Below, piece after piece: positions 1 through 64,000 of a stretch of DNA of 64,000 bases. Numbering within the stretch: the first letter of the stretch is position 1; every line of letters begins with the position of its first letter. A model generated the notes under the pieces. That model searched no databases. It was not told where the DNA came from and worked only from the letters and a program-made list of their open reading frames with translations. Position numbers and translations under genes: made by a program. This stretch comes from Mesostigma viride (lineage: Eukaryota; Streptophyta; Mesostigmatophyceae; Mesostigmatales; Mesostigmataceae), in NCBI GenBank assembly GCA_009746045.1, contig RPFO01000253.1:1332888-1396887 (forward strand), read 5' to 3'.

Positions 1-9241
<9,241 letters not shown>

Positions 9242-9565
9242 CAAACGGTGTTACTTGTGCCGCAAATTCGGTGTTACGTCCGTCTGATGTGCTTCAGCAT
9301 GTGTTAAAGTATAGTCTGCAGATCGGGAGTCCCTGTCGTGCTAGTGGACTGCTGATTAATTGCTGCCTTTCTTCGTTTCTTTATAGATAAGGGCGTCACG
9401 CACAGGCTGCTAATATTGTACCGTTGCTGAAGTGGTTAATGAATAATGTCGGTGGCATTGCACGGCGTAGATGATGACTCGGGCCAGTGTTGTGACCGTT
9501 GGTGTCTTGGGCACAACAAGAGACATAAGCCGGCGTAGATGTGTACCTATGTACCTATGATCGTA

Positions 9566-9730
9566 CGGGCCAGGGCCATAAATTAATTTATCAATATACA
9601 CGGGACTGCCTCACGTTAGCATAAGTCCGTGGCCTGCGCTGGTTGTCTCCTTGATAAGTCCGTGGGCCAGGGCCATTAATTATTTAATTAATTAACACGT
9701 AATGGTGTTACGTTAGCATAAGTCCTCAGG
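9566..9730. repeat. Short direct repeat downstream of the YR gene
   Basis: Two related ~65-bp segments share GGGCCAGGGCCAT, an AT-rich centre, and ACGTTAGCATAAGTCC. The last motif resembles the ACGTTAGCAG and ACATAAGCAG cores of the large array that begins at 10541. No gene is seen between 9242 and 9740. Confidence 0.6.
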
Positions 9731-9741
9731 ACAGCCTAGAG

Positions 9742-10037
9742 CGGGATGGGATGGGATGGGATGGGATGGGATGGGATGGGATGGTATTCTCAGATGGGAT
9801 GGAATGGGATGGGATGGGATGGGATGGGATGGATGGGATGGGATGGGATGGGATGGGATGGGATGGGATGGGATGGGATGGGATGGGATGGGATGGATGG
9901 GATGGGATGGGATGGGATGGGATGGGATGGGATGGGAGGAGAGGGGAGGGAGGGGAGGGGAGGGGAGGGGAGGGGAGGGGAGGGATGGGGAGGGATGGGG
10001 AGGGAAGGGGATGGGATGGGATGGGAGGGGATGGGAG
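9742..10037. repeat. GGGAT pentamer array grading into GGGGA
   Basis: About 195 bp of (GGGAT)n with a few GGAT slips is followed by about 100 bp of (GGGGA)n. It is interstitial and flanked by unique sequence. The 10041-10540 stretch that follows contains no gene or motif I recognise. Confidence 0.95.
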
Positions 10038-10540
10038 GGAGTCAGGGCCATGCGTGCCCCGAGCACGCCCGAAGACGTTGATCATTTATGCGTCTCATTT
10101 CCTACTGTTGGTGTTGATGAGTGATTGTTTATGACCTCGTTGAGCAACACGGTACATTGTTTATTCTCTCCGCGACGTTCTAAGGTAAATTGTTAATGGC
10201 ACCATTCGGTAAAACTTTGACAAATCAGATGGTCTCACGTAGTAAAACAACTTAACAGAGTACAGTAGCTCTAGGGTCTTGACAACATCGTACGCTTAAA
10301 CCTACTTGGTTAGTGTAGGACAGGTTAGACGGTGTAATCAATCATCCAATTGTGTAACTAACGCAGTCACGTGTCTATTAATACAAGGGACATTAGGGTG
10401 GTGTATGCCACTAATATATCCAAATGAGCTCAGAATGGGCTTTAAATTGGAGGCAATGTTCACCCACACTAGGGCATCATGTGGTGTGAGTGGGAGCTTG
10501 CAGGCCCACCATCTAGGGTGGGTTATTTATGCCAGGGGTT

Positions 10541-13500
10541 AACGTTAGTAAAGGGGCACGGGCACTAACATAAGCAGAGGGGCACGGGCACTGACGTTAG
10601 TAAAGGGGCACGGGCACTAACATAAGCAGGGTGGGGGCACTAACGTTAGCAGAGGGGGAGGGCACTAACGTTAGTACAGCTAGGGGGGTGGGCACTAACA
10701 TAAGCAGGGTGGGGGGGCACTAACGTTAGCAGAGGGGGAGGGCAGTAACGTTAGTAAAGGGGCACGGGCACTAACGTTAGCAGAGTGGGGGGCACTAACG
10801 TTAGCAGAGGGGGAGGGCACTAACGTTAGTAAAGGGGGGTGGGCACTAACGTTAGCAGAGTGGGGGGCACTAACGTTAGCAGAGTGGGGGGGCACTAACG
10901 TTAGCAGAGGGGGAGGGCACTAACGTTAGTAGAGGGGCACGGGCACTAACATAAGCAGAGGGGCACGGGCACTAACGTTAGTAAAGGGGCACGGGCACTA
11001 ACATAAGCAGGGGGGGGCACTAACGTTAGCAGAGGGGGAGGGCACTAACGTTAGTAAAGGGGCACGGGCACTAACGTTAGCAGAGGGGCACGGGCACTAA
11101 CGTTAGTAAAGGGGCACGGGCACTAACATAAGCAGAGGGGCACGGGCACTAACGTTAGTAAAGGGGCACGGGCACTAACGTTAGCAGAGGGGCACGGGCA
11201 CTGACGTTAGTAAAGGGGCACGGGCACTAACGTTAGTAAAGGGGCACGGGCACTAACGTTAGTAGAGGGGGAGGGCACTAACGTTAGTAAAGGGGGAGGG
11301 CACTAACGTTAGCAGAGGGGCACGGGCACTAACGTTAGCAGAGTGGGGGGCGTTACTAGAGGGGGGGGCACTAACGTTAGTAAAGGGGCACGGGCACTAA
11401 CGTTAGTAAAGGGGCACGGGCACTAACGTTAGTAAAGGGGCACGGGCACTAACGTTAGCAGAGGGGCACGGGCACTAACGTTAGCAGAGTGGGGGGCGTT
11501 ACTAGAGGGGGGGGCACTAACGTTAGTAAAGGGGCACGGGCACTAACGTTAGTAAAGGGGCACGGGCACTAACGTTAGTAGAGGGGGGAGGGCACTAACG
11601 TTAGTAAAGGGGGGAGGGCACTAACGTTAGCAGAGGGGCACGGGCACTAACGTTAGCAGAGTGGGGGGCGTTACTAGAGGGGGGGCACTAACGTTAGTAA
11701 AGGGGCACGGGCACTAACGTTAGTAAAGGGGCACGGGCACTAACGTTAGTAAAGGGGCACGGGCACTAACGTTAGCAGAGGGGCACGGGCACTAACGTTA
11801 GCAGAGTGGGGGGCGTTACTAGAGGGGGGGCACTAACGTTAGTAAAGGGGCACGGGCACTAACATAAGCAGGGTGGGGGCACTAACGTTAGCAGAGGGGG
11901 AGGGCACTAACGTTAGTAAAGGGGCACGGGCACTAACGTTCGTAAAGGGGCACGGGCACTAACGTTAGTAGAGGGGGGAGGGCACTAACGTTAGTAAAGG
12001 GGGAGGGCACTAACGTTAGCAGAGGGGCACGGGCACTAACGTTAGTAAAGGGGCACGGGCACTAACATAAGCAGAGGGGCACGGGCACTAACGTTAGTAA
12101 AGGGGCACGGGCACTAACGTTAGCAGAGGGGCACGGGCACTGACGTTAGTAAAGGGCACGGGCACTAACATAAGCAGGGTGGGGGGGCACTAACGTTAGC
12201 AGAGGGGCACGGGCACTAACGTTAGTAAAGGGGCACGGGCACTAACATAAGCAGGTGGGGGGCACTAACGTTAGCAGAGGGGGAGGGCACTAACGTTAGT
12301 AAAGGGGCACGGGCACTAACGTTAGCAGAGTGGGGGGCACTAACGTTAGCACAGTGGGGAGGGCACTAACGTTAGTAAAGGGGGAGGGCACTAACGTTAG
12401 CAGAGGGGCACGGGCACTAACGTTAGTAAAGGGGCACGGGCACTAACATAAGCAGAGGGGCACGGGCACTAACGTTAGTAAAGGGGCACGGGCACTAACG
12501 TTAGCAGAGGGGCACGGGCACTAACGTTAGTAAAGGGGCACGGGCACTAACGTTAGTAAAGGGGCACGGGCACTAACGTTAGCAGAGGGGCACGGGCACT
12601 AACGTTAGCAGAGTGGGGGGCGTTACTAGAGGGGGGGCACTAACGTTAGTAAAGGGGCACGGGCACTAACGTTAGTAAAGGGGCACGGGCACTAACGTTA
12701 GTAAAGGGGCACGGGCACTAACGTTAGCAGAGGGGCACGGGCACTAACGTTAGCAGAGTGGGGGGCGTTACTAGAGGGGGGGGCACTAACGTTAGTAAAG
12801 GGGCACGGGCACTAACGTTAGTAAAGGGGCACGGGCACTAACGTTAGTAGAGGGGGGAGGGCACTAACGTTAGTAAAGGGGGGAGGGCACTAACGTTAGC
12901 AGAGGGGCACGGGCACTAACGTTAGTAAAGGGGCACGGGCACTAACATAAGCAGAGGGGCACGGGCACTAACGTTAGTAAAGGGGCACGGGCACTAACGT
13001 TAGCAGAGGGGCACGGGCACTGACGTTAGTAAAGGGGCACGGGCACTAACATAAGCAGGGTGGGGGGCACTAACGTTAGCAGAGGGGGAGGGCACTAACG
13101 TTAGTACAGCTAGGGGGTGGGCACTAACATAAGCAAGGTGGGGGGCACTAACGTTAGCAGAGGGGGGAGGGCACTAACGTTAGTAAAGGGGGAGGGCACT
13201 AACGTTAGCAGAGGGGCACGGGCACTAACGTTAGTAAAGGGGCACGGGCACTAACATAAGCAGAGGGGCACGGGCACTAACGTTAGTAAAGGGGCACGGG
13301 CACTAACGTTAGCAGAGGGGCACGGGCACTAACGTTAGTAGAGGGGGAGGGCACTAACGTTAGTAAAGGGGGGAGGGCACTAACGTTAGCAGAGGGGCAC
13401 GGGCACTAACGTTAGTAAAGGGGCACGGGCACTAACATAAGCAGAGGGGCACGGGCACTAACGTTAGTAAAGGGGCACGGGCACTAACGTTAGCAGAGGG

Positions 13501-13637
13501 GCACGGGCACTAACGTTAGCAGAGTGGGGGGCGTTACTAGAGGGGGGGGCACTAACGTTAGTAAAGGGGCACGGGCACTAACGTTAGTAAAGGGGCACGG
13601 GCACTAACGTTAGTAGAGGGGCACGGGCACTAACGTT
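10541..13637. repeat. 3.1-kb minisatellite of ~26-bp units with palindrome CTAACGTTAG
   Basis: Roughly 115 to 120 units of the type GGGGCACGGGCACTAACGTT-AGYARA. Variants replace AACGTT with AACATA and the spacer with GTGGGGGG or GGGGGAG. The decamer CTAACGTTAG is a perfect palindrome. Longer blocks containing GCAGAGTGGGGGGCGTTACT recur near 11.34, 11.49, 11.66, 11.81, 12.61, 12.76 and 13.52 kb, a sign of higher-order amplification. There are no credible ORFs inside. Confidence 0.97.
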
Positions 13638-13639
13638 AG

Positions 13640-14990
13640 ACTATATGCACAGCTGCTTGGAGGTTCTTCAAACAAAAATCAAACCTGGTGCCTGTCCCAC
13701 CATTAGAGGCAAGCTGGGGTGGTTGTGCTCAACATGTGCACCTCACCTGGCTGTGGTTAGCAGAGTTGATGACGATGTCTTGATGCAAGTAGGTCACAAA
13801 GCCATCACCAAAACTCTCCAGGAAGGCCCTCCCCTTATCTTGCATTCCTCGGATCTCCACAAAACCATTCACATCCAAGCTATGATGGATAGTTCCATGG
13901 AATCCAGGCAGATCACCAAGTTGCAGGCAAGGGAGTCAGGCTTGTATTTTGTGCAGAATGATGATGCACCCTTGTCTCTCATTTCATGGAGTTAACGTAA
14001 AGGATTTACGTTAGGTGGATAGAGATTGTTACGCTCTTTCCAACGGCACCTTGAACGCCTCATTCGGTTACGGGACGTAAAAGTTATGACGTTCCTAGGC
14101 TGTGCCGACAGTACCCGGCGCGCCACTGTGGGCGCGTACGGACACAGGATGTACAAGTGTCACTTTGATAGTCCGCAGTACGTTGACAAGACTTGTACAG
14201 GACTTGATGGTCAATTGATAGGTAGGCGTGCTGTAGCGCGCCAGGACCTATGAGACAATTGATGCTGAGTAATGTATGGATAGGTCCACTGGACTAGCCG
14301 TATGGACAATTGATAGATCTGCGCGCCAAAGGCGTGCCAGAGTCTGTGTGATCAATTGATTGATAGTTCAGCTGTGACAGTGCAGCTGAATACTTGGACG
14401 CGTCCCTAGCAAGTTATATGTGTGACTTGGTAGCACCAGAACGCTAGCTCTTGCGTGCACGTTCTCTTGGCACTGCGACCTGGTCGTCTGTGCTGCATGC
14501 AGTCTTGGAAGTGATGTGACTTACGTCTGTGTTTCCATTATTCTAATAAAGGCAACATTTCCTGCAAGAGCCATGGCAATCTTCGGCATTCAATCACAAC
14601 TCATGGTACAGCCGGTTGCATAGACGCAAGGCTGTCAGTGGCATGAAGCACTGCTGAGTGCAGGGCAGTGGTGTCAGCAGTGCTTCATGCCAGATACTTG
14701 AATCATGTGCTGGTTTGGTTGCAGATGCAAGCAGGTAGCAGCGCTGGGGTGGTTGCACATTTGCTCACTGACAGTCAGTCAGTCCTCAGCTTCCTTGCTA
14801 ACCCCTATGTTGTGCACACTGATCTTGACTGGGTGGTCCTTAAACAGGAATCCACCTACTGGGAGTCCACCCGTCACGTGGAGGACAAGCACAACGCTGA
14901 TGACGCACTTTATACTAAAGTGCCTCAGCAGGCAGCTGATCAGTATCAGCTGTTATACCAACTGATGAACCAGTATGGCAAGCAGGCAAC
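13640..14990 (+). pseudogene. Degenerate retrotransposon pol fragment (RT end to RNase H), split by a solo LTR
   Basis: 13645-13989 encodes IRGKLGWLCSTCAPHLAVVS and MMDSSMES, aligning by eye with residues 966-1030 of the intact pol at 58-61.6 kb. After removal of the solo LTR at 13990-14601 the frame continues from LISW to YSRLHRRK, matching FAWFSRLHRR. A one-base shift near 14655 then leads to AECRAVVSAVLHARYLNHVL and LLTDSQSVLSFLANPY (RNase H). The left end abuts the minisatellite directly, so the rest of the element was lost or replaced. It is an old, diverged relative of the family at 56.6 kb. Confidence 0.8.
13990..14601 (+). mobile_element. Solo LTR, 612 bp, TSD CATGG
   Basis: The segment begins AGTTAACG, ends CACAACT and is flanked by CATGG at 13985-13989 and 14602-14606. 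Removing it with one CATGG restores the reading frame of the host pol fragment, direct evidence of insertion. Its ends fit the AGTT...AACT signature of the complete element at 56562. TTCTAATAAAGG near its 3' part may be a polyadenylation signal. Confidence 0.85.
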
Positions 14991-15993
14991 CCTGCCCCAT
15001 CGGGGGGACGCCTACCAGGTCCCTGTTAACCAGGGGCACCTAGGTAACCCAGTACCCCTTGGGCAGGTCCAAGGGGCAGGTTGTGCTTCCAGTAAGGGGG
15101 GTTGGTTGGAGTCTGTCTTTTTCTGAATCTGCGTGCCCTATGCCAATAAAGTCTTTTGATTTTTCACACACCATGGAATTTCGTGCTGCTCACCCTCATA
15201 GGTGGGCAGGGGATGTATCATACTCTCATTGTCCATTAGGGTTGTATGCCTTGGTGGATAGGCCTTGAGCTCAGTGGCTCAGGTGCCTCCCATTCAAGTA
15301 GAGGGTCAAACCTCCCTTGACAGGTGGTCTCCCAGGACCCCAGATCACTGTGGGTTTCCTGGGCCACCTGGCCTCACTGTTCAGTACGTGGCAGTAAAGG
15401 CATGGGTGCTGTCATGTTGTCTAGTACAATGTGATCAGCCCAGGTACAGGTTGTAATACTCCTGTCACCTGTCACCAGGACTTCAGCCACCACTGTGCAG
15501 GGCAGGGGTGGCTGGTCCTCACACGTTGTGCAGGTGCAACGTGGCCAGTTCAGGGTGCAATAAACCTGGCTACTGTCAATCCTCCGGTTGCAGGTGACCT
15601 GAGCTCAGTTGCCCCAGCCTGGCTGGGTGCTTTGTTTTCTGAGTGGGCGATGATGATGGAACAACATGGGACGTCTTCAACGGTTTACCTTGGCATTTTT
15701 TGACAGTGGCTCTCTTTGCTGGATCAGCACTCCCTGGATAGGCAGGCAGGCATGACTCTCTCCCTTATGGGCTCGCGAGGAGGAGGAACTCCCCGGGTCT
15801 GTTGAGCTAAACTTGATGCCACCATGCAGAAGTATTGCACGAGTTCTGGGGCCCTTTTTTTTTTTTTCAGTCCAGATGTTGCAGTATGGGTGTCAGTTGC
15901 TCAGCCCCTCAGTCAGCTTGGAGTCAGTCTCCTAGCTGGGCAGGATCAGGCTTGAAGTCGCTAGCCTTCAACCTGAAAGGAAAACATAAAGGG

Positions 15994-16447
15994 AGTTAGA
16001 TGAGATGCCTAGGCTGACACACGGATTTCCGGCCTGCGCGCCGCGTATTGCCTACCGCGGCTGAGCGGGACACCTCAGTACTGTACGGCGGCAGGTCGTA
16101 CGGTCCTGAGGAGTCATGTGGACTGATGTGCAGTTAGTGCCAGACTGTGCCTAGACTCTAGCTCGACCCGCCAGATCCGGGTTATCCGGGTCTGACGGGC
16201 CGAGTGTAGTTGATGCTAGTGACGTGGTCGCATGGCATTGCAGTGTACAGCTGTCCACTGGTAGACGCTGCAGTCAGCGCTGCCATAGGCATATAGGCGT
16301 AGCACTGGGGAGTGCCACAGCACCGAGTTTGCACACGCAGAGTTCCATTCTGAGCTCGTTGAGTTTCCATTGTATTATTTGCCTAATACAATTTCTCTCC
16401 ACTCTCATCATCAGTGAGTTGTCTGCCGCTAGCTCGGCATTCCAACT
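15994..16447 (+). repeat. Probable 3' LTR of a degenerate element
   Basis: The segment starts AGTTAGATG directly after a purine-rich tract (GAAAGGAAAACATAAAGGG, a polypurine-tract candidate) and ends CATTCCAACT. Its last ~100 bases resemble the end of the solo LTR at 14601 in layout. It probably closes the element whose pol remnant lies at 13.6-15.0 kb. 15130-15990 between them has no recognisable gene. I could not assign a target duplication. Confidence 0.4.
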
Positions 16448-16556
16448 CATGGTACACTCACCCTGATTTTCATCAGGATACAGCCAGGTTTTGGCTGGGG
16501 TTCATGCTGTTGACTACACAAGGTTGACAGGTCCATTACAGACTATGTATTCTTTT

Positions 16557-17080
16557 TTAAGGGGACGGTCCCGGCGCGAATATTTTGGCGCCGAAAAATT
16601 CGCGGTACCCGTCCGTACCGTGAAAAAGTGGTGCACGGGGCGCGCACCCCTACCGGAGCTGGCCATGGCGACGAGCTTTCAGGCAGAGTAGAAAAAGATC
16701 GCTCGCGGAATGCAGAGAAACTGAGCGAATCTTAAAGACGATGAGTAAATGATACTACTTCGTAGCGGAGTTCGCGTTTTTTGCAGTGTCGATGATTTTA
16801 TTGATGACCATCGCCACGGGGGTCCAATCTGATGTTTTCGTCGAGAGGAATAAATTAGAATGCACGCTGGCGGCGGTGATTGTCAGGTTTTATGGGCTTT
16901 ACCTAGCGTCAAGGATGCGTTTAAATTGTTATTGGTAAAGCTTTAAAAAATTTGCTGGGTTTCGGCAAGAGTTCCGTCATGATCGGTAAGACACTCTCCA
17001 GGGCCGCGGGATGCGCGTCTTATTATTCCATGGAAGGTTGTTCTTTCTTGCGCCGCTGGGCGAAGGACAATTCCGGTAAT
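16557..17080 (+). repeat. Dispersed ~520-bp sequence, inverted relative to 48532-49055
   Basis: Starting at TTAAGGGGACG, this segment is alignable by eye with the reverse complement of 48532-49055. Shared landmarks are an E2F-like palindrome TTTTGGCGCCGAAAA at 16583-16597, a CGTGCACC/GTGCACG box, GCCATGG, GGAATAAA, a GGTAAG, TTCCATGGAAGG, and an exon-like end before GTAATGG. It may be a promoter plus first exon of a duplicated gene, or a repeat. Confidence 0.55.
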
Positions 17081-17710
17081 GGTACGATCGTGTGATCAAC
17101 GTGACCCTATGAACCTTTATTCTGGGGTTTATAGGGCGGGGTTCGATTCCCTGGTATTATGTTTCTACAAGCTGGCCTGCTCAGGATGTTTACCTGTTCA
17201 GACTTCCCTAGTTCCCCAGGGCAGGATTTAATTATTGCATATCTGTTTCATTTTGTCATTTGTTTGCTGTGGCAATTTATCATCTGACAGACAAGTAGAC
17301 GGGCGCCATAAGACGGGCGCCAATCCTATACCCTGTTGAGAGTATGACAGGCAAAGTATTGTAATACGTCATAGTTTGTCAAGTGGTATATTAATTGCCA
17401 TGGATTTATTGTGCTTATATTAAATATGTACTGGGTTTAATGGGATTAGTATCTGGGATTAATGTAACTCACCGCCACAAGGTCATTGTACTGGAGGCTC
17501 TACCGAGGTGATGGGATTAATTCCTGGAGAAGTTCTCATAGAATATAACCTGTATGTATTTAATGTTGTGTTTCTCTAATATCTCAGTGGCGGTACTCTG
17601 TAATGCCGCTTCCATAGATTTTTATCCATTTCTCATGGAATGGTTTTCCCTGTGGCAGATCTCAGTAAAAAAAGCAAGTAACCAATCACCATTGTGACAT
17701 AACATCATCA

Positions 17711-18161
17711 CCGCCAAGCCCAGCAACGGGAGGTCACCGACCGCGCTCGCCGCGAGTGCCGAGTGGTGCTACGTCGCTTCCCCCAGAAGCCAGGTGAGAC
17801 GTCAACCTCTCTTGCTGACGAGCTCAAGAACCAGCTTCTTACCCTCATGGGCCTGGTAGGTGAGGTAGAACTGCGTGGGTGCCACCGCCTTCCCCACTCA
17901 CGGGACAAGGCGGCTCCCCCACCAGTCCTACTCACCTTCCCCTCCCCTGAGGATAAGCAGCGGTTCCTCTCTCGTCGCAAGCGGTTGCACGACCTCACCT
18001 GGACGCTGGATGACGACCTCACCCCCGCTCAGCAAAAGCAGCGACGCGACCTGTGGCCGGAATACCTCCGCCATAAGCAGGACCCCCAGAAGCCCAAGGT
18101 GTACTGGAGGGGCGGGGACCTGATGATCAACCACAAGATGTGGACGCCCCCAGCGGGCTAG
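17711..18161 (+). CDS. LINE ORF1-like RNA-binding protein, 5' truncated
   Basis: The frame is open from the truncation point and ends TAG at 18159-18161. It encodes RVVLRRFPQKPGE, then VLLTFPSPEDKQRFLSRRKR, then DDDLTPAQQKQRRDLWPEY and KVYWRGGDLMI. This succession (an RRM-like strand ending in a phosphate-binding patch, then a basic helix after LTPAQ, then a terminal strand) is what L1-type ORF1 proteins show around their RNA-binding and C-terminal domains. The minus-strand ORF at 62.3-63.4 kb is homologous. There is no start codon of its own, and no ORF2 is present. Confidence 0.7.
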
Positions 18162-18503
18162 AATAGCAATAGCCCTAGCAATTGTAACCAAGGCAGCCAT
18201 GCCTAGAATGTTGCCTAGCTGTGCCAACACACCTAGTCACGTGCCGCCAACGCACGGTACACAACCAGCCATAGCCTTAGCCTAGTCCTAGTACAGCCAT
18301 GCTACGCCCTGGCTATGCTCAGATTACTTGCCCACGCTCCTTGCTATGATATGCTCACATGGGTCTTATTGCACCCACAGTTTGCCGGATCGTTAGCCTG
18401 TCCTTTTAGCTAGCCGCGCCCGATTGCAGCTGTGGCATGCCTTTGGCATGAAGGAGACTGGGGGTCTCTGCCCTTTCTCCTGTAGTGCACACACTTCGGC
18501 CGG

Positions 18504-18553
18504 TGCTCCGTGACTCCCCAACGGGAGCACGAGTTTAATTAATTAATTAATTA
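18504..18553 (+). other. LINE-like 3' terminal hairpin and TTAA tail
   Basis: GTGCTCC pairs with GGAGCAC around a loop containing ACTCCCC, followed by ACGAG and (TTAA)n. The same block ends the copies at 36533 and 5043, so it is probably the RNA feature the element's reverse transcriptase recognises. Confidence 0.7.
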
Positions 18554-18613
18554 ATAACATCATCATGTTGCCCGATCCATTTTCTCAAGTCGCTGCAGCT
18601 GGATCCTGTCACG

Positions 18614-19129
18614 ATGGACAATGTGACCATCCACATGCGCCAAGTCCATGGCTGGGCTGCGATGACAGACCAGCTGTATGAGTGTTTCAGCGGCAAGTAT
18701 GTAGGTGGTAAGCGCCCACGTCAAGGGGACGAGGAGGCAGCTGAACCTGCAGTTAAGTCCATGAGGGGATCGGGCCACGGGGGCCCAGCGTCCTCGAGGG
18801 GGCCTGAGACCTCTTCTAGGGGTCGAGGAAGGTCCAGGAAGGGGCGTGGCAGAATGGCTGGACGGGGGACACCGCCGAAGTCGGGGCATCCACAGTCCCA
18901 GTTTGACTTCAAGAGGGTGGGGGGTCCTCCCAAGGCTGGGCCCAGCAGTGGGACCTCACGGGACATCAGTCAGGTGGAATGTTATTTCTGCCAAGGGAAG
19001 GGTCACTTCAGGAATGAGTGTCCCTCGTACCTGAGGCAGGAAGGTCAGAGCAAGCCAGCTCAGGTTGGCAGCAAGGAGAAGGCTGGTCCATCCCAGGATA
19101 AGGGCAAGGGCAAGGTTGCTGATCATTGA
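18614..19129 (+). pseudogene. gag C-terminal part with one CCHC knuckle, diverged retrotransposon
   Basis: The reading frame encodes VTIHMRQVHGWAAMTDQLYE, a basic Arg/Gly/Pro-rich middle and the zinc knuckle CYFCQGKGHFRNEC (C-x2-C-x4-H-x4-C), then a Lys-rich end and TGA. It is the nucleocapsid part of a gag polyprotein that binds element RNA in the particle. The frame is open upstream as far as the LINE tail, so the LINE insertion at 17711 probably interrupted the 5' part. The pol pieces that follow are in the -1 frame, as in the complete element. Confidence 0.7.
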
Positions 19130-19455
19130 CTTGAGCCTGCACACATCCCTGAACCCTGGAGGGTGCCCCCAGGGGTGTGTAATGTAGCTGCTAGTGATAG
19201 CAGTGAGGGGCAGCCCCATGCTCTAGTGACAGAGCCTATTGGACACGATGGGGCAAGCTTGGTTATCACAGAGAGTATGCCAGCTGTAGCTGCAGTGGTT
19301 ACTCGCCAACGTGCCCGCCATGGCGGTGCTGAGCCTGAGGTAGGACCTGGTGCTGTGGACCCAGGTGGATCTCAGAAGCATTCTGACCGTGCAGGACTGG
19401 CACAGGATGGTCAGGATGAGGATAGGGCTGGAGACAGTCTGACAGGACGACCCTG

Positions 19456-20061
19456 GTGCCTCCTGTACATAAGGGATCTGTACATACCTTGAGTGCTAAT
19501 AATGACAATAAAAGATTTTCTCTCTTGTATGACATTGCCTCAAGGTTGCATACCATGTTTGGCCATGCAGCTCAGTCTTTGCAAGTTGCTAGACGGCTGG
19601 GAGGAAGTGAGTTGTACTCCATCTGCCAACAGGTTGCTCAGCATACAGGAGAACTGCTGGTCGGTGAACCAAGTTGCCCCTGGGTATCTGATTTCAGTGG
19701 TAGGACGCATGTAAGGGTGTTGGGAGAGGTTACTGCCCCTGTCATGGGTGTGGATGTGACCTTCCTTGTCCTAGAGGACTATGATGGCCCTGTAATTTTG
19801 GGTCAGAATTTTCTGGGCAATCCTGGGATTTCTATCAGAGCTACAGCTCTGAGAAGAGATGGCTGGGGGATGATTCCCCTAGAAAATTTCAGGACAACAT
19901 TTCCAGTCAGGTGCAGGGCCAAGCCGGTCAAGGGTGTAAAATGGGATGAAGGGGAGGTGCCCCCAGCAGCCAGTTTGGTGATTCCAGCTGACAGTGTTGC
20001 ACCCCAGCAGTATTGGCATAACTCACAGGAGCCTTGCTGCACACTCTCCTTTGACATATGA
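19456..20061 (+). pseudogene. pol fragment: integrase zinc domain fused to protease by internal deletion
   Basis: SRLHTMFGHAAQSLQVARRL aligns with the H-x4-H zinc domain of the intact pol (residues 59-78), but the CxxC pair and the whole DDE core are missing. The frame passes straight into protease-like VRVLGEVTAPVMGVDVTF and DYDGPVILGQNFL, lacking the catalytic Asp loop. The order, integrase zinc domain before protease, is the same as in the complete element. 19130-19455 between gag and this piece has stops in the pol frame. It is a non-functional deletion derivative. Confidence 0.75.
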
Positions 20062-20656
20062 CCAGCTAGTCCAAGAGATGAGCTCGCCTACTTTGTTTGA
20101 GGCTTGGAAGCTCGCCTTCTCCAAGGCATTGGAGGAGTGGTTGCAGTTTGAGTGTGCTGCACCAACAGACAGACGTCCCCCAGCATCAAGGAAGCTTGCT
20201 TTGAGATTTGTGCTGAAGAGGAAGGTTGTGGATGAGGTATCAGTGCCCCATGTCAGGCCTGTCCTGAATGAGTATCACGGCACGGGGAGTCTGCCAGGAG
20301 AGGAGCTGTACACGCCAGGGATGTTACACGACACATGGAGAATTTTGCTATGTCTCTACGTGGGGTTGCTGAACAGGGGAGCAGCTATGTCATCAGTGCT
20401 GCTGGACTTCAAGAGGGCATTTTTAAAATCTGATCCAGAAGTGGCCAGGAGGGTGTGGAAGCAGGATGAGCCTTACTGTGTTGAGGTGCCTGCTATCTGG
20501 AAGCTGGAGCTGCATCAACATTTCCTGGTTATTCTGAAGGGCCTGGAAGGACTCAGGTCGAGCCCAATCATCTGGAGACTCACGCTGCAGGAAGCTCTGA
20601 TCAGTGAGTGTGGCTTGAGAGTGTCTTCAGTTGATCCCTGTTTGTTGAAAGGTTGA
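19994..20656 (+). pseudogene. pol fragment: N-terminal part of Ty1/copia-like reverse transcriptase
   Basis: After a frame change near 20040 the sequence encodes an RT start: TWRILLCLYVGLLNRGA, SSVLLDFKRAFLKSD (first catalytic Asp, as in VLDFSKAFLN of the intact pol) and SVDPCLLKG. It stops at 20656, before the AxDD catalytic box. It belongs with the gag and protease fragments just upstream, one diverged element broken by deletions and frameshifts. Confidence 0.75.
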
Positions 20657-20935
20657 CCTTGACAGAATGTTGAAAGGTTGACAAAACCTTGACAATCTTT
20701 GAAATATCAACATATCAACACGGAAAAAAATGTCAATACACTGACAAACCAAGGTGATGTGTCAAGAAATGTCAAGACGTTAACAAACGAAGGCCGAAAA
20801 AATTGTTAACATGACAAAATGTCCACAAATGTTAACATGACAACCAAAGGCGTAGCAAACTAACAAATCAACACCACGCACAGGTAAACTTATTTCATTA
20901 AAATCAACAAGTTCAAAAGACCACCTAAACCAAGT
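20657..20935. other. AT-rich sequence with many TTGACA/GTTAACATGACA motifs
   Basis: Short motifs TTGACA, TGTCAA and TGTTAACATGACA recur on both strands. No gene is visible. It begins exactly where the RT fragment ends. Confidence 0.4.

Positions 20936-20964
<29 letters not shown>
20936..20964. repeat. ATC microsatellite
   Basis: Pure CATCATCAT trinucleotide tract of about 29 bp. Confidence 0.9.
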
Positions 20965-20967
<3 letters not shown>

Positions 20968-21533
20968 TCAACATGGCTGCTACCTTGCTGCCTGAATTGC
21001 GGTTTTCTGCATTACATTAGCATGACAAACTGTACTGACAAAACACATGAAGGAGAAGTGCACTCAATCACAGTCCGAGGGTGGCGGGCAAGATGCACAG
21101 CCACAAGCATCTTACAAATGCAGTATAACATCCGCGTAGGGCTGTCCCAGCGATCATTGCTGAAATTAATGGACGACTTTCTAGAAATTTACCGCAGGAG
21201 ACTGTCCAGTGCTACAGCGATGTGATGAGGGCTCAGAGCCTACAAAATCTGTGTCCGCAGGTGCCCTCCCCGCCATGCTGGGCTGGCCGATGTGTGCGCC
21301 ATGGTTGTGTTAGGTAGATTGCCTGCATGCAAGGGAAACATGCGTTATCCAGCAAAGCAGCAAAGGGAACACACAACGATCTTAAGTGAGATGAATACCC
21401 GACGCCTTGACGCGCCAACAACGTTGCATTACCTAAATCAGTTGTGTGTAATGAGACGGCGTGAGAGCACAGCAGTCGCGTGGCTGTTTGTGAGTGATGG
21501 CTTGATTTTTGGACCGAGAAAGTGAGATAGTGG

Positions 21534-21637
<104 letters not shown>

Positions 21638-21846
21638 TGGTATTCTCACCTAAACTGTCCCTATGTACCTCACAAGATGTAGGGAACTGCGAAACCACAG
21701 GAATACCTAGAGAAGAGCGCTTCCTGGCTCACGAAAAACTCGCCGATTGAGTGCTTGACGTTCACGTTTGATAATGCTGAACTGCGTTATCAAATCATCT
21801 GCGTTATCAAATCATCATCTGGCAGAGTCACGTCACTTGGTTGGTG

Positions 21847-21879
21847 CCGGGCCCGCTACAAAAAACGTAGCGGGCCCGG
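21847..21879. repeat. Perfect 13-bp inverted repeat with 7-nt loop
   Basis: CCGGGCCCGCTAC pairs with GTAGCGGGCCCGG across AAAAAAC. It is a very stable GC-rich hairpin in otherwise ordinary sequence. It is not followed by a T tract on the plus strand, and its role is unknown. 21880-22890 downstream is GC-rich with several open frames on both strands, none with a recognisable product. Confidence 0.85.
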
Positions 21880-22899
21880 TGATGTCGCTATTACACCACC
21901 CGACTTTACATCGAGTCACTGTGAATGATATATATATATGGCTGCCTACAGCACCGCGCATGGTGTCCAAGTAAAATTATGGCGCTGCCAAGGCTGCGTA
22001 CCTGCCGTTATCGCCTTGGTCTTTGTCACGGTGGCGTTCTCCAATTCACGTGCAACGTCCACTTCCTGTGCCAGCTCTGGCGCGGCGCGTGCCCTTCGGG
22101 CTGAATTTCAAATTTCCGCGTGCAGTCCGTTGGAGAGGGGCGCTGCGTCCGGAGTCCGGACTTAGGGAATTCGGAGGCTGCTGGTCGCACAAAAGATCGT
22201 TGTTGGCTGTTGAGTGATGTCCGACTGGCACGATGGAGAGGGCTCCATCACATTGGCGACCTCACCAGTGGCCCACATGTACCGACGAGACCTGCATCTC
22301 GAGCTTGTCGGCCCTCACGCTGCAGCTGTCGCCATGCGAGACGCCCTGAGACTCTCGGCATGATTTTTCCCGTGCAATATCACGCCCTCGATTCGCAGCA
22401 AGGCCCGTCTGCTCCAATATGGCCGACTGCGGGCTGTGCCGTAACAGGAAATGTCCGGGTGATGGCAGGCAGTGCCTACCCATCCCACCGCACGCACCGC
22501 GTCAAGCAATATTTCCACTTCCGCTGCTGCTGGGCACCGGGCTACTGCCTACATTTCTTCAATCGCTCCATCGCCTCCTCCATGGTGCCTCGCTCCCTGC
22601 GGCCCCTCCGCCACGCCGGATATCCATGGCAATCAAGCCTACCGGCTACCACCATACCGGCCACGAGCCCTTGCTGCACCAAACGAAGTGTGCGGCCCCG
22701 AATTAAGTGAAGTACACGGCAGGACTGGGAACCACCTGAAATTACATCGGGGTCTCCAGTGGACTTGGCGTCACATCTTGCTAACGTTGTCACTGTCGGC
22801 AGTTGTCAGTTGCTGTTGGTTGTTGCATGCTGAGGGTTGCAGATGTTCTAGGAACAGCTGGTCCAATGTTGCTATGCATGCAGTTACTCTTGCCATTAC

Positions 22900-24040
22900 G
22901 TGTGTCCGTGTGCCTCCAACCATCCCGCCACAATGCCAGCACCCTCCACCCCGCTAACTCCCACTCGCCCCACTCCCCTGCCTGTTCCATACCCGCCCCA
23001 CCCACAAATATACGTCACAGACATCCACATGCCGTTATCCATCCCCACCTGACTACGGACTACTCTCGCCCCCACGCTGAGGTCCCCCACAACACCGTAA
23101 CACCGCCCTCCTCCCCCAAACCATCCGATGACCCACCCGACCATCCACCTTGAGTCCCCCCAAACCAACCTATCTGACTACCACCCTTCCGTATTACATA
23201 CACCACCTTCCACACCAACATAACAAACCACCTACTAAACAAACCTACCGCCCCACAACGAGGTTCCCCTACACCACTGCACCCCGCCCACCCCGCCCCC
23301 CGCTGCCCCAACATACGATGACTCCACCCCACCATCCACGTGAAGCATAACCATCCACCCCGGCCTCCGGGGCAACCAATCAGCTGTCCACTCAACCATA
23401 ACTGACACTGCTGCACCGACCACCGGCAAGCCCGCCTACGTACCATACCCAAGCCACCCACGCAACCCAAGCATCCCCAACCCTCACACGAACCTGTGAC
23501 CTACGCACGAGCTACCTACAACTGCGACTCACAACTACTACATAATCAACCCATAACAATGTCCCCCATGACCCCCGCCAAAGGGGGGGGTCCCCCCAAT
23601 AGTCCAACACACACACACACACACACACACTCTACAATACCCAGGACCACGAGTACCCACCCAATTCACCTCCCACAACGGTATCACCCACGAGTCCAGT
23701 GCCCCACCCATGTCCACAGCGACACCCCGGAGACTTCACCACGCCCACCGACTGCACGCACGCACACCTAGCTGCACACTCCCACGCACCTACCCTCGCA
23801 CGCACGCATGCACGCAGCCATCAACCCACCCACCAAGGCACGCCTGCACAAACGCGCACATGCACAAGTGCACGCACACGCACACATAGCTGCACACTCT
23901 CACGCACCCACTCACGCACGCACGCCTGCACACAGCCATCAACCCACCCGCCAAGGCACGCCTGCACAAACGCACTCATGCACAACTGCACGCACTCGCC
24001 CACGCACGCACACCTAGCTGCACGCCTGCACGCAGTCACG
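22900..24040. repeat. G-poor, C-rich strand-asymmetric block with ~120-bp tandem repeat
   Basis: The plus strand is rich in C and A and nearly devoid of G for about 1 kb (motifs CCACC, CACGCA). It includes (CA)n near 23610-23630 and two-plus copies of a ~120-126-bp unit starting TAGCTGCACACTC at about 23770, 23890 and 24015. Open frames across it are low-complexity Pro/His/Thr and I do not call them genes. Confidence 0.75.
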
Positions 24041-24535
24041 CAATGCATGGCAGCATGCCCGCCTTCTATATCATTCTTGGAATATCATGTTGCATATGGC
24101 ATTATTATCATGTTTGTAAATTTAACTCCTTGCTTTCTGTATGCTTTCTTTCTTTGGGGATGACTTGATGCAGATCGTGGAGCATACAAGCTCGACGAGA
24201 AGACGTACACATCAATATTGAGTGAAACCACCGTTGCTGGGCTCTGGCATGCCAGCTGTTATATGGCCATGAGCCATCATCAGCTAGCAATCCAGAAATA
24301 GGATGAGAGCAGTTTTGAGTCGATGTTTTATATTTTGATGGTATTGAAATGATGAGTCACAGAATGCCACAATGAAACATAAGTTCATTACTATCAAACA
24401 GCGTGATGCCATGAATGCCACGCCTAATACCACAAGATGTGCTAATAACGTATTTAATTCATTAATGAATTGTTGGATTTATTGCATGATGGTGTTATGC
24501 TTGTTAGAATACACATTTAATTCTGGCAATGGCAT

Positions 24536-24866
24536 GCCTGAGAAAATGCCCTGAGATTTTAAGCGCCTGAGAAAATGCCCTGAGATTTTCAGCGCCTGAG
24601 AAAATGCCCTGAGATTTTCAGCCTGAAAAAAAAAATCTCAGTGTCCACGTAAAATCTCAGTTTCCACTTAGCCCTGAGATTTCCTGAGATTTCCTGAGAA
24701 AAAGCCAATTTTCTCAGGCCAATCTCAGGAAATCTCAGGTCACTTTCTCAGGAAATCTCAGGAAATCTCAGGAAAATCTCAGGAAATCTCAGAAATCTCA
24801 GAAATCTCAGGAAATCTCAGGAAATCTCAGTTTTTTTCTCAGGAAATCTCAGGAAATCTCAGTTTT
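24536..24866. repeat. CTGAGATTTC array that inverts strand at its centre
   Basis: The left half consists of CCTGAGAAAATGCCCTGAGATTTT-type repeats. The right half consists of the reverse complement, AATCTCAGGAAATCTCAGG. At the centre CCTGAGAAAA pairs with TTTTCTCAGG over a short loop, so the whole block could fold as one long imperfect hairpin. Confidence 0.85.
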
Positions 24867-24957
24867 CTCAGTCGCGAGTTCCTAGTGACCTGACTAGGCG
24901 CCCAGGCCGGCGACTACCGGCCAGCGGATAGATGCCACTCGGGAGCACAACTATAGC

Positions 24958-25404
24958 ATGCAAGTTTCTAAGGTCAGAGGCAGGTCAGCTGGCTGGTTTG
25001 TGCTTCAGCAACATAGGCCTAGTCTTGTGGCCTGTACAGTCGTCTTCAAAGAAGGGTTGCTGCGGGTTCAGATGTCTCTGAGTGCAGAGCCATTTGTGAT
25101 CGGGATTCAGTCCACTTTGTACATCAAGGAGCTGTTGCTAGCTATGGCTTCAGTGACTCCTCATCCTCTTCAGCTGGAGACCTTGATCCTTTCAGATAAC
25201 ACGGGCATGGTCCATTTTGTGCAAAAGCAGTTGGCCAGGAGCAGAGATCTTGATTATCTCCTGTTGAAGGAGTTGGCAGGTCTGGTAGATATCCAACATC
25301 TGCCAGGTTCTGAGAATCCTTCAGATGCCTTGACCAAGTTGTCTCACACGTCGGCTGAGCAATATAAGCTAAGTCTTTATAAGGTGATGAGCTCCTCTGT
25401 GTGA
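24958..25404 (+). pseudogene. pol fragment: RNase H C-terminal part
   Basis: SKVRGRSAGWFVLQQHRPSL, then LETLILSDNTGMVHFVQKQL and GSENPSDALTKLSHTSAEQY align by eye with residues 1036-1176 of the intact pol. The SDN and SDALTK positions correspond to D1116 and D1159. It ends in TGA at 25402-25404. The RT catalytic box and connection domain are missing between this and the RT fragment ending at 20656, so the two may or may not come from one element. 25405-25570 has no gene. Confidence 0.8.
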
Positions 25405-25572
25405 GTTGAGCAATTCCAGTTTGAGCTTTGAGTTTGGTGATGTTACGACCCGGTTCTTCTCCTCCAACTCGACCCCAGGATCTGACCTGTCCTAGACTAA
25501 CTAACCCGGTAGAAGAAGAAACCCTGTTCTGCATTCCACTCCAGCAGCCTCACCGGTAGCTGCAATGTCACA

Positions 25573-26121
25573 GTGCCAATGGGCACGGAGGTCAAGGTGC
25601 TCGGGAGCACCTGGGACTGCCGCCCGTTCCTCCTCATCCTAAAAAGCCTCAAGCTGCTGCGATGGTGCAGCTCACGCGACTGGTGCGCCAAGGTGGGGGA
25701 GGAGGTGCCTGAGAAGGTCGGTCAGTCAATGAAGCCGCATCATGTGGCATTTTTCAGGGTGGAGGGCAGCGATGAAGAGTGGTTTGTCTATCGTACCACG
25801 GAGGCAACGGTGACGCTGTGGCTGCCAGAAGGTATGCGAAAGGAGAACGCGCCACGCAGCGGCAAGGTCAAGGTCGCCCCATACAAACATGATCCTAAGG
25901 GGAGGCCTCTGTACGGGGTGCGTGCTGTCGACCCTGACCTGCTGGCCAAGCATGGCCTGCCCGATGCTCCTCCTCCCGCTCCCATCGACATGCAGTTCAT
26001 CACCAACAAGCTCATGAAGGGCATCAAGAAGAAGGTTCTCGACCTACCCAGCGGCCAAGGGCGAATCTTTTTTAAACCTGACATGCCCGGCTGCGAGGAC
26101 ATGCAGATACGCAACGAGTAG
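25573..26121 (+). CDS. Unrecognised ORF, 182 codons
   Basis: The ORF begins ATGCCAATGG? in the frame read here and ends TAG. It encodes a globular-looking protein: KPHHVAFFRVEGSDEEWFVY, TVTLWLPEGMRKENAP, KVKVAPYKHDPKGRPLYGV, PIDMQFITNKLMKGIKKKV and GQGRIFFKPDMPG. I recognise no family. The same style of sequence continues past the stop (FFAPVPRSVDDVPED) and, after frame changes, to about 27.0 kb. It could be the N-terminal part of a longer broken gene or transposon protein. Confidence 0.4.
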   Translation: MPMGTEVKVLGSTWDCRPFLLILKSLKLLRWCSSRDWCAKVGEEVPEKVGQSMKPHHVAFFRVEGSDEEWFVYRTTEATVTLWLPEGMRKENAPRSGKVKVAPYKHDPKGRPLYGVRAVDPDLLAKHGLPDAPPPAPIDMQFITNKLMKGIKKKVLDLPSGQGRIFFKPDMPGCEDMQIRNE

Positions 26122-26125
26122 TTCT

Positions 26126-27004
26126 TTGCACCGGTCCCGCGCTCCGTGGATGACGTGCCGGAAGACTCAGTGGTGCCCACTGCCATGGCGGTATGCCATT
26201 GAAATGGCGGCAGCCGCTGACCGTGCCGCCCCTGCAGGGCCGCAGCCTGCCGTGGCACTGGACAACATGGCGCTCGTCAACGAGGCTGCACTGCGAGTGG
26301 TGCCACACGTGGACCCTGTCTGCCATGAAGGCCGCACGCTTGATGAGTGGCGGCAGGAAGATGCCGCCTATGCAGCCAAGGTGGCGCATGACCGGCGTAT
26401 GGAGGGGCTGAAGGAGGGCTCGGTCGTGCTATATACTGGCACCCCGCGTGCCAAATGCTCTGCAACACCGACGTCCCCTGGCCCCCCGTATTGGTGGGGG
26501 TGGTGAAGAAGGTAGAGCAGCCTGCCGATGAGGGGGGCAGCGAGCCTCACCTGCATTGTCCTCTCTGTATACCGTGCCAGGAGCATGACCGATGGTTGGC
26601 ATCAGTGGGACCCGAACAGCTCCACATGGCCTCTACCAAGCAAGTCGTCCGCAAACTCCCACACAGTCACCATCGCAGCATCCGGGGTCATCCTCACCTA
26701 TTGGATCCCGGCGAAGAAGCCCACCTCGCGCCACTTGGTGTCTTTGGATGCCAAGAAAAAGCTGTCTGCTGCGTGCCTGACCGCGCTCAAGCAGGTGCCA
26801 AGGGACTCAGGTCACCCGACGATTGACTGGCAGCTAGCTTCAACTCCCAAGGGTGTGGTGCGCATGGCTGTACGTTGCTGGCAAACGATCTTGGAGCAGG
26901 TGATGGCCGGGTGGCAAGCTCTGCCTTGTAGGACAACTTGTGTGCAGCTCTATGAGATTGCGCGCGAGTCCGTTGGCGGCCGCATGTGCAGTGAACCGTC
27001 CTAG
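26126..27004 (+). pseudogene. Frame-broken continuation of an unrecognised coding region
   Basis: Three overlapping frames each hold protein-like stretches: ALRVVPHVDPVCHEGRTLDE up to VVLYTGTP; WPPVLVGVVKKVEQPADEGG near 26475; and QWDPNSSTWPLPSKSSANSH with ILTYWIPAKKPTSRHLVSLD near 26600-26760. A VVKKVE strand followed by a W-x-P segment suggests a beta-barrel (chromo- or Tudor-like) end found in some transposon proteins, but this is a guess. Several indels separate the pieces. Confidence 0.3.
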
Positions 27005-27199
27005 AAGATTCCATCATTGGGCAAGTGGCAGCTGTGGACACGGAAGTTACATGGCAAGGTGGCTAAGTTTTGGGGTGCTCAATGGGAAGAGCAGGCGACC
27101 GGTGACGTGTGTGGACCTCCCAGGCTTGGGGAAGAAAATCTGTGGATGCCCCGGTGTATCCGTCCCTCCTCTGCAAGCGTCTGAGATCGCCGTTGCCGA

Positions 27200-27645
27200 G
27201 TCCCGCTTGCGTGCCGAGGTGCACGCTGCGCAGACCAGCGCAAGTGAGCGCAAGTGAGCGCAGCTCGCCTGAGGCAGCGCGCGCGGCACGGCCGACACAA
27301 CTACGCGCAAGCCGCCTGTGCCTGCGGCAACCGGCACAGCCACGCGCAACCCACGTGCGGTGGCGACCAACTTGTGCGCAGCAGTGCGCGCCCTGAATGA
27401 CAATTAAGGCTGCAAGTGACTTGCGTGCGCCCGCGCGTGCGGCCACCGGCTCGGCTGCACCTGCCAACTCGCCTGCGCCTGCACTCACGACCACCGGCGC
27501 GGCTGCACCTAGCAAGTCGCCTACGCCCGCGCGCGCGGCCGCTGGCGCGGCTGCACCTATAGCAAGTCGCCTACGTCCGCGCGCGCGGCCACTGGTGGCG
27601 CAGCCAGTGAGAGGAACGTTGATAAAGGGTAAACCTATTTTCTAA
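27200..27645. repeat. GC-rich Ala/Pro-coding minisatellite
   Basis: Imperfect repeats of about 60 bp with GCGCGCGGCC, CGGCTGCACCT and CAAGTCGCCTACG motifs. The plus frame from 27397 reads as Ala/Pro/Thr repeats and is low complexity, so I do not call it a gene. It adjoins the LTR tail at 27590. Confidence 0.6.
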
Positions 27646-27723
27646 TGAACCAAGCAATTCATTGCTCACAGCTCTCAGTGCTCTCAAGCATTATAATACG
27701 TCGTTCATTCCCATTTCCTAACT
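27590..27723 (+). repeat. LTR 3' tail related to 30584-30717
   Basis: CACTGGTGGCGCAGCCAGTG is followed by TTGATAAAGGGTAAACCTAT, CAAGCAATTCATTGC, a TTATAATAC box and the end TTCCTAACT. It aligns closely with the last 134 bp of the LTR ending at 30717. Its 5' part seems replaced by the GC-rich minisatellite. 27730-29160 beyond it holds no gene I can support. Confidence 0.6.
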
Positions 27724-29182
27724 ATAGCGATGGAGCCCCGGAGGCTATGGAAACATGAAGTCGCGGTTGCTACCATTGTTGCTACCAATGATTGCTATGT
27801 GTGCACCATGGCTGCCAACATTGCTGCTTCCTTTGCTGCTTCTCCGCTGATATGCCGTGCTTTTGATTCACTCTCTGCCATGCATGCCAGTATGTATAGT
27901 GCTGCCACCATCGTCATGATGTAACTTGTCAACACCAATGCATGTTCTGATTCTGATGTGATTAATTATATTCCTGGAGTGCATGAGTCTGTTGAGGTTG
28001 TTTGTCGCTGCTGCGGCTGCTATGACCATTACTAGACCATTACTAGACCATTACTAGTGTGCTCATGTGAGTTTTTTGCCATGTCCATTTGCGCAGTCAT
28101 GGAGCATTTCAAGGTTTGCCCGAGATTTACGAGACCCTAGTGTCAGTCATTTTCCGCGAAGCCGCGATATAATCCCTGACAGAAACTGGAAAAAACCACA
28201 TGGACCATATGCAGAATCCTCCTTGATAATGTCTCATGTAGTAGATACATTCCAGCCTTTGCAATTAAAATCACGTCACTAAATATTTAAGTATGCAAAA
28301 TTACAAGCTGTGAGTACGTGCAATTGTCTCTACTCATAATAAGATACCATGGATTCCATCATGAATGCCCATTTGGTTACAGCATATAAGGCAACTTGTC
28401 AAATTATATAACACAATTATTGACTTGAAACTCCTCGACCAATGCAAAAATTTGCCCAAAACTTCTATCAGACTATTTTGGGAAGTCCACAGCATCCAAA
28501 AAAAACGTTTTTCAAATTTTCATTTAGGACAGACCTGCAGCCTCCCAAATCTGTCCTAACCCAAACAAACCACCCGGAGTTTGCACAATGCTTAGTCATG
28601 GAGCATGATGTTGGTTGGTTGGGAGTTTGCCCTCAGTTTGAGGTTTGTCTCAACCAGAGGGATTTTATATGGCAGGGTTCGATTCCCTCGGGCTGCTTAG
28701 GCGGATTTTCCGGGATTGGCTGACCCATCGATCAACCTTGCTGGTGAGGTGGCGACAGGTCCCCCTAGTTTTGTCCCAGACAGAGGACGGGAGTTTGTCG
28801 TGTGCTTGATATATTCTGTGATGTGCTATTTCTCAGTCCATGGTGGGCGCCAGTTCTGATAACTATCAATGTCTACCTGATAAGGTCTTGTGGGTAACTT
28901 GTGGGGTTCCAATCAGGAGCCATTATGGTGATGATGCAATTTTGGTCATTATTCTGCATGGTTATCCACAAGCTGCTACTCCAATTAACACTTGGCTTTC
29001 TACTTTCAGTGGATAGGGAATTCATTGTAATTCGTCATGGCTGAGCTGTGTTGTAATTTGGTGCTTGATTAATCCCGAGCAGAGACTACAGAGAGCTGGG
29101 AGGGATGTCAAGTGCTTTGCATGTTGTTTCTATTATATATGTGTTGCCAAGCCTAACAGGTCTAAAAGAAAGAAAGGGCTGG

Positions 29183-29866
29183 AGTTAATATGGCTGTTAC
29201 GTCCAAGCTCTAAGAGAGAAGAAAGGGCTAGAGTTAAGATTGCCTGGCAAGCAATGTTATTCTACTAAGCTACTTGGCTTGTAGAGATTCTACTTCTGGT
29301 TACTACAATCCAGAAACGGGTTCATTCTGATGAGTATTGCTCGAGATATGAGCAAGATACTGTTCTGCTACATTCTACTTGGATTCGGTGATTCCACGGT
29401 GGTTCTTCAAGTGACGCGTGGCATGCATACGACGTCTTGTCACGTTGTACGATAGGACATTTAGTCTCCGACACTGCGGTCTATTCAATCCTATTGATTA
29501 GACGTAACAAATAGTGACAGGACTTGTGTGACAGGGCATTGATGTGACTATTTATGCCGGATAACGAGCCGAGATCTGCTGGTCCACAGTGAAGGACAGC
29601 AGTATTGTGAGATGATCTGTCCTATCAGTCATCTGGAGGCAACAGCGTCACAATTAGTAGATAACGAGCAGGGCGCTGCCACTTGGTAGCACCACTTTCC
29701 CTGCACCTGTGTCCTCGCACCTTCGGCAACGGTTCTCACGTTTCTCGTGCATTCTGTGCTGGTATCCATAACCAGCAACGTAAACCTATTGATTAATATT
29801 ACTACTTCCTCTGTAGATATTAATCAGTGCCGGCTGAACCAAAGTTCAGCCACAGTTTCTTTAACT
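29183..29866 (+). repeat. LTR of the AGTT...AACT type (solo or 3' LTR)
   Basis: The segment begins AGTTAATATGG and ends TTTCTTTAACT; AGTTAA and TTAACT are inverted copies. GCTGG precedes (29178-29182) and follows (29867-29871), as a 5-bp duplication would. The sequence before it, AAAGAAAGAAAGGGCTGG, nearly matches the polypurine tract of the complete element (61784-61801), so this could instead be a 3' LTR with a chance match after it. A second purine tract plus AGTTAAG lies inside at about 29220-29237. Confidence 0.6.
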
Positions 29867-29983
29867 GCTGGGCGCGTTGTAAAAATTCAACACTTTTGCT
29901 GTGGGGTGTGGGTGCTGAACAGTTTCATTTGTATCTTCATTTTCAGCTTGAGGGCACAAGCCTTATGCTATCTGTCATACCCT

Positions 29984-30140
29984 AGATGGCCAAGACAGCC
30001 AGCTGTATACACTTCATTTAATGTGTAATCCAATACCTGGCCAAGACAGCCAGCTCTATACACTTCATTTACTGTGTAATCCAATAGTAACCTGGCCAAG
30101 ACAGCCAGCCGTATCCAACTTGGCCAAGACATCCATGTTT
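29984..30140. repeat. ~51-bp tandem repeat
   Basis: Three units sharing TGGCCAAGACAGCCAGC, TATACACTTCATTTA and TGTGTAATCCAATA lie between the two LTR-like segments. Confidence 0.8.
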
Positions 30141-30229
30141 ATTTTGGGGGCCCTAATCAACTTAAAAACAATAACAATAATGTTTGGGGTTCAGACCTGC
30201 ATAACAAATAAAGAATGAAATAAAACTGG

Positions 30230-30717
30230 AGTTAGTCTCCATGCTTTGCTGCTAATTCTCCTTCACATAGTGAATATGTACAACGCATGAATAAGCCTTG
30301 TAAACCTACGTTGGTATGTGAATATAAATACCACATGGGCTAATCAGATAGGACTGCTAGTCGAGTCACATATGTTTCCGCATAGATAGGTACGTTGGTA
30401 CTTTGGGTACGTGACAAATGTCAGTACCCAGTATACGTAGTGTCCTGCCATTGGACGGTACTATAGTATCCTAGATATGGAACGTACTGCAGAGTGGAGT
30501 GATCCGTGATCACACGATGCTGTGACTAGACTGCCGGTGCCTGTCATCGTGCGCGGCCTCTGCCCAACGGTCTGCACCCAACGGTCACTGGCGGCGCAGC
30601 CAGTGATAGGCACGTGTTGATAAAGGGTAAACCTATTTTCTGATGAGCAAGCAATTCATTGCCAACCATATCCATTTTTCAAGCATTATACTACATCACT
30701 CGTTATCATTCCTAACT
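30230..30717 (+). repeat. LTR, 488 bp, ends AGTTAG...CTAACT
   Basis: A purine-rich tract (AAATAAAGAATGAAATAAAA, then CTGG) precedes AGTTAGTCTCC, and the end is CATTCCTAACT. The terminal hexamers are perfect inverted copies. The flanks ACTGG and GGCAG do not match, so this is more likely a 3' LTR than a solo LTR. A hairpin CACTGGC...GCCAGTG lies at about 30584-30604. 30718-31090 downstream has a short unrecognised open frame only. Confidence 0.6.
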
Positions 30718-31104
30718 GGCAGGTCGCTGTAAGTGGTGCATATGTCCCCTCGTCGTGTGCGTTAGCGCTGCCGCTCCCCCCTGACCGTGTCCGCGGCGGT
30801 TGAGGGACGGATGGCTGGCCCGGTGCCTCAGGTCCCTCGTTATCCGCGTCTACAACCAAGTTGCCAAATCCTCTATATCTGCCCTGGTGTCATCGATCAC
30901 CCTCATCGTCGGAGTTCCACAACGCCGTGGGTAGTAGGGAAGTACTGCCAAAGCACACCGCTCTACGCATGTCCCTGTGTCATTACAATTCGTTCAAGTG
31001 GCCCGCCGGAGCGGCTGTACAATTTTTCCCAGTGAGCGCGCTGCCAAGTGTACTTGTGGGCAAATTTTTAGGTGCCCCGTCACTTCGAGGTACTAAAAAT
31101 TAGG

Positions 31105-31650
31105 CTACGGTACGAATTCAGCGAATTTCAGCGAATTTTCAGTCGAACCAAAGGAAGTGACGCCAACTACCAAAAAGTTTCCGTTACGAATTTTCAGCCC
31201 AACACTCGCGCAAAATGAAGTGACGGCAACTACCAAAACGTTTCCGTTACGAATTTTCACTCCCACACGTTTGCACAAGAGGAAGTGACGGCAACTACCA
31301 AAAAGTTTCCGTTACGAATTTTCAGTCCCACACTTCGCGCAAATTTTAGTAGGGCTGCACGCAAGCTACCTTTCAAAATTTTGCGCTAGTATGGAACGCA
31401 TTTCATTCGTCTGGAGGAACGCTGCCCGCCAACTACCCCCGTTCAGAATGTTCCGCCGAAATTTACTTGAGATTTGGAAATCTGAACGTGCGCGCAAATT
31501 TTAGTAGGGCTGCACGCAAGCTACCTTTCAAAATTTTGCGCAAGTATGGAACGCAATTCATTCGTCCGGAGGAATGCTGCTCGTCAACTGCCCCCGTTCA
31601 GAAAGTTGCGCCGAACTTTACTTGAGATTTGGAAATCTGAACGTGCGGTT
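31105..31650. repeat. Two adjacent tandem duplications
   Basis: First come three ~68-bp units with GAAGTGACGGCAACTACCAA and GTTTCCGTTACGAATTTTCA. Then come two ~155-bp units starting GCGCAAATTTTAGTAGGGCT and ending TTGGAAATCTGAACGTGCG. They may be regulatory or satellite seeds. 31655-32600 downstream holds a GCT/GTT trinucleotide patch near 31900-31980 and no recognisable gene. Confidence 0.8.
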
Positions 31651-33179
31651 GGAGTTTCGCGGGGAAACCCAAGTTCCCTAGTAATTCACCAATGACGCGC
31701 TTCGAACACTTGCCCGCTAAAACCTAAGCAGCCGCTCCGGCTGGCCACTTAAACGAAACTTGATGTGTTGGGGCCGGCGGAGGTCCCATGGGGCGGCCGC
31801 GCCCAGCCCAGCCCTTGGTGGTTGCTGGTAACGGTAGTGCAACGTGCCTTGATTCTCGTGCCCGGTCTGCTAAGGATACAGCGGCGGCAACTGTGGTCGC
31901 GACTGTGGTTGTTGCTGCTGCTGAAGTTGCTGCTGCTGCGGTGGTTGCTGCTGCGGCTGTTGCTCAGCTGCGGTTGCTGCTGCTGGACATCCCCCTGGGG
32001 CGTTTCTGGACTGTGTCTTTCTCGATCCCCCTTGAATTCCACCCTATAGCTTCTAGACTGTCATCGTATGATGAGCCTCCGCCGCTCTGGTTACGTCCCC
32101 ATGCATATTTACATAAACCTGAGTTACGTAGCGATCAACTGTGCAGGTATTAGGAAGAATCAATGTGGCCTATGTAATGCAGAAATTTGCGCTTCACGAC
32201 ATGCAGGGGTCGTGAGATATCTGGCACCGCGACTTAATTGATGCCAATCTAATTAATACACACTTGTAAAGGCGCGGTAAACCCTGTACAGTTACAAATG
32301 GATAGTTGCCCCAGGTTCAATGTGTAGGCATAGCTGCACTTCACATTCATCAAACCAAGAGGACGAGAACTTCGTCCTCGGACCAATTTCACCTAGGTGC
32401 GCTAGTGACGGCGGAACGGATAAGCAGGCGCGGCGCCACGTGCGCCGACCTCCCAGACGCGATTTCGGTTTGGCATCTAGGGCCGACCCGGTTTGGCATC
32501 TAGGCCCAAAATAACTAGTCTGTATCACTCAATCTATCACAGTTTCATACAGAGTCCCGGACTAAAGGGCAATTACCAAATAAGTACCGAAATGAATCCC
32601 AAAGCCCTACGGACTACGCAAGAAAGCCTAAGACACCATTAATTTCATTGTTGCGCCCGGACCAACCGGACCAACTGGCCGGTCCGCAACACTTGTGAGT
32701 TGCGTATCCACTGCCACCATGTACGGGGGCTATTGTCATGCGGCCCCACCTTACCCACCTTAGCAGATTCTGCAGCATGCAGTTTGAGCTTTGGCTCAAT
32801 GCAAGCACTCTGACAAGTGCGGACAGCTTTTGCTAGACTGCGTTTTGATGATGCAGCTATTGGCTGAGCATGTACCACAGGTGAAGGGGTGAGTGGATGC
32901 TGACCACCTTCTTTGCCATTTTGACCCCCATCTGCAGGTGGCCCAGCCTGCAGTGACTTACTGCTATCATCGAGGGTGATCTGGTGTTCACAAGTGTTGT
33001 GGGTGTCACTCTCACCACATTGGGTGTTCCACACAACCACTCAACCCTGGGTGTTCCAAATAACAATGCTATGCCAGGAAACTGTACATATAGGGCTGTC
33101 GGCCAATTACAGCTCTTCCTCTTCTGCCACATCTGTCAGGGGAGGTAGATACAGTTTTATCCTGTGAGGTGAGCACCTG

Positions 33180-34265
33180 TGCACTCTACCAGTGTCAAGA
33201 TGTCTTGCCATTGGTGTCAAACTTGAGGATTATTAGTGTCTGGCCCTAGCCAGGTACCCACTTTTCCTAGCCCTCATAATTCCTTGTAGAAGAGAACTTG
33301 GTCTCCTTCCCTGAAGCTATCACGTGGATGCGTTGCATCCTTGGCAGCTAATTTGCTGGCGGCCTGTGCTCGCTGTGCGTAGTAACGGGCTAGTACCTCT
33401 GCATGGTGGGTTTATTCCTGCCAGTAATCCATCTGGTGTATAATAATGAGACCCCCCTGCATGAGGAGTTGTCATGAGTGGCCTCCTACTGTATTGAGTA
33501 CAGCATGGTTGACCACAATGCTCTGTCTGCATATGACCCATGACTGTCAGCCAGGCTATTACCTTCTTAATCCTTAGCTACAATGGTTAAAATCGACCTA
33601 ATGGCCCTTTCAATGGTATACCTTGCCTCTCATGATCTTCCAGCCCTGCCAGGTCAATAGCCTCACACCCTGGCTCATTGGCAACGCAAGTACTACTGCT
33701 GATCAAGAAGCAGTGCCTCCACAGGGTAGTACCTGGCTTCAGCAATTAATCAAGAGAGCCCTGAGCAACTGTGATTTGTCCATACCATGCAGGTTTAACA
33801 ATTATATTGTGGTATATAGTAGCCTGGCCCATGCGAAATATGATTGCCCTTTTATATGAACGTCATCACCAACCACTCTGCCCTTGCACTTAGGTGGAGT
33901 AGCTACATGCCACTTAGGCGGTTTGGGATCATTGAACTGACAATTAATGCTGACAGCTAGTGGGATCTGACCACCTGGCATGCACCTCAGAGTGCTGCCC
34001 CCCCTAGTTTAGCTGCTACCATGCACCTCTGCACTGACTTCATGCCCATAAAGGAAGTGCAGCTGTATATAACGCGAGCTCATCAATACTGATATGAGGT
34101 GATGCTGTGGTGGATGCCCGGGAAACCTTGGGAACCACACATATGAATGTGGGTTTAGTGACATAGTAGTAGTCTTCTTTGACCAACATCAACACCTTGC
34201 CAGTCCTGCTGACTGACCTGCCAGAGGGGCATGCAGATGGAGGGTTTAAAGAGGACACACCATGA
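33180..34265 (-). pseudogene. Degenerate integrase region of an AGTT-family retrotransposon
   Basis: Read on the minus strand with many stops and shifts, pieces align by eye with the intact pol. GLEDHERQGI matches GREDHTGQGIVER around the catalytic Glu, and RYYAQRAQAASKLAAKDATH followed by FREGDQVLFYKE matches the C-terminal VGDLVWVHKEG segment. It is old and unable to encode a protein. The sequence left of it (32.6-33.2 kb) has open minus frames of uncertain origin. Confidence 0.5.
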
Positions 34266-34473
34266 CAGTCATCAAAGGAAAACTCACTCTAGTAGGGAGA
34301 GCGCCTGCAGTTGGCTGGGTCGCCGTGATGCGGCCCCGAAAGCACTTGTGGCAGAGCACTGCATCCAGGTGTCCCAGCTTTCTCCTCGTTATTGCGGCAG
34401 TCCTCCTTGCGTTGCCACGCCGTACCGCACAGTGTGTGCACCGCAGCTGCTGTCGCTCCTTCTTCTTCAAGAG

Positions 34474-34971
<498 letters not shown>

Positions 34972-34974
34972 ACT

Positions 34975-35329
34975 TGTTGCCCTTGCCCTTGCCCCTGCCC
35001 TTGCATGCCCTTGCCCTTGCCCTTGCCCTTGCTCTTGCCCTTGCCCTTGCCCTTGCCCTTGCCCTTGCCCTTGCCCTTGCCCTTGCCCTTGCCCTTGCCC
35101 TTGCCCTTGCCCTTGCCCTTGCCCTTGCCCTTGCCCTTGCCCTTGCCCTTGCCCTTGCCCTTGCCCTTGCCCTTGCCCTTGCCCTTGCCCTTGCCCTTGC
35201 CCTTGCCCTTGCCCTTGCCCTTGCCCTTGCCCTTGCCCTTGCCCTTGCCCTTGCCCTTGCCCTTGCCCTTGCCCTTGCCCTTGCCCTTCACCTTGCCCTT
35301 CACCTTGCCCTTCACCTTGCCCTTCCCCT
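34975..35329. repeat. CCCTTG hexanucleotide array (~355 bp)
   Basis: About 58 copies of CCCTTG, nearly perfect, with CACCTTGCCCTT variants at the right edge. It starts four bases after the TTG array, with which it shares the TTG core. 35345-35690 beyond it has no recognisable gene. Confidence 0.97.
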
Positions 35330-35705
35330 GATCCTTATATAAATTACTGCCCCAGCAGCGACTTAACATCATGGCAATGGTGGGAGGCCTCTAATCTTAT
35401 ACTCCCTAGCCTGCCCCTTCTCCTCCTCCTCCCCCTCCACCCTGACCCTCTTCTTGACATTGGGGTCCCCGTTGCTGAGGGGGGCCAGGGCCAGCTTGAT
35501 GTGGCACCTTCATATTCTCCCAACCATGATGCCTAGCCGATCCTGTGGAGAGCATAGATAGGTGTTACGATCAAGTCTCAGTTTCTCCAAGAAGGAATGC
35601 AGCCAGAATTCGGGATCTATAAACTGCTGGACATCGCTCATGGCGAGCCTTAATAGCCAATTCCCACCACTACTTGGTCTCGGCTACGTAGTCATGGGTG
35701 ACCAC

Positions 35706-36533
35706 ACGTCACTGCCGCTAAGGCAGCCATGCCTAGAATGTTGCCTAGCTGTGCCAACACACCTAGTCACGTGCCGCCAACGCACGGTACACAACCAGCC
35801 ATAGCCTTAGCCTAGTCCTTACAGCCATGCTACGCCCTGGCTATGTTCAGATTACTTGCCCACGCTCCTTGCCCACGCTCCTTGCTATATTCGTGGTTCT
35901 CTGAACATAGCTTCTTTATAGTGAGATGGAAGGGTAGCCGCTATAGCTAGGTTATTGGGTTCACGTGACATACCTTTTGAGGCCGGTGCGGCCTGATCCG
36001 GATCAGTCGTGGCCAAAGCTTTGGCCAGTTTTTCTTGGCCAGGTGGCAGGAGCTACGTTGAGATATAAACCTGCCACTGTCTAGGTTTCTTGGCTCATGG
36101 CGTAGTGATTAACTAGATCTAGATTCTTTCTCTCACGCAGTATGTGACCTAATAGCCCCGGCAGCCTTACGTAAGCTGCCGGCAATTAGAACGCCACATT
36201 GCGTCATTTGTTCAGACGCAACATTTGCGTGGCGAAAAAATGCCGTCCGGGCCAAGGCCGCATGACACGCAAAAAAGGACAAAAACAAACCCACCTAGCT
36301 AAGGTCGGCCTCTTTTCTTTTGCTCACATGGGTCTTATTGCACCCACAGTTTGCCGGATCGTTAGCCTGTCCTTTTAGCTAGCCGCGCCCGATTGCAGCT
36401 GTGGCATGCCTTTGGCATGAAGGAGACTGGGGGTCTCTGCCCTTTCTCCTGTAGTGCACACACAGGGATTAAAAGCACTTCGGTGCTCCGTGACTCCCCA
36501 ACGGGAGCACGAGTTTAATTAATTAATTAATTA
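35706..36533 (+). mobile_element. LINE-like copy, 5' truncated, TSD ATGGGTGACCAC
   Basis: ATGGGTGACCAC at 35694-35705 and 36534-36545 flanks a copy sharing its 3' UTR with 17711-18553 (CAGCCATGCCTAGAATGTTG, then TTTGCCGGATCGTTAGCC, TGTAGTGCACACAC, the terminal hairpin and the TTAA tail). About 430 bp near 35890-36322 are absent from the other copy, so that one is internally deleted or this one carries extra sequence. Before the terminal hairpin, AGCAC-TTCG-GTGCT forms a second hairpin that shares its GTGCT arm with the first. No ORF is present. Confidence 0.85.
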
Positions 36534-36556
36534 ATGGGTGACCACCTGATACTCAT

Positions 36557-36841
36557 CTACCCACCTGAATGCACCATACATCTCAACTGAACTCTGGGGA
36601 CCGTGGCAAGAAGTTCAGTAAAACTCCTTATTATATACAGAAGTCCTCCCACACTACATACCCATGCAGCCCTTGAGTGTCCTGCCACCTGGGATACCTT
36701 ACCTGGAACATCATTATGAGGTTCTGAATAGCTGTGCTCGAGAATGGTGCTACATTGGTGGAAAAAAATACTCCGCATGAGAGCCCCAAACCAATTCTTG
36801 ACATTCAGCTCCTCCCCAGTGGCTCGCTGCAGGGTCACCAA
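36557..36841 (-). CDS. Unrecognised minus-strand ORF, 94 codons
   Basis: It encodes VTLQRATGEELNVKNWFGAL, then LMRSIFFHQCSTILEHSYSE and a hydrophobic end. There is no recognisable motif. The LINE copy at 35706 lies directly downstream on this strand. It may be a retroelement remnant. 36850-37790 otherwise shows only short open frames. Confidence 0.2.
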   Translation of the reverse strand: MVTLQRATGEELNVKNWFGALMRSIFFHQCSTILEHSYSEPHNDVPGKVSQVAGHSRAAWVCSVGGLLYIIRSFTELLATVPRVQLRCMVHSGG

Positions 36842-37789
36842 GGCCAGGTTCCCCTGCTCCCTAAGTATGTACCCCTCACGCAGGCAGCTAGGCCCCTAAT
36901 GTTAATCCTGTCTACAGGACGGGTGTGATTGAGGACAGGCCAGTGTGTGGGTGACCCAGAGGGAGAGGATGGTGATGAGGGAAGACCTGTGTTAAGAGGA
37001 GGGAGGAGCCTGAGCAGCAGTTACTGGGGAAAGTGTGAGAGGGGTTAGTGGGAGGGTTCGTGGGAAGGTTAATATTTGAACGGGGCGGGGGTGCAGCAAC
37101 CGTGGCCCACCCCTGGCAAGGACGTGGTGGGTGGGCTGAACAGCTAGGCACACGTGTGGGAGGATTTTCCTATAGCTGCCTCCTACGTGCAGCTTCCCAC
37201 TGATGAACTGTGGGAGAGAGAGAGTCGTCATCTTCATCGTGTTGTTGTCAGTAGTGTTAGTACTTTTATAGTAAAGGTATGGTGGAGCCATGACGGCAGC
37301 AGCTTAATTACCAGCCCCGGCCATGATGACATTGTGGATCGAGACGCTCCAGGTATGTCACCATGCGAAGCCTGTTGCCCCGCACCCCTTCTCCCCGAAG
37401 GAGGGCATGGAGGACAGCCAGTAGGTTGTCACAGATATGCAGGATATATGGATGGCGGTCGCGCAGCCCCTGGATGTGCATTATAATGGCACACACCATG
37501 CTGGCCTGCTCAGCCATGATAGGCTCAGTCAGGCCTGTCTGCCATCCCGTGGAAGACCTGTGTGTGTGCCTGGATGGCACGCCACACACCCTAGTCTGCA
37601 AGGGTGATCAGGTCCTGCTCTGTCAGGGCCCCCTCCATCTCCACGTCCTGCGGTTGCTCAGGGTAGTGGGTGGGTTGGAGGGACCACCATCACCTCCTCA
37701 TCCGCAGCCCGGCCGTGGCCACCGCCTTGCCGCGGTTGGCCCGCGAGCTGGAGGCAGAGGGAGTGGCATCCCCCTCTGCCGAGGTGCCC

Positions 37790-37985
37790 AGGGTGGACGG
37801 GCGCCACCCTGGGTAGTGGGAGGGGCCTGCTGGCCCTCCCGGGGAGGGATGGACCGGACTCCCCTCGCGACTGTCGCGTGTGCGACGCCGCGGGCCACCC
37901 TGGGTAGTGGGAGGGGCCTGCTGGCCCTCACGGGGAGTGATGGACTCCCCTCTCGACTGTCGCGTGTGCGACGTCGCTGCAGGGG
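37790..37985. repeat. ~91-bp tandem repeat
   Basis: Two copies of a unit with CCACCCTGGGTAGTGGGAGG, GGCCTGCTGGCCCTC, then CGACTGTCGCGTGTGCGACG. The GC-rich palindromic pieces GGCCTGCTGGCC and CGCGTGTGCG recur in each. Confidence 0.8.
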
Positions 37986-38436
37986 GCACTGAACACCCCC
38001 CCCGACAGCGGTGTGACGGCCCAGCTGCCCTGGGCAGCTGGCTCTGCAGCATTGGGGCGCCCCCCTGAGCTGCTGGATAGTTTTTAAGATAAATTCATTG
38101 AGAATGATCAATTACGGAGGTGAGATTGGCATGCAACATAAGGAAAACCCTAAAATGAAGAAGAACCCTGAAGAAATTAATAGTAATCTGACATGGACGG
38201 CATCCAAGGATCACGCCAGCTGCACAAGGTACAACTACCTCCATCACAAAACTACGACACAACCATCGCTGCCAGCCCACCATGCATGCAGGCCTGGGAG
38301 GGATCTAGACTGCATGGGTCGCGTCAAAGTGCGGCGGGAAAACACATCAGCAACGGTGCGAGTGAGGGCATGTGACAGGCGCTGCCACCAATACGATGAG
38401 CACGTGCGGTCAGACCACGCGGGCGGTCTGACTCTT

Positions 38437-38563
38437 GAGGTCGAGGCGGTCTACACGGCGCTGGCCGCGCTCGTGGAAAAACTCCGCCGTCTTGGGGCCC
38501 ATGGCCCCGAACTCCTCAAGGACAAAGGGGATGACCCCGTGGGGCCCCACATTGCCGTATCAG
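38437..38563 (-). pseudogene. Possible C-terminal fragment of a non-LTR reverse transcriptase
   Basis: A minus-strand frame reads YGNVGPHGVIPFVLEEFGAM, then GPKTAEFFHERGQRR before a stop. A PFVLE-x-FGxMGPK-type segment occurs near the C-terminus of some LINE ORF2 proteins. The match is short and I could not extend it. A plus-strand ORF (38098-38652) covers the same bases and has no recognisable product. 38700-39690 has nothing I can identify. Confidence 0.25.
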
Positions 38564-39689
38564 ATCTGGGGAAAGTCCCAACCGTACTCGGTCGGCTGGC
38601 TGTGACCAGCGTACGTTGGTCAAAGGAGGGCAACGTTCGTTGGATCATGTAGCGCTGCAGCTGGTAGGCCACATTAGCCCGTGGCCTACATAGTCCATGG
38701 CCCGGGCACCTCGACGTTGTAGATGTCTCTCTGACTGAGAGTAGTAGCTGGCCAGCATCGATATGCGCAAGTTACATCGACATTCGCGACTTATATCGAC
38801 GTCAAAGCTATATTGATCAACTGGTGCAAGCTAGTCACGCTAAGGAACGATCACAGTTGGTTCCTTAGCCTAAATGCCATTACAACAGCAGAGGGCTGGG
38901 CAGATGAGTATCTTATCCCCGGCTCTAGTGACGCTATGGTTGGCATGATGCAGACGATATTTGTAACTTTCGTGTAATTATTTTTCTGAAAAGATTAGCA
39001 TAGTACTCCGTGGCACGCCCATGCGCATGACACGCAAGTACTTACTTAATTAATTAGGCTATATTTTCTTGATTAATCAATGAATTAACACAAACTCTTA
39101 TTAGATTCAAATTAAACTACGCAATGAAGAAAACACGTCATGTCCTTAGATTGAGCCTTTAATCTTACACCTTTTGCAACCAGCCCCAGTGCTTGTAAAA
39201 TGTTTTCTCTGTGGGAACCAATCCTGCAATAATTAATACCACAGTTTGACACTTTGAGGACACGTCATTTGTCCCACATCCTCGTGCTACAAATTTGCAC
39301 GCGTAGTGCCTTCCTGGGTGCGGGAAAGGATTGATGAAGATTGGTTCTGTAACTGCCATCTACTATAGGACATATTATAAAGCGACAGGCACAGCAGTTG
39401 ACCACTGACTTGTTTTTACCATCAAGGTAATCACCTCATTGTCGGACGGTGGGCCTTATGAACTAGATAGCAGTAGTCCTTGAGAACCAAAGTACAGTAT
39501 CAGACTTAGTCCAAATATTTATAGTTTGGCTTCACTGGCCGGCTTCGTAAGAAGTATGTACCACGGTCGCGGTCGCCACCACTGCTGTCGCTGTCACTGC
39601 CGTCGTTCCCATCAGACCCTGTTCAGATAAAAAGCAACCGTGCAGTCAAGACAAGTCCCCGTGACTGGCAGTGAGTACATTAACCAAAC

Positions 39690-40087
39690 CCTCCCTCCCT
39701 CCCCCCCCCCCATCCCTCCCTCCCTCCCTCCCCATCCCTCCCTCCCTCCCTCCCTCCCTCCCTCCCTCCCTCCTCCCTCCCTCCCTCCCTCCTCCCTCCC
39801 TCCCTCCCTCCCTCCCTCCTCCCTCCCTCCCTCCCCCTCCCTCCCTCCCTCCCCCATCCCTCCCTCCCTCCCTCCCTCCCCCATCCCTCCCTCCCTCCCT
39901 CCCTCCCCATCCTCCCTCCCTCCCCCATCCCTCCCTCCCTCCTCCCTCCCTCCCTCCCTCCCTCCCTCCCTCCCTCCCTCCCTCCCCCCTCCCTCCCTCC
40001 CTCCTCCCTCCCTCCCTCCCTCCCTCCCTCCTCCCTCCCTCCCTCCTCCCTCCCTCCCTCCCTCCCTCCCTCCCTCCCTCCCTCCCT
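39690..40087. repeat. TCCC microsatellite (~400 bp)
   Basis: (CCCT)n with CCCCAT interruptions. Frames across it are Pro/Ser/Leu or Gly/Arg/Glu artefacts. Confidence 0.97.
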
Positions 40088-40099
40088 CATGTGTACTAG

Positions 40100-40455
40100 A
40101 AGGGGGCGGCCATCTACGTCGGCCAGAAGCCCTGGCAAGCGACCCCTGCATTTTGCCCCAGGCACCACAGCTTAGGGGCATTCAAATTATCCAGTAGTCT
40201 GGCAGAATAGTACATAAAGCCAGTACATAAGGACTAGCGAAGGCGTAGTAAGCTATGGCTGACCTACCTCCAGCTCCGGCAGACCGCGGCGGGGAAGCCG
40301 TTGTACCTATAAGGGGGCGGGCGGCCATCTACGTCAGCCACAAGACCTGGCTTGCACACGTACACACAAGACCTGGCAAGCGACCCCCGCTGCCCCAGCA
40401 CCTCCAGGCACCCCTGCTTAGGGGAATATACCAGCAGTAGTGTAGAATAGTAAGG
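40100..40455. repeat. Two copies of a ~110-140-bp dispersed repeat
   Basis: GGCCATCTACGTCGGCCAGA...CCTGGCAAGCGACCCC...GCTTAGGGG...CAGTAG...AGAATAGTA at 40108-40215 recurs at 40320-40455. A third copy lies inverted at about 41080-41165 (GGCTTGTGGTCGACGTAGAT). 40456-42990 otherwise shows no gene I can support. Confidence 0.65.
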
Positions 40456-43044
40456 CCTAGCCACCGTCAGCCTTGTACATGTACGCCTATTACGGGCCCC
40501 ATACCAGCTGATGCCTTACCATTATTTGGCCACGTACATGTGTGGCTATGATGTGCCACCCACCAGACGATGACTAGCTTGATTTAGTTAGTTATGCTGT
40601 GCCCATGCAGAGAGCTACTCTAGCTAGACTGCTGAGCCGCCATGCCCTAGCCATGGTTGGTTGTTTAGCCATGATGATCTTCCACCCCATGCCAGGCCTT
40701 TCCGACACGAGATGAGCTCTGATACATCATGGTGGTGTAGGTGCACCTGGTGTATCAAAAGCGATCTGCCCCTTCTCAGGGATATGTGCTACATGTACTC
40801 CCAACGGAGTTATGTTCTTCATTAATTAATGGGTGCCCATCAAGGGACACCTGCACCGCCATGCTATTCCATAGCACTAGAGCTCGCAAATGGGGTGGAA
40901 GATAACTTATCTTCCATGGGCCATGGCTAATCAATAGCTAATCAGTACCTAGGGTACACGACATCTCAGAAGAGAGTGGCTCGCTGCATGGGCAAAGTAT
41001 AACGAGGTTGGCAATGTGTGGCTAGTTGTGGCTAAGACAAGGCTGTTCATCATGGGCCGTGGGCTACATTTACAATTGTATCATTCTCGCTGCTGCTGTA
41101 CAGGTCCCTAAGCTGCTGGGGCCGGGAGCTTACATGGCTTGTGGTCGACGTAGATGGCATCCCCCCTCGAGTAGACCTGTTAACACACTTAACATAACCA
41201 ATCCCAGCACAGGCTGGCAGATCTAACCGAATCTGTCCTACGTTCAAATTGTTATGAATACACTTTAGATTTGTCAGCACTTGAGAGTGTACTGGGCCCT
41301 CAAAGAGCCTTCACAACTGCCAGTGAGCTCCGTAAATCAGACCCTGCTTGGATCATGCCCCGACAAATGAGGGCCGCGTACACAAGTCCTAATTTGGCTC
41401 AAAGTCTCGCGGCTCTGAAGAACTTGGAGACTGTATAGCTTTCTCAGTACTTGTCCAAAAGTCCTCTGATAAAAACAGAATTGTAGCCAAAACTTGGGAT
41501 GTAACAACTTTTGGTTGTTACACAACCCAACTGCAAAACACTCTTTACCAGAGAGTAGTACCAGTTGATCTGATATTGTGCTAGAAATACTACTGAGCCC
41601 GTGGTGCAAACGAGCACTACACTTGACGTGTGTCCACTGCGATACCGTCCACTGCGATCCCCAGAAACACTTGACGTGTCCACTGCGATACCCAGAAACG
41701 CGAGACTGGTTGATCACTAAGACACAGAACTTACATTAATTAACTAACATTTTACATTTGGTATTTAAAATTAACGCATACATTATTTTATTTGTTTTTA
41801 ACGGACATGGATGTCAGGGTGAATCGTATGCGTCGTAGTCTCCAGAAGGCATTGAATCAAAGCAAACAATGCCATCTCAGCAACACAGTTTTAACCTTGA
41901 TCAATAACACATTAACCTTGATCAATAACACACCCTTGCGTCTTGTGAGTATAATCCTAATGAAAATGCTGAATGGACAGCTCGGGTTATATGCACGCAG
42001 CGTGCAATATCAAATGCATACACAGCAGCGACCGGGTTTGTTCCACCTGTCCCCTCGGAAGATCCGATTTCGGATGGGAACTCCCAAAGTGTCAGAACAT
42101 ATTCAAGCGGGGATCCCAATCCTATTCAAAATACACAGGATTGGGTTTAAGAGGACGTGACCGGCTTGATCGCAGCTGGGGTGGAGGTGGCACGTTGTCG
42201 TACTCTGCGCCACGGACCATCACAACCATGAAAATGCCATTGGACCCAATACACGGAATGAGACCGTCGCCAACATTCACTTTCAAGTGCCTATTTCGAA
42301 TGCATGGGCATATAGTAAGACATAAACAATATTGACAGAAGACTAACAGACTGCTAATGTCACGCACCATGAGTACGCTGTATTACTAAATTACATTTTC
42401 AGGGCTGATGAATTTACTGCTGGCTTATACACACAGTTCATTGTAGCCACCCGACTTGACCCGAGGCCATTATAGCTTCATAATATAACAATTGTGATTC
42501 TATCTTGGTGATTGAAGTGAATGGGACAAACTGCCTGTTGTGTTTATGGCTGCCTACGGCAGCCAGCTAGCACAATTTGCAGTATTTAGAGCTACTTGAG
42601 GAATTGTGCCAATTAGGGAACGGATGCTTAGGAAAGGTTGTGTCAGAGAAAGGGAAGATACAGTAGCGATAGAATATCATATCGTCCAAGTACAGGTTGC
42701 ACATGATGGAAATACTATAAATCCAACGACAACACTATAAATCCAACGACAACAACAGTCTTTAGACTTTATTCCTCTGTCTAAGCCAGTGTAGTAGCCG
42801 CTGGGTAGTAGCATAACAACACGACCAAACGGGACTTACCTCGCCCTGGCCTTCCAAGCTTTCCCCCCGACTTCCCATGTGATCTTCCATGCTTGGCAGT
42901 TGCCTCGGCTGCTGAAACGCACATGGCCGCAAGATACAGACAAGGCACACGCCGGTGAGTACCAGGTACAGGACATGAGTAGTCTATTTCCCCTACTCAT
43001 TATTAATGAGAACCCAATTTCAAAGGTGGCTTTCAAACTACCAA

Positions 43045-44160
43045 CCTCCCTCCCTCCCCTCCCTCCCCTCCTCCCTCCCTCCCTCCCCTCCCCTCCCTCC
43101 CTCCCTCCCCCATCCCTGCCTCCCTCCCCCATCCCTCCCTCCTCCCTCCCTCCCTCCCTCCCTCCCTCCCTCCCTCTCTCCCTCCCTCCCTCCCTCCCTC
43201 CCTCCCTCCCTCCCTCCCTCCCTCCCTCCCTCCCTCCCTCCTCCCTCCCCCCCACATCTCTCCCTCCCTCCCCCCCACATCTCTCCCTCCCTCCCTCCCT
43301 CCCTCCCTCCCTCCCTCCCTCCCTCCCTCCCTCCCTCCCCCATCCCTGCCTCCCTCCCCCATCCCTCCCTCCCCCCCTCCCTCCCTCCTCCCTCTCTCCC
43401 TCCTCCCTCCCTCCCTCCCTCCCTCCTCCCTCCCTCCCTCCCTCCCTCCCTCCCTCCCCCCACATCTCTCCCTCCCTCCCCCCCACATCTCTCCCTCCCT
43501 CCCTCCCTCCCTCCCTCCCTCCCTCCCTCCCTCCCTCCCTCCCTCCCTCCCTCCCTCCCTCCCTCCCTCCCCCATCCCTCCCTCCCTCCTCTCCCTCCCT
43601 CCCTCCCTCCCTCCCTCCCTCCCTCCCTCCCTCCCTCCTCCCTCCCTGCCTCCCTCCTTCCATCCCTCCCTCCCTCCCTCCCTCCTCCCTCCCTCCCTCC
43701 CTCCCTCCCTCCCTCCCTGCCTCCCTCCTTCCATCCCTCCCTCCTCCCTCCCTCTCCCTCCCTCCCTCCCTCCCTCCCTCCCTCCCTCCCTCCCTCCCTC
43801 CCTCCCTCCCTCCCCCCACATCTCTCCCTCCCTCCCCCCACATCTCTCCCTCCCTCCCTCCCTCCCTCCCTCCCCCTCCCTCCCTCCCTCCCTCCCTCCC
43901 TGCCTCCCTCCCCCACATCTCTCCCTCCCTCCCTCCCTCCCTCCCTCCCTCCCTCCCTCCCTCCCTCCCTCCCTCCCTCCCTCCCTCCCTCCCTCCCTCC
44001 CTCCCTCCCTCCCTCCCCCCCTCCCCCCCATCCCTCCCTCCCTCCCTCCCCATCCCTCCCTCCCTCCCTCTCCCTCCCTCCCTCCCTCCCTCCCTCCCTC
44101 CCTCCCTCCCTCCCTCCCTCCCTCCCTCCCTCCCTCCCTCCCTCCCTCCCTCCCTCCCTC
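43045..44160. repeat. TCCC microsatellite (~1.1 kb) with higher-order structure
   Basis: (TCCC)n interrupted periodically by CCCCACATCTCT and CCCCATCCCTGCC blocks, which themselves recur as pairs near 43.25, 43.46 and 43.82 kb. Expansion has therefore copied longer segments as well as tetramers. 44165-45480 to the right has no recognisable gene. Confidence 0.97.
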
Positions 44161-45488
44161 AAATGTAAGGAGGGCTCGTTATTAACCAGTAATAGTTGCG
44201 CTATCTATCATCATTACTATTATCTAAACCGCCACGCCACAAAAAGTCAAACTCATGTAACTATAACGTACCAACTAAGTATTATTCAATATTAGCACTT
44301 ATTAGATTTTGTTCAGGGAAATCCTCCCACTTCATCTCCAGAACTCATGCACACGGCTTTCAGACCACGAGAACCACACTCTTGAAACTAGAAGAGTAAT
44401 CACACTTTTCATATGGTGGTCTAGAATGCGTGCAAGGGGCCTCATGATGGAGAGAAAAAAGACACGAGATCCTAAACATGACCAGCATCATATGTAAAGA
44501 TACAAACATATTAGTCCAAGCCCGGGAGGACAACGGTCATACCGTTGGTTGGAAATGGCAAGGCATGCTGTGAGCAAAAAGGAAAGTGAAAACATTAAAG
44601 GCTCTTCTTACCCCCATACGTACCCAAACAGCAAACTACATGCTGGGTCCGTGATGATTAATTTTAGGTAATGCATTTCGCGTACGACGTCGGCCATGCT
44701 AAATTGCGTCGCCACGACTAAGAAACAAAAAAAGTGGACTGGTTTCGTTAGCAGCAATTAAGGACTAAATTTAAGGGGGGGCAACAATTGCACAAAAGTT
44801 CTTGCGCCACGAATACAGCTCATTATAAGCAATTGTTTGCCTCACCATGAAGGGCGAGGTTGCCCAACATGGAGGATAACTCGACTGCACGAAAAAAGGG
44901 ATGCACACGGACACACGCATGGACGGAAGCAGGTATATAGTTAGGCGTGTTCATGACACTGCATATATGCCTTCATAACATTAACAACGTACCGTGTTGC
45001 ACATACATGTACTTGTGGTGGGCACTCTTGTACGCCTACATATCTAGCTCAGCCCTGTCCACACACTTCCTTGCTTGCCTCCCTGCTTGCTTGCTGAGTG
45101 CGTGTCCTCATGCCTGCCTGGATGCCTACTTTTCAGTTTCTTCACCCCCTCTTGACATTCACCGTCCAAGGCAGAATTGATCTAGGTGTAACAATCTGCA
45201 TTCTCAAAGTATACCCTGAATGAAGGTACAGAAGTTCTTGGCATGACATCAACGTAACCCCATCAACATAACCCGGTTCACGAGGAACTATCACAACCAC
45301 CCCCCTACGATTTATTACTCCACATTTTCAGGCCAATCAAAGTTACAACAAGCAAACCCAAGTGTTGTGCCTCAACCTCAAGAAGTCTATGCTGCCAAAC
45401 TTGACTTCCAAGCCTCCCCCGCGTCAGCCACTCCAAGGGGAGGAATGCTTATCAATATTTTATAGCTACCTTGGCTCGTCGTACTCAC

Positions 45489-45916
45489 CTTCCCCGAGCT
45501 CCAGCTCCTCGGCCGCGTCCTCCTCCTCCTCCTCCTCCTCCTCCTCGTTGTCCTTCCTCACGTCACCTCCATCCTCCTCCTGCTCCTCTTGCAGTATGCC
45601 GCCGTCGCCCAGCTCTTCCTCCTCCGCCTGCTCCTCTTCCTCGTCATTGTCGTGGGCCCCGTCCTTCTCCTCGCCCCCCCCTGCTCGTCGTTGGCCACTT
45701 CCTTCTTGTCGCCTCCCTCCTCCTCCGCCTGCTCCTCTTCCTGAACGCCGCCGTCGCCCCACTCCTCCCCTGCCGCCTCCTCTTCCTCGTCGTCCTCGAG
45801 AGCCCCGTCCTTCTCGTTGTCCTCCCCCTCCTCGTCGTCCTCGTTCTCCTCGGCGTCTGCTGAGTCCTCACTTGACGCCTCCTCCTGTCGTTGCTGCGGC
45901 TGGCCCTCGAGGACGC
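45489..45916 (-). CDS. Acidic exon of an unidentified minus-strand gene
   Basis: Between acceptor ATATTGCACAG and donor GTGAGT the exon encodes a very acidic, disordered protein: VLEGQPQQRQEEASSEDSAD, then long Glu/Asp runs, ending EELELGEG. Such regions are typical of chromatin and nucleolar proteins. The exon is 428 nt and the acidic frame breaks at a C8 run (45674-45681); one more base there keeps it acidic throughout. In the other frames it would be Arg-rich or Pro-rich. The upstream partner exon is probably at 46.0-46.3 kb but the junction phase is unresolved. Confidence 0.5.
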
Positions 45917-45983
45917 CTGTGCAATATAGCAGCAAAAAGATAAGCTAATAGCGGTGCATTAGCTAGCGAATTGCATAAGATAC

Positions 45984-46325
45984 GTTTACCAAGCACAGGA
46001 AAGGGATGCATCGACTGTACCAACCGTGGACAATATTGTACAACTTCACCATCGGATTCGTGGATGCTTTGTCGAAACCCGGTGCCATTGCATCCTCACG
46101 AACTTTGCTGCAGACTAGCTGAAACGCTTCTAATCGTCTACCAAACGTGCCCGTGATGCCGCGCACGGGCACGCGACCACTGGTAACCTGCACCTGGTAA
46201 CGGATATGGCCCCTTTTGTCAATAACTTCCCGGCAATAGGGCAGAAAAGGTTCGACGGAATCATGCGAGAACCAGTCTCGCAGATAAACAGCAGCGGTCC
46301 TAGGCATAGGAGGCATCATGATATA
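45984..46325 (-). CDS. Unidentified minus-strand exon
   Basis: The frame reads TAAVYLRDWFSHDSVEPFLP, then YCREVIDKRGHIRYQVQVTS, RRLEAFQLVCSKVREDAMAP and NPMVKLYNIVHGWYS. It has a candidate acceptor CCTATGCCTAG and a donor GTAAAC or GTTGGT near its left end. The composition is that of a folded protein and I know no family. The acidic exon lies directly downstream, so the two may form one gene. Confidence 0.4.
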
Positions 46326-46921
46326 ACGGGATACACGCAGCACGCGTCGAAATGTTTAATTATGATGCGTTTTCCTACGTTCCCTGGTATTACAGGCCAA
46401 CGAATTTAAGGGGAGGTGCGCCACAAAACCACCCTAAAACTGAAACATGCTAATATCAACCTGTATTCATTTCCACTATGCTCAGCAATGATTGGGGGCA
46501 TGAAATAACATGTTTGGTGAGTTGTCCATGCACTTGTTGAGGGTACTACCCCCATATATGCGCCAATAATGCGCTTTAAATAGCAAAAGACGCTAATTAG
46601 GACTAGGTATGCCCCAGCCAATCCACACATCCGTTTGGGACAGCGAGATATACCCATGTAGAATCGTTCATGGCCAAAACATTGGGCTACTCACAAGTAG
46701 CATCTGAGGTGTATTGTGAGAGTAATTAATTTTCCCCCCCAAAAGCACCTTTTTTTCCGGACATTGCATAAAAGTGACATGAAATCATGGAATTAGAGGC
46801 CACAAAGATATACAAAATTCAAAAATTGATCGACCAATACGCCCGCCAAGTTACAGGTCAATCTGATTAGCGGTCTGCAAGTAATTAACTGAGGCAGGTT
46901 GCTACCTGGTCGCTCGCTGTA

Positions 46922-47405
46922 CTAGTCACTGTCACTGTCACTGCCATTGTCACAGTCCTCTCCACAGCAAACTGGGCAGAACCAGGCCCCTTTGGGCACG
47001 CTAGGCAGCAGGGGGATCGTGCAGCTCAGATGGAGGCCTCCTTCGCACCCGGATGAGCTGCACAGCAGGAAGGGGTCATCGTCGGGTGCATCAGTCTTAG
47101 AGCAGCGCAAGCAAGGAATGTGGGCAGTGTCACACTCATCCTCATCACCCTGCCCCCAGTGGCAGCCCCCACCCCCCCATAGAACACCGCCTTGCTGTAT
47201 GGGTGCTGGCCACGCTGCTTGTCCTTCTTGGCATCATCCCAGTGGTGGCCACGCTTTGTGCTCTTGGCCTTTGCAGCCCCGGTCTTGAACTCTAGCGTCC
47301 GTTTCACCACCTGCTGGCACTCCCTCTTTTTCCTCAGCTCATCCAGCTGTGCAAGGGCAGCGGGGGAGGTGTCTACACCCATAAGCAAACGGCTAGGCAC
47401 CGCAT
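46922..47405 (-). CDS. PHD-finger protein, terminal exon
   Basis: The exon ends in an acidic SDSDSD tail and a stop at 46922. The PHD finger reads CLRCSKTDAPDDDPFLLCSS, then GCEGGLHLSCTIP and GAWFCPVCCG, giving the C4HC3 zinc ligands and the Trp before the last CxxC. PHD fingers read histone H3 tails, so a nuclear chromatin role is likely. The N-terminal half is basic (VVKRTLEFKTGAAKAKSTKR, HHWDDAKKDKQRGQHPYSKA). The frame breaks at a C7 run (47172-47178), where one more base joins both halves. The acceptor GGTAAGGGCAG is at 47406-47408. Earlier exons are not certain. Confidence 0.65.
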
Positions 47406-48531
47406 CTGCCCTTACCTGCCCTCGGCATGGCCAACCTTGCAAACGCAAGCATAGCAACACGATCGCTAGGCATACATGCCACGAGAGCATACACTATACT
47501 CAACCCAAGGTTACCTTGTAAACTTCATGATTAGAACTCGGCAAATCTATGACCAAAAGCACATATAAATAACTATTACACACTGATGACGACACATGCT
47601 CAAGGTTGGGGGTCACTGTGACACGCACTGATGAGTTTCCTAGACGACCACCGGACAGGCGCTAAGGACCACTCAGTAACCAAGTCTAAACACAATTACA
47701 CTTTACATGCCATCCAACATGCATCAAATACATGCTGAATATGTTATGAAGTACACAGGGTTGGCCACACACCTCATACCCCTTAACCGTCCCTCGAGCA
47801 TGGCCAGACTTATAAGCATGTGAATAGCAATAATGATGATGGCACTAAAATGCCTTACCAGCATTTTCTATGTTTCTCCCAGGTTAGAGTGTAAGGTTGA
47901 TGCCAACCAAGCTAATCAACACAGCAACAACTCCTGAACTGCCCTACCTGAGATGGGCAACAAACTGGAACTATGGAGGGCAAGGAACCAAGGAGATCAT
48001 GGCATACAAAGCTTGCATGCAGTCAACCATGGTTGGCTCAGCACATTGCAGTCTTTTCACATGATGATATCAAGGGAAAGCTCAAATAAACCAATTGTGG
48101 TAGCTATCTACATGCAGTCACACAAATGCAATATCTCCAACATGATCGTCAATAAAACACTTCCTCCCCTGCACGATAAAATGGAAAGAAACCATTGGCG
48201 GCCCTCCAGCGCATGAGCGCTGTGATGCCGCTGCGAAGAGAGGGTGCGTCACTCTCACACAACAAGAAGCGTCCATACGCACAACATCCTTGCCAGAACA
48301 CGTTTTATGAAATGCCTTAAACCTTCCCGAGAAGATATAGGCTTCGACTGAAGCGGCCCTGACCACGACGTCAGCGAAAACAATCTAAATCTACCAGGTA
48401 TTCGACAACACCACGGCAAGCAACGGCGAGCTAGCTGGCGGAAACTGCCCAAAAAGAACGAAAAAAACTTCGAACGATGAGCTCATAGAAGAAAGAACTA
48501 ATAGCACATAACATTCGCGACAAATCTATAC

Positions 48532-48598
48532 CTGTCCCTCGCAGATCCCTCGCCCAGGCGCGCAACAACGGCCGTTCTTCCATGGAAGGTTCCGACAT
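48532..48598 (-). CDS. Possible first coding exon (MSEPSMEERPLLRAWARD)
   Basis: Twenty-two codons run from an ATG to a donor GTATAG. The inverted sequence at 16557-17080 encodes a similar SMEGCSFLRRWAKD before its own donor GTAATGG. Conservation of coding sense and splice position in two copies supports a real exon. It lies upstream of the PHD exon on the same strand and could be its first exon, but no transcript evidence exists here. 47491-48530 between them has no other exon I can support. Confidence 0.35.
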
Positions 48599-48599
48599 G

Positions 48600-49055
48600 C
48601 ACTGCGCAGGCCTGAAGAATTACTTACCGAGAATAGCCGAAAATGTAGCAAAAAGCACCAGTTTGGTTTGGAATTCAATGCTACCGATATTAATGCATCG
48701 TTTACGGTCAAAAAGCCCCCCAAAACTGCGAATTCACTGCCGCTATCACGAATTCTATTTTATTCCGCGCGACCAAAAAATGCAGATTACCCCCCATGCC
48801 GATGGCAGTAAAAGAAAGCAGCGATATTGTAAACCAGCAACTTGCCGCCACAACCCAACATCATTAAATCATCGTCTCCAACATTCGAGCATTTTTTTTG
48901 CATTTCTCTAGCCCTACATGGCTAGTTTCGCCTAAACGCAGTCGCCATGGCCACTTCCGCAAGGGGTGCGCGCACCGTGCACCCACTTTTCACTTCACGG
49001 CGGTACCGCGAATATTTTTGGCGCCAAAAAATTCGGCGGGCGCACGTCCCCTTAA
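48600..49055 (-). promoter_or_regulatory. Candidate promoter with E2F-like palindrome
   Basis: TTTTTGGCGCCAAAAA at 49015-49030 is a perfect palindrome of the E2F type, next to a GCGCACGTCCCC box and about 420 bp upstream of the candidate ATG at 48598. The matching sequence at 16557-17080 keeps both boxes. The right edge is TTAA at 49052-49055. Confidence 0.35.
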
Positions 49056-49357
49056 TTCAATACCAACGGTACTCAACCAACGACTTTCTTACGTTACGCC
49101 CTCCGCGTGCCCGCTGTTCAGTGCCGCTGTTCAGTGCAGACAGGACTGCACTCACTGCAGTGCAGCAGACACACTAATGCTTACGGCCAACGAAACACTA
49201 ACGTCTCACAGCTGTCATGACACACTGGCCGGCATTGATGATGACTGTCGCCGTGCATTGGCGAGGGCGCCGTACCGCATGGGCAAGTTTAGGTAGCGCC
49301 ACGCGGATGCATGAACCGCAAAGTTAGCTACCGGTACAAATTTTGCAAGGGTGGGGT

Positions 49358-49383
49358 CGTTAGCCAAACTTTTTTGGCTAACG
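49358..49383. repeat. 11-bp perfect hairpin
   Basis: CGTTAGCCAAA pairs with TTTGGCTAACG across a 4-nt loop, about 60 bp before the left end of retrotransposon copy 1. Confidence 0.8.
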
Positions 49384-49473
49384 CATGTGCGGGTGTTGGC
49401 TAAGCATGGCTAACCGGGTAAGGTATCCGGTACGAACCTACACGGACAATGTTGGCAAGGCTGGGCCTATTAG

Positions 49474-52400
49474 GCGCCAGCGGTTCACGTGGGTGCGCAA
49501 TGCTCAGGAAAACTGAAGGCCCCAGGGCAGGACAGCGCTATGGAGCATAGGAGGCTCCTGGCAGTAGACGATGTAGGCAGTTTTATGGCCGATGCTGCGG
49601 ATGTTAAGGCAATATCAAACTTGATCAATACAGATCCAATTTTCAAGTATGCCTGTGCGTCTCGGTTTCACATCTTCTTTGGCCATGGAACAAACGCTTA
49701 CAAGTTTGCTAGGGCTTTTGGTGGGGCGCCAATGCTGGAAGCATGTCGTGAGTGTTACGAAAATTGTCCACAATGTCAATCGTCGGGCCCCAAGCCTCCT
49801 CGCCACCATGTAAAGCATCCACCTGCGAGAAAGGGGAAATCGTAGGTGATGTGCTGTTCTGGGCACACATGCCATACTTTATTGCAATAGATAGATATGC
49901 TCACAACGTAGCTGTAGTTCCTTTGCGTCATATGGAAGCCGCCGACCTGGCAGAAGCCATTGATGTCTCTTCGTCCTTTTTCTCACCACTCGAGTCAATA
50001 CAGATGGACAGGCAGTTCGCGTGTCTAGAGGGCCAGCCTGGATTTGAATGCCTCAAGACAGTTGGGCGTGAGGACCACACTGGTCAGGGTATAGTGGAGC
50101 GTGCCGTGCAAGAATTCAAGCAAGCTGCACGGAGACAAGGTGATGCATCCCTTTCAGCATACGCAGCCCGCCTCATGTGGGCGTTGCGGATTTGTGCATG
50201 CCTTAATCGGCGTGTGTTGTTGTCCATTCCTTCTCGCAATGTGGTGATAACAGCTGAGGGATTGCAGCACGGCCACTACCCACCAGAGATAGAAGAGGAG
50301 TGGGCACGCCATTTGCAGGGTAGATTTGCCAACCTGGTACGAAGGGATACACGTAGGCCGGTTACCGCCTATAGTGTAGGAGACCTGGTTGGGTGCATAA
50401 AGAGGGCCCCTTTGGAAAGAGGGGACAGTGGAATGGTCCAGCCACGGTAGTGTCCGTGGATGGGAGTGTGCGCAAGGCCGTTGTTTCCTTGCAGGACAAG
50501 CAATACCACATCCCGTGGAGCAAGCTCAAGCACTATCAACCGAACACAAGTGCGTGGGAGCGCCTTCTGCACTACTACGAGGACGCGGACAACTTCTTGC
50601 GGCCTCCACCAGGTGACGTGATTGCCCCTCTTTTACCCATGCCTGCCTCTGACCCTATGCAAATGTCTGCCGAAGCTCGGGAGGTAGAGGACGATGAGCA
50701 TGTTGAGGAGGACGGTGATCTGGTGGCACTTGCTGCAGATGTGCAGAGCTTAGCTCGCGAGCCCCCTGCTGACCTGCGCGAGGGTAGTAGGGAGGGCATT
50801 ACCCCTGCCGTTAGCCAGGGTCCGGCTGCCGTTAGTCAGCCTCGCCGGGGTGGTGGGTTGCTCAGCAAGATTGTTCTAGGGCTGCGCCGGGACAATAACA
50901 TGGGGTTAGGCTCCCTTCGCCGCCCACCACAGACTGCAGGCGTACCCCCTCAGCTGGGCCCGAGCACTGCAGTCATCTCTTCCTTGTTAACCTCTAGGGC
51001 GCTGAATTGTGGGCTCCTCATTGATACCCAGGCCCAGGTCTCTATTATCGGGGCCAACTGTGTAGACTTTCCTTTGCTGCCCTCTCATTGGACTCAGGTC
51101 ACTGATTTTGCTAGGTCAGGGTCCTACAAGGTCCTGGGGGAATTTCCCTTAACCATCCTCGGCGCAGACACGCCCATGTGTGTGGTAGAGGGGTATGATG
51201 GGCCCGCCTTATTAGGACAGCCGTTCTTGACGCTACCCGGGGTTACAGTGAGCAGCACACAGCTGTCCCGAGCGGGGTTTGGCTGCATGCGATTGAATAA
51301 TTTTTCCCTCGATGTCGCTGCTCGGGGTCTCTCATTGCCTATGGTGGCTGCCATGAAAGGGGTAGAGTACAAGGATTCTGAATTGCCTCCTGCCCGCGAT
51401 CTTCTCACCCCTAAAGCCCTCACCCCTGACAGCTTGGGGATTAGCTTCCACGATGTTGCCACTGAAAGCCCCATGTCCTTCCATGATGTTGCCAGGCACG
51501 TCTCAACCGAGGAAGGGCTAGACAATACCCAAGGGGCTATGCTGGCTGCAGGGGAACGATGGTTAGGACTGGGTTGTGTGGAGCCAGTGGACCTAGTCCC
51601 AAGGGATGGCCGGTTGCTTCGTTTCAAATGGACCTTCCAGATGAAGCCGGTTCCCGGCACTGACAGGAAAGTAGAGTTTGCTAGACCTGTGGTGCTAGAA
51701 TTTTCTGGATCTTCTGACCTGCCCTCCTCAGCCCTGACTGCCCCGGGCTTAAATAAAGACACTTGGCGATTGTTAGTGTGCTTTCATCTCGGGCGCCTCA
51801 ACAAAGGCTTGCCGCATGGCTCCGCGGTGCTGGATTTTTCTAAGGCCTTCCTTAACGGGGATTCAGATGAGACGGCTAAATTGTGGGAGGGCACCACACC
51901 GCTGTATGTTAGGACACCCAAGATGTGGGAACCTATTGTGGGCAAGAAGTTCATGAGGTTGGTGAAGGCTGTGGATGGGACCGTGGCCGGGCCGCGGGCG
52001 TGGCGCAAGAGTTTAGAGCGCCTTCTACTTAACCGCGCACGCATGATGTACAGCGACCTGGACCCCTCCTTGTTTGTTGGTGTCTGGAAGGGGGAGCTCG
52101 TGTTTGTTTTCGTGCATGCCGATGACTGTGACTGCCTGGGGCCACGGGAGTGGATTGTGTGGTTCCATTCGCTCGTGCACTCAGTGTACCCTGTGGGCAA
52201 GCTCGTCTTTAGGGAGCCGGGCAAGATCGTGCCCTTCATGGGCATGGACACTATTCTCGATCACGATGAGCAAGGGCAGTGGGTCATGTTGCTGCATCCT
52301 AAGGGTAGCTATGTCCCCGACCTGGTCAAGGAGGTCATGGCCCGCACTGGGCCTATCCTTCCCTCTGAGTGTGGTGCGCTGCGTGGCAAACTCAATTGGC

Positions 52401-53056
52401 TTGCGTGTACCACGAGCCCTGACTTGGCTGTCCTTAGTCGGTTGACAGACGATGTTCTCTGCTTGTTGGCCCGCCCGGTTGTAGCTGAGTATGTGCAGGC
52501 CTCACCGGGGTTGGTCCTGCAGGGTGTTGACTGGGACAAGCCCATCGAGCTAGGGGCTTATTGTGACAGTTCTTTGGATGCGCGGGTGCTCACCAAGATG
52601 CGTGGTAGGTGTGCGGCTGTTAGCTATATCTCAAACGCTGACCAATCTGCGCCATCCTCCATCTTTGCGTGGTTCTCACGTCTACACCGCCGTGTGTATG
52701 TGGGGTCGGACACCGCCGAGGCGCGTGCGTATTGCGAGGCTGCAAGTGAGCTCGCGTATTTCCACGCGCTACTCTGCTGGATCCTCAAGCTGGGCGGTCT
52801 CACCACACGCATCGATCGCGTCATGCGCACCGACAGCCAAGCGCTGGTGGACTTCATTGAGAACCCCTACGCTCGCACGAGAGACCTTGACTTCCTCCGG
52901 GTGAAGGAATTTTCTGATGCGCTCCATACCGAGCACGTGGCAGGCGACCAGAATTGCTCGGATGCTCTTACCAAGCTCTATAGCTCCGCCAAGGCACAGT
53001 ATACTCTTCTTAGGCACCAAATGAACAATATGTCGCTGGGTCAGCCACGGCACTAG
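49474..53056 (+). pseudogene. pol of copy 1, split by two one-base gaps
   Basis: It is the same protein as copy 2 (integrase, protease, reverse transcriptase, RNase H) but in three frames. G4 at 49833-49836 replaces G5, after the integrase zinc domain. T2 at 50389-50390 replaces T3, in the VGDLVWVHKE segment. From 50393 to 53056 the frame is uninterrupted through protease, RT and RNase H. Both breaks are homopolymer shortenings, so they could be assembly errors instead of true mutations. Confidence 0.85.
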
Positions 53057-53273
53057 TTGAGATGTCGTGGAGTGTGAATGGCCCCTTGACTCGGGTTTTA
53101 CCTTGGTAGGTTTTCCCGGTAGCGATGCTATGGTGTAATTTGTTTGGCTGGGGATTACCCTCCAAAACCATGTGGGGCCTAAGGTGCGTTCATGATGGCA
53201 AGGCCTGCGCGGCCGTAGTTCTTACAGATTTGAGTACGCAGTCCTATTGCCACATGAAAAAAGAAAGGGCTGG

Positions 53274-53778
53274 AGTTGCAATCTGTTGCTTGACCGAAAT
53301 GCGTGTATAAACTGGTGCATGCATAATGGAATGTAAATCTGTGAAACAATACTCACAATTGCTGCACACAGCTTGTGTACATGACCATGGTGGCAGTATA
53401 GCCAAGCTGATGCATTATAACTAGTGGTCGCGCTGACTGCATGTTGAGCACTGACTGTCGGTCAGGCTGTTGAAGTCGTGCCAAGGATTGATGAGATAAA
53501 ACACCCCTTCAGCGGGCAGACGAATACGGCAATATTCCCTGCTAATGGATATTTGTAAATGGTTCTAGAAGCGTCTAGAAGCATTGTGCAACGCTGGCGT
53601 AACGCTAGTTCAGTGTGCCTCTTGGAAATCGCTAATGCACATGAAATGTGATTGGTGCAATGACGATAAGGCCTATCGCAATCTTGGGGTTGCACACATG
53701 ACTTGTAACCATATAAATTGATAATAAACCCAGGCACCTAGGGCCGCATTCTTGCAAGCATCATTCTCAATCTCAACT
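53274..53778 (+). repeat. 3' LTR of copy 1
   Basis: 505 bp from AGTTGCAATC to TCTCAACT, preceded by the polypurine tract GAAAAAAGAAAGGGCTGG. It matches the 3' LTR of copy 2 except at 53742. Confidence 0.9.
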
Positions 53779-54331
53779 CCACTAGCTGCCCCTTGATGGG
53801 CTTGTAGTCCAGGTATTCTTGCTTCAGGTGGGACCCATCTATGGTCCTCTTGTCACTCAGGAACACCCTGAGTCGCGTCATAAACGCCGCCCAGGTGTCC
53901 CCCGCCGCGTGTCGCTCCCGAACAAACTTGAACAGCCGCCTCGCCGACTGCCTTATGTAGGCACTAGACGCCAGGATGCGAAGCTTGTCACCGGTGTATA
54001 TCTCCGTGTACAAGTTCATGTCCTCTAACATCCTCTCAGCATCTCGGGGCTGCCAATTGTCCTTGATGGACTGAAACTGGCCTAGCACCGCGTACCCCTC
54101 AGCCACGGTCGGTCGCTTAGGCGCCGCTTGATCTGCGGCTGGCGCGTTCTGACCGCCCTGCGATCCTTGGCTCTGATTATCTGGCACCTCAGCCTGGTCT
54201 CCTAGCGCCTGGCCGTCCCCGCGTCCATCGCGTCCACCGCGTCCATCGCGTCCATCTCGTCCATCCATCCCAGCGCCGCGCCGCGCGAAGCCCATAAAGC
54301 CCGCTTGTTGGTTGATAGCTCCATCATCCAT
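53779..54331 (-). CDS. gag-like or unidentified ORF truncated by retrotransposon copy 1
   Basis: A minus-strand ORF begins MDDGAINQQAGFMGFARRG, runs through Gly/Arg/Asp repeats, and then a folded region: LEDMNLYTEIYTGDKLRILA, SAYIRQSARRLFKFVRERHA, DTWAAFMTRLRVFLSDKRTI. The last part resembles the helical core of a gag capsid (Trp-x-x-Phe-x-x-x-Leu). The frame runs into the copy 1 LTR at 53778, so the C-terminus was lost on insertion. The ORF upstream on this strand (54434-55354) may be an earlier part of the same gene. Confidence 0.4.
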
Positions 54332-54433
54332 GATGGCCTTTGTTCAGATCTGCTACAGCCAGCCAAGTGGCCAAGCAGCAATTAAAGCAATATAAGCTAC
54401 TGAACAAGAAAAGAAAGTGCCAAGTGTTACCAC

Positions 54434-55354
54434 TCAGGCAAGACCACCACGGTTGGCCCCAGGCGCGTCCTGGTTCTCCTTGTCGCTGTCGTCGTCGCTG
54501 TCGCTCACCACAATCAGCTCTGGCACCCTGCTCCCCGCTGCGCCGTCGTCGACCCGCTGTCGGCCCGCGATGACTGAATCGTCACCGTTGGTATAGTAGA
54601 CAGGTGACAACCCGTCGTGGGCACCCCGAGGATTGTATCTTGGCACCTCGTGGTCGCCAAGTGTCTCGTCGCCTAGCCCAGCGACACCCCCTGCTCCCAC
54701 CTCAAGGTCACTATCGTACCCAAGAGGTGCAAACTCCTCCCAACGCGTCACACGAACGCGAAGGGGCTGGGGCAGTTCCTGAAAAGGAACCCTTGCTCGC
54801 TCCGGAAACCTGCCGACTCTTGCCGCGCGCTGTCTTCCGGTGATGCCTTCCGCTGTCGCCCCGACCTCTGCAAGCCGCCTGTAGTGCTCCGCTCCGCGTC
54901 GTTCACGTCGAACTGGTCCCGCTGCAACACCCTCGTCGCCGATGACGCCTGCGAAAGTACGTTGTAAACCCGCACCCGCTGCTGTCGGTACAAACTCGTG
55001 TCGCCCTGCGCCAGCTGCCTCCGCAACCTCGCCTCGCCTTGCCGCCAACTCCGCACGCACTCGCTCAGCTACTGCTGTAATCACCGTCTGGATGCCGACC
55101 AAACCGTGAAGCTCCTGCTCGAGGTCGTCGATGCTCCGGTGCTCCGGAATGACGATGGTTTGTACGTGCCGCAGAATTCGCTCCCAATCTTCGACCTGGT
55201 CGTCGACGAATTGCACGAAGCTGCGATTTACAGGCGGACGATCTGCAAGCAATAAAGATAGATCTCGAACGACACGACGCAATTCAGGAGAAATCGAACC
55301 CCCAGCAGACTGCCGAAATCGGAAATCCTGCTGCCGTTGTTCCTCCTGCACCAT
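54434..55354 (-). CDS. Unidentified ORF, 306 codons
   Basis: It begins MVQEEQRQQDFRFRQSAGGS and continues through a helical N-terminal region (SFVQFVDDQVEDWERILRHV), an Ala/Arg/Glu-rich middle (VAERVRAELAARRGEVAEAA) and an acidic end SDSDDDSDKENQDAPG. I do not recognise it. Coiled-coil N-termini and acidic tails occur in gag-like and chromatin proteins. The next ORF on this strand starts about 100 bp downstream; no GT-AG intron keeps both frames, so they may be separate or frame-broken. 55355-56120 has no gene. Confidence 0.4.
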   Translation of the reverse strand: MVQEEQRQQDFRFRQSAGGSISPELRRVVRDLSLLLADRPPVNRSFVQFVDDQVEDWERILRHVQTIVIPEHRSIDDLEQELHGLVGIQTVITAVAERVRAELAARRGEVAEAAGAGRHEFVPTAAGAGLQRTFAGVIGDEGVAAGPVRRERRGAEHYRRLAEVGATAEGITGRQRAARVGRFPERARVPFQELPQPLRVRVTRWEEFAPLGYDSDLEVGAGGVAGLGDETLGDHEVPRYNPRGAHDGLSPVYYTNGDDSVIAGRQRVDDGAAGSRVPELIVVSDSDDDSDKENQDAPGANRGGLA

Positions 55355-56120
55355 TCACCCCCGGACGAGCTCCTCGCGTCGTCAACGCTGCACACCGCAA
55401 CCGGCAACGACCCTCCTGGCCGTTCCGCTGAGACTGGTTGTAATTTGAGTTAACGTTCCTAGCAAACGCAATGTGAAGGATATGGTTGCAATGCAGCAAT
55501 GTGTGAATATGGTTGGAAACGGAGCTTTGTTAAAATTGGATAATGTTACAGCGCTCACACACTTGAGGCTTGTACACGCGCTTGCCAAGTCAAGGCACAA
55601 CACGTGAGGCGGGCTCGCAAGAGATCTGCCCAAATGGCACTGGCCTATTGTTTATATACTTGTGCACTGTGCTTGCTAGTCCTGAGCAACCTAAGAGGTA
55701 TGCTCAGTAATAACAACCCCGGTACAGTATTCACTACCTGTACAGCGCCCAGTTCCTATACAGTAGGTCTGCCATACAGGCACAGTGACCACAGAGCGCA
55801 GTCCACAGTGACTTATTGCATCTGCACCTAGAAGTCCAGGACTAAGCCTGCGGTACCAACAGACCACAGGTTAAGGTTCCTATTTCCTGCGTACGACGTA
55901 TTAATCCAATACCGTCGTAGGTACAGCACCTAATTCCTGTCAGCCCAGGAATTACTGTCGACCCCATATGCTGTCGGCAAATATTCACGTCCGACTTAGA
56001 AGAACAGCCGGCTCGCGCTCGCGCGCGACCGGGAAGTCGGAACGCCATAACTTTCTTGATACTTGTCGGAATGAACTCGTTCCGGTGCCGCTGGAATCGC
56101 AGAGATATGCCGAATCAGGA

Positions 56121-56435
56121 TCACGCCAATGCGCTTGGCGTTAACTGATGATGGGGGTGGATGCGGCGGTGGGTGGAGGTGGGGGTGGAACGGATCGAGG
56201 GGGGAAGGGAAGCGGAGGAAATAGTGCTTTTCATCGCATTTATTTTGTCCTGCAAGCGTAGGATGCGAGCCTGCCGCTTGCTCGGGGTATTCGGGGTTGG
56301 GGCTGATTGCACAACGCCGAGGCGTAGGTAATCTAGCAAACGTTGGAGCTTACGAATCTGACAGTTGACAGATGAGGTTGTAGCCCGAAATACCGGCACC
56401 ACCATGGCTTTCACCCGACGGTTAGGTCGAGGCAT
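56121..56435 (-). CDS. Short basic ORF, 104 codons, unidentified
   Basis: It reads MPRPNRRVKAMVVPVFRATT, then NCQIRKLQRLLDYLRLGVVQ and KRQARILRLQDKINAMKSTI, ending in a Ser/Thr/His/Pro-rich tail. Two basic amphipathic helices are visible. It lies about 75 bp downstream of the ORF1-like stop at 56510 on the same strand and could belong to that element. Confidence 0.3.
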   Translation of the reverse strand: MPRPNRRVKAMVVPVFRATTSSVNCQIRKLQRLLDYLRLGVVQSAPTPNTPSKRQARILRLQDKINAMKSTISSASLPPSIRSTPTSTHRRIHPHHQLTPSALA

Positions 56436-56509
56436 GGTACCTAGTGGAACGGGACTGTTTAGAGGCTGTCCCCGAAGCCTGTTAGCCGCGAGCCGACGAG
56501 GAAGGTTGT

Positions 56510-56556
56510 CTACCTACGGACACCACCGGAGGCAGCACCTATCCTGCTAGACACCT
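56510..56556 (-). pseudogene. C-terminal end of the interrupted ORF1-like region
   Basis: The last codons (VSSRIGAASGGVRR and stop) rejoin in frame with PGAES at 62.31 kb once the retrotransposon and one CAAGA are removed. Confidence 0.65.
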
Positions 56557-56561
56557 CAAGA

Positions 56562-57062
56562 AGTTGCAATCTGTTGCTTGACCGAAATGCGTGTATAAAC
56601 TGGTGCATGCATAATGGAATGTAAATCTGTGAAACAATACTCACAATTGCTGCACACAGCTTGTGTACATGACCATGGTGGCAGTATAGCCAAGCTGATG
56701 CATTATAACTAGTGGTCGCGCTGACTGTTGAGCACTGACTGTCGGTCAGGCTGTTGAAGTCGTGCCAAGGATTGATGAGATAAAACACCCCTTCAGCGGG
56801 CAGACGAATACGGCAATATTCCCTGCTAATGGATATTTGTAAATGGTTCTAGAAGCGTCTAGAAGCATTGTGCAACGCTGGCGTAACGCTAGTTCAGTGT
56901 GCCTCTTGGAAATCGCTAATGCACATGAAATGTGATTGGTGCAATGACGATAAGGCCTATCGCAATCTTGGGGTTGCACACATGACTTGTAACCATATAA
57001 ATTGATAATAAACCCAGGCACCTAGTGCCGCATTCTTGCAAGCATCATTCTCAATCTCAACT
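56562..57062 (+). repeat. 5' LTR of copy 2
   Basis: 501 bp, AGTTGCAATC...TCTCAACT. It lacks four bases (GCAT or CATG) near 56730 that both other LTRs keep. The minus-strand 91-codon frame found in each LTR is incidental. Confidence 0.95.
56996..57001 (+). promoter_or_regulatory. TATA box candidate in the 5' LTR
   Basis: TATAAA in CCATATAAATTGATAATAAA lies about 65 bp before the LTR end and 85 bp before the gag ATG, a sensible place for the element's promoter. AATAAA a few bases later could serve as the poly(A) signal in the 3' LTR. Confidence 0.5.
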
Positions 57063-57085
57063 CGTACTCAAAGCTGCTATTTACA

Positions 57086-58042
57086 ATGGCTCGCGGTTCC
57101 CGTTCCGACACGGACGCCATTCAGTTGACTGGCGATGGTGCCGATGCTTACAAGGAGCTGCGACAGCACGAACTGGTGGTTCGCATGCTGCCAGAGCCGT
57201 TGGCCGACAAGGCTACGGACAAGGAAAACCGTGACTTTGTCTGGGCAATCAAGGCCTGGGAGGAGAAAGTCCGCACGGTAGTGAAGACTCCCGCGCAGAT
57301 TTTTCGGATCTTGCGGGGGGCTCCACTGGCCAGCAAAGGGCCGCAGGCGGTGCGGGACCTGATTCGGATCGCCCAGGAGAAGGCATGGGACTGGAATCAG
57401 TTCCTTGAGCGGCTCACTGAGCTTCTCGCGCCGACAGGGCTGGTGAAGTCCATCAAGGACGTCATGCAGATTCTGACGTTCGAAGTGTCCGGTGACACTG
57501 CCAAGGCCACGCTGGCCTTCGAGCGGATGCTCGAAGAAACCAATCTAAAATTTGCTGATGATTTTTCGGTGGTCCTGTTCTTGGGCAAGGCCCTTGGCAG
57601 CGGTGCTATGTCAGAAAGCACCGTGCAGAGTCTGGCGTCCGTCCTGACCAAGGAGAAGCTGGCGAGCAAGGCTGCTGCTTTCGCCTGCATCCGCGAGATC
57701 ATGGCGCTCGGTGGCGCTGCTCAGGAGCTGGCCGGCAAGGGTGCCGTGAAGCCGACGCCAGCAGTCAATGCCGATGGCCCTGCCATCAGGGCCGTTTTTG
57801 GCGCCGGTGACGGGCGCCTGAAGTGTCCTCGCTGCCAGGGGACTGGTCACACCCGCGAGACCTGCAAGGCCAACAAGGCTTTCCCGTTGGGGACGAACCT
57901 GTGTGGCAAGTGCCATAAGCCAGGGCACAAGGCCCGGTTTTGCAAGTCGCGGACTGCTGCCAACCAGGCGGACAATGTTGGCAAGGCTGGGCCTATTAGG
58001 CGCCAGCGGTTCACGTGGGTGCGCAATGCTCAGGAAAACTGA
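57086..58042 (+). CDS. gag: gag polyprotein, two CCHC zinc knuckles
   Basis: 318 codons from an ATG only 24 bases after the 5' LTR to TGA at 58040-58042. Residues 1-210 form a mostly helical capsid-like region (FVWAIKAWEEKVRTVVKTPA, WDWNQFLERLTELLAPTGLV, AKATLAFERMLEETNLKFAD). The nucleocapsid part has CPRCQGTGHTRETC (247-260) and CGKCHKPGHKARFC (273-286), both C-x2-C-x4-H-x4-C, followed by a basic tail. Gag should assemble cytoplasmic particles and bind element RNA. Its last codons overlap the pol frame by 43 nt, and the slippery GGAAAAC sits immediately before its stop. Confidence 0.9.
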   Translation: MARGSRSDTDAIQLTGDGADAYKELRQHELVVRMLPEPLADKATDKENRDFVWAIKAWEEKVRTVVKTPAQIFRILRGAPLASKGPQAVRDLIRIAQEKAWDWNQFLERLTELLAPTGLVKSIKDVMQILTFEVSGDTAKATLAFERMLEETNLKFADDFSVVLFLGKALGSGAMSESTVQSLASVLTKEKLASKAAAFACIREIMALGGAAQELAGKGAVKPTPAVNADGPAIRAVFGAGDGRLKCPRCQGTGHTRETCKANKAFPLGTNLCGKCHKPGHKARFCKSRTAANQADNVGKAGPIRRQRFTWVRNAQEN

Positions 58043-61000
58043 AGGCCCCAGGGCAGGACAGCGCTATGGAGCATAGGAGGCTCCTGGCAGTAGACGATGT
58101 AGGCAGTTTTATGGCCGATGCTGCGGATGTTAAGGCAATATCAAACTTGATCAATACAGATCCAATTTTCAAGTATGCCTGTGCGTCTCGGTTTCACATC
58201 TTCTTTGGCCATGGAACAAACGCTTACAAGTTTGCTAGGGCTTTTGGTGGGGCGCCAATGCTGGAAGCATGTCGTGAGTGTTACGAAAATTGTCCACAAT
58301 GTCAATCGTCGGGCCCCAAGCCTCCTCGCCACCATGTAAAGCATCCACCTGCGAGAAAGGGGGAAATCGTAGGTGATGTGCTGTTCTGGGCACACATGCC
58401 ATACTTTATTGCAATAGATAGATATGCTCACAACGTAGCTGTAGTTCCTTTGCGTCATATGGAAGCCGCCGACCTGGCAGAAGCCATTGATGTCTCTTCG
58501 TCCTTTTTCTCACCACTCGAGTCAATACAGATGGACAGGCAGTTCGCGTGTCTAGAGGGCCAGCCTGGATTTGAATGCCTCAAGACAGTTGGGCGTGAGG
58601 ACCACACTGGTCAGGGTATAGTGGAGCGTGCCGTGCAAGAATTCAAGCAAGCTGCACGGAGACAAGGTGATGCATCCCTTTCAGCATACGCAGCCCGCCT
58701 CATGTGGGCGTTGCGGATTTGTGCATGCCTTAATCGGCGTGTGTTGTTGTCCATTCCTTCTCGCAATGTGGTGATAACAGCTGAGGGATTGCAGCACGGC
58801 CACTACCCACCAGAGATAGAAGAGGAGTGGGCACGCCATTTGCAGGGTAGATTTGCCAACCTGGTACGAAGGGATACACGTAGGCCGGTTACCGCCTATA
58901 GTGTAGGAGACCTGGTTTGGGTGCATAAAGAGGGCCCCTTTGGAAAGAGGGGACAGTGGAATGGTCCAGCCACGGTAGTGTCCGTGGATGGGAGTGTGCG
59001 CAAGGCCGTTGTTTCCTTGCAGGACAAGCAATACCACATCCCGTGGAGCAAGCTCAAGCACTATCAACCGAACACAAGTGCGTGGGAGCGCCTTCTGCAC
59101 TACTACGAGGACGCGGACAACTTCTTGCGGCCTCCACCAGGTGACGTGATTGCCCCTCTTTTACCCATGCCTGCCTCTGACCCTATGCAAATGTCTGCCG
59201 AAGCTCGGGAGGTAGAGGACGATGAGCATGTTGAGGAGGACGGTGATCTGGTGGCACTTGCTGCAGATGTGCAGAGCTTAGCTCGCGAGCCCCCTGCTGA
59301 CCTGCGCGAGGGTAGTAGGGAGGGCATTACCCCTGCCGTTAGCCAGGGTCCGGCTGCCGTTAGTCAGCCTCGCCGGGGTGGTGGGTTGCTCAGCAAGATT
59401 GTTCTAGGGCTGCGCCGGGACAATAACATGGGGTTAGGCTCCCTTCGCCGCCCACCACAGACTGCAGGCGTACCCCCTCAGCTGGGCCCGAGCACTGCAG
59501 TCATCTCTTCCTTGTTAACCTCTAGGGCGCTGAATTGTGGGCTCCTCATTGATACCCAGGCCCAGGTCTCTATTATCGGGGCCAACTGTGTAGACTTTCC
59601 TTTGCTGCCCTCTCATTGGACTCAGGTCACTGATTTTGCTAGGTCAGGGTCCTACAAGGTCCTGGGGGAATTTCCCTTAACCATACTCGGCGCAGACACG
59701 CCCATGTGTGTGGTAGAGGGGTATGATGGGCCCGCCTTATTAGGACAGCCGTTCTTGACGCTACCCGGGGTTACAGTGAGCAGCACACAGCTGTCCCGAG
59801 CGGGGTTTGGCTGCATGCGATTGAATAATTTTTCCCTCGATGTCGCTGCTCGGGGTCTCTCATTGCCTATGGTGGCTGCCATGAAAGGGGTAGAGTACAA
59901 GGATTCTGAATTGCCTCCTGCCCGCGATCTTCTCACCCCTAAAGCCCTCACCCCTGACAGCTTGGGGATTAGCTTCCACGATGTTGCCACTGAAAGCCCC
60001 ATGTCCTTCCATGATGTTGCCAGGCACGTCTCAACCGAGGAAGGGCTAGACAATACCCAAGGGGCTATGCTGGCTGCAGGGGAACGATGGTTAGGACTGG
60101 GTTGTGTGGAGCCAGTGGACCTAGTCCCAAGGGATGGCCGGTTGCTTCGTTTCAAATGGACCTTCCAGATGAAGCCGGTTCCCGGCACTGACAGGAAAGT
60201 AGAGTTTGCTAGACCTGTGGTGCTAGAATTTTCTGGATCTTCTGACCTGCCCTCCTCAGCCCTGACTGCCCCGGGCTTAAATAAAGACACTTGGCGATTG
60301 TTAGTGTGCTTTCATCTCGGGCGCCTCAACAAAGGCTTGCCGCATGGCTCCGCGGTGCTGGATTTTTCTAAGGCCTTCCTTAACGGGGATTCAGATGAGA
60401 CGGCTAAATTGTGGGAGGGCACCACACCGCTGTATGTTAGGACACCCAAGATGTGGGAACCTATTGTGGGCAAGAAGTTCATGAGGTTGGTGAAGGCTGT
60501 GGATGGGACCGTGGCCGGGCCGCGGGCGTGGCGCAAGAGTTTAGAGCGCCTTCTACTTAACCGCGCACGCATGATGTACAGCGACCTGGACCCCTCCTTG
60601 TTTGTTGGTGTCTGGAAGGGGGAGCTCGTGTTTGTTTTCGTGCATGCCGATGACTGTGACTGCCTGGGGCCACGGGAGTGGATTGTGTGGTTCCATTCGC
60701 TCGTGCACTCAGTGTACCCTGTGGGCAAGCTCGTCTTTAGGGAGCCGGGCAAGATCGTGCCCTTCATGGGCATGGACACTATTCTCGATCACGATGAGCA
60801 AGGGCAGTGGGTCATGTTGCTGCATCCTAAGGGTAGCTATGTCCCCGACCTGGTCAAGGAGGTCATGGCCCGCACTGGGCCTATCCTTCCCTCTGAGTGT
60901 GGTGCGCTGCGTGGCAAACTCAATTGGCTTGCGTGTACCACGAGCCCTGACTTGGCTGTCCTTAGTCGGTTGACAGACGATGTTCTCTGCTTGTTGGCCC

Positions 61001-61584
61001 GCCCGGTTGTAGCTGAGTATGTGCAGGCCTCACCGGGGTTGGTCCTGCAGGGTGTTGACTGGGACAAGCCCATCGAGCTAGGGGCTTATTGTGACAGTTC
61101 TTTGGATGCGCGGGTGCTCACCAAGATGCGTGGTAGGTGTGCGGCTGTTAGCTATATCTCAAACGCTGACCAATCTGCGCCATCCTCCATCTTTGCGTGG
61201 TTCTCACGTCTACACCGCCGTGTGTATGTGGGGTCGGACACCGCCGAGGCGCGTGCGTATTGCGAGGCTGCAAGTGAGCTCGCGTATTTCCACGCGCTAC
61301 TCTGCTGGATCCTCAAGCTGGGCGGTCTCACCACACGCATCGATCGCGTCATGCGCACCGACAGCCAAGCGCTGGTGGACTTCATTGAGAACCCCTACGC
61401 TCGCACGAGAGACCTTGACTTCCTCCGGGTGAAGGAATTTTCTGATGCGCTCCATACCGAGCACGTGGCAGGCGACCAGAATTGCTCGGATGCTCTTACC
61501 AAGCTCTATAGCTCCGCCAAGGCACAGTATACTCTTCTTAGGCACCAAATGAACAATATGTCGCTGGGTCAGCCACGGCACTAG
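58000..61584 (+). CDS. pol: pol polyprotein with order integrase-protease-reverse transcriptase-RNase H
   Basis: The frame opens at 58000 with no early ATG; residue numbers here count from 58015. Integrase: H61-x4-H66 and C93-x2-C96, then D121, D174 and E204 (GQGIVER) as the DDE triad, then a GPY/F-like GQWNGPATVV. Protease: LLIDTQAQVSIIG with D513 (DTQ where DTG or DSG is usual) and the flap-end ALLGQPFL at 574-581. Reverse transcriptase of Ty1/copia type: VLDFSKAFLNGD (D783), GPRAWRKSLERLL, SDLDPSLFVG and FVHADD (D879, D880; usual YVDD). RNase H: D1027, E1078, D1116, D1159. Integrase before protease is the striking feature. Copy 1 and the relative at 19.5 kb support that the order is real. 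Confidence 0.92.
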   Translation, partial: APAVHVGAQCSGKLKAPGQDSAMEHRRLLAVDDVGSFMADAADVKAISNLINTDPIFKYACASRFHIFFGHGTNAYKFARAFGGAPMLEACRECYENCPQCQSSGPKPPRHHVKHPPARKGEIVGDVLFWAHMPYFIAIDRYAHNVAVVPLRHMEAADLAEAIDVSSSFFSPLESIQMDRQFACLEGQPGFECLKTVGREDHTGQGIVERAVQEFKQAARRQGDASLSAYAARLMWALRICACLNRRVLLSIPSRNVVITAEGLQHGHYPPEIEEEWARHLQGRFANLVRRDTRRPVTAYSVGDLVWVHKEGPFGKRGQWNGPATVVSVDGSVRKAVVSLQDKQYHIPWSKLKHYQPNTSAWERLLHYYEDADNFLRPPPGDVIAPLLPMPASDPMQMSAEAREVEDDEHVEEDGDLVALAADVQSLAREPPADLREGSREGITPAVSQGPAAVSQPRRGGGLLSKIVLGLRRDNNMGLGSLRRPPQTAGVPPQLGPSTAVISSLLTSRALNCGLLIDTQAQVSIIGANCVDFPLLPSHWTQVTDFARSGSYKVLGEFPLTILGADTPMCVVEGYDGPALLGQPFLTLPGVTVSSTQLSRAGFGCMRLNNFSLDVAARGLSLPMVAAMKGVEYKDSELPPARDLLTPKALTPDSLGISFHDVATESPMSFHDVARHVSTEEGLDNTQGAMLAAGERWLGLGCVEPVDLVPRDGRLLRFKWTFQMKPVPGTDRKVEFARPVVLEFSGSSDLPSSALTAPGLNKDTWRLLVCFHLGRLNKGLPHGSAVLDFSKAFLNGDSDETAKLWEGTTPLYVRTPKMWEPIVGKKFMRLVKAVDGTVAGPRAWRKSLERLLLNRARMMYSDLDPSLFVGVWKGELVFVFVHADDCDCLGPREWIVWFHSLVHSVYPVGKLVFREPGKIVPFMGMDTILDHDEQGQWVMLLHPKGSYVPDLVKEVMARTGPILPSECGALRGKLNWLACTTSPDLAVLSRLTDDVLCLLARPVVAEYVQASPGLVLQGVDWDKPIELGAYCDSSLDARVLTKMRGRCAAVSYISNADQSAPSSIFAWFSRLHRRVYVGSDTAEARAYCEAASELAYFHALLCWILKLGGLTTRIDRVMRTDSQALVDFIENPYARTRDLDFLRVKEFSDALHTEHVAGDQNCSDALTKLYSSAKAQYTLLRHQMNNMSLGQPRH
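58033..58039 (+). promoter_or_regulatory. Candidate -1 frameshift site G-GAA-AAC
   Basis: The heptamer directly precedes the gag TGA. A one-base backward slip gives CTG AAG GCC, the pol frame. The pol frame is closed by TAG at 57997-57999, so any slip must occur between 58000 and 58042. GGAAAAC differs from the strict X-XXY-YYZ pattern but has the strong A-AAC A-site end. Confidence 0.55.
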
Positions 61585-61783
61585 TTGAGATGTCGTGGAG
61601 TGTGAATGGCCCCTTGACTCGGGTTTTACCTTGGTAGGTTTTCCCGGTAGCGATGCTATGGTGTAATTTGTTTGGCTGGGGATTACCCTCCAAAACCATG
61701 TGGGGCCTAAGGTGCGTTCATGATGGCAAGGCCTGCGCGGCCGTAGTTCTTACAGATTTGAGTACGCAGTCCTATTGCCACAT

Positions 61784-61801
61784 GAAAAAAGAAAGGGCTG
61801 G
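61784..61801 (+). other. Polypurine tract of copy 2
   Basis: GAAAAAAGAAAGGGCTGG abuts the 3' LTR and would prime plus-strand DNA synthesis. The same tract precedes the LTRs at 53274 and, nearly, 29183. Confidence 0.8.
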
Positions 61802-62306
61802 AGTTGCAATCTGTTGCTTGACCGAAATGCGTGTATAAACTGGTGCATGCATAATGGAATGTAAATCTGTGAAACAATACTCACAATTGCTGCACACAGC
61901 TTGTGTACATGACCATGGTGGCAGTATAGCCAAGCTGATGCATTATAACTAGTGGTCGCGCTGACTGCATGTTGAGCACTGACTGTCGGTCAGGCTGTTG
62001 AAGTCGTGCCAAGGATTGATGAGATAAAACACCCCTTCAGCGGGCAGACGAATACGGCAATATTCCCTGCTAATGGATATTTGTAAATGGTTCTAGAAGC
62101 GTCTAGAAGCATTGTGCAACGCTGGCGTAACGCTAGTTCAGTGTGCCTCTTGGAAATCGCTAATGCACATGAAATGTGATTGGTGCAATGACGATAAGGC
62201 CTATCGCAATCTTGGGGTTGCACACATGACTTGTAACCATATAAATTGATAATAAACCCAGGCACCTAGTGCCGCATTCTTGCAAGCATCATTCTCAATC
62301 TCAACT
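61802..62306 (+). repeat. 3' LTR of copy 2
   Basis: 505 bp, AGTTG...CAACT, followed by the target duplication CAAGA at 62307-62311. Confidence 0.95.
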
Positions 62307-62311
62307 CAAGA

Positions 62312-63393
62312 GACTCCGCTCCGGGGGTGTTAATCTGAACACCTTTAAGCGGTTTCCCATCAAAGAATGCTGCGGAGCCATCCTGAAGCAGGCGCAACTT
62401 AATGCGCTTACCCGGGGTCTCGAATTGCTTGGTCTCCTGGACGATGGGGCTGTTCCACACCGCGCTTCTCGCCTTCAGTTGAGCCGGCGTGTAGTCCTCG
62501 TCGAGGCTGAAGTCACCGCGCTGGAGCAGACGACGTGCTCCCAGCACGAGGCGTTTGTCGTGCATGGAGGCCATGGTGACGACGACCATGCAGGCCCAGA
62601 GGGCCTGGCAGCCGAATGGCACGTTCAATGGCAACACGGTTCTGGAGCTGCAGCTTCCCCAGGAACGCTGGGCCGCGCAGTTCCTCGGCAAGTGAGTGTG
62701 CTGTCTCATGTGCTGCCGCGCCTTTCTGGAAGCCTTTGATTACCATATTGCGTTGGCGTTGCTGCACTGCATTCTGGGTGACCGCAGCGGTAGCTGCAGA
62801 CTTGGCCGCCTGTTGAACCATGGTGGTCAACTGCTTGCCGGTGACATCGGCAAACGTGGTAGTTTTGGCAGGGGCTGCCAATGATGGCTTTCTTCAGCTC
62901 CATCAATTGTGCTGTCGCAGCTGCAGATCGACGCCTCCGTCAGGACCTTAATGTCGCCCTGCACGGTCGTAAAAGACTGTGCGAGGTGCTGCAGTTGCAC
63001 GGTAACATCGGTCGCGGGTGCTGGCCTGGCGATGGCTGTCGCCGGCAGCTCGACAAGGTCAGGGCAGCACGAAATAAGACAGGCAAGCCGACGCAGACAC
63101 GGATCCCAACCAGACCACTCATCCGAAGGAGCGTCCATAACCTGGCCGGTGTAAGGGTGGCGAATCGGGGCGTCGTTGTTGTCACTGAGCTTCAGCACGC
63201 TGGTTACGGCGGCGTCGTTGTAGTTGAGTAAGGTAGCGATGTCTTTCAGGCTCAAACGCTGGCCTGGCACGTAGAATGATGAGGGAATGGAGTCCGGCAA
63301 GGAGGTTTCAGTATCTATCGGAGTTGCTTCCGAAGTCTTGGGCCGCTTGTGAGCGGCGTTCACAACGGTCCGTGCCCCGCCAAAAACGACCAT
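62312..63393 (-). pseudogene. LINE ORF1-like coding region interrupted by copy 2
   Basis: Read on the minus strand, the region starts MVVFGGARTVVNAAHKRPKT and includes ASSFYVPGQR-like SSFYVPGQRLSLKDIATLLN. A coiled-coil and basic part follows (TGKQLTTMVQQAAKSAATAA, QRNMVIKGFQKGAAAHETAH), then an RNA-binding part: DKRLVLGARRLLQRGDFSLD, EDYTPAQLKARSAVW and FFDGKPLKGVQ. The order matches the ORF at 17711-18161. The pieces are in three frames, so it is broken or mis-sequenced. After removal of copy 2 it continues at 56556-56510 (EVSSRIGAASGGVRR, stop). It was probably ORF1 of a LINE-like element. 63394-64000, upstream on this strand, has no gene. Confidence 0.6.
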
Positions 63394-64000
63394 CTTACTC
63401 CGTCACCAAATTGGCGCGAGATCCCGAAAATCTGGTGGGCGGGAAGGTGACGACGAGGCAAAAAGTCACGCAGCACCCATGGCGGCCGTGAAAATCCTAG
63501 CGACCGTCCTGAGAACACATTACGGACAGCGAATTCATTTTGAGCCTTCATAACTCATCTACTTCACGTAGATATTTTTTTATCCTAAAGAAATCGGCCC
63601 ATTTTTTCAGGAAAACAGAAAAAGGGCAGGCATTTTTGCGAGGTCGGGTCAGGTCCGCTGCATTTTGCAGTGGACCCCCAAAAAGTCACACCGGAAACTT
63701 ATCAAAAACGGCGACAGTGCAGTTCGAGGTAAGCCGCTCCCTCGATTCTATGACTAATTCAAAAATTTTTGACCGAAAAACTTTTTGTTAAAACGACTGC
63801 CATGCATTGTAAATGCTGCGCTACCGCAAATTATGTTGTTGCTGGGAGGTGCTTGCGGGAGCGGTAATGGTGCACTAACGTAAAAATATGCCACTGTTTG
63901 GTTTCTTCGAATTTGGTCGTTCCACTTTCTCAGGCCGTTTAAATGGCTTCCAGAGCACATCCCTCGCTACTCTCGTGCCCAAGGTGCGATGAGCGCCTGC

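Follow-up and report, generated by a model that had tools for sequence, protein, structure and literature searches.

A probably distinct lineage of LTR retrotransposons in Mesostigma viride with integrase ahead of protease in pol

The classification of LTR retrotransposons relies on the order of domains in pol, and two orders are established: protease, integrase, reverse transcriptase and RNase H (PR-INT-RT-RH) in Ty1/copia and PR-RT-RH-INT in Ty3/gypsy. In a stretch of 64,000 nucleotides from the streptophyte alga Mesostigma viride (the whole stretch analysed, hereafter the window), one open frame had been read as a pol of the order INT-PR-RT-RH. The original prediction took this for a distinct lineage, and proposed Pfam searches, an RT phylogeny and a search of the source genome for further copies as checks. 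The locus raises the question of whether the order belongs to a lineage or to one rearranged copy, where its domains come from, and how its Gag-Pol would be made and processed.

Anatomy of the element and the order of domains in pol

The element occupies window positions 56562–62306 on the plus strand and has the hallmarks of an LTR retrotransposon, namely a near-identical LTR pair, a short target duplication, a gag zinc knuckle, RT and RNase H in pol, and a polypurine tract. Between the two copies of the target-site duplication CAAGA (56557–56561 and 62307–62311, strandless), a 501-bp 5′ LTR (AGTTG...CAACT; 56562–57062) is followed by a 23-nt leader with a putative primer-binding site (57063–57085), gag (57086–58042; 318 aa plus stop, with two CCHC zinc knuckles), a putative −1 frameshift site, GGAAAAC, immediately 5′ of the gag stop (58033–58039), pol (58000–61584; a single open frame of 1194 aa), the polypurine tract AAAAAAGAAAGGG, read directly at 61785–61797, and a 505-bp 3′ LTR (61802–62306). 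The LTR termini at 56562–57062 and 61802–62306 are AG...CT, not TG...CA, and the gag ATG stands only 23 nt past the LTR. GTACTC lies directly 3′ of the LTR in the lineage of this element (F1a) and in the lineages F1b and F2 described below; no tRNA matching the putative primer-binding site was found, and the 64-kb window is without a tRNA gene. A M. viride gene model, Mesvir1/24709, matches pol at 100% identity (rounded; one residue differs) over 97%.

Across the 1194-aa frame the motifs run HHCC/DDE, then DTQA from residue 518, LLGQPF from 580, HADD from 882 and RNase H after 1020, in agreement with the predicted placement of INT upstream of PR in one open frame. The integrase (58177–59049) combines an HHCC zinc domain (residues 66–101; H66/H71, C98/C101) with the catalytic triad D126, D179 and E209 and an SH3-like C-terminal region; both motifs had been placed at residues 61–204, a range that stops short of E209. 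A fast-evolving linker (59077–59484; dN/dS ∼0.42 against L033, an F1b copy) leads to the retropepsin-like protease (59512–59859). Its motifs DTQA and LLGQPF lie where an aspartic protease had been predicted, at about residues 510–600, but the first reads DTQA instead of DTGA and the matches to retropepsins are weak. A copia-type RT with HADD (60067–60879) and a copia-type RNase H (61057–61539) complete the frame.

With both patterns written with the sequence in view, the HHCC and DDE spacing occurred in 196 of 20,000 shuffled pol sequences, and none of the 20,000 contained the protease pattern. The integrase motif by itself is therefore just moderately unlikely, and the case for it rests on conservation and fold. 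When pol sequences of F1a, F2, F3 and F4 were aligned, the H, H, C, C, D, D and E of INT, the D, T and A of PR and the DD of RT were all invariant. The INT spacing is D-x52-D-x29-E in four of four lineages; classic integrases have x35 from the second D to the E, a spacing also counted by eye in a copia control from the same genome (L046). The original prediction had recognized neither this INT spacing, nor DTQA in place of DTGA, nor the closer profile scores of INT and PR to Ty3/gypsy described below. The zinc domain has CxxC in F1, F2 and F4, and CKC, one residue short, in F3. Structure comparison of a predicted model gave an RNase-H-like fold with D, D and E in INT, the match rows spanning model residues 75–318 only; structure prediction from a two-row alignment reached a pLDDT of 30 and was uninformative.

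As had been claimed, gag (57086–58039) was free of protease motifs, containing neither D[T/S]G nor hydrophobic-D[T/S][GQNS][A/S]. The protease motif was equally absent from gag and from the gag–INT interval in one copy per lineage of four lineages, the F3 and F4 gags being taken from fetched stretches and possibly incomplete.

Copies and related lineages in the genome

The genome search space comprised 439.9 Mb in 2243 contigs, and the F1a query gave at least 44 matches, at least 9 of them open over residues 1–1194. We examined 16 of 30 F1a loci for element ends. Both LTR ends and an exact 5-bp duplication were present in 8 of the 16, at seven distinct sites, and in the remaining eight the ends lay only partly inside the stretch examined. 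The duplications are CAAGA (L001), TCCTG (L003 and L006, counted as one site because their flanks are the same), CACAG (L005), ACCAA (L007), TGCAG (L008), TTGTT (L009) and TGAGT (L012). The 5′ and 3′ LTRs do not differ from each other in L003, L006 or L007. Identity to the query LTR is 99.8–100% in L003, L005, L006 and L007 and 94–97% in L008, L009 (aligned parts only) and L012, so movement has been partly recent and partly older; the LTRs of L009 are shortened and the pol of L012 has four stops. The window itself holds a second F1a-family copy (49443–53778, plus strand), which is 5′-truncated, 99.9% identical and broken in frame within INT, and an RNase H fragment related to F1a pol (25035–25401).

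The same order recurred beyond F1a. F1b (L031–L037), mostly 65–81% identical to F1a piece by piece, has INT ahead of PR wherever both are present. F2, the family of the gene model P0002, includes L038 and L039, with gag and a 1233-aa pol that has INT first and is 47% identical to F1a; at least 32 of the 55 rows of the F2 search span P0002 residues 19–816 free of stops, with F1 accounting for 14 of the 55. F3 and F4 each gave at least 150 genome matches. The F3 copy L042 has gag, one TGA and then, in the same frame, a 1196-aa pol with a full INT followed by PR. The F4 copy L044 has a 1184-aa pol of the order INT-PR-RT-RH with gag in a different frame, and in L043, 99.2% identical to it, gag, INT and PR share one frame with RT-RH in another, so that the frame changes between gag and INT in L044 and between PR and RT in L043. 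F4 pol is 32–33% identical to that of F1a, F2 and F3. No copy with PR before INT was found among the F1–F4 copies whose frames were read, most copies having been counted only.

Remnants of F3 and F4 also lie in the window. A deleted F3 copy at 18600–20653 (plus strand, start approximate) retains a partial gag with its knuckle, the start of INT, the second half of PR and a partial RT. A related fragment at 19456–20061 had been offered as keeping the same relative order; the order is indeed kept, but the fragment is an F3 deletion derivative and lacks the protease active-site motif, because the start of the zinc domain joins directly to the second half of PR. An interrupted F4 RT/RNase H fragment (13678–14970, plus strand) and a decayed integrase fragment with core and C-terminal region (33235–33942, minus strand), F4 by reading, were also recognized. 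Between the two F1a copies, at 53738–55354 on the minus strand, lies an F3 gag fragment with an adjoining 306-aa open frame, and in L040 the end of a frame similar to this one sits upstream of gag, suggesting an additional upstream ORF in F3. Elsewhere in the genome an F1b element is nested within the protease of an F3 element (L040, L033, L041).

These data leave little room for a rearranged single copy or an assembly artefact. Repeats are prone to misassembly, and frames are broken in the second window copy as well as in the two F4 copies read, yet insertion at seven distinct sites and an order shared by four lineages make such an origin extremely improbable, and the earlier argument against one rearranged copy is upheld. 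The search of the source genome returned the INT-then-PR order again in the F1b, F2, F3 and F4 copies read. The reading of a distinct lineage with INT first in pol is supported, since further copies have the same order, gag is motif-free and a PR profile weakly retrieves retropepsins. As complete F1a elements have LTRs, target duplications and open frames, and as the order recurs in further lineages of the same genome, we consider it very probable that these elements form a distinct LTR-retrotransposon lineage with the polyprotein order Gag-INT-PR-RT-RH.

Searches for relatives outside the source genome found none in viral contigs, genome contigs or proteins, other algal genomes being covered via the protein collection only. 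The protein-collection searches returned two Mesostigma proteins or the query only, and two of them scored just the candidates sharing most words. In the available text of the openly licensed PMC papers searched, no INT-PR-RT-RH element is described. The M. viride genome paper ranks LTR retroelements first among the repeat classes, at 60,339 elements and a figure of 27.9%, and its available passages give no pol orders (PMC6947507). According to the accessible part of a large plant survey, all elements with unexpected domain order were dropped as likely errors, and INT-first lineages can therefore be missed by design (PMC6317226).

Affinities of the pol domains

Pfam searches of pol bore out the predicted domains only in part: RVT_2 in F4 alone passed its cut-off, rve in F4 reached 15.4 bits against 32.6 required, and the INT, PR and RNase H of F1 went unmatched. 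When single proteins or two-row profiles were searched against Pfam and PDB sequences, next to nothing emerged except weak RVT_2. The RT phylogeny, a nine-row tree that carries a long-branch warning, united the F rows in one clade (96/96) and placed copia on the F side of the branch from gypsy (100/100).

We compared four F profiles with eight reference domains by hhalign, using elements from the same genome as copia (L046, L048) and gypsy (L047, L045) controls. Only four pairings stand out in this matrix: INT with gypsy (85%), PR with gypsy (30%), RT with copia (97%) and RNase H with copia (90.5%). RT and RNase H matched gypsy at 0.2% and 1.1%, and against one or two copia references INT reached 0.1–0.3% and PR 0.3–0.6%. 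In 40 template shuffles the maximum was 22.7 for INT (observed 47.6) and 16.6 for PR (observed 25.3). With one gypsy reference at a time, the INT profile fell to 0.5% and 62%; single F members stayed below 6% against copia or gypsy INT, and F2 INT alone scored copia (1.0%) over gypsy (0.4%), both near zero.

The elements thus resemble Ty1/copia (Pseudoviridae) in RT/RNase H type, LTRs and the gag CCHC knuckle but differ in having INT-PR-RT-RH instead of PR-INT-RT-RH, and the copia INT and PR references used went unmatched. With Ty3/gypsy (Metaviridae), the INT and PR profiles score closer and an SH3-like INT C-terminal region is common to both, but INT is last there and first here, and RT/RNase H is not gypsy-type. 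The W.GP of the INT C-terminal region and the CxxCQ look gypsy-like. Comparison of profiles suggests that the lineage probably arose from a gypsy-like INT-PR module joined to a copia-like RT-RH. Such a mosaic is likely rather than shown, because the single-reference and single-member INT scores are weak and F2 slightly favours copia; if true, it would mean that INT-PR and RT-RH were swapped between the copia and gypsy branches. On balance, we lean towards a family-level group with gypsy-like INT-PR and copia-like RT-RH, a third pol order and a new active-site triplet in PR, DT[Q/N], abundant in an early-diverging streptophyte alga and using frameshift or read-through according to lineage.

A true Ty1/copia lineage is a possible but distinctly less probable account: its copia integrase would be very diverged, only the protease would have moved behind it or been newly gained there, and no gypsy module would have been acquired. 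RT and RNase H are copia-like, and INT and PR lean towards gypsy in comparisons with two references from gypsy and two from copia, with weak single scores and an F2 that does not favour gypsy. Copia descent does not readily explain, however, why the INT profile reaches 85% with the two gypsy references but 0.1–0.3% with one or two copia references, given a 97% match between copia and gypsy references, why no INT shuffle approached the observed score, or why W.GP and CxxCQ look gypsy-like.

Other LTR retroelements compared differ from F1–F4. In Gmr1-like gypsy elements INT has also moved and separates PR from RT in a gypsy-type pol, yet PR is still first, unlike in F1–F4. In the available passages on Troyka (PMC12440569), this recently separated LTR retroelement lineage has the order of gypsy and BEL and occurs in animals only; it is a separate lineage like F1–F4, and differs in order and hosts. 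The part of the ICTV Belpaoviridae profile available to us places the Pseudoviridae integrase upstream of the protease, and that of the Pseudoviridae profile names PR, INT and RT-RH in that sequence with the order as such unstated. We take the Belpaoviridae statement to be a slip, since the copia control L046 has PR first (PR-INT-RT-RH).

Protease, selection and synthesis of Gag-Pol

The third active-site residue of PR is Gln in F1, F2 and F4 and Asn in F3, giving DTQ or DTN and not the D[T/S]G triplet; in one F1b copy (L035) Leu replaces the Gln of DTQA. A five-row PR profile gave 11 matches at E ≤10 among PDB sequences (best E 0.024): DDI1, DDI2, ASPRV1, tethered retroviral-type protease dimers, whose matches leave the active site outside the alignment, and one UBA-domain protein taken to be DDI1-like. 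At the level of sequence this signal is weak but specific, for retropepsins and little else. No retropepsin was among the structure matches, whose rows are limited to model residues 75–318, with PR outside.

Selection was estimated between F1a and seven F1b loci, which give near-equal and not independent dN/dS values: 0.10–0.13 for INT, with synonymous sites of the INT core saturated in most comparisons, 0.08–0.09 for PR, 0.07–0.10 for RT and 0.09–0.10 for RNase H. The C-terminal part of INT alone gave 0.23–0.27 and the linker 0.39–0.42. For F1a against F2, where synonymous sites are saturated and most values were not computable, those obtained are higher (PR 0.35, RT 0.14, RNase H 0.25).

Loss of the glycine raises the question of whether DTQ or DTN can stand in for DTG. 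That the DT[Q/N]A domain has lost its protease activity, with cleavage of the polyprotein left to another enzyme or the polyprotein used whole, would fit the Gln of F1, F2 and F4 and the Asn of F3, and the structure comparison did not extend to PR. We regard this as unlikely, since D and T are invariant, dN/dS of PR between F1a and F1b is 0.08–0.09, and the PR profile matches are retropepsins. Some foamy-virus proteases, retropepsins of a different pol order and host, likewise have a non-glycine residue, Gln, at the third position; a paper on a foamy-virus DSQ protease was not found in our literature search.

With INT lying between nucleocapsid and protease, it must also be asked how PR is switched on and how INT matures. 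In F1a, F1b and F2, pol is in the −1 frame relative to gag, which ends in A AAC plus stop (GGAAAAC-TGA, GGGAAAC-TAG in F1b, and AGCAAAC-TAG). GGGAAAC agrees with the classic slip rule, and the F1a and F2 heptamers agree with it less well; no stable stem was found downstream of the F1a site (z 0.66). F1 and F2 would make Gag-Pol by −1 frameshifting on this last gag sense codon and F3 by read-through of its TGA, and reinitiation at the pol ATGs at 58066 and 58111 may be another route to Pol. Synthesis of F4 Gag-Pol from a single frame was considered and dropped, both copies read (L043, L044) having frame breaks.

Movement of F1–F4 would be ordinary copy-and-paste. Gag-Pol dimers in the particle would pair two PR domains. 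As INT lies between nucleocapsid and PR, PR must act within a larger precursor; it would cleave both its own flanks, releasing an INT until then fused to nucleocapsid, and the fast-evolving linker is a possible cleavage region. INT would then insert the cDNA, with a 5-bp duplication as the result.

In another reading, INT would be spliced out and a second RNA would encode a protease-first Pol. Compared with L038:1470–5168, the F2 gene model P0002 omits, in frame and with GT/AG borders in the DNA, a block of exactly 341 residues containing INT (97–437 of pol, INT being at ∼102–399). This gap, however, belongs to a gene prediction only, and the F1a gene model P0001 retains INT, so we think splicing quite improbable; were P0002-type splicing real, F2 would, speculatively, also make a protease-first Pol.

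Two further features were noted. In the gypsy-type L045 (L045:1–4770) of the same genome, the open frame that encodes RT, RNase H and integrase also encodes a C-5 cytosine DNA methylase domain at its N-terminal end (PF00145, E 2.3e-10) and a PHD finger at its C-terminal end. Long simple-repeat arrays at window positions 6641–7581, 34213–35390 and 42798–44295 leave several reading frames free of stops over hundreds of codons.
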